Shown one piece after another: positions 1 to 64,000 of a stretch of DNA of 64,000 bases. The DNA is from Alphaproteobacteria bacterium (GTDB taxonomy: Bacteria; Pseudomonadota; Alphaproteobacteria; Rs-D84). The first letter of the stretch is position 1. Every line of letters begins with the position of its first letter. Under the pieces are notes generated by a model. It saw nothing but the letters and a program-made list of their open reading frames with translations, ran no database searches and was not told the origin of the DNA. The position numbers were made by a program, and so were the translations under genes. The stretch spans positions 248,736-312,735 of the forward strand of contig WRCC01000002.1 of NCBI GenBank assembly GCA_009784235.1, written 5' to 3'.

Positions 1-749
1 ACAACCGCAAAGAATTCACCAGAATTGTTACCAAATACATAAAAACCTTGGTCGGTAAGTAACGGCAGATATATGGCCGGATTTGGATAAATATGATTAC
101 CCATGCGCAGGTTGTGACGAAATACTTCGTATCCAATCGACGGCGATAATTTCCAGCCGGCAACATCCCAGACGTTTTTTGCGCCAAAGCCGAATTTGAT
201 ATTGTCTGTCTTGCCCGACATATCACCGACAGAGATTGTAAATATTCCAACATCCGGGCGCGAATTATCGAATGGCTTCAAGTCATAGTCGATGGACATC
301 CCACCGGATTCCAATTGACCGTATCGATATTCACCAAAAGCAAACAGGTTATAATCGCGAATATTGAAATTATGGTGCAACCGGACGCCGATTTCGTTAA
401 AAATCATATCGTTCCATTTCAGAACGCTTTGCACGCCGGTTTCGAATTCAAATGTGGAATAGCTGCGTCGATAATCCGCCGACAAAATCCAATCCGGATG
501 CTTTGCAAATGCGATGCCGGCCGGCGTCATGGTTCCGGGCATGCCCGCCATATTACCGGGCATCCATTGGTCCGGCTGGCGCGGAACTTCGTATGTAATC
601 TTGCGCTGGCCAACAATGGTATTACCGCTGACCGTTTGGGTCGGTTGGACCGGGGTGAACCCGCGTTGGTAATAAACAGGCGTGCCTTCGGGCACCGCAG
701 ATGCAGCAAGTGGCAAAAAAGCAGCCAAAATCGGCACATATCTTTTCAT
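1..749 (-). CDS. Outer-membrane beta-barrel-like exported protein (partial, runs off left edge)
   Basis: Own reverse-complement translation: [30 protein letters not shown]... signal peptide followed by alternating aromatic/polar strands ([18 protein letters not shown]); open to window edge, so absent from the ORF track. Confidence 0.65.
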
Positions 750-892
750 GCTTTGAATTATATCACAAAGCGCCCATGAAAAAAAGAAGTTTGAAGCACG
801 GAATTTGGCAAATTGTTGCCATTAAGATTTCGCTTGCAAAATGCGGGTGCGCTGCTAGAATACGCAACCGTATAAGAACAAGAGGATTAGAC

Positions 893-1066
893 ATGGCAGT
901 TCCAAAAAGTAAAACATCCAAAGCGCGCAGCAAGATGCGCCGTGCACACGACGCGTTGCCAATCATGGCGGCTGGAAAATGCAAAAAATGTGGCGAAAAC
1001 AAACGTCCGCATCATGTTTGCCCGGCGTGTGGGAATTATGACGGCAAACAGGTCGTCGCGAAATAA
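893..1066 (+). CDS. rpmF: 50S ribosomal protein L32
   Basis: [22 protein letters not shown]...[26 protein letters not shown]; Cys pairs and synteny with plsX. Confidence 0.95.
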
Positions 1067-1072
1067 TTCGCA

Positions 1073-2140
1073 ATGTCAAACCAATCAAAAAAAATCATCG
1101 CAGTTGATGCTCATGGCGGCGACAAGGGGCCAAAGGCTGTCCTTGGTGGTCTGAACCAATTTTTGTTCAAGCATCCCGGCGATGATATTTTATTCCGTAT
1201 TTTTGGCGACGAAGCACTGCTGCGCAAGATGTTGAAAAAATATCAACGCGTTGCGCGCAACTGTGAAATTATTAATGCGCCCGATGTTGTTTCGCAAACA
1301 GACAAAGTGCGCGATATTATTCGCACCGCGCAAACCACATCCATGTACATGGCAATCAAAGACGTTCGCGATGGCAATTCGTGCGCGATTGTTTCGGCTG
1401 GGAATACTGGTGCGTTGATGGCACTTTCCAAATTGGCGATAAAAACAATTGATGGAATTTCACGCCCGGCGATTACAACTATGTTGCCTGCTGGCGGCGG
1501 TGATAAACGTGTTGTATTATTGGATTTGGGTGCGAATGTTCAGTGTGATGAAGAAAATCTGTTTGATTTCGCACTGATGGGTTCTGTGTATGCGGAAAAA
1601 ATCGGCAAAATTGTACGCCCGCGCGTAGGTATTTTAAATATCGGCGAAGAAGAGCAAAAAGGCCAAGAATATCTGCAACGCCTGAATAATCTATTTAACG
1701 AACACAAAGAATATTTGCCGTTTGAATATGTCGGATTTGTAGAGGGCACGGATATCAGCGGCGGCGAAGTCCAAGTTGTTGTGACCGACGGGTTTACTGG
1801 AAATATTGTATTGAAAACTGTCGAAGGTACGGCAAAATTGATGAAGCGTGTTATGACCGATACATTCAAAAAATCTATTATTGCGATTTCGGTTGCGTTC
1901 TTGTTGACCCACGTATTTAAAAGATTAAAAGCTAAACTTGACCCGCGCTCTTATGCTGGCGCGATATTTATCGGTCTGAACGGATTCGTCATAAAAACAC
2001 ACGGTTCATCCGACGCGTTAACATTTGCAAATGCTGTTCGGTACGCGGCTGATTTGGCAGACGCGGATTTCAACAGTCGCATCCGCGCATCCGTGCGATA
2101 TATGTCGAAATTAAAAACAGAATTAAAAAACGCGACATAA
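1073..2140 (+). CDS. plsX: Phosphate acyltransferase PlsX
   Basis: IAVDAHGGDKGPKAVLGG..., SAGNTGALMALSKLAIK, VVTDGFTGNIVLKTVEG; rpmF-plsX-fabH synteny. Confidence 0.96.
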   Translation: MSNQSKKIIAVDAHGGDKGPKAVLGGLNQFLFKHPGDDILFRIFGDEALLRKMLKKYQRVARNCEIINAPDVVSQTDKVRDIIRTAQTTSMYMAIKDVRDGNSCAIVSAGNTGALMALSKLAIKTIDGISRPAITTMLPAGGGDKRVVLLDLGANVQCDEENLFDFALMGSVYAEKIGKIVRPRVGILNIGEEEQKGQEYLQRLNNLFNEHKEYLPFEYVGFVEGTDISGGEVQVVVTDGFTGNIVLKTVEGTAKLMKRVMTDTFKKSIIAISVAFLLTHVFKRLKAKLDPRSYAGAIFIGLNGFVIKTHGSSDALTFANAVRYAADLADADFNSRIRASVRYMSKLKTELKNAT

Positions 2141-2153
2141 TGTCGCGTTTTTT
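2125..2153 (+). terminator. Intrinsic terminator after plsX
   Basis: aaaaaaCGCGACATAATGTCGCGtttttta hairpin plus T-run. Confidence 0.85.
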
Positions 2154-2222
2154 AGGAATAAATATAATGTTGCATCCGATTTTGACGCGTGTATAATTCG
2201 CCCGTTACGAAAAGGATGAAAA

Positions 2223-3161
2223 ATGGGAAGCAGATTGATTGGATACGGTTCTTATTTACCGGAAAAAATTTTCACAAACGATGATTTTACAAAAATTCTT
2301 GATACAGATAACGAATGGATTACATCGCGCACGGGCATGAAAGTCCGCCATTTCGCAGCGGACAATGAAACCGTTGTTGATATGGCGACTGCGGCGGCGA
2401 TGCGCGCAATTGAAAATGCGAAAATTACCGCTGATGATATTGATTTAATAATTGTTTCGACCGTGACCGCCGAACTGGATTTCCCGGCTGTTGCGACCCA
2501 GGTTGCCGCAAAGATTGGTATGACGAAAAATCAGCCGGCGTTTGATGTCCGCGGTGCTTGCACCGGGTATATTTACGCGCTGCACTGTGCGCATGCTTTC
2601 TTTACCGCCGGTATGCATAATCGTATTTTAATAATTGGCGCGGAAAAGATGACGCGTTTAATTGATTGGGCCGACCGCAATACAGCCGTGTTATTCGGCG
2701 ATGGTGCCGGCGCATTGATATTTGAACATTCATCCAGTTCATACAGCGGAATAATCGACACAGTTGTATTTTCCGATGGCCGGGAATTCGATATGCTGCA
2801 TGGAACAACGGACCACAAGATTTGTATGAATGGCCCAGAAACTTACAAGAAAGCTGTGACATTAATGCCCGAAGCGGCCCAGTATATAATCGACCATGCG
2901 GGCATTACGGCGGAAAATATCGATTGGATAATTCCGCACCAAGCAAACCGTCGTATTATCGAATCCGGCGCGACACGCCTGGGGTTCCCGATGGAAAAAA
3001 TTATTATTACGGTTGATAAACACGCGAATACGTCTGGTGCGTCTGGTGCGCTTGCATTGGCCGATGGGCTTGATTCTGGATTGATAAAGCCGGGGCAATT
3101 AATACTGTATCCGGCGTTTGGTTCCGGCTTGACTTGGGGCGCGGCACTGATTAGAGTGTAA
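2223..3161 (+). CDS. fabH: 3-oxoacyl-ACP synthase III
   Basis: MGSRLIGYGSYLPEKIFTNDD...DVRGACTGYIYAL...WIIPHQANRRI...HANTSGASGALAL. Confidence 0.96.
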   Translation: MGSRLIGYGSYLPEKIFTNDDFTKILDTDNEWITSRTGMKVRHFAADNETVVDMATAAAMRAIENAKITADDIDLIIVSTVTAELDFPAVATQVAAKIGMTKNQPAFDVRGACTGYIYALHCAHAFFTAGMHNRILIIGAEKMTRLIDWADRNTAVLFGDGAGALIFEHSSSSYSGIIDTVVFSDGREFDMLHGTTDHKICMNGPETYKKAVTLMPEAAQYIIDHAGITAENIDWIIPHQANRRIIESGATRLGFPMEKIIITVDKHANTSGASGALALADGLDSGLIKPGQLILYPAFGSGLTWGAALIRV

Positions 3162-3243
3162 GCAGTGGTTGGTGGCTTGTGCTGGTGACTGGTGATTTAT
3201 GCATTGTCTACTATAATAGACAACAAATAAAAAGGATGGAAAT

Positions 3244-3777
3244 ATGAAAAAATTACTTTTGACTATTGTCTTTGGACTGTTGACTGTCGGCGCGGCGGAT
3301 GCGGCGCGGTATGATAATTATTTGTCATTAAAACTGGGCTATACCAACGGCGAAATAAAAAAAGTCGATACTTCATTTGATGGAATCGGTGGAATGTTCG
3401 CATTCGGGTTCAATCATCGTTCAGCAGATTGGCTATATTTTCGCAGCGAAATAGAAGGCAGCTATTTCACAATGACACACAAAGATGCACGGATTTCACC
3501 GATGGGTGTGATGTTGAATTTTTATGGTGATTTTGGACCGCGCGATTGGCTGGTGAAACCATACGTTGGTGCGGGATTTGGTGCAAAATATATAAATATG
3601 GATGATGTTGGTCGCGATTCCACGTTCGGTATCGCATGGGCCACCATGGCCGGTATAACATTCGATATGACCGAAGATTTAAAATTGGACGTCGGCGCGC
3701 GTTACGATATTGTATCCACAACAGACTTTAATTTATTCAGCATCGGCGCAATGGCCGGTGTCAGATGGATGTTCTGA
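3244..3777 (+). CDS. Outer-membrane beta-barrel porin-family protein
   Basis: Signal peptide MKKLLLTIVFGLLTVGAADA, short OmpA/Omp25-like barrel ending in aromatic residue (GVRWMF). Confidence 0.75.
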   Translation: MKKLLLTIVFGLLTVGAADAARYDNYLSLKLGYTNGEIKKVDTSFDGIGGMFAFGFNHRSADWLYFRSEIEGSYFTMTHKDARISPMGVMLNFYGDFGPRDWLVKPYVGAGFGAKYINMDDVGRDSTFGIAWATMAGITFDMTEDLKLDVGARYDIVSTTDFNLFSIGAMAGVRWMF

Positions 3778-3778
3778 T

Positions 3779-4096
3779 ATGCAAAGATATCTTTTGTTCG
3801 TTGTTTTATTTCTGACGGCATGTACGCCGTATAAAACATTGACACCGGGTGGCGAATCAATACGATTCGTTGACCGCAAGCCGGCGGATTGCGAATCCTT
3901 GGGCGTTGTGGACAGCGGTGATTTATCCGGTCTGTACAAAGACGAATCGATGAATTGGATTCGGAACAAGGGCGCATCGATGGGCGCGGATACAATGCGA
4001 ATCGAATCTGCGGTAAATTATTCATACGGCGGCGCAATTATAATCGGCCGGAACGATTACTGGAAACACAAAGCATATGCTTACAAATGTGATTAA
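3779..4096 (+). CDS. DUF4156-like lipoprotein
   Basis: MQRYLLFVVLFLTACTPYKTLTPGGESIRF lipobox; ...NWIRNKGASMGADTMRIES. Confidence 0.6.
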   Translation: MQRYLLFVVLFLTACTPYKTLTPGGESIRFVDRKPADCESLGVVDSGDLSGLYKDESMNWIRNKGASMGADTMRIESAVNYSYGGAIIIGRNDYWKHKAYAYKCD

Positions 4097-4108
4097 GGGG
4101 ATATTGCT

Positions 4109-4816
4109 ATGCAGAAAATTTTACTTCTTTTGACAATTGTTTCCCTGGCTGCGTGCGGCACGGGCCAGGTTAAACCACTGCGCCCCGGCGCAACACCGTC
4201 GGACAAGAAAGCTGTGTTCGTTGGCCGTGTTGAAATCGACCCAGCAATTAATGAATATTTTGCAGCGGCCAAAGAATCCGATAAACGATTTATGACATTT
4301 GCGATGGGCATAACACCGGGTGATGGCACAAATATCGGTGAATGGAACGATGATACCGACGTTGATTATGCCGATATCGAAACCAATAAATTCTTTGCAA
4401 TCGAAGTCGCGCCGGGCGAACCATTGGCCATCCGCACAATTTCATTTATGGCATCGCACAAGGCATTCTGGCTGTCGAACACTGAACATATTTATCGCAC
4501 ATGGTTATCCAATCCGTCGTTTGCGATTGATGTAACACCATCGGCGGGAAATGCATACTATATTGGCACGATAAAAATTGGCTTGGCCGACCGGTCGTTC
4601 AAAGAAGTCGGGGATGAAAAATACGATACGCGCGAATTCCATTTTGTCGTGCCGAAAAATATCGCAATTGCGAATAATCACAAAGACGCATCGGAATGGT
4701 TCAAGCAGACTTATCCAAAGGCGGGCCGCGATTTGCAACACGCCGATATGAAAATGAAAGACTCCGGACGTGACAATCAATTCCGGCATACTTCGATAAC
4801 GACAACGTATCATTAA
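4109..4816 (+). CDS. Lipoprotein of unknown function
   Basis: MQKILLLLTIVSLAACGTG lipobox. Confidence 0.7.
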   Translation: MQKILLLLTIVSLAACGTGQVKPLRPGATPSDKKAVFVGRVEIDPAINEYFAAAKESDKRFMTFAMGITPGDGTNIGEWNDDTDVDYADIETNKFFAIEVAPGEPLAIRTISFMASHKAFWLSNTEHIYRTWLSNPSFAIDVTPSAGNAYYIGTIKIGLADRSFKEVGDEKYDTREFHFVVPKNIAIANNHKDASEWFKQTYPKAGRDLQHADMKMKDSGRDNQFRHTSITTTYH

Positions 4817-4826
4817 AGGTAAAAAA

Positions 4827-5114
4827 ATGGCAACGATAACACGTGCAGATTTAGCAGAAAGTGTGCGCCAGACGGCCGGGCTGTCGGGGGCGGAATCTTA
4901 TAAATTGGTTGATTTATTCTTTGCCGAAGTATCAGAATCGCTCGTACGTGGCGAAGAAGTGAAAATTTTGGGCTTGGGTACTTTCAAGATTTTGGAAAAG
5001 AAAGAACGCATGGGGCGTAATCCGCGCACCGGCGAAAGTGCCATAATATCCGCGCGCAAAACAATATCATTCCGTCCATCTGCGGAATTTAGAAGTAAAG
5101 TCGCGAATGCGTAA
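4827..5114 (+). CDS. ihfA: Integration host factor alpha subunit
   Basis: MATITRADLAESVRQTAGLSGAES...GLGTFKILEKKERMGRNPRTGESAIISARKTISFRPS. Confidence 0.93.
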   Translation: MATITRADLAESVRQTAGLSGAESYKLVDLFFAEVSESLVRGEEVKILGLGTFKILEKKERMGRNPRTGESAIISARKTISFRPSAEFRSKVANA

Positions 5115-5153
5115 GGGCAAATAATACAATATTTGAAGCAAGGAATATTAGAT

Positions 5154-5924
5154 ATGAACAAATACATAACCGCCGCATTTGGAATTTTAATATTATTGGT
5201 GTTTGGATTCGCTGCGGGCCGTTGGTTCGTGCCGGTTGAATCAAAGCGCACCATCACAACCGCCGGCGAATGTTTGGCGCGCGTTGATAAAGACCGCACC
5301 GCGATAACATTGCGTGTGTCTGTCATTGATGCCGATGCAGCGCGGTCTTTGACAATTGCACGCGCGGAATATGAATCTTTGGCGGCATCAATTAAAAAAA
5401 TCGATGACAAGACAATGGAATTACAAACTGCGCGATTTGATTCGTTTGAAAAACAAGAATGGAATCATTTGGAACAACGTATGGAATCCCGTGGCTTTGA
5501 AACAAATATCGAATTACAAATTTCCAGTCGTAATGCAGACACAATTGAAAACATCTTGGAAAACCCGCGGCGCAGCATGGCAAATACCGGCGATGCAGAT
5601 GTAAATATTTATCCAGAAAATCTGCGCATGTTTGCATCGAGTGAAAAAATGAAACCGGTTATCGAAGCATGCATTCAAACCGCTGTTGAAAATGCGCGTG
5701 AACGTGCAGAATCGGTTGCATCTGCGGATGGCATGCGCATTGGACGCATGGTTTCTGCATCATTCACACGCACGACATCTGGTGGCGATAATATGCCGAT
5801 GCCGATAATGCGTATGTCGCGCGCGGTTGCGATGGATATTGGTGGCGGTGGCGGCGCACCGACGCTGTTTTCCACCGGTGATGAAATATCTGTATCAATC
5901 AGTGCAGAATTTGAAGTCAGATAA
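5154..5924 (+). CDS. SIMPL-domain (DUF541) protein
   Basis: N-terminal TM; GECLARVDKDRTAITLRVSVID...ARERAESVASADGMRIGRMVSASF. Confidence 0.7.
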   Translation: MNKYITAAFGILILLVFGFAAGRWFVPVESKRTITTAGECLARVDKDRTAITLRVSVIDADAARSLTIARAEYESLAASIKKIDDKTMELQTARFDSFEKQEWNHLEQRMESRGFETNIELQISSRNADTIENILENPRRSMANTGDADVNIYPENLRMFASSEKMKPVIEACIQTAVENARERAESVASADGMRIGRMVSASFTRTTSGGDNMPMPIMRMSRAVAMDIGGGGGAPTLFSTGDEISVSISAEFEVR

Positions 5925-5949
5925 AAATCCGCCATTCGGCGGATTTTTT
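5923..5949. terminator. Bidirectional intrinsic terminator
   Basis: aaaaatCCGCCATTCGGCGGatttttt between convergent genes. Confidence 0.85.
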
Positions 5950-7984
5950 ATTTCAACCCATAAAATTTTAGCAGTGAATCCGGCTTTGGGTCGCGGCCCA
6001 TAAATTCACGGTAAATTTCATCCATTTTTTTTGTACCGCCCATGGCCAATACTGTATCGCGATACCGATGCATTAAATCTTTGTCGAATGGATTTCCGTT
6101 TGCCGCGATATACGCGTCTGCGGCCATCTGTTCCGCCCACAGATAGCTGTAATATCCGGCCGAATACGAATGCGCAAATGGATGCATGAAAGCGGTCAGC
6201 GGCCGGTCATACGATGGTCCGGGTGTAATTGAATCCGCCGGGCGCGCGGTATCAAACGCGCTGCGAATTTGTTGTGCGGTCATTTTTCCTTGGGTATGAA
6301 TTTCCATATCGAACAAGCTGTACTCTGTTTTCCAAACCATTTCCGTACCGCGCATAAATCGGTCTGATTTGATAATTTTTTCAATTAATTCATCCGGCAT
6401 TGGTTCGCCTGTTTTATAATGACGTGCAATGCGTTTCAATGTCACCGGAGAATTCCAAAAATATTCCAAGAAACTGGACGGGAATTCAACCACATCGCGG
6501 TCCACGGCCGTGCCGGATAAATCCAATTCATCAACGGCCGAAAGCAATCCGTGCAATCCGTGCCCAATTTCATGGAACAATGTCGCAACATCTTTTGTGG
6601 CCATTAATGATGGCGTATCCTTGGTCGCGGCTGGGAAATTTCCGACGTTCAAGACTTTGGGCAAATGGCGTACGCCATTTGCATCCACATAATGCGGACG
6701 GAAAGAATTCATCCATGCGCCCGGCGATTTAGTTTCACGCGTCGGCAAATCAATAAAGAATCCGGCGATGATTTTCCCATCCCGCGACATATCGTAATAT
6801 TTCGCATCCGGGTGCCACAATGGAACTTTGCGTTCCGTAAATTTAATATCAAACATTTCGGCCAGCATATCGAAAATTGCATCGGTCGTACGTCCAGTTT
6901 CAAAATATTCGCGCACGACTGATTCATCCAAATCGTATTGTTCTGTGCGTACAAGGCGTCCATAAAATGCAGCATCGTGGGGCGCAAAATCTTTGATGCC
7001 GTCGGTCGCGGCGCGCGCAGCCAATTCCGCGCGGTCTTGTTTTGCGGATGCGGCGGCACGATTGCGCAAATCTTTCAAGAACGTTTTAACTGCGGCAGGT
7101 GATGGTGCACTGCGGTCTTCGAATACCAAATCCGCATGGGTTTCATAGCCCAGGATTCCAGCGCGTTCAACACGTAATGAAAGCATATGCGTTATGATAT
7201 CCATATTTTCCGGTGCGCGCGCCATACGTGCATCATGCGTTTGTTTGCGCAAATCCCGGTCGGTAACAAAGGTCATTACTGCGACATAATGCGAATCCAG
7301 CAATGAAAATTCCCACCAATCATCAATGCGCGCCGTCGCGCGGTCGGCCGTCGGCATATCGCCCAATTTCGTTTCGTCCATGATTTTCAGTTTAAAATTT
7401 TTGTTTGCTTCGATAACATTGTTTGAAAAATCATTCGACATTTTTGACATCTCGGCGGCAATTTCTTTTAATCGCGCTTGCTTGTCCGCGGGCAGATTTA
7501 CGCCCGCAATTTCAAATGCGCGAATGACATCAGTGACCAATTTTTGCTGGGCCGCGTTCAATGCGTCAAATTCATTATCGCGGATATACTTGAATCCTTC
7601 ATATATACCACGGTGCCGCGCCATATCAGAACCATAGGCGGACAGTGGTGGAATAATTTCATTCATAATTTGTTTTGTTTCATCGGAATTCATTACGCTG
7701 TCCAAATGATAAATCGGCATTAATAATTCAGTCAATTTGGCATCATTATCGGCCAGTGCGCGCACAAAATTCATATATGTTTTATCCGGCATAGCGGCCA
7801 GTTCAGAGGCCCGGGCACGCGCCACATCAATCGCATCGTTCACCCGCGCCGGCGCATTGTGCAGCGCATTTTGCGGAAAATATCCCAAATCGTTTTTCAT
7901 GCATATTCCTTTGGTATAAATAACAGCCGCGGCGGCCAAAATGACCGCCACAGCAAAAATTATATTTAACAGCTTGTTTTTCAT
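5948..7984 (-). CDS. M3-family metallopeptidase (oligopeptidase A/Dcp-like), N-terminal membrane/signal segment
   Basis: HEIGHGLHGLLS zinc motif, FPSSFLEYFW, FAHSYSAGYYSYLWAEQMAADA. Confidence 0.92.
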   Translation of the reverse strand: MKNKLLNIIFAVAVILAAAAVIYTKGICMKNDLGYFPQNALHNAPARVNDAIDVARARASELAAMPDKTYMNFVRALADNDAKLTELLMPIYHLDSVMNSDETKQIMNEIIPPLSAYGSDMARHRGIYEGFKYIRDNEFDALNAAQQKLVTDVIRAFEIAGVNLPADKQARLKEIAAEMSKMSNDFSNNVIEANKNFKLKIMDETKLGDMPTADRATARIDDWWEFSLLDSHYVAVMTFVTDRDLRKQTHDARMARAPENMDIITHMLSLRVERAGILGYETHADLVFEDRSAPSPAAVKTFLKDLRNRAAASAKQDRAELAARAATDGIKDFAPHDAAFYGRLVRTEQYDLDESVVREYFETGRTTDAIFDMLAEMFDIKFTERKVPLWHPDAKYYDMSRDGKIIAGFFIDLPTRETKSPGAWMNSFRPHYVDANGVRHLPKVLNVGNFPAATKDTPSLMATKDVATLFHEIGHGLHGLLSAVDELDLSGTAVDRDVVEFPSSFLEYFWNSPVTLKRIARHYKTGEPMPDELIEKIIKSDRFMRGTEMVWKTEYSLFDMEIHTQGKMTAQQIRSAFDTARPADSITPGPSYDRPLTAFMHPFAHSYSAGYYSYLWAEQMAADAYIAANGNPFDKDLMHRYRDTVLAMGGTKKMDEIYREFMGRDPKPDSLLKFYGLK

Positions 7985-8021
7985 AACGATAAATATACAA
8001 AAAATATAGACTTTGTAAAGC

Positions 8022-8570
8022 TTAAATTAAATCCCAATTGACCAGATGATTCAAAAACGCATCAACAAAATCACCACGGCGGTTTTGATAATCCAGATAA
8101 TAAGCATGTTCCCACACATCCAAACACAACAATGGTTTCATGCCATGCGCAATCGGCGTGTCTCCGTTCGCAGTTGTAATGATTTTAAGTGTGCCATTAT
8201 CATCCACCAGCCATGCCCAACCGCTGCCGAATATGCCCAGCGCGGCGGCTTTGAATTCCGAATTAAAATCTTTGAATGTGTCCGTGATGTGCGATGGGAT
8301 TTTTGTACCGCTGTCTTTTTTCAATTTTGCAAAAAAGAAATTATGATTGAAAACTTGCGCGGCATTATTAAATATTTTTCCGTCGCTCTCGCGCACTATT
8401 TCTTCCAACGTCATCGATTCAAATTTTGTTCCGGCAATTAAATCGTTTAAATTTTTTATATATGTGCCCAAATGCCGGTCATAATGGAAATCAACCGTAC
8501 GCACAGACATATATGGTTCCAGCCCATCACGCGCAAATGGTAATGGATAATTTTCGATATCAAATGCCAT
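8022..8570 (-). CDS. sodB: Superoxide dismutase (Fe/Mn family)
   Basis: YPLPFARDGLEPYMS...HYDRHLGTYIKNLN...FNHNFFF...GSGWAWLV...LLCLDVWEHAYYLDYQNRR. Confidence 0.92.
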   Translation of the reverse strand: MAFDIENYPLPFARDGLEPYMSVRTVDFHYDRHLGTYIKNLNDLIAGTKFESMTLEEIVRESDGKIFNNAAQVFNHNFFFAKLKKDSGTKIPSHITDTFKDFNSEFKAAALGIFGSGWAWLVDDNGTLKIITTANGDTPIAHGMKPLLCLDVWEHAYYLDYQNRRGDFVDAFLNHLVNWDLI

Positions 8571-8991
8571 CAATCTCTCCCTTGTGTTCTTCGTATCCGA
8601 TGTAAAATTTATATCTTTTTGGCGTAAAGTGCAAGAAGCAATACGTCGGGTCATCTGGTCCCGTGACATTAAACTTTTTTATGTTGTCGTCCCAGCGGGC
8701 GCGTTTTGCAGCCATGTCTTGGACCAATGTCACTGTGCCGAACAACCGCACAGACATTCGCGTTTCCGGATTGAAATAATACAAACATACATTTGGATTA
8801 CGCATAATTTGGCCCAAAGTATGCCATCGCGTTGATGTAAAGAAATACAAATCCAACGTATCAATATCGCGATTAAAAATATTAATAAAATTTCGTGCAT
8901 CCGGATATCCGCCCAGACCGTTCGATGCAAAAATTAAATAGTCGCAGCTGCGTATTATATCAATAATTGATTTTTTAACTTCGTTATTCAT
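8560..8991 (-). CDS. Pyridoxamine 5'-phosphate oxidase-family protein
   Basis: LIFASNGLGGYPDARNF...NPNVCLYYFNPETRMSVRLFGTVTLV; overlaps sodB start. Confidence 0.75.
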   Translation of the reverse strand: MNNEVKKSIIDIIRSCDYLIFASNGLGGYPDARNFINIFNRDIDTLDLYFFTSTRWHTLGQIMRNPNVCLYYFNPETRMSVRLFGTVTLVQDMAAKRARWDDNIKKFNVTGPDDPTYCFLHFTPKRYKFYIGYEEHKGEIDGI

Positions 8992-10067
8992 GCGACCAAG
9001 TCTATCAACAAGCGGTCCAGAAACAAAACGGAACTTCGTCCTATGTGAATATGCGTATCATCGACAATAAATTTATTCGGGTTGGCATGCACAAAATCCC
9101 AATTGATTGCAGCGCGCACATCAGGCGTCAATTCCACGCCGCACATTGTTCGCAATCCGGTAATAATTTTTTCAACTGCGCGGTCGTGATTTGATAATGG
9201 TTTGATATTTAATTTATTATTTATTATTTTGGTCTCGAACCATTGGCTGTCAATTAACACGCGGCCGGCGGCGGATTCGCCAATGCCAATATACGGTTCG
9301 CCCGCCCAAATATTTTGATTGTGGTGGCATTCAAAACCCGCGCGCGCATAGTTTGAAACTTCATATCGGGGCAGGGCAGGCGCCAAAATTTCATCAATTT
9401 TTTCATACATCGCTGCGGCCGTATCATCATCGATTTTTTGTACGCCGCGCATGGCCAATGGTGTCCCTGGCTCAATCAACAATTCATAAAGTGAGACGTG
9501 CCGCAATCCCAAATCCAGAATCCCACGGCAAGTTTTTTCGACCGACGCGACCGACTGGCCCGGTAACCCGTATATAAAATCACCGGATGTGTTCAGGCCA
9601 AAATCTTGGGCTATTTTTATTAATTTAATTGCATCGTTGGCGCTGTGCGTGCGCCCCAAGAATTTCAATTCATTATCATCAAAAGACTGTACGCCGACGG
9701 ACAATCGGTTAACGCCCGCATCCATAAATTCGCGAAGTCGCGCCGCGCACAATGTACCCGGGTTTGATTCAATTGTAATTTCTGCATCCGGCAAAATATC
9801 AAACGTTTCGCGCGCAGCATCCATGATACGTGCAAACACATCGGTCGGCATTAATGAAGGCGTTCCGCCACCGAAAAATATCGTCGGCACCGCGCACCGG
9901 CCTAGTCGCCCCGACCAATATTTTATATCGGAAATAATTTGCGCCGAATATGCATTCCAATCTGGTTTGCATACCACTGAATGAAACGCACAATAAGCGC
10001 ATTTGCTGGCACAAAACGGAACATGAATATAAAGATTGTGTGGTCTGGTTATTGTATGCTCGGTCAA
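8988..10067 (-). CDS. hemW: HemW-like radical SAM protein (putative coproporphyrinogen III oxidase-like)
   Basis: LYIHVPFCASKCAYCAFHS, FFGGGTPSLMP, GVQSFDDNELKFLGRTHS. Only plausible start is TTG at 10067-10065 inside a palindromic repeat; the ORF-track start at 10241 would read through a tRNA gene. Confidence 0.88.
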   Translation of the reverse strand: MTEHTITRPHNLYIHVPFCASKCAYCAFHSVVCKPDWNAYSAQIISDIKYWSGRLGRCAVPTIFFGGGTPSLMPTDVFARIMDAARETFDILPDAEITIESNPGTLCAARLREFMDAGVNRLSVGVQSFDDNELKFLGRTHSANDAIKLIKIAQDFGLNTSGDFIYGLPGQSVASVEKTCRGILDLGLRHVSLYELLIEPGTPLAMRGVQKIDDDTAAAMYEKIDEILAPALPRYEVSNYARAGFECHHNQNIWAGEPYIGIGESAAGRVLIDSQWFETKIINNKLNIKPLSNHDRAVEKIITGLRTMCGVELTPDVRAAINWDFVHANPNKFIVDDTHIHIGRSSVLFLDRLLIDLVA

Positions 10068-10188
10068 AGTTCCCCTCCTTTGGAGGGGTGCGGCAAAGCC
10101 GTGGGGTGGTTTACGGTGTATCCGATAGCTTGGGTAAACCACCCCAGCCTGCGGCCACCCCTCCAAAGGAGGGGAACTTTGACCGAGC
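10058..10188. repeat. 131-bp imperfect palindromic MITE/REP-like element
   Basis: GCTCGGTCAAAGTTCCCCTCCTTTGGAGGGGTG ... CACCCCTCCAAAGGAGGGGAACTTTGACCGAGC terminal inverted repeats with inner GGGGTGGTTTA/TAAACCACCCC arms. Confidence 0.85.
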
Positions 10189-10199
10189 CGTATAAAACT

Positions 10200-10284
10200 T
10201 GGTGGGCATAGAGGGACTTGAACCCCCACGAGTTTCCTCACTGGAACCTAAATCCAGCGCGTCTGCCAATTTCGCCATATGCCC
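10200..10284 (-). tRNA. tRNA-Leu(TAG)
   Basis: Reverse complement GGGCATATGGCGAAATTGGCAGACGCGCTGGATTTAGGTTCC...GGGTTCAAGTCCCTCTATGCCCACCA; long variable arm, encoded CCA. Confidence 0.93.
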
Positions 10285-10423
10285 AGAATGTACATTCTAC
10301 ATACTGAATAATAAAGTTCAAGTTAAATCATAAATGCGGTACACAAATACCACACTGATTTTTCTTGACATTTCGGGCTTTGCATTGCATAATTGCCGGG
10401 CAAAAACAAAGAGGTTAATCAAT

Positions 10424-10900
10424 ATGATAACAAAATCAACGAAATCGTTGAAAGCGTCAGAGCTGACATCCGAATGGATTCTGATTGATGCGACCGACGT
10501 CGTTCTGGGCCGCTTGGCCGCGTATGTCGCGACCATTCTGCGCGGAAAACATAAACCGACATTTACACCGCACATGAATTGCGGCGACAATGTCATCATC
10601 ATCAATGCAGACAAAGTTGCATTGACTGGCAAAAAAGCCGAAAAGACTAAATTTTTCTGGCACACTGGCTGGGTCGGCGGAATCAAAGAACGCACGATGG
10701 GCCAAATGCGCGAAGAAAAGCCAACAAAAATGGTCGAATTGGCTGTTAAACGTATGATTGGCCGCCGTACATCGGTTGCTTTGGCGAATGACCGTTTGAA
10801 CCGCTTGCACGTATATGCCGGTGCGGAACACAAACATTCTGCGCAAAAACCGAAATTGGTTGATTTCGGCGCGATGAATCAAAAGAATAAAAGGGGTTAA
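10424..10900 (+). CDS. rplM: 50S ribosomal protein L13
   Basis: WILIDATDVVLGRLAAYVATILRGKHKPTFTPHMNCGDNVIIINADKVALTGKK. Confidence 0.95.
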   Translation: MITKSTKSLKASELTSEWILIDATDVVLGRLAAYVATILRGKHKPTFTPHMNCGDNVIIINADKVALTGKKAEKTKFFWHTGWVGGIKERTMGQMREEKPTKMVELAVKRMIGRRTSVALANDRLNRLHVYAGAEHKHSAQKPKLVDFGAMNQKNKRG

Positions 10901-10903
10901 GAA

Positions 10904-11482
10904 ATGACTGATACAGTAAAAAAAGCAGCCGCGAAACCAGCGGCGGAAAAGAAAGTCGCAGCCCCGAAAAAAGTAGCAGCGCCAAAGGTTGCAGCTGAAA
11001 AGAAAGTAGCCGCACCGAAAGTCGAAAAAGCAGCGCCGGCCGCAAAACCGGTTGCGAAAGCTGCTGCACCCAAAGCCGAAAAAGCACCAAAAATGACGAA
11101 CGTCACGTATGCCACCGGCAAACGTAAAGATGCGGTTGCGCGCGTGTATTTGGCACCGGGCAAAGGCGATGTCACCGTTAACGGCATGCCAATGTCTGAA
11201 TATTTCAAACGTCCGGTTATGCAGATGATTCTGCGCCAACCGTTCGGCATTGCAAAACGCGACGGTCAATATGATGTTCGCGCATTTGCATCTGGCGGCG
11301 GTCTGAGCGGCCAAGCCGGCGCGGTAAAACATGGAATTTCCAAAGCTTTGTCGATTGCAGACCCGGAAACACGCGGTGCGTTGAAAGCAGCTGGATTCCT
11401 GACCCGCGACAGCCGCGTTGTGGAACGTAAGAAATTCGGTTTCCGCAAGGCACGTCGTTCGACACAGTTCAGCAAACGTTAA
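10904..11482 (+). CDS. rpsI: 30S ribosomal protein S9 with Ala/Lys/Pro-rich N-terminal extension
   Basis: C-terminal core [26 protein letters not shown]...[16 protein letters not shown]-terminal ~60 aa [16 protein letters not shown] repeats. Confidence 0.95.
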
Positions 11483-11495
11483 TATTATGTGTCAT

Positions 11496-11531
11496 CCCGC
11501 ATAAATTCCGCTTCGGCGGAATTTATGCGGG
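11496..11531. terminator. Perfect hairpin between rpsI and tig (attenuator/terminator-like)
   Basis: CCCGCATAAATTCCGCttcgGCGGAATTTATGCGGG; no strong T-run. Confidence 0.5.
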
Positions 11532-11557
11532 ACCTTGTTAATACAGGGGAGTATAAA

Positions 11558-12844
11558 ATGTTTAAAAAAGAAAAAATCAAAGATTTACATTATATTGTAT
11601 CGGGTGTTTTGACCGCGGCGGAAATTCAGGCTGCGACCGATGAAGTATTGGTAAAATACGGCGAAAAGGCCAAAATTCCAGGATTTCGTCCAGGCAAAGT
11701 TCCGCTGGCTGTTCTGCGCCAAAAATACGGCGCGTCTGCGTTCGGTGAATCTGTGGACAAAGCCATCAATGCCGATTTGGATGCGTATGTAAAAGATAAA
11801 AAAATTCGCTTGGCCGGCGCGCCAAAAGCAGACATGGGCGCGGTCGAAATGGGCGCGGATATTGAATATACATTGGAATTCGATATTTTGCCGACATTGC
11901 CGGAATTCGATTTGGAAAAATTTACGTTGACCAAGAAAGTTGCCAAAGTCGAAGATTCCGAAGTAAAAAAGTCACTTGAAAATTTGCGCAAATCGCGCGC
12001 GACATCTGAAAAACAAGATGCAAAATACAGCGCGGCCGATGGCGACGTTGTTGTTATTGATTTCAAAGGATTTGTAAAGGATGAAGCATTCGAAGGCGGC
12101 GAAGCAAAAAAGCATCGTCTGATTCTGGGCAGTGGTTCGTTCATACCTGGATTCGAAGAAAAAATCATCGGTCACAAAACCGGCGATAAATTCGATATCA
12201 AAGTCAAATTTCCAAAAGAATATCATTCCAAAGATTTGGCGGGCAAAGATGCGAAATTCGAAATCGAAATTCACGAAATCCGCAAACACAATCTGCCAGA
12301 CCTGAATGATGCGCTTGCCGCCGAAGTTGGATTTAAAACCGTCAAAGAATTGGCCGACCATGTTAAAAAAATCTTGGGCGAACAATACGAAGACGCGGCG
12401 ATGCGCGAAATGCGCAATGAATTGCTGGATATCTTGGCGGACAAAGTTAAATTGGATATTCCGGAAACTTTGGTCAATCAAGAAGTCGAAATGGCCAAAA
12501 ACGAATTGGCCCAGCGCGATGCGTCCGAAAAATTCGATGAAAAGAAAGAACAAAAAGACGCGCAGCGTCGTGTAAAGCTTGGTTTGATTCTGGCCGAATG
12601 GGGCAGTGCGAACAAAGTCGAAGTCACGCGCGATGATTTGCAGAAAGCAATTTGGGCCGAAGCATCACGTTACCCAGACCCACAGCAAGTGTTTGAATTC
12701 TATAACAAGAATCCAAATGCATTGTCCATGGTTCGCGGAATGTTATTCGAACAGAAAGCGTTAGATGCAATGATTGCAAAAACCAAAACCAAAGAAAAAT
12801 CGGTCAAGCCGGATGATTTATTCAAACAAGCAGAACCGAAATAA
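11558..12844 (+). CDS. tig: Trigger factor
   Basis: IPGFRPGKVPLAVLRQKYG...DGDVVVIDFKGFVKDEAFEGG...GSGSFIPGFEEKIIGHKTGDKFDIKVKFPKEYHSKDLAGKDAKFEIEIHEI. Confidence 0.95.
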   Translation: MFKKEKIKDLHYIVSGVLTAAEIQAATDEVLVKYGEKAKIPGFRPGKVPLAVLRQKYGASAFGESVDKAINADLDAYVKDKKIRLAGAPKADMGAVEMGADIEYTLEFDILPTLPEFDLEKFTLTKKVAKVEDSEVKKSLENLRKSRATSEKQDAKYSAADGDVVVIDFKGFVKDEAFEGGEAKKHRLILGSGSFIPGFEEKIIGHKTGDKFDIKVKFPKEYHSKDLAGKDAKFEIEIHEIRKHNLPDLNDALAAEVGFKTVKELADHVKKILGEQYEDAAMREMRNELLDILADKVKLDIPETLVNQEVEMAKNELAQRDASEKFDEKKEQKDAQRRVKLGLILAEWGSANKVEVTRDDLQKAIWAEASRYPDPQQVFEFYNKNPNALSMVRGMLFEQKALDAMIAKTKTKEKSVKPDDLFKQAEPK

Positions 12845-12872
12845 AAAAATCCCGCATTACGCGGGATTTTTT
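12844..12872 (+). terminator. Intrinsic terminator after tig
   Basis: aaaaaaatCCCGCATTACGCGGGatttttt. Confidence 0.85.
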
Positions 12873-12976
12873 AATCAAATGAATGGCTGGTCAAACAAAC
12901 ACAATATTTGTTACTTATCCCTTTTACCGTTTTCCTTTTTATGATATAATTGCGTAAAGAATATAGGGGAAAATAT

Positions 12977-15094
12977 ATGCAAAATAAAAGATTGCTGTTG
13001 TTGGCCATTGGATTTATTGGCGTGTCTGGGTTGGCGTATGCCGCGGCGCCGGCGATGACTGGCGGACGCACTGGCGGGACAACTGCGCCGGGTGCGGCGC
13101 CGACCGCACGTATGGTATCGATGCCAAGCATGCCTGGATTGGGTGGCGCGGGCGTTGGAAATCTGCAAACACAAAATCTGCCGACTGGCCCAGGTGTTAC
13201 CAATCCGCCACCACCACCTCCGCCACCCCCACCAACACCGTGTCCGGATGGCAGTGCGCGTCCATCAAACGGAATATGTTTATGTCCGGATGGTACCAAT
13301 ATGCCGTCAAATGGCGTATGTCCACAGGTACCGGGCAAATGCCCAGATGGCAGCAATCGACCATCAAACGGAATATGTTTATGTCCTGATGGCACCACAA
13401 TGCCTGCGAATGGAAAATGTCCATCAGCCCCGTCCGAATGTCCAGACGGCGGTGTGCGCAATTCCACATATACAGTTGATAATTGCATGAACGATGTTTT
13501 GACGTGCGTGAATGGAACTCTGCCGGGTGGATTGAATGATTTATATAATCCGGATTTGCGCTTTGCCATTGAAAACGGCATGAATCTGTGTGCGCCCCAG
13601 GTTGATTTTTGTATTAAAAACGTCCGCAAAAATTGCCGGAATGTATATCGCAGCGCAGCGAATGTCTGGATTGATTTTAATTCGCGTGTTGTGCAACCCA
13701 GCTATTTTGCATTTATCCTGCGCAAAACTGGCCTGACACCGAACCAGGCAGAAAATACATGCTTGCTGCTGGACCGCAATACGTATGGAACTTCGTTTGC
13801 CGCAGTCGCGAATTCCGGCGCCACCACCACCGAATATAATCGCATGGTTATGGGATTTGGCGGTTTGGGCCCGTCCAAAGATAATCCGATGGGCGCGACC
13901 GTTAATACTGGACATCCGGGTGTGGATGGCCAGCGCGGACATTACGCGCGATGGGATGCAACGACCGGCGAATGTTTAATTCGCGTTGCCGCATATCATA
14001 ATAATAACCTGATTACCAACAAGTGGCTGTTCGGTGGCGATGACCGTAATGCCGAAGCTTGGCGTCCGGCGGGTACCAGTTTCGGATGCAATCGCGACTT
14101 GTTCGGATTTGGATTGCTGACCAATACCAAAGATGTTGCAGCAGTTGGAATTGGCGGCGGTACGTTGGTTGGTGCCGGTACCGGCGCGATTATCGGTGCC
14201 GCCCGCAAAAACACGTTTGATTGCGATGCAGGCGACTTGAAAGATTTGGCAGAAGAAATTCGCAGCGCAAATCTGGCCGGTGGATTGTCCATATATATGC
14301 ACAATGAAATTACATCGGCGCAGTTGGCATCAAGCGGTTTGACGTTCCAACAATGCCGGGATATTTTGGCGCTGCGTGATATGGTGTCCAAGGCGAAAAA
14401 CGACCCATGCTTTAATGCAGGCAGCGCGGTAACGGCCGCGGTAGACCACAGGTTGCGGGTCACGACCACGGACGGCCAAGTTATAGTTAATGAATCCGCG
14501 AACAGGACGGCCGGAAACAATCAATGTGTGGATTGGTGGGTAGAACTTATCACAAGCAACAGCCTGCGCTGTCCACCGCATAACAGTGACTGTGTGACAA
14601 CTGCGGAATTCACGCGTGCGGTTAATAATCTGGAATCTATGCTGAACCAATTGCCATCTTTGGAAGGCCGCGACAGCAAAGCCGGCCAGGGCGCACTGAT
14701 TGGCGCGGGTGTTGGTGCAGGTGCGGGCGGACTTGCCACACTGATTAATTCGTTCATTGAACGCGACCGTATATCATGCCGCATTGGTGATGATTTGGGT
14801 CGGGTCAGCTATAACCGTTCGGGCAAGATTGATTCATTGAAAGATTTCTATATCAAATGGAATCTGGAATTGCCGGATACGATTATGCCAACGGGCAAGG
14901 TTACAGATTGTAAAGATTGGCAGCGCATCTGTGGCACATTCCGCGAAGCTTGGGCCTGCAACGCCGTCCAGATTAATTATCATCCGGCAGACGCAAAAAC
15001 TGCAACGCTGATTGATACAGCATGCAGAATGCAGGGCAGTGTTTGCACAGTCAACATGCCTGTGGCAATCAGTCACGGCGCGTGCGAAGAATAA
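12977..15094 (+). CDS. Large exported protein with proline tract, CPDG...SNGICLC repeats and glycine-zipper segments
   Basis: Signal peptide MQNKRLLLLAIGFIGVSGLAYA; PPPPPPPPPPTPCPDGSARPSNGICLCPDGTNMPSNGVCP... repeats; GIGGGTLVGAGTGAIIGAA and GALIGAGVGAGAGG. Confidence 0.7.
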   Translation: MQNKRLLLLAIGFIGVSGLAYAAAPAMTGGRTGGTTAPGAAPTARMVSMPSMPGLGGAGVGNLQTQNLPTGPGVTNPPPPPPPPPPTPCPDGSARPSNGICLCPDGTNMPSNGVCPQVPGKCPDGSNRPSNGICLCPDGTTMPANGKCPSAPSECPDGGVRNSTYTVDNCMNDVLTCVNGTLPGGLNDLYNPDLRFAIENGMNLCAPQVDFCIKNVRKNCRNVYRSAANVWIDFNSRVVQPSYFAFILRKTGLTPNQAENTCLLLDRNTYGTSFAAVANSGATTTEYNRMVMGFGGLGPSKDNPMGATVNTGHPGVDGQRGHYARWDATTGECLIRVAAYHNNNLITNKWLFGGDDRNAEAWRPAGTSFGCNRDLFGFGLLTNTKDVAAVGIGGGTLVGAGTGAIIGAARKNTFDCDAGDLKDLAEEIRSANLAGGLSIYMHNEITSAQLASSGLTFQQCRDILALRDMVSKAKNDPCFNAGSAVTAAVDHRLRVTTTDGQVIVNESANRTAGNNQCVDWWVELITSNSLRCPPHNSDCVTTAEFTRAVNNLESMLNQLPSLEGRDSKAGQGALIGAGVGAGAGGLATLINSFIERDRISCRIGDDLGRVSYNRSGKIDSLKDFYIKWNLELPDTIMPTGKVTDCKDWQRICGTFREAWACNAVQINYHPADAKTATLIDTACRMQGSVCTVNMPVAISHGACEE

Positions 15095-15118
15095 AAAACG
15101 CCCCAAAGGGCGTTTTTT
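15093..15118 (+). terminator. Intrinsic terminator
   Basis: aaaaaaCGCCCCAAAGGGCGtttttt. Confidence 0.85.
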
Positions 15119-15160
15119 AATACTTGAAATCCGCCGGCGCGTGTGTATAATAGGCCCCGT

Positions 15161-15236
15161 GCCGATTTAGCTCAGCTGGTAGAGCACCTCATTCGTAATG
15201 AGGGGGTCGTAAGTTCGAATCTTATAATCGGCACCA
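15161..15236 (+). tRNA. tRNA-Thr(CGT)
   Basis: GCCGATTTAGCTCAGCTGGTAGAGCACCTCATTCGTAATGAGGGGGTCGTAAGTTCGAATCTTATAATCGGCACCA. Confidence 0.93.
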
Positions 15237-15342
15237 GAAACTTTTTGCGAACGCTTTGGCGTTCGTTTTTTCATAGGCATTCTCTCCAATATTTTCCATT
15301 TCTGATTTGAATTATAATTCAAAAAACAGGGGGGCCTGGGAT

Positions 15343-18300
15343 ATGAATAAAAATATTATTTCATTAACATTAATATCAACATTTATTATTCCGACCGCAT
15401 ACGCGACCAGCATCGCTTTGCCATCGGGCACAACAACATGGACCACGGACCAGGTGTTCGATTCCAATGGCCGTACCACGGCGATGACCAGTGCTGCAAT
15501 TCGTGCCAATGGAACAAATGCCGTTATTACAAACAGCGCGAATATAAACGCAACAAACAGTATGGCGGGTGTACTGGCATTTGGTGGTGGCACCATTACC
15601 ATAAATAATACCGGTGATTATACATTGACGGCGACCGGGAATTATATCAACCCAGCCCAAAATGACGGTGGCGCGGGAATTCAAGCCGGAACCGAAACAC
15701 TGGACGGCGGTTACACTATTGGTCATATAAATATCAATGGCATGAACATAGTTGCCAGTAATAACCAACGCGGTGTGTTTGCGGCAAACGGAACAATTAA
15801 TCTGATTGGCGCAACTGGACTTTCATCGCCGAATACTTTGACAGTTTGGGATAATAATCATGGGTCGTTCAGCGGTGGAATAATATCAACCGGCGTTGGC
15901 GGCGTAACGGCTTTGATTAACATAGAAAACATGGATATCAACGTTGGTGGCGCGCAACAGCATGGAATCCAAGCGTTTAACGGCGGCGATGTTACGATAA
16001 TCGGCTTGTCCGATGGTTCCAATACAATTACAGCGACAAATAATCAAATTAATAATATGGGGAATGCGATTTATTCATCAGGCGCCGGTTCTGTTATGAC
16101 CATTAACAATATGAATATAATCGAAAGCGGCAGTATGTACGGTATCATCGCCGACAACCTGGGCGTTATGAATATAACAGGATTGGCAGATGGCAGTAAC
16201 AGCATCAGCGTCACGAACAACGCGATGGGAACAACTGGCGTTGGAATTTATGCGTCGGGCAACCCCAGTGGTGCAAGCGCCGGCGCATCTAAAATTAACA
16301 TAAGCAATACAAGCATTACATCCGACGGTAACTATGGCTATGGCGTTATGGCGACCGGAAACGCGCAGATAAATATAACCGGCGTTGCAGGAAATACATT
16401 TTCTGCATCTGGAAACGGTTCGGGGCTGTATATAAATAATAACGCGAACAATGTGATAAGCATCACCGGATTTGATTCAATTGCTTTGAACAACAATACA
16501 ATCGGGTCCGGTACGTCAAAGCAAACCGCGGGCAACGGCCAAATAATATTACAGGCGGGAACGATTACGGCCAGCGGAAATAACGGAAACGGATTGTCCG
16601 TCTTGGCCGGGGATTCTGTAACCGCGGGCGCGGGCGGATTGTTTGCCGATGGAAACAAATCAACGGGGATAATTGCAAATACTGGTGGAAATTTAATTTT
16701 GAACGGCGGTGCAATGTCCGCATCCAATAACGGTGCTTACGGATTGGTGATAACGGGCGGAACAACGGTAACATTAAATGGCGCGGGCAATGCGTTTACA
16801 TTTAATAACAACGTTGGCGATGGTATCATGGTATTCAATACCACCAGCATATTGAATATCAGCGATGCCGCAATATCAGCTTTAACAAACAGTGGGTTTG
16901 GCATAAACAATATCGGCACAGTAAATTTCAGCAATACCGTTTCCGTTGACGGGGTAATCGCAGGGAACGGAATTATCACCAATACCGGAAATCTTGCGTT
17001 GTTGTCCGATGATTCTGCATTTACCGGAATATTTAATCAGACCGCTGGGGAAACGACAGTCGGTGTGTCCGCACGCATGCTGGGTGGCACAAATAATATA
17101 TCGAACAGCACGCTGAACGTTACCAGTATTGCGGGAATATATTATAATGCGACATTGGGTACGAATGGCATATTGAATAATTACAGCGCACTGATTGCTG
17201 CGCAGAATATTGACACGTCAAAGATTTCATTTGCGGCGGGCGCGACGGGCGCAACAATGAACTTTGGACGTGATGCTACATTGGCGGCAGCAAATAATTT
17301 GGCAAATTATAATCTGACCGGATATATCGCGAATAGTGCGGGTAATACGGTGTCGTTCAGTGATTCGAATATATCGTTTGACCCGACGAATATGGCGGGT
17401 GTTACGACCTATGATTTTACGGATGGCACAAATTATGTATTCAATGATTCAGTAATTGATTTAACCAACACAGGAACCAACGTGCGCACGTTCAATGTCG
17501 GAAATATGGCGACGTACAATTCGACATTGTCGTTCAGCCTGATGCTGACTGGATCGGGTAATCCATACACAGAATTTATATCTGATAAATTAAATGTGAC
17601 GAATTATACCGGTGACACGTTGGCGTTGGGCACGATTAAGATATTGAACCCAAGCGCCGAAGACGGATTGACCGGACCATTCTATATCCAAGACATATTA
17701 TCCGGCGCACAATTTACAGCGGGACAAACCGCATCATTCGCAACGACCGTATATCAATATCTTGCGACAGTTGATGCGCCGCAAACCGGATTAGAATTGG
17801 ATATAGTCGGTGAATCAGATGAAAATTCATTGTATATAATGAATGACAATTATCACAGCGCGGGTGTTCGCGGATTTAATTTCTCGTTGACGAATGAAAC
17901 ATACAATATCGGAAAAAGTTTGTCTGCCACAAATGCTGGCACATTCGTTGTCCAAGGATACAATGATGACGCAACGAACAGTATATTGTCCGGGGAAATC
18001 TTGGCGGGATATTATGGGGGGCAAAATCTCAAAGGTTCGTTCTTTAATTTGTCTGGTCTTAATGGCGATGTCGCATTTACATTGCAAAATTTAACGATCC
18101 AGGATGCATATACTTTTGCGGGCGACGATATTACCTTCGGTGATTCCAGCGACCCTGCGTATGATTCCGGTCCGAATGGTAACGACGGATATGGTTCAGT
18201 GCTGAAAATCACTGACGCAAATTCCACGGCATTAATACAAAATGTAATTGCCCAACGTAATACAGCACAATTCGAGGGTGGTGCGATATATGCGATGGAT

Positions 18301-20139
18301 GGTCTGACCGTTTTGTCCATGACGCAATTCTTGCACAATACTGCCCAAACCGGCAGCGGCGGTGCGATATATAACGAAGCCGATGTTCGAATTCGAAATG
18401 GCGCGATATTTGATGGTAACAATGCTTTGGCTGGTCTTGGTGGTGCGATATACAATTCTGGCACATTGTTGTTGGATTCCACATTCGGCGATATAGTATT
18501 TGAAAATAATTCGGACAGCACCGGTGCGAACGACATATATGGTGATGATGACAGTATTATAAATATCAACGGCACAGCTGGAACCGTTGCAATATATTCA
18601 GGCATCACAGGATTGGGCGAAATCAATAAAACCGGCACTGGAACATTTGATATATACGCGGACAGTTCAGCATACACCGGTACGTTCACACAAACAGACG
18701 GTATAACAAATGTTTATACATCCGGATTCTTTATGGGCGATACAAACCTGTCTGGTGGAATTATAAACTTTGCCGAATCCGCATCCGCAGGCGCGATGAA
18801 TGTATCGAATGGCGGAATTGTGAATCTTCGCGGCACCGACTTTAATACATTAACTGTGACCGATTGGTCGGGTGGTAACGGATATCTGTGGCTGAATACT
18901 TATTTTGATGGCAATGGCACCAGCACGGACAAATTGGTCGTTGCTGGCGGCGATGCCACCGGCACCACAACGCTGTTTATAAATTCTGTTGGGACGAACA
19001 ATGTGGTGACGCCGGACGGAGAATACGGAATTATGGTTGTTGATTTAACAAATGCATTTGATAAATCCGCAATCTTTACGCTGAATGGCGGCATGATTGA
19101 CACGGGTGCTTATGAATATCATCTGGTCAAAGAATTGGACGACAACTGGTACTTGGAGACAGATTGGACACCGACATCTGTTGCGCAAACAGCCGGTGCG
19201 ATACCAATCATTCACTTGGCCGTTGTCAAAGCCGGTATGAATGAATTACGCAAGCGTTTGGGCGAATTACGCGGCGATGATAAATCCAGACATAACGGCG
19301 TATGGGTGCGTACATATGGCAAAAGCAAAAATATACACAAATATATTGATGCCGATTTGGATTTGCTTGGAATCGAAGGCGGATATGACCACCAATTCAA
19401 CGTTGATAGTGGTCGCATCTATGTTGGTGTTATGGCCGGTATGCTGGAATCAAGGGATATACGCATACATCAATCAAACGGTCATACCGGACGCGGCACT
19501 ACATCGGCACCGTCCGTTGGTGCATACGCTACGTGGGTACACAAATCGGGCAGTCCCAACAAATGGTTCATTGATGCGACAGTGCGGCATTTCTGGGTCG
19601 ATACGGATTTGAAAAATATTGCATCAAACGGACAAACCGTATCGTATGACATCGACAGAAACTTTATAGCATCATCACTGGAAACCGGAAAGTTGTTCTA
19701 TTTCCGTGCGCCAGAATTTGCGAACATCGGAACAAAGCAAAATTCGCACATGTCGATGGAACCGAAAGCCGAAGTGCGCTTTAAATATGCACCCTCAAAA
19801 AATGCAACAACGAATTTTGGCGATGATATCCATATAGATTCCACAACCGGTCTTAATACCAAATTGGCATTGCAGACAAATTATTTGCCGAACGGTACGC
19901 AATCGGTCTGGAAACCATGGATTGAAATCGGCGTATTCCGCGAATGGCTGGGCAATGAAAACGTCGGATTCGGTGGTGCGCAAATACATACAAGCGCGCG
20001 CGGAAACGGCATGGAATTGGCCGCAGGAACGAATGTATCGCTTGGCGAACGTTCGTACGGATTTGCAGGCTTTACTTATGAAACCGGCGAAGTATATACT
20101 TCATATCAACTGAACATTGGCGCCAGAATGAAATTTTAA
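15343..20139 (+). CDS. Autotransporter (Type Va) with GGAIY (POMP-like) passenger repeats and C-terminal beta-domain
   Basis: MNKNIISLTLISTFIIPTAYA signal peptide; GGAIYAMDGL, GGAIYNEADV, GGAIYNSGTL; C-terminus ...GFTYETGEVYTSYQLNIGARMKF. Confidence 0.88.
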   Translation: MNKNIISLTLISTFIIPTAYATSIALPSGTTTWTTDQVFDSNGRTTAMTSAAIRANGTNAVITNSANINATNSMAGVLAFGGGTITINNTGDYTLTATGNYINPAQNDGGAGIQAGTETLDGGYTIGHININGMNIVASNNQRGVFAANGTINLIGATGLSSPNTLTVWDNNHGSFSGGIISTGVGGVTALINIENMDINVGGAQQHGIQAFNGGDVTIIGLSDGSNTITATNNQINNMGNAIYSSGAGSVMTINNMNIIESGSMYGIIADNLGVMNITGLADGSNSISVTNNAMGTTGVGIYASGNPSGASAGASKINISNTSITSDGNYGYGVMATGNAQINITGVAGNTFSASGNGSGLYINNNANNVISITGFDSIALNNNTIGSGTSKQTAGNGQIILQAGTITASGNNGNGLSVLAGDSVTAGAGGLFADGNKSTGIIANTGGNLILNGGAMSASNNGAYGLVITGGTTVTLNGAGNAFTFNNNVGDGIMVFNTTSILNISDAAISALTNSGFGINNIGTVNFSNTVSVDGVIAGNGIITNTGNLALLSDDSAFTGIFNQTAGETTVGVSARMLGGTNNISNSTLNVTSIAGIYYNATLGTNGILNNYSALIAAQNIDTSKISFAAGATGATMNFGRDATLAAANNLANYNLTGYIANSAGNTVSFSDSNISFDPTNMAGVTTYDFTDGTNYVFNDSVIDLTNTGTNVRTFNVGNMATYNSTLSFSLMLTGSGNPYTEFISDKLNVTNYTGDTLALGTIKILNPSAEDGLTGPFYIQDILSGAQFTAGQTASFATTVYQYLATVDAPQTGLELDIVGESDENSLYIMNDNYHSAGVRGFNFSLTNETYNIGKSLSATNAGTFVVQGYNDDATNSILSGEILAGYYGGQNLKGSFFNLSGLNGDVAFTLQNLTIQDAYTFAGDDITFGDSSDPAYDSGPNGNDGYGSVLKITDANSTALIQNVIAQRNTAQFEGGAIYAMDGLTVLSMTQFLHNTAQTGSGGAIYNEADVRIRNGAIFDGNNALAGLGGAIYNSGTLLLDSTFGDIVFENNSDSTGANDIYGDDDSIININGTAGTVAIYSGITGLGEINKTGTGTFDIYADSSAYTGTFTQTDGITNVYTSGFFMGDTNLSGGIINFAESASAGAMNVSNGGIVNLRGTDFNTLTVTDWSGGNGYLWLNTYFDGNGTSTDKLVVAGGDATGTTTLFINSVGTNNVVTPDGEYGIMVVDLTNAFDKSAIFTLNGGMIDTGAYEYHLVKELDDNWYLETDWTPTSVAQTAGAIPIIHLAVVKAGMNELRKRLGELRGDDKSRHNGVWVRTYGKSKNIHKYIDADLDLLGIEGGYDHQFNVDSGRIYVGVMAGMLESRDIRIHQSNGHTGRGTTSAPSVGAYATWVHKSGSPNKWFIDATVRHFWVDTDLKNIASNGQTVSYDIDRNFIASSLETGKLFYFRAPEFANIGTKQNSHMSMEPKAEVRFKYAPSKNATTNFGDDIHIDSTTGLNTKLALQTNYLPNGTQSVWKPWIEIGVFREWLGNENVGFGGAQIHTSARGNGMELAAGTNVSLGERSYGFAGFTYETGEVYTSYQLNIGARMKF

Positions 20140-20142
20140 TGT

Positions 20143-20174
20143 AAAAAATCCGCGCATATCGCGCGGATTTTTTT
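20143..20174 (+). terminator. Intrinsic terminator
   Basis: aaaaaatCCGCGCATATCGCGCGGattttttt. Confidence 0.85.
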
Positions 20175-20229
20175 ATTGCCTTTATTATTTTTCATATCTA
20201 TAATCGTCCCGAAAAAAGGAGAACTTAAT

Positions 20230-20793
20230 ATGAAAAAATACTTATCTATTATTGCATTGTCTGTCTTTGCCATGGGTGCACATGCAGCGCCGAATTTGAC
20301 GCTGTATTATTCCAATTCGTGCCCGTATTGCCATTATGCCAAAGATTTTATAAATGAACATTTGGTTATCGAATATCCAGATATGATTGTTACCCAGGTG
20401 GATGTTGGCAATCCAAACAATGGCAAAGAATTCCAAGCGGCGCTGAAAAAATGTGAATATGAACGTGGCGGCATTCCGGTCGTTGTAATCGATGGCAAAT
20501 GTTTCCAAGGATTCGGCCAAAATTCGCCCGAAGCATTCCGGAACGCAGCAAATGCAAACTTGTCTGAATCTGATGTTGCCGCGGCCGCCGCGCGCCGCGC
20601 CGCGCTGGAAAAAAATCCGGACGCCGTTCGCCGTGAACACGCGACCGCCGTCGCTGCACGTGCCGCCGGTCAACCAGTTGCAAAAACCACAAAAAAAAAT
20701 GACAATACAGCAATGTATGGATTTGCTGGCTTGATTGCGATATTGTTGGTTGCGCTTGGTTTTGTGATATTTTCAAAGCGGAAAAAGAAATAA
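20230..20793 (+). CDS. Exported glutaredoxin-like protein with C-terminal TM anchor
   Basis: Signal peptide MKKYLSIIALSVFAMGAHA, CPYC active site (YYSNSCPYCHYAKDF), GGIPVVVIDG cis-Pro, C-terminal YGFAGLIAILLVALGFVIFSKRKKK. Confidence 0.8.
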   Translation: MKKYLSIIALSVFAMGAHAAPNLTLYYSNSCPYCHYAKDFINEHLVIEYPDMIVTQVDVGNPNNGKEFQAALKKCEYERGGIPVVVIDGKCFQGFGQNSPEAFRNAANANLSESDVAAAAARRAALEKNPDAVRREHATAVAARAAGQPVAKTTKKNDNTAMYGFAGLIAILLVALGFVIFSKRKKK

Positions 20794-20796
20794 AAA

Positions 20797-21507
20797 ATGT
20801 TCGATTTAACAATTCTTGATTACATATATATCGGCGTGATTTTGGTATCAACCATTTGGGCGTCGATACGTGGCGGTGTTTATGAAACTGTAACCATGGT
20901 AGCGTGGATTGTTGCGGCATTGGTCGCGCGGTTCGCATCGCCATATTTGGGCGAACTGTTCCAAAGTTGGTTCAAATTATCCGAAGCAACAATTGGAACC
21001 CTGGTGGCCAGTTATTTCATCGTGTTCTTTGTAATCTTGGTCGCGTTCAGTTTCTTTAATCAGAAACTGCGCGACCGTGTCCAAGAAAGCATGATGCGCG
21101 TGACCGACCATACTTTCGGTATTGTGTTCGGTGTTATCCGCGGTATTGTAATCATGGGATTTGTTTATTGGGGCACGCTGTGGTATTATTCGGAAAGCAC
21201 GCTGCCCGCCGCTGTGGCTGGTGCGCGCACGCGTCCGATTATGCAATTGACGGCGGTTAAAATTCATCAATGGTTTATACCGGGGGACAATAAATTGCTG
21301 GAATCGGATGTAATCGGTGGTGAATCGGCCCAGGCCGCATTTGAAAACCTGATTAATCCAGCGGTCAAGGTCATGGTCGCGGAACGTCCACAGCGCGATG
21401 ATAATTTTTCATTGCCGGATGAATCAGACACAACCGGATATCGTGAATCTGAACGCAATTCATTGGAAAATAAATTACTGCAAATAGAAAGCAGCGATGA
21501 AGAATAA
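20797..21507 (+). CDS. CvpA family protein
   Basis: MFDLTILDYIYIGVILVSTIWASIRGGVYETVTMVAWIVAALVARFASPYL...four TM segments. Confidence 0.82.
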   Translation: MFDLTILDYIYIGVILVSTIWASIRGGVYETVTMVAWIVAALVARFASPYLGELFQSWFKLSEATIGTLVASYFIVFFVILVAFSFFNQKLRDRVQESMMRVTDHTFGIVFGVIRGIVIMGFVYWGTLWYYSESTLPAAVAGARTRPIMQLTAVKIHQWFIPGDNKLLESDVIGGESAQAAFENLINPAVKVMVAERPQRDDNFSLPDESDTTGYRESERNSLENKLLQIESSDEE

Positions 21508-21532
21508 AAACGCTCCACCGGGGCGTTTTTTT
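21506..21532 (+). terminator. Intrinsic terminator
   Basis: aaaaaCGCTCCACCGGGGCGttttttt. Confidence 0.75.
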
Positions 21533-21559
21533 ATGATATAATTACAGAATAACGAGAGA

Positions 21560-24250
21560 ATGAAAATGATAAAGAAAATTGCACTATTTGGCATTGTTGG
21601 CGTTTTGTTTGCGGCAACCGCTGATGCGGCGCAACCGGCGCAAAGACGTGGCGCGCCAACGGCCGCACCAGTCGCCGGGACCGCACAACCAACAACGGCC
21701 CAGCCCGCCGCCGCGCGCGCCGCGGTTTCTGCGCGCAGTGCCACGCCCGGTGCACCGGTCCAGCAAGCCGCCCAGCCACAACAACCCGTCGTTGCCGCGC
21801 GTGCGGCATCTGCGGCCGTTCCACAACCGCAACAACGCGTCGTTCAAACCGGCACAACCGTTGCCGCCGCAACCACCAGTGCATCTGTTATCGACCCGAT
21901 ATGCCGTGAACGTTGGTTCGGATGTATGGATTCTTTTTGCATGATGGAAAATGAATCTGGCGGACGGTGCATGTGTTCCAACCGTCATACTGAATTGAAT
22001 GCGGTATTGGCGGAAATCGAAAGACTGGACGAAGCAACGTTTAAAATGGCAACCGAAGGCGTTGAAAGAATTGAAATGGGCGCCCGCGCGGACGAAGTTT
22101 TCCGCCAACAACAATTGGCCGCAACAAATGCCATTGGCAATCAGACACCGGCAACATCAACGCGCCGCACGCCGCTGGATTTGGGTATTTGGGATATGTC
22201 GAACGTGTTCGATGCGGTTGATTTTGGTGTGATGGATAATGTTGTTAATACGCTGGAAGGCAAATCGGGCGACCAGCTGCACATCGCTGTGCGACAAATG
22301 TGTGAACAACAAATGTCTGGGTGTGAAGGCCAGATGCAGATGTTGCGGACTTTGTATTCCACCACAATTCAATCCGATTGCCGCGCGTTTGAAAATGAAT
22401 TGCAAAATCGTCGCCGCCAGTCGCAACAAAAATTGGCCGCCGCTGAACGTGCTTTGCGCGAAGCTGCACTGGAAAGCTATGAATCTGCGAACCGCTATGA
22501 CGCCGGACAATGCGCGGTTCAATTCCGCCAATGTATGCAGACAACCGGCGGATGCGGTGCGGACTTTACCGGATGCGTTGGAATTGCAGCATCTGAAAAT
22601 GCGGTTGGTGGTCGTGCACGCACAACACCAATCCGCGGTGCGATGACAACAATTAATATCGCGTCCAGTTCGTTTGACACATTGACCGCCAAACGTCCGC
22701 TGTGCGATAATGTTACGCAGCATTGCGTTGCCGCGGTGTCCCAAGACCGTGACGCCGTATGGAAAATATTCTTGGGCGATATTGCGCCAACAATTAAAAG
22801 TGCGGAACTGATGGCAGAATCCAATGCACGTATGGATTGTATCGGTAATATATCAGCATGTTTCCAGCGTGGATGCCGCGACAATATGGACCCGAATAAT
22901 CCAGACGGTTCATTCGATTTGTGTTTAACGCGTCCGGAAACAATGCTGAATATTTGTCGTGTTCCGCTGGAAGCATGCGGCATACCAACAACATCTGCTG
23001 CGCGTGCGCAACAACATCCGATTTGGGATTTCGTAGTGGCGCGTTTGGCCGCGATGCGTGTTGATTCATGTACGACCCAGGTTCGCGAATGCTTGCAATC
23101 AAATGACCGCTGTGGCAAAGATTATACTGGATGTATTGGTTTGGATACGGCGACCATTATGGGTATGTGTCCGGCGGATAAACTGGTTGGGTGCCAATAT
23201 AAATTTGGCCAAACCAACATTGGCACCGGCGAAGTAATGGATGAAATCGCGCGCATGGTCCAAGGTATATTCTTGGCCATTGATAACAGTCATTTGCGCA
23301 ATTGCCAGAAAGCGGTCGATGCAGCAATGATAAAAGTATGCGGCAGTGTGGATACATGTGACGCGTTCGACGAAGATAACACAATCGGAACAGAATCTTT
23401 GCTGTCGGTAAAAAATGCGGCCGGCGACTTTGAAATATCGGGTCTGATGTCGATGGGCAGTATTGGCATATCAATGCCGGAATCGGCGGCGGCACAATTT
23501 ACGCCAATCACGATTGATATCAGTGCGTTCGCACCATCCTTGACCGGCGGCGCAGTGGCCGGTCGTATAAATGCGTCCGCGCAAAGTATCCAACAACAGA
23601 TAAACAACAAGATTGCAATATTGTCATCTGATACGGTTGTGCGCCAATGTGTCGAAGGTCGCAGTGTCCAAGGATTGGGCAGTCGTACCACAGTCGGTAA
23701 TCAAAGGAACGAAGAAATTCCGCGGTTCCCACACTTGCTGGATTCATCTATGGCGATTATCGCGAATGCGGCGGTTGCGGCGGCTGACCGGAATTACACG
23801 CGCAAATTTAACGAGCTTACCGCGACAGCATTTGAAAACCAATCGGATGAATTTAATATGGGTATGTGCGCCGCGATGGCATCCAGAACCGACGAAGGTA
23901 TTCCGGAATTGTTCAAAAGCGACGCTGGTGGCCGCTTGTCCGAAGATGGTACAATATTCACGATTCCGGGTACGTCATTTGCTGGATTGATAAGCGCGAT
24001 GCAAAACGCGACCACAGGCACGGACGAAGGCGTTGTATTAGATGCACATGGCACCATGGTGGCCAGCGTGCAGACAACGGCGCTTTATGCCAATGGCGTA
24101 TGCAGCATCACGACCAGGTCGACAGTCTGCAAAGGCATGGAGCAAATGTGGGCGAAAGTAAAACGTCGCAAACAAAAAGGTTTCCGCGGTACGATATGCC
24201 CGGAATACAACCCCCCAATTACCGAAGTTCAAGAAATAAGAATGCGATAA
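21560..24250 (+). CDS. Large exported cysteine-repeat protein, unknown function
   Basis: Signal peptide MKMIKKIALFGIVGVLFAATADA; Ala/Pro/Gln-rich linker; recurrent Cys modules (CAVQFRQCMQTTGGCGADFTGCVG; CTTQVRECLQSNDRCGKDYTGCIG). Confidence 0.75.
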   Translation: MKMIKKIALFGIVGVLFAATADAAQPAQRRGAPTAAPVAGTAQPTTAQPAAARAAVSARSATPGAPVQQAAQPQQPVVAARAASAAVPQPQQRVVQTGTTVAAATTSASVIDPICRERWFGCMDSFCMMENESGGRCMCSNRHTELNAVLAEIERLDEATFKMATEGVERIEMGARADEVFRQQQLAATNAIGNQTPATSTRRTPLDLGIWDMSNVFDAVDFGVMDNVVNTLEGKSGDQLHIAVRQMCEQQMSGCEGQMQMLRTLYSTTIQSDCRAFENELQNRRRQSQQKLAAAERALREAALESYESANRYDAGQCAVQFRQCMQTTGGCGADFTGCVGIAASENAVGGRARTTPIRGAMTTINIASSSFDTLTAKRPLCDNVTQHCVAAVSQDRDAVWKIFLGDIAPTIKSAELMAESNARMDCIGNISACFQRGCRDNMDPNNPDGSFDLCLTRPETMLNICRVPLEACGIPTTSAARAQQHPIWDFVVARLAAMRVDSCTTQVRECLQSNDRCGKDYTGCIGLDTATIMGMCPADKLVGCQYKFGQTNIGTGEVMDEIARMVQGIFLAIDNSHLRNCQKAVDAAMIKVCGSVDTCDAFDEDNTIGTESLLSVKNAAGDFEISGLMSMGSIGISMPESAAAQFTPITIDISAFAPSLTGGAVAGRINASAQSIQQQINNKIAILSSDTVVRQCVEGRSVQGLGSRTTVGNQRNEEIPRFPHLLDSSMAIIANAAVAAADRNYTRKFNELTATAFENQSDEFNMGMCAAMASRTDEGIPELFKSDAGGRLSEDGTIFTIPGTSFAGLISAMQNATTGTDEGVVLDAHGTMVASVQTTALYANGVCSITTRSTVCKGMEQMWAKVKRRKQKGFRGTICPEYNPPITEVQEIRMR

Positions 24251-24280
24251 AAAATCCCGCCAAACGGCGGGATTAATTTT
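24249..24280 (+). terminator. Intrinsic terminator
   Basis: aaaaaatCCCGCCAAACGGCGGGattaatttt. Confidence 0.7.
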
Positions 24281-24287
24281 AAGTAGG

Positions 24288-24365
24288 TGGGGCGACCGAC
24301 GGGATTCGAACCCGCGACATTTGGCACCACAAGCCAACGCTCTAACCAACTGAGCTACGGCCGCC
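24288..24365 (-). tRNA. tRNA-His(GTG)
   Basis: Reverse complement GGCGGCCGTAGCTCAGTTGG...GGCTTGTGGTGCC...GGGTTCGAATCCCGTCGGTCGCCCCA; 8-bp acceptor with G-1 typical for His. Confidence 0.93.
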
Positions 24366-24372
24366 ATGAGAG

Positions 24373-24448
24373 TGGTGGAGCTGATCGGACTCGAACCGAC
24401 GACCCCTTGCATGCCATGCAAGTGCTCTACCAACTGAGCTACAACCCC
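24373..24448 (-). tRNA. tRNA-Ala(GGC)
   Basis: Reverse complement GGGGTTGTAGCTCAGTTGGTAGAGCACTTGCATGGCATGCAAGGGGTCGTCGGTTCGAGTCCGATCAGCTCCACCA. Confidence 0.92.
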
Positions 24449-24554
24449 AAATGCCCGCGTATTTTATATGCAGCATGTACAAAAGTCAAATCAAAAATCC
24501 GGCTTGAAATTTTTATACGGCATTGGTATGCTATTTCCAAGCAAAGGAGAATCC

Positions 24555-25115
24555 ATGGATTACACATTATTGAAAACAGAAGCAGAATCAAAAACCGCTG
24601 CGACAATCGAAGTTTTAAAAACAGAATACGCTGGACTGCGCACCGGACGCGCATCTGTGCACTTGCTGGACGGCGTGCGGGTCGAAGTATATGGTTCTGA
24701 AATGCCGATTAACCAAGTCGCAACGGTCAGCACGCCCGAAGCCCAAGTGATTTCGGTTTCCGTCTGGGACTTGTCAAACGCCGGTGCGGTGGAAAAAGCA
24801 ATTCGTGATTCCGGACTGGGCCTGAATCCTATGTCCGCCGGTGGTGTTATTCGTATCAATCTGCCGCCACTGACCGAAGAACGTCGTCGTGAACTGGTCA
24901 AAGTTGCGGGCAAATATGCTGAAGAAGCGAAAATTTCCATGCGCAATATCCGCCAAGATTTGATGGGCAAAATCAAACGCGCCGAAACGGACAAAGTTAT
25001 TTCCGAAGACGACCGCAAACGTTTTGAAGAAGACTTGCAGAAAGTATTTGATGCCCGCGCGCTGGAAGTAGATAGCATCGCAAAACAAAAAGAAACAGAT
25101 ATTATGAGCGTATAG
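24555..25115 (+). CDS. frr: Ribosome recycling factor
   Basis: LRTGRASVHLLDGVRVEVYGSEMPINQVATVSTPEAQVISVSVWD...LPPLTEERRRELVKVAGKYAEEAKISMRNIRQD. Confidence 0.96.
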   Translation: MDYTLLKTEAESKTAATIEVLKTEYAGLRTGRASVHLLDGVRVEVYGSEMPINQVATVSTPEAQVISVSVWDLSNAGAVEKAIRDSGLGLNPMSAGGVIRINLPPLTEERRRELVKVAGKYAEEAKISMRNIRQDLMGKIKRAETDKVISEDDRKRFEEDLQKVFDARALEVDSIAKQKETDIMSV

Positions 25116-25146
25116 CCGAGAATCGAAATTCGATATTCGAAATTTG

Positions 25147-25175
25147 TGGGGGCGGAAAATTTTCCGCCCTTTTTT
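25147..25175 (+). terminator. Intrinsic terminator after frr
   Basis: GGGGGCGGAAAATTTTCCGCCCtttttta. Confidence 0.75.
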
Positions 25176-25187
25176 ATTTTAAACAAA

Positions 25188-25334
25188 AATGCAAAAGCAT
25201 TTTTGTCATTCCGGCGTAGGCCGGAATAGGGTCTATTAACCGCGATGCAAAGCATCGCCAAATTGGTTTGCCCATTATAATGGACAAACGGTTTTAAGTC
25301 CTCCTCCGGCCTGCGCCGGAGTGACAGTGTGATT
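25188..25334. repeat. Composite palindromic intergenic repeat
   Basis: AAAAATGCAAAAGCATTTTT hairpin, CATTCCGGCGTAGGCCGGAATAG, GCGATGCAAAGCATCGC, TTTGCCCATTATAATGGACAAA, CTCCGGCCTGCGCCGGAG palindromes in tandem. Confidence 0.65.
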
Positions 25335-25386
25335 TCGGAATTGTTCCCTAGTGACCTGTGATGATTTTTATGCAAGAGTAACCGCC

Positions 25387-25854
25387 ATGAAACGAATACT
25401 CATTTTTATTACAGCTATATTTATCATACACGGCGCGAACGCGTACGATATCGACACTGGTCTATATCCTTTTGCTGATTTTTGCGGTGATGAAATCGAC
25501 CAATACTGTTACGGTGTGGATGATTTGGGTAATTGTATGTTGTCTAATCGTGGTGTTTTGGGGGATGATTGTTATGATTCCGTGTTTTTATGGGCGGGCG
25601 ACCGGTGGGGTTGGCATGACCATGGCGTGCGCGACCGATGGAATAAAATGGGCCGCGATGAACGCAATGATTACACAAACAAACACATTGATGAATATGC
25701 CGCGCGCAGCGCACATGAAACCCGCGACCCAACGCGAAATAACCCCAGCCATATAATGAATCCAGCCGGCGGTATGCGCATGGGTGTTGGTATCGGCCAC
25801 GGCGGCGGCGGAATGCATATGGGTGTTGGTATGGGTGGTGGGTTCAGACGATAA
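25387..25854 (+). CDS. Small exported protein, Cys motif plus Gly/His/Met-rich tail
   Basis: Signal peptide MKRILIFITAIFIIHGANA; FCGDEIDQYCYGVDDLGNCMLSNRGVLGDDC (resembles Cys-rich GLG1-type repeat); GHGGGGMHMGVGMGGGFRR tail. Confidence 0.6.
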   Translation: MKRILIFITAIFIIHGANAYDIDTGLYPFADFCGDEIDQYCYGVDDLGNCMLSNRGVLGDDCYDSVFLWAGDRWGWHDHGVRDRWNKMGRDERNDYTNKHIDEYAARSAHETRDPTRNNPSHIMNPAGGMRMGVGIGHGGGGMHMGVGMGGGFRR

Positions 25855-25958
25855 AATCATCAAGTAAAAATATATCGGCGCATGGAAATGCGCCATTTTT
25901 TACCGTTGCATTATGGAAACACGGGTGCTATGATGCACCCCATGCAAAAGGAAGACAT

Positions 25959-26747
25959 ATGTTTGGGTTCTTGAAAAAGAAAAATCAGCAATCAACAATC
26001 AGTAATTCACAATCAGGCGCAGTGCCACAACATATCGCATTTATATGCGATGGCAATCGTCGCTGGGCAAAAAAACGCGGACTTTCGCCGTTACTGGGGC
26101 ATCGCGCGGGCGTCGGTGAATTCAGCGAATTGGTCGATTATTTTATCGGTCGTGGTGTATCAACTTTGACTTTCTATATTTTTTCTACAGAAAATTGGAC
26201 CCGGTCCAAAGAAGAAATTGATTTTCTGATGAAACTTTACGAAGAAGTATTTGATAAAAATTATAAGAATGCTAAACAGAAAAACCTGCGCTTTCGTGTG
26301 GTGGGCCGTCGTGACAGAATTCCAAAATCGATTGTAAAAAAATCTGAAAAATTGGAAAAAGAAACGGCCGAAAATACCGGTGGCACTGTTGTATTTGCAT
26401 TGGACCACGGTGGTCAAGATGAAATCATTCGTGCGGCAAGGGCCGCGATGGAAAGCGGAATTGCGCCGGGGGAATTGGACATTGATATGTTTGAAACGTT
26501 TATGGACACTGGCGATTTGCTGCCCGTTGATTTGATGGTTCGTACCAGTGATGAATACCGGACTTCGAATTACTTGCTGTGGAAAAATGCATATGCGGAA
26601 TTATTTTTTGTGCCGGAACATTGGCCGGAATATGTGAACAGCAAAGCATCATGGGAAAAAACACTGGATGAATTTGCGTGTCGCACGCGACGTTTCGGCG
26701 GCGGCGTGGAAAAAGATTACACGGGGGGAAAGAATGACAAACACTAA
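25959..26747 (+). CDS. uppS: Undecaprenyl diphosphate synthase
   Basis: HIAFICDGNRRWAKKRGLSPLLGHRAGV...TLTFYIFSTENWTRSKEEI...DLMVRTSDEYRTSNYLLWKNAYAELFFVPEHWPE. Confidence 0.95.
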   Translation: MFGFLKKKNQQSTISNSQSGAVPQHIAFICDGNRRWAKKRGLSPLLGHRAGVGEFSELVDYFIGRGVSTLTFYIFSTENWTRSKEEIDFLMKLYEEVFDKNYKNAKQKNLRFRVVGRRDRIPKSIVKKSEKLEKETAENTGGTVVFALDHGGQDEIIRAARAAMESGIAPGELDIDMFETFMDTGDLLPVDLMVRTSDEYRTSNYLLWKNAYAELFFVPEHWPEYVNSKASWEKTLDEFACRTRRFGGGVEKDYTGGKNDKH

Positions 26748-27408
26748 AACAAGAATTTTGGTTGGCGGGGCGATGGCGTTGGTTGCCGCGGCGGCCGGTG
26801 CGCTTGAATACATGGGTGTTCCGGCGTTGCGATGGCTGGCGCTGGTTGTTGCAATCGGTATGGCGGTTGAATTTTTAATTGTGCGCTATAAATGGCGTGC
26901 GAAAAATACAGGCAAGCGTCACATTGCATTTTTATCCGTGCCTGGAAACTGGATGCTGATTGCATTGGCATTGATGGTACCATCGGCGTACATTGTGGGG
27001 CGCAGTCCGTTTGATATGCTGTTGTTGCTGATTGTTATATCTGCGGCTGATATCGGCGCTTGGTTTTTTGGGTCACGATTTGGCGATGATAAAATGTGGT
27101 CTGTCGTATCACCGAACAAGACGTGGGTCGGACAAATTGCCGGAATAATTTGCGGCGCAGCCGCGGCCGTTGCATACGGGTTTATCGACACGGCCATTAT
27201 GGGACAACCGCAATTTATCGCACAATTATTATGGGTTGGAATCGCGGTCGCGTTGTTGTCGCAATACGGCGATTTGGCGGCCAGCGCGCTGAAACGAAAA
27301 ATGGGCATCAAAGATTTTTCGAATGTGTTGCCTGGCCACGGCGGACTGATTGACCGGTTTGACGGATGGATATTTGTCTTGCCGCTGATTGCATTGATGA
27401 TGATATAA
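26734..27408 (+). CDS. cdsA: Phosphatidate cytidylyltransferase
   Basis: AADIGAWFFGSRFGDDKMWSVVSPNKTWVGQIAG...GDLAASALKRKMGIKDFSNVLPGHGGLIDRFDG. Confidence 0.94.
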   Translation: MTNTKTRILVGGAMALVAAAAGALEYMGVPALRWLALVVAIGMAVEFLIVRYKWRAKNTGKRHIAFLSVPGNWMLIALALMVPSAYIVGRSPFDMLLLLIVISAADIGAWFFGSRFGDDKMWSVVSPNKTWVGQIAGIICGAAAAVAYGFIDTAIMGQPQFIAQLLWVGIAVALLSQYGDLAASALKRKMGIKDFSNVLPGHGGLIDRFDGWIFVLPLIALMMI

Positions 27409-27419
27409 AAAGGTAAAAA

Positions 27420-28466
27420 ATGATTTGGATAATTGTTGGTTTAATTGTTGTTTTGGGTGCGGTGATTTTTGTGCATGAAATGGGACACTATATTGCCGCG
27501 CGCATTGCGGGCGTTCGCGTTAATACTTTTTCTATCGGGTTTGGTCCGGCATTGCTGAAATGGACCGACCGGCGCGGAACAAAATGGAAATTGGCGGCAT
27601 TTCCCCTTGGCGGATATGTTATGCTGCATGGTAATGAAGACCTGTTCGACCGGGAAAAATATTACGCATTGCCGGCCAAAGATAAAAAGGGTCATTATCT
27701 GTCTGTATCCCTGTGGCGACGTGCGATGATTGCGGGTGGCGGCGTATTTTTGAACTTTGCATTGGCATTTGCGATTTACTGGGGATTGGCCATGCGGCCG
27801 ACCGTGGTACAATTGCCCGTAGTGGCCCAGGTTATCCAAGAATCCGTTGCGTATGCCGCCGGTGTTCGTGCGGGCGATACAATCGTTCGCATAGACGGCG
27901 AAAAAATCACGAACTGGGGCGAATTAATTTTGGCCAAAGAATTGACCGCCGGACGTGATGCAGATGTGATTATCGTTCGCGGTGAAAACCTGGTGAATGT
28001 AAAAATTCCAGCGGCGGAAAGATGGGGATTGATTGCAGACGGTGCAAAAACCGAAATTCGTCATCGTAATATATGGCAAGGCGGCGTTGCGGGGATGCGC
28101 GAAACATGGCGGCAATCAAAGACATTGGTCATCGTGTTGAAACAAATGATTACGGGCGAACGGTCGTCGAAACAATTGGGCTCGTTCATAATGATTGCCG
28201 AAGTATCCGGAAAAGCATTGGCCGCTGGTATCGTTGCATTGCTGTCCATCATTGCATTATTGTCCGTAAATTTGGCGATTATTAATTTGATACCATTGCC
28301 GGTATTGGACGGTGGAACTTTGTTTATGATTGGCGCCGAAGGAATTACACGCAAAAAATTACCCGGCAAAGTGTTGGAATATATATTATGGGCCGGATGG
28401 ATTTTAATTATATTATTATTTGCGTTCACAATGAAGAATGATATATTCAGGGTGTTCGGGTGGTAA
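27420..28466 (+). CDS. rseP: RIP metalloprotease RseP
   Basis: VHEMGHYIAARIAGVRVNTFSIGFGP; PDZ; NLIPLPVLDGGTL. Confidence 0.94.
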   Translation: MIWIIVGLIVVLGAVIFVHEMGHYIAARIAGVRVNTFSIGFGPALLKWTDRRGTKWKLAAFPLGGYVMLHGNEDLFDREKYYALPAKDKKGHYLSVSLWRRAMIAGGGVFLNFALAFAIYWGLAMRPTVVQLPVVAQVIQESVAYAAGVRAGDTIVRIDGEKITNWGELILAKELTAGRDADVIIVRGENLVNVKIPAAERWGLIADGAKTEIRHRNIWQGGVAGMRETWRQSKTLVIVLKQMITGERSSKQLGSFIMIAEVSGKALAAGIVALLSIIALLSVNLAIINLIPLPVLDGGTLFMIGAEGITRKKLPGKVLEYILWAGWILIILLFAFTMKNDIFRVFGW

Positions 28467-28468
28467 GA

Positions 28469-30742
28469 ATGAGAAAGCTATTTATTACTTTTTGTTTATT
28501 ATTTTTTGTGGCTGCGGCCGGTGCTGCGACTGTATCGCGCATTGATGTTTCCGGCAATCGGCGTATGGATGCGGAATCTGTGCGGTTATTGGCCGATGTG
28601 AAAATTGGCGATAACCTGAACAAAGAAGATTTGAACCGCATTGCGAAAAAAATATCTGCATCCGGAATGTTTTCGGCCGCATCTGCAACAATGTCCGGCA
28701 GCATTCTGCGATTGGATGTCACCGAATCGCCGGTTGTTAATATCGTCACAATCGAAGGTAATAACAAAGTTTCCGCTGATGATCTGCGCAAGGAAATAAG
28801 ACTGCGCGAACGGTCAGCGTATGACGAATCGGTTATCGGTGCGGACGTGCAACGCATGTTGATGGTGTATCAGCGCCAGGGCTATTTCGGAACCAAGATT
28901 GAACCACAGCGTATTGATTTAGATGGCGGCCGCGTGAATGTTGTTTATGAAGTTACCGAAGGTCGTCCGACACATATCCGTGATATTAAATTTACAGGAA
29001 ATAAAAAATTCAGTTCGCGCACACTGCGCGGTGAAATATTGTCGCGCGAATATGCCTGGTATAAATTTATGGCATCGTTTGATGTGTATGACGAAGACCG
29101 TATTAAATACGACGAACAAATGCTGCGCCAGTTTTATATGCGGCATGGATTTGTTGATGTCCAGGTTCGGACGGTAAGTGGTACTTTTTCAGCCGACCGC
29201 GAATGGTATTCGGTTACGTTCGAAATTGAAGAAGGCAAACAGTTCAGATTCGGAACACTGAAAATCGAAAATCCATTTCCGGATGTTGATGACGGGGATT
29301 TAAAGCGCCTTTTGAAAATGCGTCGCGGCGATATATATAATATAGACGAAGTGGAACAGACAATAAGCGCGATACGCGGATTTGTTGGCGACCGCGGATA
29401 TGCGTTTATAAATGTTGATGTTATTCCGGAAAAAGACGATGAAAAGCGCACCATCGATTTGGTTTTCAAAATCCAAAAAACGAATCGTATGTATATAAAC
29501 AAGATTACAATCTTGGGCAATGTCCGTACATTCGACAGTGTGATTGAACACCAGATGGGCATCCGTGACGGCGACCCGTTTTCATTGCAGACAATCGAAG
29601 CCGGACGTCAACGCATGATGCGTTCGCGATATTTTAAATCGGTCGATATGGTGCCGACACGCGTTGCGGGTACGAATTTGATGAATTTGGATGTCAAGGT
29701 TGAAGAACAACCAACCGGCGAATTATCCGGTGGTGTTGGGTGGTCGAATATTAACGGCTTTATGATTGATGCCGGTATTACTGAAACGAACTTTATGGGG
29801 CGCGGCCAGACAGTACAATTGCGCGGCCAATTGGCACAATATCAAAGACAAGTCGGATTCAGTTTCACGGAACCATACCTGTTCGACCGCGAATTATCCG
29901 GCGGATTTGATGTGAATTATACGATGTATAATTACAGTCGGCTGGGTTCGTTCGGATATGACCGGGACAGTTTTGTTGTCGCAGGTCGTCTGGGTTGGCG
30001 ATTGACTGACAACTGGACCCAAGGGTTGCGCTTGGCCGCATCGTTCGACCAGAATTATGATATAAGGCTGGGGACAGGATGGCAGAAAGCCGACCTTTAT
30101 ACACTGGGCACGAATTTCCGTTATCATAATTTGGATACGGATTTCGCGCAACAAACACATGATGGTGTTGTTGCAAATTTCGGTGTGAATTATACCGGAT
30201 TCGGCGGAACTTATACATTTATGCGATACGATGCATCGGTAACCGGGTTGCTGAAATTCTTGGAAAATCGTTGGCAATTGCGTTCAAATTTGGACTTTGG
30301 GATGATTCAACCGTTAGAAGGTGAATACATACCGCGTATGTATCGATACTTTCTGGGCGGTGATTCTTTGCGCGGATTTGATATTGCCGGTACAGGTTCG
30401 CGAAATTGGTACTATCGTAATTATGCGCTTGGCGGACTTTGGAAATTGAATGGTTCGACCCAGGTTAATTTCCCGATATTTATTCCCGATGAATACCAAG
30501 TCAAAGGATTCATATTCACAGATTATGGATTATTGGGTCGTCCGCCAAAGGCCGAAGACGTCTGGCCAGAAGGCAGCAATAATGCAAACCTGATTGACCA
30601 AGATTGGCGTGCATCATGGGGTCTTGGTATTTATTGGAACACGCCGATGGGGCCGATGAATTTTTCATGGGGCTGGCCGCTCTTGAAAAAATCATACGAC
30701 CGTGAACAAAGGTTTTTGCTATCGTTTGCAACACAGTTTTAG
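28469..30742 (+). CDS. bamA: Outer membrane assembly factor BamA
   Basis: POTRA repeats; GGVGWSNINGFMIDAGITETNFMGRGQTVQLRGQ; PRMYRYFLGGDSLRGFDIAG; C-terminal ...RFLLSFATQF. Confidence 0.95.
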   Translation: MRKLFITFCLLFFVAAAGAATVSRIDVSGNRRMDAESVRLLADVKIGDNLNKEDLNRIAKKISASGMFSAASATMSGSILRLDVTESPVVNIVTIEGNNKVSADDLRKEIRLRERSAYDESVIGADVQRMLMVYQRQGYFGTKIEPQRIDLDGGRVNVVYEVTEGRPTHIRDIKFTGNKKFSSRTLRGEILSREYAWYKFMASFDVYDEDRIKYDEQMLRQFYMRHGFVDVQVRTVSGTFSADREWYSVTFEIEEGKQFRFGTLKIENPFPDVDDGDLKRLLKMRRGDIYNIDEVEQTISAIRGFVGDRGYAFINVDVIPEKDDEKRTIDLVFKIQKTNRMYINKITILGNVRTFDSVIEHQMGIRDGDPFSLQTIEAGRQRMMRSRYFKSVDMVPTRVAGTNLMNLDVKVEEQPTGELSGGVGWSNINGFMIDAGITETNFMGRGQTVQLRGQLAQYQRQVGFSFTEPYLFDRELSGGFDVNYTMYNYSRLGSFGYDRDSFVVAGRLGWRLTDNWTQGLRLAASFDQNYDIRLGTGWQKADLYTLGTNFRYHNLDTDFAQQTHDGVVANFGVNYTGFGGTYTFMRYDASVTGLLKFLENRWQLRSNLDFGMIQPLEGEYIPRMYRYFLGGDSLRGFDIAGTGSRNWYYRNYALGGLWKLNGSTQVNFPIFIPDEYQVKGFIFTDYGLLGRPPKAEDVWPEGSNNANLIDQDWRASWGLGIYWNTPMGPMNFSWGWPLLKKSYDREQRFLLSFATQF

Positions 30743-30743
30743 T

Positions 30744-30848
30744 GTAAAAGTGTAAGAGTGTAAAAAGTGTAAAGGTTTACACATTTACTGTTTACACTAA
30801 GCAAAATTATGAAATAATTTTGTGATTACACTATTTACACTTTACACT
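30744..30848. repeat. Array of GTGTAAA/TTTACAC heptamers in direct and inverted orientation
   Basis: gtgtaaaagtgtaagagtgtaaaaagtgtaaag / tttacacatttactgtttacacta ... attacactatttacactttacact around hairpin CAAAATTATgaaATAATTTTG. Confidence 0.7.
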
Positions 30849-30875
30849 AAAAAACGCCCCATCGGGGCGTTTTTT
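30849..30875. terminator. Bidirectional intrinsic terminator
   Basis: aaaaaaCGCCCCATCGGGGCGtttttt. Confidence 0.85.
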
Positions 30876-31035
30876 ACAACTTCTTTCCTGGAATTATTCC
30901 ATCGCCATAGACCAAGCTTTCCAATGAAATTCCAAAGAATGTGGAATAGTATGTTTTTCCGTTGTCTGCGGTGCGCAATGAACCGCAAGCAGCCAGCGAC
31001 AATGCAACCAATGTTAACAGTGCAATTTTTTGCAT
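30874..31035 (-). CDS. Small lipoprotein
   Basis: MQKIALLTLVALSLAACGSLRTADNGKTYYSTFFGISLESLVYGDGIIPGKKL. Confidence 0.6.
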   Translation of the reverse strand: MQKIALLTLVALSLAACGSLRTADNGKTYYSTFFGISLESLVYGDGIIPGKKL

Positions 31036-31106
31036 CTCTTTCTCCTTTGTTGGTGAACCGGTATGGATTTTACATTGTTTGTGGCAAATGTCAAATCCGA
31101 CAATAT

Positions 31107-31451
31107 TCACACGGCATTTTTAAACCACTGCACACGGAACCCGCGGACAACCATGATGTCAAAACGCGCATCGCCCGTCCATCGGCGTCGCGCCAAATAG
31201 GTTTTCGCCGCACGGCGCAAACGTTCATGTTGCGTATGCGATACCGCACGTATACCGGTCGCGGCATCGGCGCGATTTTTTACTTCGATAAAAATGATTG
31301 TATTTTTGTCGCGCGCGATTATATCTATTTCTGCGCGGCCAGTGTATCGCCCAGTCACATACCGTGATTCCAAAATAGAATACCCACGCAGGCGCAAAAA
31401 CATGCGCGCAATGAATTCAGAAAACAAGCCAGATTTATAACTAGAACGCAT
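31107..31451 (-). CDS. YraN/UPF0102 family endonuclease-like protein
   Basis: SEFIARMFLRLRGYSILESRY...GEID-like RAEIDIIARDKNTIIFIEVKNR...RRRWTGDARFDIMVV. Confidence 0.82.
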   Translation of the reverse strand: MRSSYKSGLFSEFIARMFLRLRGYSILESRYVTGRYTGRAEIDIIARDKNTIIFIEVKNRADAATGIRAVSHTQHERLRRAAKTYLARRRWTGDARFDIMVVRGFRVQWFKNAV

Positions 31452-32310
31452 AAGGTTTTGCACGGAATTGTTCACGGGCGCGGGTTGCATTGTCCGCGGC
31501 ATCCATCGCATTCAGTCCGGCATCCGTCAATTCCAATTGTCCATAAAACGCGCGCAGCATCGGATCAAATGCATTATCGCTGGAAATCCAGGCGTCCGTT
31601 CCAGCATTCGGCGGGCCATATTTATCCAAGACACCCTGCCAAAATGCTAATATTTTTCGGTCGCGTTGGGCAGCGAACCTGGTCGCATCGCCTTCCAGCA
31701 CATTAGCATCGTTCTTATAAACCACGCGCCACACGCGGTTGTGGGTGGTATTGCTGGTGAAAAATACGTCAATCGTTTCACCAGTAGATTCGCGGATTAA
31801 TCGCATTTCTGATGCATAAAGCAATCCACGCGCCCGTGCCAACGAATTTATACATTTTTCCAATTCTGCTGGTGCAACAATCCGTTGTCCACGACATTCA
31901 TAATCCAGATTATATTTCCAATCACGTGGTACGGAAAATATTATCGCGTTATTTGTGCGTGGCGTATAAAGCGAACGTGCGCGAAAAAACAGTGTCCGCA
32001 CATCTTCGAACGGCATGCCCAGGAATATGCCCGCGATATCTTTGTTTTTAACGCCCAGGTATTCGGCGCCTGGGTTCAAAAACATTTGGGTTGGCATTGC
32101 CATTTCTGTTTCCGGCGCATCCATTATAAATGCATCTGGAATATTATCGTCATCGAATGAAAATGGGGGTGCGCCCCCGAAATCAAAAGCAGCAGGTGCA
32201 GCAAAATCAAAAGAATCAAATGCAAAATCATAATCATCAGCGTGCGCAACCGAACACGTCATTACGCCTGCAATACAAATCAATAAAATTTTATGCAAAA
32301 CCTTTGTCAT
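31441..32310 (-). CDS. Exported protein of unknown function
   Basis: Signal peptide MTKVLHKILLICIAGVMTCSVAHA; overlaps neighbours by a few nt (operon). Confidence 0.6.
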   Translation of the reverse strand: MTKVLHKILLICIAGVMTCSVAHADDYDFAFDSFDFAAPAAFDFGGAPPFSFDDDNIPDAFIMDAPETEMAMPTQMFLNPGAEYLGVKNKDIAGIFLGMPFEDVRTLFFRARSLYTPRTNNAIIFSVPRDWKYNLDYECRGQRIVAPAELEKCINSLARARGLLYASEMRLIRESTGETIDVFFTSNTTHNRVWRVVYKNDANVLEGDATRFAAQRDRKILAFWQGVLDKYGPPNAGTDAWISSDNAFDPMLRAFYGQLELTDAGLNAMDAADNATRAREQFRAKPYAF

Positions 32311-32951
32311 TGAAATCTTGCCTCTTGCACTTGGAATTTAAATATTGCCGCCGGATCACCGTCGTTTTCCAAGTATCTTTTTACATTGAATGGTTCGCCG
32401 TTGCGTTCTTCCCGCACGCCTTTTTCAAATTTTAATTTTAAAAATATTTCATTGTTTCGTGATATGGTCGGCGGTGCGTCGATTATATTCGGCCGGTCAT
32501 ATGTTACAAGTGTATATTTCACAATGTAATAGTCGCCGGCTGGTCGCGCATCACCGTCAATTATAACGCGGCGCATAATGCCGTCAGACGCCATTTGGGA
32601 CAGTATTGGCACAGTTTCCGTTCGCCATGCATTCGATACCGCCGGTACGGCCATAGACCAAATTAATCCGTTTCTGCCGGTACGCTCTGTGACATTATTT
32701 GGATCGGGTATAACATAAAAATATTCATGTACAAATTTCGCAATCAGACGATTTAATATAAATTCATCGCCCAGGTTTTCCAGCATCACCGGTCGGCCGA
32801 CACGTTCAGCGGACAGGTTCGCGCTTTGCATAATATATGGTTCAATTTCAATTTTACGTGTTGTGTCAAAGATTAATCCAGATACATAAACCATTGCACC
32901 GCAAATCGCGATTAATATCATTGCAGCAAAAAAGTACAATATACGTTTCAT
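32307..32951 (-). CDS. Membrane-anchored periplasmic protein, possibly VirB8/DotI-like (second copy)
   Basis: Single N-terminal TM (MKRILYFFAAMILIAICGAMVYVSGLIF) plus periplasmic domain with YYIVKYTLVTYDRP strands; 4-nt overlaps both sides. Confidence 0.4.
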   Translation of the reverse strand: MKRILYFFAAMILIAICGAMVYVSGLIFDTTRKIEIEPYIMQSANLSAERVGRPVMLENLGDEFILNRLIAKFVHEYFYVIPDPNNVTERTGRNGLIWSMAVPAVSNAWRTETVPILSQMASDGIMRRVIIDGDARPAGDYYIVKYTLVTYDRPNIIDAPPTISRNNEIFLKLKFEKGVREERNGEPFNVKRYLENDGDPAAIFKFQVQEARFQ

Positions 32952-33640
32952 TTAATTTCCGTTACCGCGTATGAATGAAAATCTGCGACGTAATATCCCA
33001 TCGTCATGGGTCGAGCATTCGGCGAACGCACAACCAATGCGAATGCGACAATATTTCGCGGCGCGGTCTTGTTTGAAACCAGACGGGCGTTTATTTGCCA
33101 CATGCTGCCCGCATCGGATACATTTCTTACGGGACGAACAGCAATGGATTTTTCATCCAGATGCCATATTTCACCGTTTGCAGCGCGCCGCACACGGTCG
33201 AGCAATACGATATCTGTGAATTTTTTAAATACGCCGGGACCAGATATTTGACATATGCTGCCCATGCCGCCGGGTGTGGCGCGGTCACCGGGTTCACATG
33301 CGGCCCACGTTGCACTGTTGACAGTCTGGTCTGCATCGGTTGCAAACCACATGCGCGCGTAATTCACGGCAACGGATTCTTGCATTAAATGCGCGGCGGA
33401 AAAAGTACGCCGTGCCGTTGTGTTTTCGCCGATGGCGGACCACCGTCCATCGTTTGATATAGAAATCATAAACGGATTCAATCGCTGGGCCCGAATGGTC
33501 CAATATATCGCACCGGCGCCCGCCGCAACCAATATCAAGGCAATCATCGACCAAACGGCAAAAAACCGCGATAACGCGATGCGCCGCGCTTCTGGAAAAA
33601 TCGCTGTATCGAAATTGTTTGGATAATCAAGCATGGCCAT
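32948..33640 (-). CDS. VirB8/DotI-like bitopic inner-membrane protein
   Basis: Cytoplasmic N-terminus, one TM (FFAVWSMIALILVAAGAGAIYWTI), RAQRLNPFMISISNDGRWSAIGE after the TM, NTF2-like C-terminal region. Confidence 0.45.
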   Translation of the reverse strand: MAMLDYPNNFDTAIFPEARRIALSRFFAVWSMIALILVAAGAGAIYWTIRAQRLNPFMISISNDGRWSAIGENTTARRTFSAAHLMQESVAVNYARMWFATDADQTVNSATWAACEPGDRATPGGMGSICQISGPGVFKKFTDIVLLDRVRRAANGEIWHLDEKSIAVRPVRNVSDAGSMWQINARLVSNKTAPRNIVAFALVVRSPNARPMTMGYYVADFHSYAVTEIK

Positions 33641-33649
33641 CCGCGCCCG

Positions 33650-33796
33650 CTATCCCTGGAAAACGCGAATACAAGCGCAAGGTGACAGCTTCAATTCGTC
33701 GTTATCGAATCCGATTCCAACCGGTTCGCGGTCATAAACTTGGCCACAGCCGGCCAATGCGAATACTGTCAATAAAGCAAATATAACTTTTTTCAT
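33650..33796 (-). CDS. 48-aa lipoprotein (VirB7-like by position and size)
   Basis: Own translation: MKKVIFALLTVFALAGCGQVYDREPVGIGFDNDELKLSPCACIRVFQG; below the ORF-track length cutoff; lies directly upstream of the VirB8-like genes. Confidence 0.55.
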   Translation of the reverse strand: MKKVIFALLTVFALAGCGQVYDREPVGIGFDNDELKLSPCACIRVFQG

Positions 33797-33819
33797 ATTT
33801 TCTCCCTTTTTATGCCCTG

Positions 33820-33849
33820 ATTATAGGGAAATTTTGCATGGCGCGTCAA
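33820..33849 (-). promoter_or_regulatory. Sigma70-like promoter for the VirB7/VirB8-like operon
   Basis: Minus strand TTGACG-N18-TATAAT (33849-33844, 33825-33820). Confidence 0.55.
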
Positions 33850-34158
33850 TTACTTTATTACCGCTTTTTTGATTATGGTTATGTCTTCTTTGATGACATC
33901 CAGTCGCAGCTGTAATTGCGCAATTCCGGATTCCAGATTCGCGGTGCGGTTTTCCAAAATGGTTGTTCGCGCATCTATGCTGCGAACGTTATCCATATTG
34001 GAATCGTGCCGCGCGACCCAGTAAATCGCGGTTCCAATAAAAACGATTAAAAACCAAGAATTGCGCAGCATGTCGATAATCGGTGTCGCCGTCGTATGAT
34101 GTGCAGGACCGTGCATTGTGGTCGCGCCACCATCGGCCAGTTTTATCTTTTTATTCAT
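33850..34158 (-). CDS. Phage-type small membrane/coiled-coil protein
   Basis: One TM (NSWFLIVFIGTAIYWVA) followed by coiled coil SIDARTTILENRTANLESGIAQLQLRLDVIKEDI; end of phage-like gene run. Confidence 0.45.
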   Translation of the reverse strand: MNKKIKLADGGATTMHGPAHHTTATPIIDMLRNSWFLIVFIGTAIYWVARHDSNMDNVRSIDARTTILENRTANLESGIAQLQLRLDVIKEDITIIKKAVIK

Positions 34159-34348
34159 GCTTTCCCCTTTTGATTAATGCTTCGATTTTATGGACTAATG
34201 CGCGCTGGCCTTCCAGTGTTCGCAGGGCACTGTCGCTGGCGTCCGGGCCCAAAAATCGTTCTATGGTAATTTCGCGCAAATGTGCGATAACGCGTTTTCC
34301 GTCCGTTGTGCCGAACACTCGGGCGTATGATTGTTCAATGTTTTTCAT
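34151..34348 (-). CDS. Bbp19-like phage protein
   Basis: ARVFGTTDGKRVIAHLREITIERFLGPDASDSALRTLEGQRALVHKIEALI. Confidence 0.55.
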   Translation of the reverse strand: MKNIEQSYARVFGTTDGKRVIAHLREITIERFLGPDASDSALRTLEGQRALVHKIEALIKRGKHE

Positions 34349-34788
34349 TTGATAATTCCTTTTCTGTAACCTTCGTGCTTTGCGATTGCGGCGGCCAATT
34401 TTTGTAATGCGACCGGTGACAATGTCATCATTGGCGTATTGCGCGGAATTCCCGTTTCGCGTTCAATAAAATTTATGTAAGCACCAGTGTCGTTTTCAAT
34501 CGGCGGCGCATATCGATTAATGGCATCGCCCAGATTTAATTTCTGATAATTAGGCGTGCGAAGCAGGGCGCACAGCGCAGCAAACCCAGTATCATAATCC
34601 GGAAATACTGCAAACCCGCCGGCCACGCCGATTGCGCCACGCGCATTTGTGAATGCCCCATTTCGAATGTTGCCTGGATTATTATTACGCCACGCCCGCG
34701 TCCCGCCCGACCAGATTTCGCGCCCGCCACACGGTTTTTCATATATAACATCCGTGCCATTCCCGGCATATGCTTTTACGTATTTCAT
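34345..34788 (-). CDS. Phage virion/lysozyme-like protein
   Basis: WRNNNPGNIRNGAFTNARGAIGVAGGFAVFPDYDTGFAALCALL (NNPGNIR motif of virion-associated hydrolases). Confidence 0.65.
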   Translation of the reverse strand: MKYVKAYAGNGTDVIYEKPCGGREIWSGGTRAWRNNNPGNIRNGAFTNARGAIGVAGGFAVFPDYDTGFAALCALLRTPNYQKLNLGDAINRYAPPIENDTGAYINFIERETGIPRNTPMMTLSPVALQKLAAAIAKHEGYRKGIIK

Positions 34789-34837
34789 GTTTTTCCTTTC
34801 GCAGGGGCAAATAATTATTTGCCCCTCATGGTGTTTG

Positions 34838-36211
34838 CTATTGTGAAATTAATTCTGATGGAATATGCAATGCGGTGGCCAAGTAATTCATGACCGCATT
34901 ATGATTAACGTTGTTTGCAAACCCGGCATTGTTCGCTGTGCTCAGGAATGATAACACCGCTGTCGCGCGTTCATCCGCGGCCAATTGCGCAATTGGCGCA
35001 ACATACGCAAGGCGCGCATCATTATGCAGCGATATTGGGTCAATAATTCCACGGCGTGCCAAAATCGCCAATCCGCGCGATACCAGCGGCCGAATAAGTT
35101 CGCCCAGCAATCGTCCGTATGTCGCGCCCAGAACGCGCATCATATCGGTATTTCGTGCAATGATTTCTGTTGCGGTCATTTCTTTGTCAGACAAAATCGA
35201 CAACCGGTCGGCCAGCAATGCGTGACGGATACGTGCACGTAAATCACCCAATACCAATTGCGACACATCGAAATCCGCACCGCTGCGCAGTGGTGTCAGG
35301 CCGCTTGAACCGACCGCTTTCGGTATAATCGCGCCGGGGGTCAGGTTGATGTTAGACAGATTGATAACACCATCGTCATCTGCTTGCCAAATGCCGGATA
35401 CTGCGATGGTTGCGTTTTTCAGGACCAGTTCGACAACCTTGTTCGCGGTCTTGATATCAGGCAATGCGCGCAGGACGGGCGATCGGCCGTATGATTCCCC
35501 GGCCGCGGCGGACCAGCGGAAAATGATATATGGGCATTGGTCGAATTTGCCGGTTGCAACGATGTTGTTTTCGATTTCGCCGCCGCAGTCTATCCAGGCT
35601 GTGAACGTCCATGTGTCTGTATCGTTGATAACACTCTGTACCAATCTCAATTGCATTTCAGGATTTTGTTTTATGGAATCGCGCATTGCGGCCGGTGGCG
35701 TCCACGCAGGATACTTTTCCATTAAATCAATGGCCGGCATTGATGTTGTATGAAACACCGCGGTTAAATCGCCACCGGCGCCTCTCAAGACCGAAATATC
35801 ATTCATCGGAATCGCAGTAAAATTAAAAGCGCTTTCCGTACCAATTGGATTTTCGGCGAAAAACAAACATGCCGTTCCCAATATCGTCATATCCAAATAG
35901 CATTGATGAATCGTCGTATAAAAATTAGAATCGTTCAGATGATTGCGCAACGCATCCGTTGTAAATTCCGGATCGGGTGAAAATTCAGTTGCGCGCGATA
36001 ATGAAATCCATCCGGATTCCGGCGGGGTCAGCAATGAAAACATATTTGCTGCCAATAAATCCACGGCGTCCCCGGCCGTTGCATCAAACAGTAACGATGT
36101 ATCGTCGTCGTTAGCGGGCATCGTATAGCGTTGGCACTGTGCCCATCTGCGTGTCCATGCGTCCCGCCCGGCCAGCGATTGTTTATAAAGAGATATGATT
36201 TTTTCCGTCAT
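34838..36211 (-). CDS. Podovirus head-tail connector (portal) protein
   Basis: MTEKIISLYKQSLAGRDAWTRRWAQCQRYTMPANDD...DAVDLLAANMFSLLTPPESGWISL...ESYGRSPVLRALPDIKTANKVVEL...SDKEMTATEIIARNTDMMRVLGATYGRLLGELIRPLVSRGLAIL. Confidence 0.88.
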   Translation of the reverse strand: MTEKIISLYKQSLAGRDAWTRRWAQCQRYTMPANDDDTSLLFDATAGDAVDLLAANMFSLLTPPESGWISLSRATEFSPDPEFTTDALRNHLNDSNFYTTIHQCYLDMTILGTACLFFAENPIGTESAFNFTAIPMNDISVLRGAGGDLTAVFHTTSMPAIDLMEKYPAWTPPAAMRDSIKQNPEMQLRLVQSVINDTDTWTFTAWIDCGGEIENNIVATGKFDQCPYIIFRWSAAAGESYGRSPVLRALPDIKTANKVVELVLKNATIAVSGIWQADDDGVINLSNINLTPGAIIPKAVGSSGLTPLRSGADFDVSQLVLGDLRARIRHALLADRLSILSDKEMTATEIIARNTDMMRVLGATYGRLLGELIRPLVSRGLAILARRGIIDPISLHNDARLAYVAPIAQLAADERATAVLSFLSTANNAGFANNVNHNAVMNYLATALHIPSELISQ

Positions 36212-36236
36212 ATTGGTTCCTTTGTTTTGGTTAAAT

Positions 36237-36266
36237 AAAAAAACACCGCCGGCGGCGGTGTGGTTT
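36237..36266 (-). terminator. Hairpin between 36283 gene and portal
   Basis: aaaaaaaCACCGCCGGCGGCGGTGtggttt. Confidence 0.5.
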
Positions 36267-36282
36267 GAAAATTTGGGATTTG

Positions 36283-36711
36283 TTATCTGTCCCTGGCGAA
36301 TGATATTCTTGTCGTTGTTGATTTGTATGTTTTGTGACTTATTTCTCTGTATTTTGATTCTATCAGTTTTAACGCATGAAATGCAACAAACCCATCTGCC
36401 AACTGTTCCATGGTATTTGAACCTTTGTTTGCCAGTCCGCATACATATCTGCCATCATGAGTTTCCATGGCATAAAAACCAAAATCAGCATTGAGTGGAA
36501 TCAGAAATTTATTTTCTTTTTTGATGAAATTCAAAGTATATCGTTGGAAATATCGCAATTGCGTTTCAAAAACATTCTTGATTTCAGCCGCCATCATGCG
36601 GTGACTTTTGGCAGCATTCCTGAATGCGTCCATCTCTTGCGTTGCCTGGGCTGTGATAGATGCCAATCGCGCCAAGACCTGTGGGCTTGGTTGTCTGTTT
36701 TTCTTGTCCAT
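36283..36711 (-). CDS. Hypothetical protein
   Basis: Intact 142-aa ORF MDKKNRQPSPQVLARLASITAQATQEM...; no family recognised. Confidence 0.5.
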   Translation of the reverse strand: MDKKNRQPSPQVLARLASITAQATQEMDAFRNAAKSHRMMAAEIKNVFETQLRYFQRYTLNFIKKENKFLIPLNADFGFYAMETHDGRYVCGLANKGSNTMEQLADGFVAFHALKLIESKYREISHKTYKSTTTRISFARDR

Positions 36712-36837
36712 GAAATATACTCCATCAACGCGCCGATTATATCACAAATGAACAAAAAATGCAACTATTGGTTGAATTTTGCAATGAACTGAAAACTGCT
36801 TGCGCTGTGAAATTTTTAATTTATAATACCCGCCGTT

Positions 36838-36913
36838 GGATGAGTAGCTCAGTTGGTAGAGCAACTGACTCTTAATCAGTGGGTCCAGGGTTCGAATCCC
36901 TGCTCGTCCACCA
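36838..36913 (+). tRNA. tRNA-Lys(CTT)
   Basis: GGATGAGTAGCTCAGTTGGTAGAGCAACTGACTCTTAATCAGTGGGTCCAGGGTTCGAATCCCTGCTCGTCCACCA. Confidence 0.93.
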
Positions 36914-36942
36914 ATCTTTATACATAATTTTCAACCATATAT

Positions 36943-37767
36943 TTACACCTTGAAATCGGTTGTGGCGGACAGTGGCAAAAACATCTGGCCGCGAGGTCGC
37001 ACGGCGATTGGCTGTATTCTCAGCGCGCCGGCAATCGCATCCAGTCCGTCGTCGCGGTTTGCGCCCGCGGCCGGCAACCAATCTTCAAATTCAGTAATAA
37101 TTTTCGACCGGCGAATTCGTTCATGCGCAAATAATCGTCCGGTTGCCAATAATGGTTCAATTGCGTCCAAGATTCGGTGTTCTTTGTTTTCTTTATTTAT
37201 TATTTTCTGGATAACCAACGGTTGTTTGCATGCCATTGCCGCGCCACGCAATATTTCCGGCAAAGCGTTTCCAATCCCGTTGACTTCAATTGCGATATGG
37301 CGCTGGTCATATTTTGTCAAAAAATCCAAAACACGGCCACATTGCGTTGCAAATGGATGCAAGTCATCGTCACCAGTCGCCAAGTATTTTACATCGTGAA
37401 TAAACGCGCGCCGATTTTTATCATCGCGAAATATTATAACGCATACGGATGAATCCGCACCATCGCGGGCAGACGATGGGTCCCAGTAACATGCAACACC
37501 AGTGATTGGAAAATCGCCGGAAATCTTTGCATTCCGTGCATCAAATTCGCCGGAATAAAATTGCAATGCACCTGGGTCCAGTCGTGCGCGGTCGGCGGAT
37601 ACGAATTCCAGCATCATTTGTGCAGAAAAGTGTCGTGGTCCAACGGTTTCACGCAATTCGTCTATCTTTTCAATCGGAAATAGTGTGGGCCATGCCGATT
37701 CACCGTCCGGCCCGATAATCGGAATATGCAGTGTGCGATATCCGCGCAAAAATGGTTCATTATTCAT
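36943..37767 (-). CDS. Terminase large subunit, C-terminal (nuclease) half as a separate ORF
   Basis: LRGYRTLHIPIIGPDGESAWPTLFPIEKIDELRETVGPRHFSAQMMLEFVSADRARLDPGAL...CYWDPSSARDGADSSVCVIIFRD...IAIEVNGIGNALPEIL...RDDGLDAIAGAL. Confidence 0.85.
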   Translation of the reverse strand: MNNEPFLRGYRTLHIPIIGPDGESAWPTLFPIEKIDELRETVGPRHFSAQMMLEFVSADRARLDPGALQFYSGEFDARNAKISGDFPITGVACYWDPSSARDGADSSVCVIIFRDDKNRRAFIHDVKYLATGDDDLHPFATQCGRVLDFLTKYDQRHIAIEVNGIGNALPEILRGAAMACKQPLVIQKIINKENKEHRILDAIEPLLATGRLFAHERIRRSKIITEFEDWLPAAGANRDDGLDAIAGALRIQPIAVRPRGQMFLPLSATTDFKV

Positions 37768-37807
37768 AGTGGAAACTTTTTGATATTATGGTTATAATCT
37801 TAATCTG

Positions 37808-38953
37808 ATGTCAAAACCAACAGTTGTTTTAACAAATTTATTTATAAAAAATGTCACAGGCAGCGAGCTTGCGACATTGGACTATGCAAAGTATTTCACT
37901 GCACGCGGATGGCGCGTTATAATTTGCTGCTTTCAATATGGTCAGCCGTTGTCTGGGGAAATTCCAAGCAATATCAAAATCATAAATATTCTGGAACAGC
38001 CGGTTCCAAAAGTAAATGCTGATTTGCTGTGGGGTCATCACTGGGCAATCATGACCAAATTGCTGGCCGATAAAAATTTTTCCGCCAAAAAAATTGTATA
38101 TATATCATTGTCACCGTATGAAGTCGCAGAACGATTGCCTGCATATGCCGGGTTGTTGTCAAAACGATTGGCGAATTCATGGGAAACGAAAATGGTGCGT
38201 CGCCAGTCTGGTATCCAAGTTTTCAATAATTCCGTTACACCAGATTTTTTGGCTGCAAATGCGGCGCCGGGCGCACGCTTGCGCAAATTAGCAGTGGTCA
38301 GTAATCACGATATTCTGTTCAAAGATGCAGAATTTAAAAAGATTTTAAAAAGTCACGGTGTGGCCACCACATTCTTTGGTGGTCATGCTGGAATGAAATC
38401 CATTACGCCCGCGGATTTATTGAAATTTGACGCAGTGGTCAGCATCGGACGCACAGTGCAGTATGCGCTTGTACTTGGGATTCCAATATTTTGCTATGAC
38501 CGGTTTGGTGGGCCGGGTTATATTACATTGGATAATTGGCGGGCAAATGAAAAAATGAATTATTCCGGTCGTGCGCAACCGGCATCCAGTGGCAATGTTA
38601 ATAAATTATTGATTAAAAAACCAGACGCGAAATTAATTGCGCATCAACTGATTAATGATTACGGTGCGGCGCGAATGTATGCGCCAGAATTGCAAAAAAT
38701 TGCACGAAAGCGGTATGATTTGTTCCGAAATATGGATAAAGTTTTGGCCGGAAAATTGCCAGATGCGCGAATATCATCACAAATTATAAATGATAAATAT
38801 TCGGGTGAAATTGCGAATATCGATGAAATTATTCAAAAATATAATATGGTGTACAAGCCAGCAAAATTACAAAATCATATGCGCATAAAGCGTGAAATTT
38901 TGCGAATGCTAAAACAAATCACATCACTTTTTAATACGCATCAAGATAATTAA
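37808..38953 (+). CDS. Glycosyltransferase-like protein
   Basis: LTNLFIKNVTGSELATLDYAKYFTARGWRVIICCFQYG...; GT-B-like N-terminus. Confidence 0.5.
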   Translation: MSKPTVVLTNLFIKNVTGSELATLDYAKYFTARGWRVIICCFQYGQPLSGEIPSNIKIINILEQPVPKVNADLLWGHHWAIMTKLLADKNFSAKKIVYISLSPYEVAERLPAYAGLLSKRLANSWETKMVRRQSGIQVFNNSVTPDFLAANAAPGARLRKLAVVSNHDILFKDAEFKKILKSHGVATTFFGGHAGMKSITPADLLKFDAVVSIGRTVQYALVLGIPIFCYDRFGGPGYITLDNWRANEKMNYSGRAQPASSGNVNKLLIKKPDAKLIAHQLINDYGAARMYAPELQKIARKRYDLFRNMDKVLAGKLPDARISSQIINDKYSGEIANIDEIIQKYNMVYKPAKLQNHMRIKREILRMLKQITSLFNTHQDN

Positions 38954-40105
38954 TCCGACCAATATAAAGCCGGCCATTGATAACATTGCCAGTCGATATC
39001 CGCCGCCGACCAATAAAACCCCGCCCCATGCCAACGGCCCAACCATTGCAGAAAACCGTTCGAATATTGTATAGAATGAAAATCCGTATCCGACTTTGCC
39101 TGACTCTAAATTAGTACTTATATACGCGCGGCTGGCCGCCCAGCCGGCACCGATGGTTAATCCAAGTATTCCGGCCAACACGAAAAACAAATTCATATTG
39201 CTGGATGCGGCAATCAGTGGAATTAATAACAGCCAAGTCCATAAAATAGCCAGCAAGCTGCGCCGGATGCCGAACTTATCACCAAAAAATCCAATCAGCA
39301 AAGCACCAATCATCGCCGCAATTTGGGTAACAATCAATATAATCGCTGTCGTGCTGTCTGGCATATTTAATACCGCGCCTGCATAAATCGAATAATTATT
39401 TGTTATGGTGTTCAGCGCATTGGTATAAAAGAAAAATGCAATCAGAACCGGTGCGGCCGCAGATGTCAGCAAAAAATTACGAAACATTTTCCAATCAAAG
39501 CCCAGCTTAATTTTTGGTTTTACGATGGGTGCTTTGCATGATTTTTCCCGATAAAAAATCATCAATGGCGCAGCCAAAATCGCGAACAGAATAACGGATG
39601 GGACCAGCGACGCCAAACGCCCGCCGCTTTCCACCAACGGTAAAAATATTGCCAATCCAAAGACCAATCCGGCGGCGCTGGCGAATTGTGCAAACCCGGA
39701 TGCGCGTGCGCGATTTTTTTCATCCGCCAAATCATTCAGCAACGGGTCGAAGAATATATACGCCAATTGGAAAAAATATTGTCCGGCCAAAAGCCCAAAG
39801 AATGCCAATAAAATATGCGCACCAAAAATCGCAAACAATGCCGCGGCCATATAAGACGCAATTGTCGCAATCGTCGCCAGGTTAAGAAATAATTTACGGT
39901 CATTGCATTTATCCGTATGCGCGGCCAATGCGGGCCCGGTCAACAACAGCGCCGCCGCCGAAATCACAAACACCAGATTATACGACATATCGGACAGACC
40001 ACCATCCAGAACAATCCATTTCGAAAAATACACCAAAAAATTCACGAACACTATGCTGTTCGCGAAAGTATAAAGACACCACAAGAATAACTTCCGTTTA
40101 TTCAT
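38924..40105 (-). CDS. MFS transporter (UMF1-like)
   Basis: 12-TM pattern: MNKRKLFLWCLYTFANSIVFVNFLVYFSKWIV...DPLLNDLADEKNRARASGFAQFASAAGLVFGL. Confidence 0.75.
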   Translation of the reverse strand: MNKRKLFLWCLYTFANSIVFVNFLVYFSKWIVLDGGLSDMSYNLVFVISAAALLLTGPALAAHTDKCNDRKLFLNLATIATIASYMAAALFAIFGAHILLAFFGLLAGQYFFQLAYIFFDPLLNDLADEKNRARASGFAQFASAAGLVFGLAIFLPLVESGGRLASLVPSVILFAILAAPLMIFYREKSCKAPIVKPKIKLGFDWKMFRNFLLTSAAAPVLIAFFFYTNALNTITNNYSIYAGAVLNMPDSTTAIILIVTQIAAMIGALLIGFFGDKFGIRRSLLAILWTWLLLIPLIAASSNMNLFFVLAGILGLTIGAGWAASRAYISTNLESGKVGYGFSFYTIFERFSAMVGPLAWGGVLLVGGGYRLAMLSMAGFILVGLIILMRIKK

Positions 40106-40129
40106 TTCGTATAGTATAGTCCAAAAGAT

Positions 40130-40942
40130 ATGAATATAAAAGCTGTTATTTTTCTGACCATTGCTGCGATTTTTTGCGCCGGTATTTCGTTCGCGGATAC
40201 AGACAATACAAATCTGGAAGCAACGCCACCCAAAAATCCGGACGACTGGGTATTCAAAGCGCACGCCGGCATAATGGGCTTCTATATGCCGAAATACGAA
40301 GGTTCGGATTTATATCAGCCATTATATATGCCGGAAATCGATTTATCATATGGGCCATTATTCGCATCGATTTCCCAGGGCGCCGGCATATTTATTCCAC
40401 TGAATGAATCGCGCAGCTTTATCGTTGCACCCGCAATCCGCTGGCGCGTAAAACGAAACCTGGCCAACGAAGCACGTGACGCGATTGAATACATCGGCGA
40501 TGTTCGTCCAACTGTGACGCTGAATACAATTTATCGCACCGGCCCGTTGATGTTTAATTTCAGAATGACCGAAGGTTTGTCGGACAGCAACACTGGCGCG
40601 TCATTTAATTTGGGCGCAACGTTTCGCGATGATGTGACCGACCGCATAAATTTGACCGTTTATACGACCGCGATATACGGCGACCGGCGATATAATCAGA
40701 CTTATTTTGGAATTACACCGGTCGAATCCATTGAATTTGGATTTCCGGAACATGCGTCCCGTGCCGGCCTTAAAAGTTTGGACATCGGCGGTTTGTTTAG
40801 ATATTTCATCACCGACCACAAAAATATATCCGCAGATTTTATGTTTGAATATATGCGCCTGGTCGGTCCGGCTGCCAAATCGCCAATAACACTGAACAAA
40901 GACCAGTTTTTATTCGGCGTGGGGGCAAGTTATTATTTTTAA
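40130..40942 (+). CDS. MipA/OmpV family outer-membrane protein
   Basis: Signal peptide; HAGIMGFYMPKYEGSDLYQPLYMPEIDLSYGPLFASISQGAGIFI...; ends GVGASYYF. Confidence 0.75.
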   Translation: MNIKAVIFLTIAAIFCAGISFADTDNTNLEATPPKNPDDWVFKAHAGIMGFYMPKYEGSDLYQPLYMPEIDLSYGPLFASISQGAGIFIPLNESRSFIVAPAIRWRVKRNLANEARDAIEYIGDVRPTVTLNTIYRTGPLMFNFRMTEGLSDSNTGASFNLGATFRDDVTDRINLTVYTTAIYGDRRYNQTYFGITPVESIEFGFPEHASRAGLKSLDIGGLFRYFITDHKNISADFMFEYMRLVGPAAKSPITLNKDQFLFGVGASYYF

Positions 40943-41634
40943 CGGGATAAAAATCTTTTCATATATGTCAGTAATTCATCCGCATTGGTAACAGACCGGT
41001 CCAATGGATTTCCAAGTTTTCGAAACTTTTTCGCCCGTTTGAATGCATCAAGCTCACTTCCTTTTTCCTGCAAATCTTGCAAGTTGAATCGTTTGCCCTT
41101 GCCATTCTTGTTTTTATTATCTGGGTCGTATGCTTCACCAAGACAATCCGGGTGCTGTAATTCTTTGCGAAGTTTTCTTTTATCCAACGCCGGACAGTTG
41201 GTATCCTTGAAATGTAAAAGTCCCCAGTAATCAAAAGACCGATTTGAATAAATGCAATTTATTTTTTCGGGGTCAACATCGCCGTCGACAGGCAAATTGC
41301 AATTGGCAATAACATTTTTTATTTTGCCTTTGTTCTTTGCGGTTCTGTCGTCTTCATCAATCATTATAAACATGCACGCGTTCGGGAAAATGGTTTTCTG
41401 CTTCAAAGCATCGTTATATACGGAATTCGGGTCAGTTCCGGTTTCCCATGGAATTATTTCAATTTGTTTCCGCTTCGGGCTTCGAATCTGGTCCAGCCAA
41501 GCCTCAAGATATTCCTTTTCCGTAACCGACCCTTCTGTGACGACACATATTTGTACATTATTACGATGCTGGGCCTGTTTTCGTTGTACTAATTGTTGAC
41601 GGCTATTATTCGGAAACGATTTTCTTTTTGCCAT
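40939..41634 (-). CDS. rloB: RloB family protein
   Basis: QICVVTEGSVTEKEYLEAWLDQIR...CMFIMIDEDDRTAKNKGK...IYSNRSFDYWGLLHF. Confidence 0.75.
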   Translation of the reverse strand: MAKRKSFPNNSRQQLVQRKQAQHRNNVQICVVTEGSVTEKEYLEAWLDQIRSPKRKQIEIIPWETGTDPNSVYNDALKQKTIFPNACMFIMIDEDDRTAKNKGKIKNVIANCNLPVDGDVDPEKINCIYSNRSFDYWGLLHFKDTNCPALDKRKLRKELQHPDCLGEAYDPDNKNKNGKGKRFNLQDLQEKGSELDAFKRAKKFRKLGNPLDRSVTNADELLTYMKRFLSR

Positions 41635-42961
41635 TTTCGTCCCCCATTTGTATTGATTGCAGCTTGTCTATATTCCCCAAGAATGGTATTCCGCCGAATT
41701 TACCCTGCAGATATCCTTTGGAATAATCGTACCCTTTGCGGATATCATTGAATATGGATAATGGGTATGCGTCCGATATGCCCGTGTTTCCATCTTTTTC
41801 AACAAACCATATTTCATCGCGCCGCAAATTTTCAGGAATCATAATACTGACATCATGGGTTGTAAATATCAATTGGGCGCCCGCTTTGTTTATCCTACTG
41901 TTGTGGAATAGCTTTATCAAGTCTTGCAACAGGATGGAATGCAGATGACTTGGCTCATCTATAACAAACAGTCCGCCGTTCACAAAAGCTGGTAAAAACT
42001 GCATCAGAAAATTTAGGTATTGTGTTGTTCCTCTGCTTTCTTGGCTTGGGTGCAGCAGGAAATCATCTTTACCATCGCAATTATGTTTGAATTCATAGTG
42101 ATATTCTACATTTGTATCTCCGTCAAGGCCGGCTTTCGTGAGTTCAAATTCTATATCTTCGCTAAATTCGCCAAAAAGTCTTTTAAGTTTGGCTTCAAAA
42201 TCTAGGATTTTATCGTCTTTTTTGCTTTCTATCTTTTTAGTTTCTATATCGCATATTCCAATGTCAGCGTATTTAAGCAAATCTACAACTTTTTGTTTAA
42301 GTTCTGCGTCATTATGTAAAACTTTTCCAATGTTCATATAATCTTCATTTGGACCGCCAAGATTATCAAAGAATTTATATACATTGTTAAAAGGTTCGAT
42401 TTCCCTGATTCGTAATATTTCCAGTGCCAAAACGTCTTGACGCGTGGATATATGGTCATTAATTTCATTTTTTACAATTTCGGAAATTCGTGGGTCCGCA
42501 GAGCTAAACTTAGTGGGAATTCTTTCAAAAATAACTTTTTCCTTGCCCGATACTGTTGGGTAATAGAATAATTTCTCTGAAAGTATTGCAGTGTTGTCAT
42601 GAGATATGGCATAGCAATATCTATCGTCATTCAATATGAATTCTATTTCTGCATTGCTCGGCTGATTTTTTGAAAGCGCAAAAGGACGATAAGGCATTTT
42701 CGGAGATTTTTTGTCTTTTCTGTTCAACAGGGAACTAAAACATTTGAAAGCCTGTAAAAGGTTCGATTTTCCCGAAGCATTGGCGCCGTAAAAAACAGTC
42801 ACGGGCAATATTTTTTCGCCGCCAAGCGTTTTTGATTCAATCAAATTCCAAGAACTTTTTTCAGACGAATATTTATCTTCCGCTGTAAAAAATACTTCGG
42901 TTTCATTTTTGAAAGAGTAAAAATTTGAAAATTTTATTCTGCGGATATTTGCTTTTTTCAT
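41606..42961 (-). CDS. AAA ATP-binding protein (RloA/AbiEii-like partner of RloB)
   Basis: FKNETEVFFTA...VFYGANASGKSNLLQAF...GLFVIDEPSHLHSILLQDLIKLFH...AQLIFTTHDVSIM. Confidence 0.85.
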   Translation of the reverse strand: MKKANIRRIKFSNFYSFKNETEVFFTAEDKYSSEKSSWNLIESKTLGGEKILPVTVFYGANASGKSNLLQAFKCFSSLLNRKDKKSPKMPYRPFALSKNQPSNAEIEFILNDDRYCYAISHDNTAILSEKLFYYPTVSGKEKVIFERIPTKFSSADPRISEIVKNEINDHISTRQDVLALEILRIREIEPFNNVYKFFDNLGGPNEDYMNIGKVLHNDAELKQKVVDLLKYADIGICDIETKKIESKKDDKILDFEAKLKRLFGEFSEDIEFELTKAGLDGDTNVEYHYEFKHNCDGKDDFLLHPSQESRGTTQYLNFLMQFLPAFVNGGLFVIDEPSHLHSILLQDLIKLFHNSRINKAGAQLIFTTHDVSIMIPENLRRDEIWFVEKDGNTGISDAYPLSIFNDIRKGYDYSKGYLQGKFGGIPFLGNIDKLQSIQMGDENGKKKIVSE

Positions 42962-43112
42962 GGCGCAACTCCTTGTTCGTTTCTTTGATTCATTTTCGCC
43001 TATTTAATCATGGATGTCAATAAAAAAATGCAAACATTGTGATGTTTATAGTCCCAATGCGATTGGTATAGTTAATAATTTGCATTATTTTTGCAAATAT
43101 CCAATTTTTCGC

Positions 43113-43141
43113 TTGACAGAAGATATTGATTTATATATGAT
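43113..43141 (+). promoter_or_regulatory. Near-consensus sigma70 promoter
   Basis: TTGACA (43113-43118) N17 TATGAT (43136-43141). Confidence 0.7.
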
Positions 43142-43144
43142 AAA

Positions 43145-43241
43145 AGCGTCGTGATGGACCACGACGCTATAAACAATAAACAGGAAAAAAGCGCCTGCTT
43201 AATGCTTCTCGTAAAAGATTATAGCATCGTTTTTCCTGTTT
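43145..43241 (+). ncRNA. Structured leader/ncRNA candidate upstream of a 53-aa ORF
   Basis: Hairpin 1 AGCGTCGTG-atggac-CACGACGCT (43145-43168); closing stem AAACAGGAAAAA (43178-43189) / TTTTTCCTGTTT (43230-43241) with inner ATGCT/AGCAT stem (43202-43206/43223-43227). Confidence 0.5.
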
Positions 43242-43317
43242 TGCAAGGGGGGCGTTATTGAAACGCGCGCGATTGCCCTGGCGTTGGGTAATCGCTACAA
43301 GCAAAAAGGACAATGAC

Positions 43318-43479
43318 ATGGCAGTTGGACGCACCGCCAGAACCGGCGAAAAATGCCCGGAATCTGGCGTATGGAAAGTTGTGGGGGAACCTTCGACTAC
43401 CGCACCGATTGCAATTAACAATGTCATGCCGCCTTATGGCGACAAGGCTGTTACTTGGCAATTGATAATGCTTGCATAA
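43318..43479 (+). CDS. Small conserved-looking protein (GEKCPESGVWKV motif)
   Basis: MAVGRTARTGEKCPESGVWKVVGEPSTTAPIAINNVMPPYGDKAVTWQLIMLA; upstream AAAAGGAC SD; followed by terminator. Confidence 0.6.
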   Translation: MAVGRTARTGEKCPESGVWKVVGEPSTTAPIAINNVMPPYGDKAVTWQLIMLA

Positions 43480-43481
43480 GC

Positions 43482-43515
43482 ATAATAAAACGCGCAAATT
43501 TGCGCGTTTTATTAT
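43482..43515. terminator. Intrinsic terminator
   Basis: ataataaaaCGCGCAAATTTGCGCGttttattat. Confidence 0.8.
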
Positions 43516-43535
43516 TGATTGTCGTAATCTGTGAT

Positions 43536-44351
43536 TTATTCTGCAATCCTTCCCAGTTCAAAATAATCCGGAACTGTGATAAATCCATCGTCTTTATTTA
43601 TCCAATCGTCATCGAACGAAGCGGCGACTTTGCGAGTATCATATTTTCCGTCCAGATTTTTTCGCACGCGAGTGTAATGATGCATAAAAATGTCTTCCAA
43701 GCAATAATATTTCGCACCATTAAAATGCGACGGAATCCGTGTCACGTCACACAGACATGGTTCTTTGCGTTCTTCGGCGCCCAATTTCGTGCGCGGCATA
43801 ACAACCGAAAAAAACGGAACATAATATTCCCATTTTCGCGTATTAGACAACTGGGTCGGATGGCGACCATAATTCAAAATATGCACGAAAGAATGGGTAA
43901 TTCCGTTTGCGATAATTTTTTCTTTGGCGCGCGTAACCGCCGCGTCATCATAAAATTCATCTGTATCCATTGTCATAAAATAATCGCATTTTGCACGGCG
44001 CGCTGCATCCAAGCCAATATTACGTTTTTCTTTTTCCAACATTCGGCGATAATCCCCGTCACCAGTTTTGGCATATTTTTCCGGTTCATGAACCAATACT
44101 TCATCGATTAATTTTTCCGTCATCAAAGCATCCAGCATCGTGGGAATTTCCGGATTTCCATCGTCGCCATAATAAGATTTCGGCGAATACACTACATTGA
44201 TATAATCGGCATGCGGGCGAATATTTCGCGCGGCCGCGGGCAACAATTCTTCACCATCATACAGCGCAAATGATACACCGAATTTCGGATTTTTTATGCG
44301 CGTCCGTCGCCCAAGCATTTTATTAATTCGCTTTTTGATGCTTCTCATCAT
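43536..44351 (-). CDS. Glycosyltransferase family 2-like protein
   Basis: FGVSFALYDGEELLPAAARNIRPHADYINVVY...CDYFMTMDTDEFYDD. Confidence 0.7.
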   Translation of the reverse strand: MMRSIKKRINKMLGRRTRIKNPKFGVSFALYDGEELLPAAARNIRPHADYINVVYSPKSYYGDDGNPEIPTMLDALMTEKLIDEVLVHEPEKYAKTGDGDYRRMLEKEKRNIGLDAARRAKCDYFMTMDTDEFYDDAAVTRAKEKIIANGITHSFVHILNYGRHPTQLSNTRKWEYYVPFFSVVMPRTKLGAEERKEPCLCDVTRIPSHFNGAKYYCLEDIFMHHYTRVRKNLDGKYDTRKVAASFDDDWINKDDGFITVPDYFELGRIAE

Positions 44352-44370
44352 TTTTTAATCTCTCTCTCGG

Positions 44371-44670
44371 CTAATCTTTTTCTATGGAAAATACCTGGGA
44401 TTTCAGACTACTTGGGTCTATGAAAGAATAGAAATTTAATGCGACTGGGTCCGGCGTGCTGTCATCGCTTTCCGCATTTATGGCATCTTCCATTGTTTTC
44501 CATGTTACCAAATCAACCCATGTATCACCGTGGCGCAATACTTTCCAAGAAATAAAACCTGGCTTTTTGGATAAAACTTGTGCGTTGCAGTTTTCCGACG
44601 CGGCCAGAAATTCGGCTACATCCGCCCCATCGACCAATTTATACGATATAAACCAAATAGCATTGGACAT
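44371..44670 (-). CDS. Monooxygenase-like (ABM-fold) small protein
   Basis: MSNAIWFISYKLVDGADVAEFLAASENCNAQVLSKKPGFISWKVLRHGDTWVDLVTWKTMEDA. Confidence 0.5.
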   Translation of the reverse strand: MSNAIWFISYKLVDGADVAEFLAASENCNAQVLSKKPGFISWKVLRHGDTWVDLVTWKTMEDAINAESDDSTPDPVALNFYSFIDPSSLKSQVFSIEKD

Positions 44671-44858
44671 AGAAATACTCCTTTTTTTTATGATGTGAAT
44701 CATTATAAACTGCCGGACTATTAAAGACAATAAAAAACCACCCTCGGGTCGTCGTGCAATTTACGAGCCAGTAATCTCAACGAATTTGCAGAATTGGCAA
44801 AGAATATTCGCATTTTCAAAAATAATGCCCTATGATATGTTAAATTAAGGAGTAAAAA

Positions 44859-45620
44859 ATGGAAAATGCAAAACCGACAGTTCTCGATTTAATTATTGAA
44901 ACTCACATAGGGTTGGATCGACAGGGGCCTGGCAGTCCTGAAACTATTATTAAGGCATTAAGTTTTCTGGGTAACCTTGATAAAATTTCTCGGGTGGCGG
45001 ATTTGGCTTGCGGGACTGGCGGACAGACAATGATTCTCGCACAAAACATCAAGGGAAATATTACTGGCGTGGACATCCTCCCAGAGCTGATAAATGTTTT
45101 TAACGATAATGCCAAAAAATTAAATCTCCAAGAGAGAGTCAATGGCATTGTAGGCTCAATGGAAAATCTTTCTTTTCAAAAAGAGGAGTTCGACCTTATT
45201 TGGTCGGAAGGGGCTATAGATACCATAGGCTTTGAAAAAGGATTGAATTATTGGAATAGCTTTCTTAAAAAAAATGGCTATATTGCCGTAACCTGTCCAT
45301 CATGGTTTACTGACGAACGCCCAGTCGAAATTGAAAAATTTTGGGGCGATGCTGGTATTGGATTAGATACAATAGGGCAGAATATTTTGATAATGCAAAA
45401 AGCAGGGTATAGTCCGATTGCTATATTTACATTGCCTGAAAAATGCTGGACGGATAATTATTTTATTCCGAGGATAACAGCGGATAGAGCGCTTTTGGAA
45501 AAATATCCCGGCAATAAAACCGTAGCGGATTATATTGAAAATAATAAATACGAGACAGAGTTATATTCAAAATATAATCAATATTACGGGTATGTTTTTT
45601 ATATCGGTAAAAAAGTGTAA
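44859..45620 (+). CDS. SAM-dependent methyltransferase
   Basis: VADLACGTGGQTMILAQNIKGNITGVDILPELINVFNDNAKKLNLQERVNGIVGSMENLSFQKEEFDLIWSEGAI. Confidence 0.85.
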   Translation: MENAKPTVLDLIIETHIGLDRQGPGSPETIIKALSFLGNLDKISRVADLACGTGGQTMILAQNIKGNITGVDILPELINVFNDNAKKLNLQERVNGIVGSMENLSFQKEEFDLIWSEGAIDTIGFEKGLNYWNSFLKKNGYIAVTCPSWFTDERPVEIEKFWGDAGIGLDTIGQNILIMQKAGYSPIAIFTLPEKCWTDNYFIPRITADRALLEKYPGNKTVADYIENNKYETELYSKYNQYYGYVFYIGKKV

Positions 45621-45643
45621 ATTCTCCATTTTTAATTCCTTAC

Positions 45644-45665
45644 TTGGCTCGGGTGGTTGGATTCG
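45644..45665. repeat. 22-nt duplicate of the tRNA-Asn 3' end
   Basis: TTGGCTCGGGTGGTTGGATTCG at 45644-45665 identical to 45823-45844. Confidence 0.85.
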
Positions 45666-45823
45666 CTCGCCCACTTTGTGGTCTGCGCGTATTCTCGTAT
45701 TTATTCGAACTGCCCCCGCTATCCAAGTGCGGGGTTGTTCTCATATACTCGAATTCGAACCAATGGTTCTGTCTCCAACCCAACAAACCAAAATTAAAAC
45801 CACCCTTTGGGTGGTTCAAATTT

Positions 45824-45898
45824 TGGCTCGGGTGGTTGGATTCGAACCAACGACCAATTGATTAACAGTCAACTGCGCTACCGCTGCGCCACACCCGA
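45824..45898 (-). tRNA. tRNA-Asn(GTT)
   Basis: Reverse complement TCGGGTGTGGCGCAGCGGTAGCGCAGTTGACTGTTAATCAATTGGTCGTTGGTTCGAATCCAACCACCCGAGCCA. Confidence 0.92.
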
Positions 45899-45905
45899 AC
45901 AAACT

Positions 45906-45990
45906 TGGTGCGGATAAGAAGACTCGAACTTCCAAGGGTTGCCCCACTAGTACCTGAAACTAGCGCGTCTACCAATTCCGCCATATCCGC
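45906..45990 (-). tRNA. tRNA-Leu(CAG)
   Basis: Reverse complement GCGGATATGGCGGAATTGGTAGACGCGCTAGTTTCAGGTACTAGTGGGGCAACCCTTGGAAGTTCGAGTCTTCTTATCCGCACCA. Confidence 0.92.
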
Positions 45991-46069
45991 ATACAGCCAC
46001 AATGCACCATATCCGCATCGCTGCGCGGTGCATATTATATCAAATTTTCCAGGATTGCAAATGTTTTTT

Positions 46070-46104
46070 AAGTTCCCCTCCAACGGAGGGGAACTTTGAC
46101 CGAG
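46070..46104. repeat. Short (solo) version of the 10058-10188 palindromic element
   Basis: AAGTTCCCCTCCaacGGAGGGGAACTTTGACCGAG; shares GGAGGGGAACTTTGACCGAG with the hemW-side element. Confidence 0.75.
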
Positions 46105-46152
46105 TTACACTTGTGCTTTGATTTTCGGATATTGGATGCTATTATTCTTATC

Positions 46153-48249
46153 ATGAACAACCAAATCGCTGAATTTTTGTTACAGGACTTGCAGTTTATA
46201 AAGGGTATTGGGCCGGTGTTGGCCGCGCGGTTTAATGATTTGCTGGGCGGACGGCGGGTTTTGGATTTTATTTTGCATACGCCCGTGGCCGTCCGTCCGC
46301 GTGGAATTTCGGACAGCGTGATTGGTGCCACGGCTGGCGAGATTATCACTATACCGGTTGAAATTATTTCGCATAAGAAAGGCGGCACATTCAAATCGGG
46401 CAAACGCGCGCCGACCCAGATTGTATGTCGCGATAAAATGGGTGCGAACCTGATTTTGCAATTTTTCGGTTCCAGCTTCTTGGATTATTGGCTGGAGAAA
46501 TTGCCAATCGGCCAATGGCGCATCGTCAGCGGGAAACTGGATTTCAGCGGCCGCGGCACATCGCAGACCCAAAGTGGAGCGATTATAAACCATCCCGATT
46601 TTATTGAAAAAATGGAAGACCGGCATAAGATTCCGGAATTCCAAGCTATTTATCCGCTGGGCGAAGGACTGACCCAGCGTATTATGGCGAACGCGAGGGA
46701 CGCAATTTTTGCGCGCCTGGAAACAATAGACGTCGCTGGCGAATTGAAAAAGTTCTTTGACGCGCTGCGCGCCATTCATTATCCGCGTGATGCGGCTGAC
46801 CTGGCGTCCAACAACGAAAATGTGGCGCATCTGGCGTACGCTGAATTACTGGCGCACCAAGTCGCAATTGCGATAACACGCCAGGTGCGAAAGAGGGGCG
46901 TTGTTGGTCATGCGATTTCGGGCGATGGACATTTGCGTTTTAAATTGCGCGAAATTCTGCCGTTTAAATTGACCGATGCCCAAGAATCTGCAATCGCAGA
47001 TATCGAAATGGATATGGCGAAAACTGAACCGATGATGAGGCTGATTCAGGGCGATGTCGGTTCCGGCAAGACGATTGTTGCGATGATGGCGGCGCTGAAC
47101 GCAGCGGAACAAAAGATTCAAACGGCATTGATGGCGCCGACGGATACATTGGCGCAACAGCATTATGCGAAAATAAAACCTTGGTGCGATGAACTTGGAA
47201 TTGTATGCGATATTTTGACCGGTCGGGACAAAGGCAAAGACCAGGCCGAAAAATTGCTGTCCATTCGCAGCGGGCGCACGCGCATTATCATCGGCACGCA
47301 TGCGCTTTTCCAAGATGCGGTAACATATAAAAATCTGGGCCTGGTTATAATCGATGAACAGCATCGGTTTGGTGTAAATCAACGCAGCGCTTTGGCTGCC
47401 AAAGGCGATAATCCCGATCTGCTCGCACTGTCCGCGACGCCGATTCCGCGGACTTTGTCGATGACTATATATGGCGATATGGATATTTCGATAATCGCGC
47501 AAAAGCCAGCCGGCCGTATGCCGATAAAAACATCCACGCTGGCGGTCGACCGTATTATGGCGCTGGCATCGCGTTTGCGCGCACAAATTGATGCCGGTGC
47601 GAAAGTATTTTGGGTTTGTCCTTTGGTGAACGAATCCGAAGATTTGCAATACGCTGCCGCAGAAACACGATATGAATATCTGAAAAAATATTTTCCAAAT
47701 GATATCGGCCTGGTACACGGCCAGATGGATAAAAAATCGCGTGACGCTGTGATAGCTGACTTCGCGAATCCGACCGGCAAAACAAAAATACTGGTCGCGA
47801 CCAGTGTTATAGAGGTCGGCATTGACGTCCCATCCGCAACCATTATGATTATCGAAAATGCGGAAAAATTCGGATTATCGGCACTGCACCAATTACGGGG
47901 GCGTGTTGGCCGTGGGTCGGACCAATCTTACTGTATATTAATGCACGGCGATAATGTTACCGAAGACGGACAAAAACGACTGGCCGTATTATGTGAAACT
48001 GACGACGGATTTGTTATTGCTGAACAAGACTTGATGATGCGCGGCGCAGGCGAATTATTGGGTTCGCGCCAATCCGGCTGGATTCCGTATCATTTTGTTG
48101 ATTACCGCGAACATCGCGATTTGTTCAAACTGGCCGTGCGTGATGCGATGGAATTGACCGCCACCGACCCGCTTCTTGAATCCGCCGCCGGTCGTCATGC
48201 CCGTGATTTGATGCATATTTTCAACCGCGAAATAAAATTGAACGGGTAA
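46153..48249 (+). CDS. recG: ATP-dependent DNA helicase RecG
   Basis: IKGIGPVLAARFNDL...RLIQGDVGSGKTIVAMMAALNA...VIIDEQHRFGVNQR...LALSATPIPRTLSMTIYGDMDIS...QLRGRVGRGSDQSYCIL. An in-frame TTG start at 46096 inside the repeat is possible. Confidence 0.95.
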   Translation: MNNQIAEFLLQDLQFIKGIGPVLAARFNDLLGGRRVLDFILHTPVAVRPRGISDSVIGATAGEIITIPVEIISHKKGGTFKSGKRAPTQIVCRDKMGANLILQFFGSSFLDYWLEKLPIGQWRIVSGKLDFSGRGTSQTQSGAIINHPDFIEKMEDRHKIPEFQAIYPLGEGLTQRIMANARDAIFARLETIDVAGELKKFFDALRAIHYPRDAADLASNNENVAHLAYAELLAHQVAIAITRQVRKRGVVGHAISGDGHLRFKLREILPFKLTDAQESAIADIEMDMAKTEPMMRLIQGDVGSGKTIVAMMAALNAAEQKIQTALMAPTDTLAQQHYAKIKPWCDELGIVCDILTGRDKGKDQAEKLLSIRSGRTRIIIGTHALFQDAVTYKNLGLVIIDEQHRFGVNQRSALAAKGDNPDLLALSATPIPRTLSMTIYGDMDISIIAQKPAGRMPIKTSTLAVDRIMALASRLRAQIDAGAKVFWVCPLVNESEDLQYAAAETRYEYLKKYFPNDIGLVHGQMDKKSRDAVIADFANPTGKTKILVATSVIEVGIDVPSATIMIIENAEKFGLSALHQLRGRVGRGSDQSYCILMHGDNVTEDGQKRLAVLCETDDGFVIAEQDLMMRGAGELLGSRQSGWIPYHFVDYREHRDLFKLAVRDAMELTATDPLLESAAGRHARDLMHIFNREIKLNG

Positions 48250-48285
48250 CTTGAAATCTTGGAATTTTACTGTATGCTTTTCGTC

Positions 48286-49851
48286 ATGGAAGCAGGCGCG
48301 TTAAATTTTACCCCAAAAACATTGCCAAGTAATTTAGAGGCGGAACAGGCGGTATTGGCCGCCATCCTGATGAATAATCGTGCGCTGGAACGTATTTCCG
48401 AATTTTTGCGCGCCGAACATTTTACTCATCCAGCCCACATCGAAATATATAAATTGATGGAACGTCAATTTGCCGCTGGATTCCCCGTCGATGTAATCAC
48501 AATTAAAAATTACCTGGAACAGCAAGGCGTTCTGGAATCCGTTGGTGGCGTGGATTATCTGTCGCAATTGGCCGGTGCCGGCACAACGGTTGTGAATGTC
48601 GAACAATATGGCCGCATAATATATGAAAACGCTCTGCGCCGCGAACTGATTGCGCTGGGCCAAAATATCACAGATTCCGCATTTATCGAAGATTTGGATA
48701 AACCGGTAATGTCGCAAATCGAATCAGCGGAAGCAAAATTGTTTGAATTATCGGCAACCGGTGAAATCGACCGTGGCCCAGTGGAAATTGGCGCGGCAAT
48801 GAAATTTGCATTGGAAGAAGCCGAAATCGCATACAAAGCCGATGGAAAATTATCTGGACTGACCACTGGACTTCGCGATTTGGATAAATCTATCAGCGGA
48901 CTGCACAAATCTGATTTAATTATTATCGCCGGACGTCCCGCAATGGGTAAAACGGCCGTTGGCATGAATATCGCGTTTAATGCCGCGAATGCAATTTTAT
49001 CGGGTCGGGCGAATCCGAAATTCAAGGGCGCGGTTGTATTCTTCTCGCTTGAAATGTCGGCATCGCAATTGGCGGCGCGTGTATTGTCATCCCAGGCAAA
49101 AGTATCGGCGTCGTCATTGCGCAATGGTTCGATTACCGACGAAGATTTTTTGAAATTGTCGCAATATTCGGACGCATTGTCCAAAGTTCCGCTGTTCTTT
49201 GACGATACGCCGGGAATGTCCGTGCCGATGATGCGTACGCGTGCGCGCCGCTTGGCCCGGAAACATGGTGGAATATCGCTGGTTATTATCGACTATTTGC
49301 AATTGATGACATTGCCCGGTGGCGGTCGTCGTGGCGATAGCCGCGTTAACGAAGTTTCTGAAATCACTCGCGGCCTCAAAATGCTGGCCAAAGAATTGGA
49401 CGTTCCGGTTATCGCATTGTCACAGCTATCGCGTGCAGTTGAATCGCGCGATGATAAACGTCCGCTGTTATCTGATTTGCGCGAATCCGGTTCCATTGAA
49501 CAAGACGCCGACATCGTTATGTTCACGTACCGCGAAGAATATTATTTGCAAGGGCGCAATCCAGCAGATTCAATGTCCAGCGGCGAAAAATTCATGATGA
49601 ACAAACAGGATAATTGGGAAAAACGCCTGGCCGCATCGCGCGGCAAAGCCGAACTGATTATCGGAAAAAACCGTCATGGTCGGCCGGAAACTGTACATAC
49701 TAAATTTATCGGCGAATATTCGCTGTTCGATGATTTGGATGAATGGGGCCGCGGTGGTGCGAATGAATCGCTGGGCAATCCGGTTGGATTTACACCGCCG
49801 TCATCCGTACCATCTGGTCCTGATATCGACGATTTGCCAGATGATTTTTAA
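48286..49851 (+). CDS. dnaB: Replicative DNA helicase DnaB
   Basis: LPSNLEAEQAVLAAILMNNRALERI...IIAGRPAMGKTAVGMNIAFNA...VVFFSLEMSASQLAARVLSSQ...LVIIDYLQLM...LSDLRESGSIEQDADIVMF. Confidence 0.96.
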   Translation: MEAGALNFTPKTLPSNLEAEQAVLAAILMNNRALERISEFLRAEHFTHPAHIEIYKLMERQFAAGFPVDVITIKNYLEQQGVLESVGGVDYLSQLAGAGTTVVNVEQYGRIIYENALRRELIALGQNITDSAFIEDLDKPVMSQIESAEAKLFELSATGEIDRGPVEIGAAMKFALEEAEIAYKADGKLSGLTTGLRDLDKSISGLHKSDLIIIAGRPAMGKTAVGMNIAFNAANAILSGRANPKFKGAVVFFSLEMSASQLAARVLSSQAKVSASSLRNGSITDEDFLKLSQYSDALSKVPLFFDDTPGMSVPMMRTRARRLARKHGGISLVIIDYLQLMTLPGGGRRGDSRVNEVSEITRGLKMLAKELDVPVIALSQLSRAVESRDDKRPLLSDLRESGSIEQDADIVMFTYREEYYLQGRNPADSMSSGEKFMMNKQDNWEKRLAASRGKAELIIGKNRHGRPETVHTKFIGEYSLFDDLDEWGRGGANESLGNPVGFTPPSSVPSGPDIDDLPDDF

Positions 49852-49861
49852 AAATTTGTTA

Positions 49862-50602
49862 TCAAAATAAACTCAAATTACCACGCTTGAATTCTGGAAA
49901 CTGTTTGTATGTTTTTCCGTCCAAGATTGGTGCGGGCATATTGCCAGAACATCCATGTTCACTATATTGTTTAAACCAAAATGAAACTTTTTGTTCCAAA
50001 GTCCAATCGCGCACTTCTCGTATCCAATCAACGTTAACCGGTCTGGCATTCTGGCCTGATTCACCGCCCACAATCAACCAATCTATATTGGTCAAATCTA
50101 GCCTTTCAATTCGGTCCAATAGTGGTTCAAGCGATAAATATTTCATCACAGCAGGCACAGCTTTTAAATCATCCAATCGATTACGATATTTATTACTTTC
50201 AATTGTAACGCCGGCAACAATATTAGGCAGCCATTCCAAAAATGGTGCTAATTCGCGCATGCGATGCGACCGCTTGGTCAATATCGTATAAATATGCCAA
50301 TCCGCACGCTTCATAATGGCAAAAACTTTTTGAATGTATTCCAGTGGTATATCGTCGTGAAATAAATCACACATGGAATCGACGAATATCAGTCGCGGCT
50401 TTTTCCAGTGGAGCGGAATTTCCAGTCGTTCTGGCCGCAAAGTTAACTTGAATCCATTTTCATAACCGGCGATACCTTGGTTACATAGGCGTTCTGCAAT
50501 TGGCATCGCATAACAATTTTTGCATCCATCGCTATATTTTGTGCACCCGACAATTGGATTCCAGGTTGCATCCGTCCATTCAAGATTTGATTTTTGTGAC
50601 AT
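49862..50602 (-). CDS. DUF5131 / phage Gp37-Gp68-like three-Cys-motif protein
   Basis: IEWTDATWNPIVGCTKYSDGCKNCYAMPIAERL-type motif (LEWTDATWNPIVGCTKYSDGCKNCYA); IVGGESGQNARPVNVDWIREVRDWTLEQKVSFWFKQYSE. Confidence 0.85.
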   Translation of the reverse strand: MSQKSNLEWTDATWNPIVGCTKYSDGCKNCYAMPIAERLCNQGIAGYENGFKLTLRPERLEIPLHWKKPRLIFVDSMCDLFHDDIPLEYIQKVFAIMKRADWHIYTILTKRSHRMRELAPFLEWLPNIVAGVTIESNKYRNRLDDLKAVPAVMKYLSLEPLLDRIERLDLTNIDWLIVGGESGQNARPVNVDWIREVRDWTLEQKVSFWFKQYSEHGCSGNMPAPILDGKTYKQFPEFKRGNLSLF

Positions 50603-50637
50603 AGTAAAATCTTAGGCTATTTGTGCGATTTTCGCAA

Positions 50638-51495
50638 TTAAAATAAACTTTGCTGACCATATATCGCATTACATTTTGCAGAATAGCATAAAATATCATC
50701 TTTATAGTTTGCATGATTTTTTAATATGTTTTGCAATTTGCTGGCGCGCTGATGGTCGCGCACTATAAATATTAAATAATGGCTAGTTTTTAATGATATT
50801 TCTATTTGGAATTTAAAGGGAATAATATGACAATTACCAATGTCACCGGTCAAAGATTTTACATAAGTATCAAGTATGAAACGTTCATTTTTATATCCAG
50901 GATTCATCCGGCAGAATTCACGAATTTTTGCTAATGTTTTTGCATCAAACAAATCGTCGAAAAGTCCGCAAACAGCATCAAAATCCTTGAATCTATGAAA
51001 TTGATTAAAACTGAACAAGAGAACTATTTCACAATTAGGATTTCGCAACAACTCTCGCACATAGCTTCTATTCATGCCTTTCCAACCAAATGGGTCAAGA
51101 AATACGAAACTATGAGCATTATTTGGTATTTTTGGTCGCAGGTTACTAGTTGAGTTGTCGTGTGCAGATGTCGTTACAGATTTAATATATTTGAAATTTA
51201 GGATATTTGAAGTCGCATGGCGTAATTTCGCCATGTATTCAATATTATTATCATTTAAAACGATACAAAATTTTTGCGCCAACTTTCGGTCGGCGCAAAT
51301 TTCTTGAAGAACGCAAATGGGCGTGGATAAAGTTCCATCATCATAAACACCTGGTCCGGCGAATAAATCAATATAAAATAGGCTTTGTTGGATACGTACA
51401 CTGCTTAACCACAATTTAAATGATTGAAGAACGATTTTCATTTTAACTTCGGAATTAGCAGACTGCTCTACAAAGAAACTCGAATTGTTGTTCAT
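50638..51495 (-). CDS. tcmP: Three-Cys-motif partner protein TcmP
   Basis: YIDLFAGPGVYDDGTLSTPICVLQEI...SFVFLDPFGWKGMNRSYVRELLRNPNCEIVLLFSFNQFHRF; adjacent to DUF5131. Confidence 0.78.
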   Translation of the reverse strand: MNNNSSFFVEQSANSEVKMKIVLQSFKLWLSSVRIQQSLFYIDLFAGPGVYDDGTLSTPICVLQEICADRKLAQKFCIVLNDNNIEYMAKLRHATSNILNFKYIKSVTTSAHDNSTSNLRPKIPNNAHSFVFLDPFGWKGMNRSYVRELLRNPNCEIVLLFSFNQFHRFKDFDAVCGLFDDLFDAKTLAKIREFCRMNPGYKNERFILDTYVKSLTGDIGNCHIIPFKFQIEISLKTSHYLIFIVRDHQRASKLQNILKNHANYKDDILCYSAKCNAIYGQQSLF

Positions 51496-51636
51496 AATAA
51501 AAACTTTTGATATAAAAAAATTTCTGCACAGGAATGACAAATAAAAATGACCATCGCCTTTTTTTACTTGCCTTTGGCAATAATTTTCCCTAAGATTCTG
51601 TCAAGATTTCAAATTCTAAACCCAAGGGGTGTCATC

Positions 51637-52656
51637 ATGGCGTGGGAAGAAGTAATATTTCCAAATAACATTCGTAATATCCGTCTGTCGCGCGGTATGA
51701 AAATGACCGCGGTTGCACGGCAAGCTGGGCTGTCGCTGTCCGCAATGTCAAAGGTTGAAAAAGGCGTCCGCCGCTTGAATCAAAAGCAATTATTGACCCT
51801 GTGCGGAATTTTGGATTGCAAATTATCCGATATATTTATCAAAGAATCCGACCAATCGGCCGGATATTGGGAATCGGAAATGACACGTCGTTTGTCTGAT
51901 AATGAAAATTCTGGCTTGAAAATTTTCGGTACCGGCGTGCGTACATTGCGCCGCAAGATTGGCAAAACAATTGCGAATGCAGCCAAAGACGCAAAGATGA
52001 CATTGTCGGTATATCATAAAATCGAAGTTGGTCAACGCGAAGTATATGAAGATGAAATTGAAAATCTGGCGCATGCACTTGGACTGAATGCCGAATCTAT
52101 GTTCAAGGCAATTGCTGAATTGTTTGAATCTGGCGCGCTGACGAAACAAATTTCAAAGGTCGAAGAAAAAGCGCGCGCCGTCTTGACACCGAATAATCCG
52201 GCGGCCGGGCTCAGCATGCATGGCGCATTGTATGGTTCGAAAATTTATGATTCTGCGCGTAAAAAATTGGTACCGGTATTTGGAACGCCGGGCGATAAAA
52301 ATATTGTATTTAAAAAATCCGACGAAAAAATGATTGTTATGCCAATGAACCTGGAAGGGGAATCAGGCATATACGCGGTCATCCCGAATATTCGCCGGAT
52401 GGGTGTGATGTTTCCGAACCGGTCTTATCTGTTTGTGAATCCAGACGTGGTTCCACAACCGGGCGATTTGGCGATTGCGTTGGATGAAGACTTTGAAAAA
52501 TTGGAACCAGATACCAAAACGCATGCACGCATTGTTATGGTTGGTGAAGATGCCAAAGGCAATCTATACGGCCACATGGTTGCGCCGGATGAAAAAATCC
52601 CGGTTAAAAATACTGGCGGGCGTCTTCATAAAGTTGTTCAGATAGTTATTGAATAA
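51637..52656 (+). CDS. Tandem-HTH XRE regulator with S24/LexA-like C-terminal region
   Basis: IRNIRLSRGMKMTAVARQAGLSLSAMSKVEKGVRRLNQKQLLTLCGIL; second HTH LRRKIGKTIANAAKDAKMTLSVYHKIEVGQREV; C-terminal FPNRSYLFVNPDVVPQPGDLAIALDED...GNLYGHMV. Confidence 0.75.
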   Translation: MAWEEVIFPNNIRNIRLSRGMKMTAVARQAGLSLSAMSKVEKGVRRLNQKQLLTLCGILDCKLSDIFIKESDQSAGYWESEMTRRLSDNENSGLKIFGTGVRTLRRKIGKTIANAAKDAKMTLSVYHKIEVGQREVYEDEIENLAHALGLNAESMFKAIAELFESGALTKQISKVEEKARAVLTPNNPAAGLSMHGALYGSKIYDSARKKLVPVFGTPGDKNIVFKKSDEKMIVMPMNLEGESGIYAVIPNIRRMGVMFPNRSYLFVNPDVVPQPGDLAIALDEDFEKLEPDTKTHARIVMVGEDAKGNLYGHMVAPDEKIPVKNTGGRLHKVVQIVIE

Positions 52657-52708
52657 GATTTGTGGGGGCGGAAAATTTTCTGCCCGTACAGATTTCTTGG
52701 AGAGAGAG

Positions 52709-53359
52709 ATGAGAGAATCAAATTCCAAAACGGCACAGCGCCTTATGAACCTGTATCGCCAAGCACATGTGATAAACGGCGGATGGGTGGCGGTTAATGC
52801 CGTATTTATTGCCGAAGCCACTGCGCCGGTTTTGGAAGAATTAAAAAAATTACCGACCGGCGGTCGATTGGTAACGCATATTGAAAATTTAAAGCGCGGG
52901 CGAACCGCGGCGAATTCAATTGCGCGTGATTTGATGCCATATGGTGGCATTATGGAATCCGCACCAATGGATAATGATGATATCCCAACCGGAATTTCCG
53001 AAACCGATTTTGCATCAATTGAACGTGCGCTGGATAATTTCCAGCCGAACCAAGAAAGCCTGGATGCCATAAAATCATTGCCTGCCATCCAACAATTCGC
53101 TGACCGTTGGTTGGTCGGAATTCGTGCAACAATTGCTGGGCGGGCGGATTTGCTGGATAAATGGCGTGTGGTTTATAATGCGGACCGGGCGTTTTCGCTG
53201 TGGTCGCGTGCAAGTGATATTTTATCATGGACACCGACGGAACGCATGCGTGCCGAAGTCCAGGCTGATTTACCCGAATACGAATCATATCTGCCGATGT
53301 TCGGCGATGCAGGCAAAGAACTTTTGGGCAAACTTCGCGCATATGTCAGCAGTGTGTAA
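52709..53359 (+). CDS. Hypothetical protein
   Basis: Intact ORF with GGAGAGAGAG SD; no family recognised; adjacent to regulator. Confidence 0.5.
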   Translation: MRESNSKTAQRLMNLYRQAHVINGGWVAVNAVFIAEATAPVLEELKKLPTGGRLVTHIENLKRGRTAANSIARDLMPYGGIMESAPMDNDDIPTGISETDFASIERALDNFQPNQESLDAIKSLPAIQQFADRWLVGIRATIAGRADLLDKWRVVYNADRAFSLWSRASDILSWTPTERMRAEVQADLPEYESYLPMFGDAGKELLGKLRAYVSSV

Positions 53360-53360
53360 A

Positions 53361-53391
53361 AAAACAAAACCGCCATCAGGCGGTTTTATAA
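53361..53391. terminator. Hairpin shared by convergent ends of the 52709 gene and terminase N-half
   Basis: aaaaaCAAAACCGCCATCAGGCGGTTTTataaat; the TerL-N stop codon lies inside the hairpin. Confidence 0.7.
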
Positions 53392-53978
53392 ATAGTATCC
53401 TTTGTATGCGGTGTTCCGATATATATCATTGTGCCGTTGGGTGACAGAATAAAATCCAGTTCACGCAAACGTTCGCGTAATCGTTCACGCTTTTTCGCAG
53501 TGTTGCAAGTATTCGGAACTTCGACGTCATCGCATATAATCAAATCCGACCGCATGCCGGTGATATTTCCATTAATACCTTGGCAAATTACCGATGGTTC
53601 GCGGATACCCGGCGGCCGATTAATGGTTAATTTATGCGACCCCCATTCTTTTTTAACCGTTGGCAACATATCACGACACATTGGGTGGTTTTCCAGAATA
53701 TGTTTGATATGCGATACCATTCGCGATGCCAGGTTTGTTTCAGCCGATAAAATCAGAATTCGAGTATTCGGATTTTCACACAATTGCCATGCGGCAAACA
53801 CGCCGACCACGGTTGATTTCCCAGAATGCCGAAATGCGGTCAATAAAGCCCGACGCGGCGCATCACGCGCCCCTCCAATTAAAAAATTCAAAATTTTTTT
53901 ATGATGCACCGGTGTCGTTAAACCGATAAGTTCATTCCACGCGTCCAAGAACGCCGCGGCAAAATCAGAGCGTGCCAT
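53376..53978 (-). CDS. Terminase large subunit, N-terminal (ATPase) half as a separate ORF
   Basis: RRALLTAFRHSGKSTVVGVFAAWQLCENPNTRILILSAETNLASRMVSHIK...MRSDLIICDDVEVPNTCNTAKKRERLRERLRELDFILSPNGTMIYIGTPHTKDTIYKTA. Confidence 0.87.
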   Translation of the reverse strand: MARSDFAAAFLDAWNELIGLTTPVHHKKILNFLIGGARDAPRRALLTAFRHSGKSTVVGVFAAWQLCENPNTRILILSAETNLASRMVSHIKHILENHPMCRDMLPTVKKEWGSHKLTINRPPGIREPSVICQGINGNITGMRSDLIICDDVEVPNTCNTAKKRERLRERLRELDFILSPNGTMIYIGTPHTKDTIYKTA

Positions 53979-54507
53979 AATCATCCATATTGGCCGCATC
54001 ATCTGTGATTGAACCATAATCAGTTGCTGCATTTTGGATATATGCCGACAAAACAGATAACAGATTATTATATAATCCAATCGTTCCGCCGCCGCTGGTT
54101 TTATCTTCGATAAGCATCCGCGTATAATGAATTACGCCCAGTACTTTGTCATGAACATTCTGCCATGCCGCCATATCTGTATCAATTTGGTTTATATCGC
54201 GCAATGCTTCGACCAAGAAATTGAAATCTGCGTTCAGTTGTTCTGGGTCTATTTTCGCGGTTGGTTGGTAATCGATAAACCGCGATAATTCGATTTTGCG
54301 AAATACATCAACAGTTGTGCCAGTATCCGGTGCATTCATCAAAACGACAGTTCCGCCTTTCATTGATTCATTCGGCAATACGTTATATAAATGCAAATCG
54401 ACCAATTCGTTATCAATTGCAATCTTGATATCCGCATGCTGAAAAAATGGAAAATCGAATGCAAATTCTGTCTGTGCGCCATCGGCAGCATATGAAATTT
54501 TATGCAT
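53965..54507 (-). CDS. Podovirus tail-fibre N-terminal-domain-like protein
   Basis: ISYAADGAQTEFAFDFPFFQHADIKIAIDNELVDLHLYNVLPNESMKGGTVVLMNAPDTGTTVDVFRKIELSRFIDYQPTAKIDPEQLNADFNFLVEALRDI (T7 gp17-like N-domain). Confidence 0.72.
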   Translation of the reverse strand: MHKISYAADGAQTEFAFDFPFFQHADIKIAIDNELVDLHLYNVLPNESMKGGTVVLMNAPDTGTTVDVFRKIELSRFIDYQPTAKIDPEQLNADFNFLVEALRDINQIDTDMAAWQNVHDKVLGVIHYTRMLIEDKTSGGGTIGLYNNLLSVLSAYIQNAATDYGSITDDAANMDDYGTL

Positions 54508-54511
54508 ATCA

Positions 54512-54862
54512 TCACCCCATTATTTTTGTGAATTCACCCGCCAAAGATTTCAATAAATTTGTTTTCTTTGGTTTTTTCAATTTAGCCAGCCGGTCCTGGT
54601 TGGATTTGCGTTTGGTATCAAACGGCGTTTCTTCTTCTTCGCGAATGCGTTTCAATACGGCTTCTTCGGTCATTCCGCGTCCGGTCATGCCAGATGCACC
54701 GTAAATTGCGCGTTGACGGGCAAGCGCTTTTTTGACCAAGTTTGTTTTCGCGGCTTCATCGCTTGCCATCTGGTCCAATATTTTTCGCCGTTCGGTTTTT
54801 ATTTCTTTTCCGGCGGCCCGATTTTTGATGATTCCATCTACTTCGTTCACAAGTTGTCCCAT
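54512..54862 (-). CDS. Small charged phage-type protein
   Basis: Intact 116-aa ORF between tail genes; KILDQMASDEAAKTNLVKKALARQRAIYGASGMTGRGMTEEAVLKRIREEE. Confidence 0.5.
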   Translation of the reverse strand: MGQLVNEVDGIIKNRAAGKEIKTERRKILDQMASDEAAKTNLVKKALARQRAIYGASGMTGRGMTEEAVLKRIREEEETPFDTKRKSNQDRLAKLKKPKKTNLLKSLAGEFTKIMG

Positions 54863-54874
54863 GATTTTCTCCTT

Positions 54875-56614
54875 TTATATAGAGTATCTGCCTTCGGCAG
54901 TAATTGATAATATGGTTGCGGGCAGGGGCTCGCTGCTGGTTATTGTCCATAATGGCTGGATAGTGTCCGTGGCGGTTCCCAAAAGATTTATGGAAACGTC
55001 GCCTGTGAAACCATTCGAATCTGGCGCATGTACATTGTTCGGTAATGGCGCGCGTAACATCCGTCCATCCATTCGAAAGAACAATGATTTTGTATCCATC
55101 AATCGCGCGGATATTTTGGTCAATCGTAGTTTTTTCGGATTATGTCCGGATGCGAATATCGGCATACCGGATGCGGTAAATGAAAATCCATATCCGCCCG
55201 AATCATTTGGCACGCTGTCTGAAAACTTTTCAACGAATGTTCCGATATCGCGATTCACTGCGACGAATACTTCGCCATTCATTACCGCAACGGATTTGAA
55301 ATCGCCCATCGTTCGATATACGGCCCATGCGGATACTGACGTTGCGGCGATTCGCGTCAAAACGGCCATCGACCCATCGGCCATTACAACAAACAATCGG
55401 CATGAACGGTCGTGATAAGCGATATCAACCGGCGTCTTCATAATATGTTTCGACAAAGCGCACAAATCAACTGCATCATACGTTTCACCAATTTGGTCCA
55501 AGACTAATTCGCGAATTTCTGAATCGTTTTTGGATACGAACGCGGTGCTGCCTTCGATTTTTTGCGGCTGCAGGTATCTGTCGCTGCGCGAACCAACCGA
55601 TGTATGTTGTTTGATATTTATTGTTGATGGCGTTAATGGTTTGCTGGAAATTGCCCATTCGCCTGCGGTTGTTAATATCTGTAAATTATCAGACGATGCA
55701 ACAGTGCATATTTGTTGCCGCGTGGATGATAGTAGCGTAAGAAAGATTGCCTCGTCATCCAATCCAGTGCCGACATCAAAGTTTTTATGGTCGCCGACTT
55801 TGGACATCCAGACGCCGCATGGCCAATCACGCGCGCCGCCGAAAACCAATCGGTCTTGGTGGAACGTGATGCTGGTCGGCCATCCGCGTCGCGCGGAAAA
55901 TGCGGTTTCGCGCCAATCTGAAATTGGGCCATTTGGCAAAGTATGTCCAGCGTTTGTTTGGGCGGTAACTATGGTCGAACTGGTTACCCCGGTAATCAGC
56001 CATTGCCGGTCGCCAACCATCAGTCGGTGTCCGATGTTCGCAGATGTCCAGAATGGTGTGGATGCAGTAATGGTCGCAAAATTATTTCCGTTTGGATGCG
56101 ATGTTAAGGTTAATTTGATATTGGCCGCATCATCGAATTTTATAAATGGTATTAATCGGTTTCCGTTTGCATCCGCGGAAAATTCAAAATCATACAATGT
56201 GAATGAACCATCTGGATTTTTCTGCAATATTTGTGGCGCATGATTCGGATGTGTAAAAATCATCGTGCCGAATCGCTGGGCATATTGTACGCCACGAATT
56301 TCATCACTGTTCCACGGCGTTAATATATCATCGACCAACTTATCATCTTTATAAATTTCAATACGTCTGGTCGATAATATCAGCATATAATTGTCATCAT
56401 CGCTGACCAACATTGGCACAATCATCGCATCCGGGCGTGTTTCAAACAAACGAATTGTTCCGGGCCGGCGACGTAATCCACCGCCTGGCAATACATCCAT
56501 GTTTTCCAATTTTGACAATCCGCGTGACGCGGCGGCTATGTCTGACCGGGCGAAAAATTCGGACGATATTTCACCAAGTGCAAAAGAATTTTGGGTGTTT
56601 ATAAATTTTCCCAT
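54875..56614 (-). CDS. Tail tubular protein B-like / tail nozzle protein
   Basis: NSFALGEISSEFFARSDIAAASRGLSKLENMDVLPGGGLRRRPGTIRL...YMLILSTRRIEIYKDDKLVDDI...VGDHKNFDVGTGLDDEAIFLTLLSSTRQQICTVASSDNLQILTTAGEWAI. Confidence 0.83.
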   Translation of the reverse strand: MGKFINTQNSFALGEISSEFFARSDIAAASRGLSKLENMDVLPGGGLRRRPGTIRLFETRPDAMIVPMLVSDDDNYMLILSTRRIEIYKDDKLVDDILTPWNSDEIRGVQYAQRFGTMIFTHPNHAPQILQKNPDGSFTLYDFEFSADANGNRLIPFIKFDDAANIKLTLTSHPNGNNFATITASTPFWTSANIGHRLMVGDRQWLITGVTSSTIVTAQTNAGHTLPNGPISDWRETAFSARRGWPTSITFHQDRLVFGGARDWPCGVWMSKVGDHKNFDVGTGLDDEAIFLTLLSSTRQQICTVASSDNLQILTTAGEWAISSKPLTPSTINIKQHTSVGSRSDRYLQPQKIEGSTAFVSKNDSEIRELVLDQIGETYDAVDLCALSKHIMKTPVDIAYHDRSCRLFVVMADGSMAVLTRIAATSVSAWAVYRTMGDFKSVAVMNGEVFVAVNRDIGTFVEKFSDSVPNDSGGYGFSFTASGMPIFASGHNPKKLRLTKISARLMDTKSLFFRMDGRMLRAPLPNNVHAPDSNGFTGDVSINLLGTATDTIQPLWTITSSEPLPATILSITAEGRYSI

Positions 56615-56626
56615 GGTATTTCCCCT

Positions 56627-57154
56627 TTAAAACCGTGCGCTGATTAATGAAAAATCTGCAACGCTTGTGGATGATGCCATCGTGCTGTCGATGAATTTTG
56701 CCGCGCGTAATTCAGAATCGTACAACGCTGCCAAAGTATTAAAGCAATTCTGGTTATCAGTCAGCGGCATACAAAATTCCATTGCCAGTTTCGTCGCAGC
56801 CAAAGATGAAAAAAACGCGGGATAGCTTTCGGAAACAATACGAATAACTGCAATGACTGTAATTTTGTCGTGCTTTGAAAGTATTCGATTGCCATTAATT
56901 TCATAATCGCGCGCATCGCACGATAATACCCGCAATACTTCAACAGGCAGCAAGAAATCATTGTCATCAGTCCGAACCAATTCGCATTTTTTTGTCGCGA
57001 ATTTCCATGGATGGGCGGCCAGCATGGAATCGGTGACATTTTCGAACAAAGTTCGCGCCAACTGGGCCGGCGCCGTATCTTCATTGAACGATTGAATTGG
57101 CTTTTCCCCAATTTTCAGCAATGCCATCGAACATAAATCTATTTTTGTAATCAT
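56627..57154 (-). CDS. Tail tubular protein A-like adaptor
   Basis: MITKIDLCSMALLKIGEKPIQSFNEDTAPAQLARTLFENVTDSMLAAHPWKFATKKCELV. Confidence 0.83.
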   Translation of the reverse strand: MITKIDLCSMALLKIGEKPIQSFNEDTAPAQLARTLFENVTDSMLAAHPWKFATKKCELVRTDDNDFLLPVEVLRVLSCDARDYEINGNRILSKHDKITVIAVIRIVSESYPAFFSSLAATKLAMEFCMPLTDNQNCFNTLAALYDSELRAAKFIDSTMASSTSVADFSLISARF

Positions 57155-57166
57155 AATGAATCCTTT

Positions 57167-57397
57167 TTATAAAATCGCGCCAATTGTGACATTCGCGTCG
57201 GTTGCGATAACGGCGCGCAGCGCGGCCCCGTCCGCCGCGTTTATAATTATTATGTCGCCAATGTTCATCAGCGTTTTAACGCTGTTGAAATATCCGCATC
57301 GTTGTATGTCGCCAGCGGCTGCATTTTCCGCGTAATGCCACAGAGTGAATCCGTTCGCATAAGCGATTACGGACAGGTTTTTATTTGCGAATGCCAT
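57167..57397 (-). CDS. Small virion-cluster protein
   Basis: MAFANKNLSVIAYANGFTLWHYAENAAAGDIQRCGYFN... between capsid and tail genes. Confidence 0.55.
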   Translation of the reverse strand: MAFANKNLSVIAYANGFTLWHYAENAAAGDIQRCGYFNSVKTLMNIGDIIIINAADGAALRAVIATDANVTIGAIL

Positions 57398-57413
57398 TTA
57401 AAAACTCCGTTTT

Positions 57414-57486
57414 TTAGTCCATAGTCGAAAGTCCATAGTAAAAAGTAAAAATTACTATGGACTAATGACTGTGGACTTTTTACTTA
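57414..57486. repeat. Stuttering palindrome of AGTCCATAG/CTATGGACT units
   Basis: tagtccatagtcgaaagtccatagtaaaaagtaaaaattactatggactaatgactgtggactttttacttac. Confidence 0.7.
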
Positions 57487-58293
57487 CTTTGTGCACTTGA
57501 TGCGAACGATGCCCGATGCGTCGATTAATGCCGCGCCTTGGGACATGCTGTTGCAGACAAAGTGTGCGGCGCGTTCGCCGGACCATGATATGTCTGTTTT
57601 GACATCTTGTCCGACCGCATGACCGATGGCGGATGCATGATAAACAAAGCAGTCGCGTCCGGTATCGGATGGCAATGCGTTATGCAGAACCCAATTGATG
57701 CCAAGCCAACGTTTTACTTCGAATCCGCCAATCATGGTACCTTCGCCGACATAATCAGACGATGTGAATTCCGGCATGGACAGCAATGCGTTCCATTGAT
57801 TTACGCCAACAACCGCGAATCTGCGGCCATCGTCTGGGATATCGTTGGTGTTCAGAATCGCGACCGCATTCAGTATCAGTTCTTTGGAAAGTGCCGCATT
57901 GTATGCACCGACTTCCAACGTTGCACCCGACATCGCATCAATAATCAATTCGTCCGTCTTGCGGCCCAGCGCGTATGCACCGGCCGACGCAACGACGCGA
58001 CGTTCATCGATGTTGATTTTCAGTTCATCGAGTGCATCGACCCAATCGCCGGCATAATAATCCGCCAATTGGCATTCGACCGCGGTGTGGGCCAGATTCA
58101 TGACTGGCACCAAATCGTGACGTGCTTTGGTTCCGGCTGCGCCGCGACCGACCTTTTGGAATACGGTGCTGGCACCGACCACGCCGTTTTTCGAACGGAT
58201 GGTGCTGCGCAACTTTGTGCCCGTCTGTTGGTACGCTAAATGAACATCAGCTTCGAACTGTTTTACAAATGCTTCTGTAATAGACATAGACAT
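57484..58293 (-). CDS. Major capsid protein
   Basis: MSMSITEAFVKQFEADVHLAYQQTGTKLRSTIRSKNGVVGASTVFQKVGRGAAGTKARHDLVPVMNLAHTAVECQLADYYAGDWVDALDELKINIDERRVVASAGAYALGRKTDELIIDAM. Confidence 0.85.
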   Translation of the reverse strand: MSMSITEAFVKQFEADVHLAYQQTGTKLRSTIRSKNGVVGASTVFQKVGRGAAGTKARHDLVPVMNLAHTAVECQLADYYAGDWVDALDELKINIDERRVVASAGAYALGRKTDELIIDAMSGATLEVGAYNAALSKELILNAVAILNTNDIPDDGRRFAVVGVNQWNALLSMPEFTSSDYVGEGTMIGGFEVKRWLGINWVLHNALPSDTGRDCFVYHASAIGHAVGQDVKTDISWSGERAAHFVCNSMSQGAALIDASGIVRIKCTK

Positions 58294-58454
58294 TTAATTT
58301 TCCTTTGGTTATGGCATCGAAATGCCGATTAAAAAACCAATGCGCAATTGCATCGGTATTGGGTTTTATATTCCGGTTATGCCGTGACGGCGCCGATTTA
58401 CAAAACATTGCGGGTCCAAAGGATTATCCGCAAAACTGAAAAGAAGTGATTAAT

Positions 58455-58482
58455 AAAAAACGCCCCGAAAGGGGCGTTTTTT
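58455..58482 (-). terminator. Intrinsic terminator
   Basis: aaaaaaCGCCCCGAAAGGGGCGtttttt. Confidence 0.85.
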
Positions 58483-58494
58483 CAAAAGAAACAA

Positions 58495-59004
58495 TTATTT
58501 CTTTTTCGCAACCGGTTTTTTCGCCGGGGCTTTTTTCACAGCTGGTTTTTTTGCAACTGGCTTTTTGACGGTCGGTTTTTTCACAGCTGGTTTTTTAACT
58601 GCAACTTTTTTGACAACCGGTTTTTTCACGGCTGGCTTTTTGACGGCTGGTTTTTTAACCGCAACTTTTTTCACAGCTGGCTTTTTCGCTGGGGCTTTTT
58701 TGACGGCCGGTTTTTTTGCAACCGGTTTTTTCGCCATCGGAACGCGGCATGCCAATTTCGCAACTTTCTTTACAACTTTTTTCGCCGGGGCTTTTTTTGC
58801 AACTGGTTTTTTAACAGCTGGCTTTTTCGCAACGACTTTTTTCGGCGCTGCTTTTTTCACGACCGGTTTTTTTACCGCTGGCTTTTTGACGGCTGGTTTT
58901 TTCACAGCCGGCTTTTTCGCAACCGGTTTTTTTGCCGCCGGTTTCGCAGCCGGTTTTGGGGCTGGCTTCTTCGGGGCTGGTTTTTTCAAGAATGAAAATG
59001 CCAT
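58495..59004 (-). CDS. Histone H1-like Lys/Ala/Pro/Val repeat protein
   Basis: MAFSFLKKPAPKKPAPKPAAKPAAKKPVAKKPAVKKPAVKK... KKPAVKK pentads throughout; AAAGGAGAGAAG SD. Confidence 0.75.
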   Translation of the reverse strand: MAFSFLKKPAPKKPAPKPAAKPAAKKPVAKKPAVKKPAVKKPAVKKPVVKKAAPKKVVAKKPAVKKPVAKKAPAKKVVKKVAKLACRVPMAKKPVAKKPAVKKAPAKKPAVKKVAVKKPAVKKPAVKKPVVKKVAVKKPAVKKPTVKKPVAKKPAVKKAPAKKPVAKKK

Positions 59005-59093
59005 TCTTCTCTCCTTTTTTGTTTTCCATAGAACAAAAGTTTTTTGTTCTTGATTTAATTTTATCTGAAAGAGAAAAAATAAACAAGCGAATT

Positions 59094-59747
59094 TTACGAA
59101 TAAAGTTTTTTAAATCCATTTTCAATTTTACGAATGTATTCTTCATCATTGTCTCTCCAATATTTTGGGTCGCGCATCATATCGCGCAAATTTTTTTCTG
59201 TGATTGCATCAGATGTGCCGCCGCCAATCTGAACGGATGGTTCCATTGATTGCATCATTGCGTAAATGCTGCGGATTCCTGCGGGTGACGCGCATAATGA
59301 TTCATAAGTATCGCGCGGCAGAAATTTTTCACCGAACATATCGATGGCCGATAAAGCATCGCGCATTTTATCTTCACCGCCGAAAAAAGTTTTTAATTCA
59401 GCGATTGATTCGTTTTCATATTGCGATTTAAATATTTCAGACAGCGCCGGATGCAAAAAATCATTTGCGATGTCGTAAATTTTTTCAACTTGCGATGCGT
59501 TTAACCCGGCGTCCAGAAATTTCGCACGAATCGAATCATCATCGTACAGCGGGTGCGCCGGATATTCAGCCATATCCGTCGGTACGCCAATTGCGCGGCG
59601 AAATTTATCACGCGTCGTATCATCCGTGCTATCCGTTGGCACAGATACCATCGTTCCGATTTTCTTTTCCAATTCCGAATATGATTTTAACAAAGAATCG
59701 GTATTCAGCGTTCCGTCGTTATTTTGAAATTTTTGTGGGATGTCCAT
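59094..59747 (-). CDS. Capsid assembly scaffold-like protein
   Basis: MDIPQKFQNNDGTLNTDSLLKSYSELEKKIGTMVSVPTDSTDDTTRDKFRRAIGVPTDMAEYPAHPLYDDDSIRAKFLDAGLNASQVEKIYDIANDFLHPAL. Confidence 0.75.
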   Translation of the reverse strand: MDIPQKFQNNDGTLNTDSLLKSYSELEKKIGTMVSVPTDSTDDTTRDKFRRAIGVPTDMAEYPAHPLYDDDSIRAKFLDAGLNASQVEKIYDIANDFLHPALSEIFKSQYENESIAELKTFFGGEDKMRDALSAIDMFGEKFLPRDTYESLCASPAGIRSIYAMMQSMEPSVQIGGGTSDAITEKNLRDMMRDPKYWRDNDEEYIRKIENGFKKLYS

Positions 59748-59932
59748 CAGTTCTCCTTTTTAATTCCGTTGCGCAGAAAGAAAATCCCGCCCAAGGTGAA
59801 TATTGCGTGCATCGTTAAAAATAAATCTGTATCGCCAACAATGTATGCCGCGACCGCAGAAATGATTCCAGCGCCAGATAATATGTAAGTACGGCGTCCG
59901 GCCATCCATCCGCCGTTTAAAATTTTGTTCAT
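59747..59932 (-). CDS. Small two-TM holin-like protein
   Basis: YILSGAGIISAVAAYIVGDTDLFLTMHAIFTLGGIFFLRNGIKKEN; next to hydrolase gene. Confidence 0.5.
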   Translation of the reverse strand: MNKILNGGWMAGRRTYILSGAGIISAVAAYIVGDTDLFLTMHAIFTLGGIFFLRNGIKKEN

Positions 59933-60366
59933 ACATTATCCTCTAAATAAAACAATAACCCATCTACATCGGCGATATATCCGATTCCCATCGACCAATC
60001 TGGAATATCATCCGCATGATGAAATCGCGTGGCACCGCCAACTGAATCCATTAATTGACCGCACATCATTCGTCGCACGCTGCGCAAACACATTTGGAAT
60101 TTGTTCGAACGGCTGTCCACATAAATTAATTCCTTGTGCGGATTATTACGTTGCAGCGATTCGAAAATGTTCGAATCATTCGCAATATCTGAAAATTCAC
60201 GCCCGGATGCGGCCGCCAAATTTTTTATCATGGATGCCAATGCTTCAACCGCGGCCAAAGACGATGCGCCGGTTTCGGCATAAATAATCCGCGCTAATTT
60301 ATATCGTGTAATTTTATTGTCATCATCATTTGTGACCAGAATTAAATCTTGTTTATCGAATGCCAT
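59929..60366 (-). CDS. Cell wall hydrolase (SleB-like)
   Basis: RIIYAETGASSLAAVEALASMIKNLA...VGGATRFHHADDIPDWSMGIGYIADVDGLLFY. Confidence 0.7.
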   Translation of the reverse strand: MAFDKQDLILVTNDDDNKITRYKLARIIYAETGASSLAAVEALASMIKNLAAASGREFSDIANDSNIFESLQRNNPHKELIYVDSRSNKFQMCLRSVRRMMCGQLMDSVGGATRFHHADDIPDWSMGIGYIADVDGLLFYLEDNV

Positions 60367-60386
60367 TTGAATTCCTTAGAGAAAAA

Positions 60387-60409
60387 AAGCCGCGCATTTT
60401 GCGCGGCTT
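60387..60409 (-). terminator. Intrinsic terminator after ogt
   Basis: Minus strand AAGCCGCGCAAAATGCGCGGCTTttttttc. Confidence 0.7.
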
Positions 60410-60482
60410 GAAAGATATAAAGGCATAAAAAAACGCCCACATGGGACGATAATAGATTTACACCTTTGACGCAAACATCATA

Positions 60483-60947
60483 TCACAAATTCGATTCTAA
60501 TTCAAGAAGAAATTTTTTTGTTCCGATGCCCCAGTCCGAAAGGCCGCAGTATCCGCGCAGGCCAGCGGCACCGACGATTCGATGACACGGTACAATTAAT
60601 ACAATTGGATTTTTGGAAAGCGCGCCACCGACGGCGCGCGGCGCGGATGCAATTTCGCGCGCGATATCGCCATAAGTCTTCGTTTTGCCGTACGGGATTT
60701 TCGAACATGCATTCCAAACAGATTTTTGAAATTCTGTGCCGCATGGATTCAATTTAAAATCCGCACATGGATTTTTTCCATCAAAAAAATCATGCAACCA
60801 TTTTTCCAACCGGCCCAGGACAGGGGACAAGTTTTTATTCGTCGCGCTATCGCCTGCATCCACAAAAATTAATTCCAAAATCGTGCCATCACGCTCGGTC
60901 GCACGTACAGTTCCGCATGGGGTTTTAAAGAAAGCAGTATTATTCAT
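60483..60947 (-). CDS. ogt: Methylated-DNA--protein-cysteine methyltransferase
   Basis: FQKSVWNACSKIPYGKTKTYGDIAREIASAPRAVGGALSKNPIVLIVPCHRIVGAAGLRGYCGL. Confidence 0.92.
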   Translation of the reverse strand: MNNTAFFKTPCGTVRATERDGTILELIFVDAGDSATNKNLSPVLGRLEKWLHDFFDGKNPCADFKLNPCGTEFQKSVWNACSKIPYGKTKTYGDIAREIASAPRAVGGALSKNPIVLIVPCHRIVGAAGLRGYCGLSDWGIGTKKFLLELESNL

Positions 60948-60960
60948 ATTGTTAAAATAA

Positions 60961-61036
60961 TGGTGGATGGTATTGGACTCGAACCAACGACCCCTTCGAT
61001 GTGAACGAAGTGCTCTACCAACTGAGCTAACCATCC
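60961..61036 (-). tRNA. tRNA-Val(CAC)
   Basis: Reverse complement GGATGGTTAGCTCAGTTGGTAGAGCACTTCGTTCACATCGAAGGGGTCGTTGGTTCGAGTCCAATACCATCCACCA. Confidence 0.9.
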
Positions 61037-61114
61037 AGCCCGCGGATTCTATCAAAAATTATAAAGGGTGCAATATTTATTTTCATTTTCGATATTTTGA
61101 TATATAATGACGAT

Positions 61115-62554
61115 ATGCAAAATAAAAAACTGATTTTTGTGGCTGCGGCCCTGATTACAGCGATTGTCACGGTATGTTTGTTTTCGGGTGGACGCGATAA
61201 TATACGTCTGCGTGAACATTGCTTTGTAAAAAATGAACGTACAATTTGCGAATACAGCGTTCCAATGCGTCGTGCTGATGGCGCCCGCAATCCAAAAATT
61301 ACACTTGGGCACAATTGTGCTGAACGCCCGGTTGTTGCGGTTTTATTAGCGCAGAGCGATTACAAGGATAACCGCTATGCAATTGAAAAACCATATGTCG
61401 ATGTCCTGATTGATAATGAATTGTGTCCAGTATTTATTTCATGGACGAATGTAAATGAGCAATTGGCAATATGGCGTCCGGACGGGATTTTGGTTCCCGG
61501 TGGCACATTTGCAATTTTACATTCTCAGACTGTCACAGAATTTGCCGGCGACCCATCTTATCGCGGGCTGCGCCGTGGGTTTGCATACACGATAATGCTT
61601 GATTATGCGCGTCATCATAAATTACCAACGCTGGGTATTTGCGCAGGCGCACAAAAAATGGCGATATTTTTGGGCGGTAAATTAATCGGTCGTATAAATG
61701 AATTTGGTGCCACGATTAATCACAAAGACATTCATGGACCCGGACATGAAATCGAAATCATGCCGAATACATTGCTGCGCCGGATTGTTGGGCAAAAAGA
61801 TATCACGGTAAATACATCGCATAACAGTGCGATTTACGACAAAGCAGCGGGCGATTTTATTGTATCCGCACGTGCACCGGATGGAATTATAGAAGCGATA
61901 GAGCCGAAAAATCCATGGTCTGATTTTGTATTAGGCGTCCAGTGGCATCCGGAATTAATGGCGGCAACTGGCATCAGCGGTGGTGCATCAGATATATTTT
62001 CGGCATTCGCAGACGCAATTAAAACAAAACATGCGATGCAACGTATAATCGTAATCGCCGACGGCACACGGGCAATTGTTTCATTGGTCGAAGGTGGCCG
62101 CACAATTGCAACATTTCCGGGATTTGTCGGGCGACGCGGCGCTGGATTTATTAAACGCGAAGGCGATGGCCAAACACCATTCGGTGAATATCGCATGGGA
62201 TTGGTATTTGGTACGGGCGAACTGGATACGCGCATGCCGCATCGTGTAATCAAAGAAGACGACGTATGGGTGGATGACCCAAAATCGCCACAATATAATA
62301 CGTGGCAAAAGCGTGGCGGAAAATGGGACAGTGCCGAAGACATGCTGATAGACGAATACGAATTCGGCGCAGTTATCGAATACAATACCGATACGATTGT
62401 TCCGGGCCGGGGCAGTGCGATTTTCCTGCACGTTGCGACCGGTCCAACCGCCGGATGCGTCGGGGTCAGTCGCGATGACATGCAGCGTATTTTACGCTGG
62501 ATGGACCCGGCAAAATCGCCTGTCATGCGCATAGAACCAAAGCGCCGCAAATAA
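61115..62554 (+). CDS. Exported fusion: class-I glutamine amidotransferase (peptidase C26-like) + L,D-transpeptidase (YkuD)
   Basis: N-terminal TM; WRPDGILVPGG, LGICAGAQKMAIFLGG, VQWHPELMA; then GFIKREGDGQTPFGEYRMGLVF...GSAIFLHVATGPTAGCVGVSRDDM. Confidence 0.85.
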   Translation: MQNKKLIFVAAALITAIVTVCLFSGGRDNIRLREHCFVKNERTICEYSVPMRRADGARNPKITLGHNCAERPVVAVLLAQSDYKDNRYAIEKPYVDVLIDNELCPVFISWTNVNEQLAIWRPDGILVPGGTFAILHSQTVTEFAGDPSYRGLRRGFAYTIMLDYARHHKLPTLGICAGAQKMAIFLGGKLIGRINEFGATINHKDIHGPGHEIEIMPNTLLRRIVGQKDITVNTSHNSAIYDKAAGDFIVSARAPDGIIEAIEPKNPWSDFVLGVQWHPELMAATGISGGASDIFSAFADAIKTKHAMQRIIVIADGTRAIVSLVEGGRTIATFPGFVGRRGAGFIKREGDGQTPFGEYRMGLVFGTGELDTRMPHRVIKEDDVWVDDPKSPQYNTWQKRGGKWDSAEDMLIDEYEFGAVIEYNTDTIVPGRGSAIFLHVATGPTAGCVGVSRDDMQRILRWMDPAKSPVMRIEPKRRK

Positions 62555-62598
62555 TACCTTGATTTTAACGATTGTTTTTGGTACACGTGCACGCACGT

Positions 62599-62632
62599 GA
62601 AAAGCAACCATTTGGTTGCTGTTTTTTTATTA
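62599..62632 (+). terminator. Intrinsic terminator
   Basis: AAAAGCAACCATTTGGTTGCTgttttttta. Confidence 0.75.
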
Positions 62633-62690
62633 TTTGTATTCCATGGGCGCATATTTGCGCCCATTTTTTATAACCAAAAAGGAGAATAAA

Positions 62691-63446
62691 ATGGGACAAC
62701 CAACGATAGCACATTTACAAAAGCAAACATTGGCCGCGCAATTCTGTGATATGGTGACGGCGGAATATCCGAACCTTTCCATGACTGACAAATATGAATT
62801 AGCCAGCGCGGTCGCCGCGGCATTCACCGGAATAAATCCAAAAGATATTATTAAAAATCATATTCGCGATAACGCCGGACGGTCGGTTGTTAAAAAAATC
62901 CGCCGTGGCACGCGCGTCCAACATGAAAATTTTACCGGTGCGATGGGCGAAATTACAATGGATACGGATGACAAGACATTGCGCGTGCATGATGGCGAAA
63001 CGCTCGGCGGCACGCCGCTGGCACGCTTGTCAGATATTTCATCTGCGGCTGGTGGCGACAATGAACAAATCGCAGAACAAATTGCCGCGGGTCTTGCCGG
63101 CAAAGCAAACAAAAATTTGGATAACATTGATGGTCATATCGATGTTGTTATTGCGTCGCATCGTGCGACAGATGGCTCTTCATGGTTCCGCCGATATAAA
63201 TCTGGATGGGTGGACCAAGGCGGCATATTCACATCAACCGGGACAAATGCGGCCACAATAACATTACCGGTCGAAATGGCGGACATTAATTACGCGACCC
63301 AGGCAACAATGACCGCGCCTGCGGCCACATGGTCGAACAGAGTATTATGTGTTATCCGAACATCTGCGGCCCAGATTTCAGTACACAATGCAGGCGGTTC
63401 CGGGAATCAAGGTATATGTTGGCAAGTATCCGGCCAGTCCGCATAA
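62691..63446 (+). CDS. Phage tail-fibre/tropism-determinant-like protein
   Basis: GEITMDTDDKTLRVHDGETLGGTPLARLSD (hyaluronidase/Mtd N-domain-like); SSWFRRYKSGWVDQGGIFT; VLCVIRTSAAQISVHNAGGSGNQGICWQVSGQSA. Confidence 0.72.
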   Translation: MGQPTIAHLQKQTLAAQFCDMVTAEYPNLSMTDKYELASAVAAAFTGINPKDIIKNHIRDNAGRSVVKKIRRGTRVQHENFTGAMGEITMDTDDKTLRVHDGETLGGTPLARLSDISSAAGGDNEQIAEQIAAGLAGKANKNLDNIDGHIDVVIASHRATDGSSWFRRYKSGWVDQGGIFTSTGTNAATITLPVEMADINYATQATMTAPAATWSNRVLCVIRTSAAQISVHNAGGSGNQGICWQVSGQSA

Positions 63447-63485
63447 ATGCCTTGAAATGACCGAAATTTGCGATATTATTTGGCT

Positions 63486-63911
63486 ATGCTGGATAATATC
63501 GCATTTTATACGATGGACAATATGTGGCGCGGGATTTTAACCGACCTGGGCGCGACGGGCACAGATTTTATGTCGGCTGATATTATAATTGATGCTGGAT
63601 GGGCGGCGGTGGATTTGCCGATGTCGATGTCCGAATTAAAAGAAAAAATTCTGGCTGATATCGACTGCGCGAATTCGGAAATCATCTGTGCGGTGTTCGG
63701 CCGGAATGCAGATTTACCACCTGTTCAGATGAAAATTATCCGTGCGTTGTCACGTGCGGGCGCGGATGGTTTGTCTGCCGGGGATTTGCGTCGCGTACTG
63801 GGCTATTCCACGGATGCAAATACACACGCGGCGGATACGGCAATTTACAATTTACGCCGGGCATTTGGCGCAGATGTAATCAGGTCGGAAAATGGCAAAT
63901 ACAAATTATAA
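63486..63911 (+). CDS. Hypothetical protein with C-terminal winged-helix-like domain
   Basis: MKIIRALSRAGADGLSAGDLRRVLGYSTDANTHAADTAIYNLRRAFGADVIRSENGKYKL resembles OmpR-type C-terminal wHTH. Confidence 0.55.
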   Translation: MLDNIAFYTMDNMWRGILTDLGATGTDFMSADIIIDAGWAAVDLPMSMSELKEKILADIDCANSEIICAVFGRNADLPPVQMKIIRALSRAGADGLSAGDLRRVLGYSTDANTHAADTAIYNLRRAFGADVIRSENGKYKL

Positions 63912-64000
63912 ATTATATTCCTTTGATAAAATCCCAAGTACGCAAGTATATGCGCATGAAATGATTGCAGACGGGCGCGCGACGACGGGGACGATTATAA
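63892..64000 (+). CDS. birA: Biotin--protein ligase N-terminus (partial, runs off right edge)
   Basis: Own translation MANTNYKLYSFDKIPSTQVYAHEMIADGRATTGTII... matches the start of the BirA catalytic domain; overlaps previous stop. Confidence 0.6.
   Translation, partial: MANTNYKLYSFDKIPSTQVYAHEMIADGRATTGTII

Follow-up and report, generated by a model that had tools for sequence, protein, structure and literature searches.

A histone H1-like repeat gene predicted to form an autonomous cassette within a vertically inherited, T7-type particle locus of reduced-genome Alphaproteobacteria

The stretch of DNA analysed here (64 kb, hereafter the window) belongs to an alphaproteobacterium with a 0.87-Mb genome, a member of an order whose genomes measure ∼0.9 Mb. 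On the minus strand, a cluster of genes runs in the order endolysin-like, holin-like, scaffold, H1-like cassette, capsid, 76-aa protein, tail tubular A, tail tubular B, 116-aa protein, fibre, and terminase ATPase (Table 1). A second module at 33.8–37.8 kb, comprising the portal, the terminase nuclease, and two small genes, lies 16 kb from the cluster within the same window. An earlier note on this DNA had described the H1-like gene as a 169-aa K/A/P/V repeat ORF with a good Shine–Dalgarno (SD) sequence and its own terminator, placed between scaffold-like and capsid genes. Each of these observations was borne out: the composition, five-residue units, and coding signal were confirmed, a strong SD precedes the start codon (AAGGAGAGAAGA-ATG), a terminator hairpin follows the ORF, and both neighbors match the corresponding Pfam families.

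Table 1. Features of the particle locus and of its surroundings. Positions refer to the window unless a contig is named.
Feature	Position	Strand	Basis or remark
H1-like gene promoter, −35 TTGTTT (59081–59086), 17-nt spacer, −10 TAAAAT (59058–59063)	59058–59086	−	phylogenetic footprint
5′-UTR hairpin/palindrome at predicted transcript start	59031–59049	−	position and folding
H1-like Lys/Ala/Pro/Val repeat protein, 169 aa	58495–59004	−	PF07382 HC2 match, selected frame
Intrinsic terminator of H1-like gene, between H1-like and capsid genes	58458–58481	−	hairpin
Endolysin-like protein, 145 aa	59929–60366	−	phrog_938, 8.5e-7
Holin-like small membrane protein, 61 aa, conserved in cluster	59747–59932	−	function inferred
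T7-type scaffold/capsid assembly protein	59094–59747	−	PF05396, 2.6e-6
Major capsid protein	57484–58293	−	PF19821, 9e-74
Conserved small protein, 76 aa, after capsid	57167–57397	−	phrog_18004
Tail tubular protein A type	56627–57154	−	PF17212, phrog_394
Tail tubular protein B type	54875–56614	−	phrog_376, 1.3e-90
116-aa protein	54512–54862	−	weakly similar to internal virion protein gp14 of T7
Tail-fibre N-terminal domain protein	53965–54507	−	PF03906-like
Terminase large subunit (TerL), ATPase half only	53376–54080	−	Walker A GKST, Walker B DDVE invariant
TerL, nuclease half	36943–37767	−	T7 RNase-H-like PF22530; D96, E161, D239, D240, D243 conserved
Portal/head-tail connector	34838–36211	−	PF12236
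147-aa protein adjoining portal, lysozyme-like look	34345–34788	−	no family match
Small protein, 102 aa, conserved beside portal	33850–34158	−	conservation
276-aa protein near cluster	62616–63446		Major tropism determinant N-terminal domain (PF18454)
tRNA-Val	60961–61036		
Double-HTH regulator and 236-aa protein, between terminase halves	51547–53359		
DUF5131-type-looking protein and three-Cys-motif methyltransferase-like protein	49862–51540		
AAA ATPase and RloB-like gene pair	40939–42961		
Ribosomal protein S9	10901–11482		N-terminal Lys/Ala/Pro extension
Membrane-type gap proteins of other lineages	L065 10207–10779; L080 8898–9506; L083 10998–11660; L085 8583–9275		

The two halves of TerL form a single ORF in most free-living relatives and are separate genes in the reduced-genome order; in family f1, the host block dnaB-XRE-p236 separates them. 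Walker A GKS and the DD-E motif are present in 83 of 83 TerL sequences, and the nuclease D/E/D residues in 67 to 68 of 68. The true start of the ATPase-half gene probably lies near 53981. The portal neighbor of 147 residues has a homologue with 62% identity in G020, where it likewise adjoins the portal. No small terminase was found by the searches made, and no integration or replication genes were recognized among the inspected ORFs around both modules. The locus is not a broken remnant, the portal and terminase nuclease being intact elsewhere in the window.

Several further genes lie in the vicinity. The PF18454 protein near the cluster is a possible particle receptor-binding protein, and most relatives lack a clear homologue at this position. 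The double-HTH regulator was discarded as a candidate for the element's own repressor, since nearly every member of the order has it and other families carry it unlinked to the cluster, and tRNA-Val was rejected as an old attachment site, as no tRNA stands at the corresponding border in most relatives checked. Homologues of the methyltransferase-like protein lie inside the particle loci of G007 (scaffold/capsid gap) and G024 (terminase nuclease/portal gap), so that this gene looks like a mobile cassette. The AAA ATPase and RloB-like pair, named from appearance, is a probable defence module.

The H1-like protein consists of 64 Lys, 36 Ala, 30 Val, 29 Pro, and 1 Arg, with no acidic residues, and has a computed mass of 17.8 kDa, pI of 11.7, and net charge of +65. 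Its gene is built from 15-nt units, each encoding five residues; ∼7 residues precede the repeats, the N-terminal motif being MAFSFLK, and the protein ends in KKK. Among relatives, the N terminus keeps its short, hydrophobic character while varying in sequence (MAFSFLK, MSLFSKK, MALFGKK, MFKSIIKK), and net charge ranges from +24 to +66. A run of 60 residues composed solely of K, A, P, and V occurs in no other ORF of the window, the runner-up run being found in the tail at the N terminus of ribosomal protein S9. KKPA repeats also end a TatA-like protein encoded elsewhere in this genome (G000:C3), and family f4 has, elsewhere in the genome, a second KKPA-repeat protein with a nonrepetitive N-terminal part (L316 5576–6172, L317 5741–6214). 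The lineage seems to favor such K/A/P tails.

The H1-like ORF is a real minus-strand coding gene under purifying selection, because differences between pairs of relatives fall mostly at the third codon position (e.g., 7/16/60 at positions 1/2/3), pN/pS is low (0.11–0.24 in its own frame, as compared to lowest values of 0.19–0.37 in antisense frames), and dN/dS between relatives is 0.03 to 0.12, both ratios being read with the caveat that the repeats had to be aligned. The antisense strand holds an open ORF of 162 aa. PF07382 (HC2) matches the protein at 2.1e-18 (67.6 bits versus a Pfam cut-off of 40), although this is a low-complexity model whose match is weak evidence of ancestry; scores fall below the NCBIfam cut-offs for Hc2 (NF038052, 39.3 versus 135) and the Burkholderia H1-like family (NF038053, 57.7 versus 80), and no PHROGs family matches. 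The H1-like gene adds a new member to a class defined by composition. Bacterial HC2/H1-like proteins (PF07382; NF038052, NF038053) likewise have K/A/P-rich repeats, a similarity that is compositional and therefore does not demonstrate common ancestry. Tandem KPAA/KPAV/KPVA units are also held in common with the C-terminal domains of Pseudomonas AlgP and PhaF, which carry KPAA repeats. Unlike the H1-like protein, AlgP and PhaF possess a folded N-terminal domain, which in AlgP comprises 124 helical residues ahead of the repeats (PMC9239181).

Predicted control signals, which the earlier note had described only in part, suggest that the gene is an autonomous cassette of promoter, 5′ hairpin, SD, ORF, and terminator. 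Alignment of the upstream regions of relatives revealed a sigma-70-type promoter (TTTACT-17-TAAAAT) at constant distance to the ATG in nearly all of them, and the promoter is kept in most of 41 relatives, family f4 included. The −35 box is weak in this window, and a generic sigma-70 scan of the window alone neither listed this promoter nor displayed any promoter excess. The palindrome upstream of the gene (GAACAAAAAACTTTTGTTC) stands at the predicted transcript start near 59050 and looks like a 5′ RNA hairpin; folding of six relatives gave z scores between −3.8 and −4.9. Column covariation was no better than in shuffles, and the argument for the hairpin is therefore one of folding and position. 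The same palindrome was rejected as a regulon operator common to the particle genes, since it occurs once in the window, at or below the count expected by chance. Downstream of the gene, 36 of 41 relatives have a terminator-like hairpin. The promoter of family f4 has a 17-nt spacer and ∼39 nt between the −10 box and the ATG; the 5′ hairpin is absent there, and terminators are weak.

Placement of the cassette is constant in two families. A locus was testable where both the scaffold and capsid neighbors are present, and at 29 of 30 such loci in families f1 and f4 the H1-like gene occupies the gap between them, reading on their strand. Its position, strand, and ∼105-bp distance to the scaffold gene are constant across both families, which suggests selection for linkage. 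No K-rich ORF was found in the homologous loci of families f2, f3, f5, f6, and f8 or of free-living Alphaproteobacteria, and in lineages without the H1-like gene a membrane-type protein of ∼190 to 230 aa stands in the scaffold–capsid gap. Families f1 and f4 were not resolved as sisters; we favor a cassette that lodged early in the history of the order or was gained twice.

Individual genomes uncouple the cassette from the particle genes. G003 (98% complete) has lost every particle gene searched for (capsid, portal, both terminase halves) and retains an intact cassette where the locus once stood, with p236 on one side and, on the other, the winged-helix gene that borders the cluster in relatives; this retention could be recent and transient. 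In G021, a deletion running from terL into the capsid gene spared the cassette. In G028, the cassette is complete, with promoter, hairpin, and terminator around an ORF of 45 aa, and stands on an 8.3-kb contig that carries no particle genes. G013, a congener of G028, presents the opposite case, a particle locus without any K-rich ORF in the gap. The assemblies of G003, G021, and G028 are drafts that were probably built from metagenomes. Together, these patterns indicate that association of the H1-like gene with the particle genes is strong but separable in both directions. The co-conservation with capsid that the earlier note had proposed to check holds within families f1 and f4 and breaks down in G003, in G028, and at loci outside these families. 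Its distribution is not that of a virion protein, which would be expected to depend on the particle genes and to be conserved alongside them.

The locus housing the cassette is a single-copy, T7/podovirus-type particle locus that is vertically inherited across the order. Among 60 related genomes, the capsid gene was detected in 44 and the portal gene in 47, nearly always as one copy each. The particle tree (five concatenated proteins) and the recG tree of the same 36 genomes have 24 of 33 splits in common, and in 500 label shuffles the number never exceeded two. Particle genes exhibit dN/dS values mostly of 0.02 to 0.2 (dnaB, 0.02–0.05). An ordinary recent prophage is ruled out by the single copy, host-congruent tree, low dN/dS, and conserved host flanks. 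Across 385 sampled Alphaproteobacteria, capsid matches fell into a first set, mostly complete and at ∼49 to 78% identity, and a clearly separate second set at 27 to 36%. Among the named carriers are MAGs from termite and ruminant guts as well as Azospirillum, Niveispirillum, Elioraea, Arboricoccus, Oleispirillum, and Rhodovibrio; Niveispirillum irakense, Elioraea tepidiphila, and Azospirillum doebereinerae are culturable, non-pathogenic species that have the locus but no H1-like gene. The particle gene set is ancient and inherited, and the whole tiny-genome gut lineage retains it, probably for gene transfer.

Vertical inheritance, single copy, low dN/dS, and intact motor residues are genomic hallmarks of gene transfer agents (GTAs), and by these the locus has the appearance of a podovirus-type GTA, so far undescribed, whose terminase is encoded by two separate genes. 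It contains the virion and packaging set of a tailed phage (portal, scaffold, capsid, two tail proteins, fibre, split TerL, and endolysin), and it is under purifying selection with intact catalytic residues. No description of it was found in the literature covered here, chiefly open-access papers. Vertically inherited, GTA-like character of the cluster, together with the promoter and 5′ hairpin of the H1-like gene, goes beyond what the earlier note had claimed. The locus resembles RcGTA (type I) and BaGTA (type II), which are classified as independent viriform lineages (PMC9662315), in its single-copy particle locus, vertical inheritance, purifying selection, dispersed modules, and lysis genes. 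It differs from both, BaGTA being compared by description only, in its PF12236 portal, PF05396 scaffold, PF19821 capsid, and T7-type TerL, and in the splitting of TerL in the reduced-genome order. FpGTA of Faecalibacterium likewise has two loci and, in the part of its description available, is claimed as the first podovirus-like GTA by morphology; its host is a Firmicute of a different lineage, and that part of the text does not mention an H1-like gene (PMC12946183). The closest named phages are the Pelagibacter phages HTVC010P and Hodr, with capsids at 33 to 43% identity (43% for Hodr, the closest) and T7-type portal and scaffold families in common, but these are 34- to 35-kb phage genomes with many other genes. 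A 5-kb GenBank record from human faeces labeled “UNVERIFIED Bacteriophage sp.” (L319, MT838907) is a fragment of such a locus, with a capsid at 66% and a portal at 41%, and its DNA may be bacterial. Several IMG/VR “viral” contigs (L184–L188) are likewise pieces of such loci, which seem to have entered virus collections under the label of phages.

What the H1-like protein does can be approached from its composition, its control signals, and the distribution of the cassette. We favor, with moderate confidence, an accessory nucleoid-compacting protein of the cell that is lodged in a domesticated T7-type locus, any help to packaging being optional. As predicted from its sequence, the protein would be intrinsically disordered and strongly cationic, its KKPAVKK repeats binding DNA or another polyanion electrostatically; KPAA-type peptides bind DNA in vitro (PMC9239181). 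The hydrophobic N-terminal tag may anchor the protein to something. Expression from the sigma-70 promoter, strong SD, and terminator would appear constitutive, and the cassette would have become lodged between the scaffold and capsid genes of the domesticated locus, a candidate GTA. The protein would then act in the cell as an accessory compactor next to HU/IHF, possibly aiding DNA packaging without being essential to it. Three HU/IHF-family genes are present in this genome, which rules out the H1-like protein as the sole nucleoid protein of the cell. An accessory nucleoid role is favored because the cassette has its own, apparently constitutive promoter, outlives the particle genes, and is absent from other homologous loci. 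A host nucleoid protein was one of two readings offered by the earlier note, and it is the one that gains here.

The other of these readings, a DNA-compaction factor for packaging, is weakened. Core proteins of some eukaryotic viruses coat or compact packaged DNA, and an H1-like protein associated with the particle might similarly coat or compact the packaged DNA, or condense the chromosome of the producer for efficient headfuls. The conserved place and strand in the scaffold–capsid gap at all but one testable locus, the cationic charge kept among relatives, and a packaging motor with (nearly) invariant catalytic residues in both terminase halves are consistent with such a condenser. Orthologues at unrelated loci in most relatives, named in the earlier note as a sign against it, were not found, the gene lying in the gap at nearly every f1 and f4 locus. 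However, the gene has its own promoter and terminator, G003 keeps the cassette without any searched particle gene, G028 has it on a particle-free contig, and homologous loci of other families and free-living species lack it; on this balance we regard a particle-associated condenser as rather unlikely. Doubtful, too, is the broader proposition that the locus represents a working GTA class (T7/podovirus type, two-protein terminase acting in trans) that recruited the H1-like protein as compactor of its packaged DNA.

Less probable again is a protein that, in the manner of AlgP, binds another polyanion (RNA, ribosomes, polyphosphate, or membrane lipid) and does not compact DNA. The repeats of AlgP are similar in composition, and that protein acts on granules of polyphosphate (PMC9239181); K/A/P tails are also found on ribosomal protein S9 and the TatA-like protein of this genome, indicating that the composition is not specific to DNA. 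Nevertheless, polyphosphate kinase 1 (PF02503) is absent from all searched genomes of the order, this one included, which makes a polyphosphate role unlikely, and the helical N-terminal domain of AlgP is missing from the H1-like protein. Finally, a moron or hitch-hiker, that is, a cassette dating from the phage era, kept with the old prophage and affecting fitness in some way that does not involve DNA (e.g., superinfection exclusion), is very improbable, for although an autonomous cassette amid phage genes is the classic moron layout, no phage relative with such a gene was found in PHROGs or in homologous loci outside the order.

More unusual than the H1-like gene itself is its home. This GTA-like locus of T7 type is widespread, and its split TerL provides a natural two-part terminase. 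Because cassette-only, particle-only, and both-bearing relatives exist, the H1-like cassette offers a clean test of whether cationic H1-like proteins work for the particle or for the cell when they are encoded in phage-derived loci. Should the locus prove to be a GTA, it would add a further alphaproteobacterial type to RcGTA and BaGTA, present both in gut symbionts of 0.9 Mb and in the culturable Azospirillum, Niveispirillum, and Elioraea, in which its function would be directly testable, and it would help to explain how gene exchange is kept under strong genome reduction.
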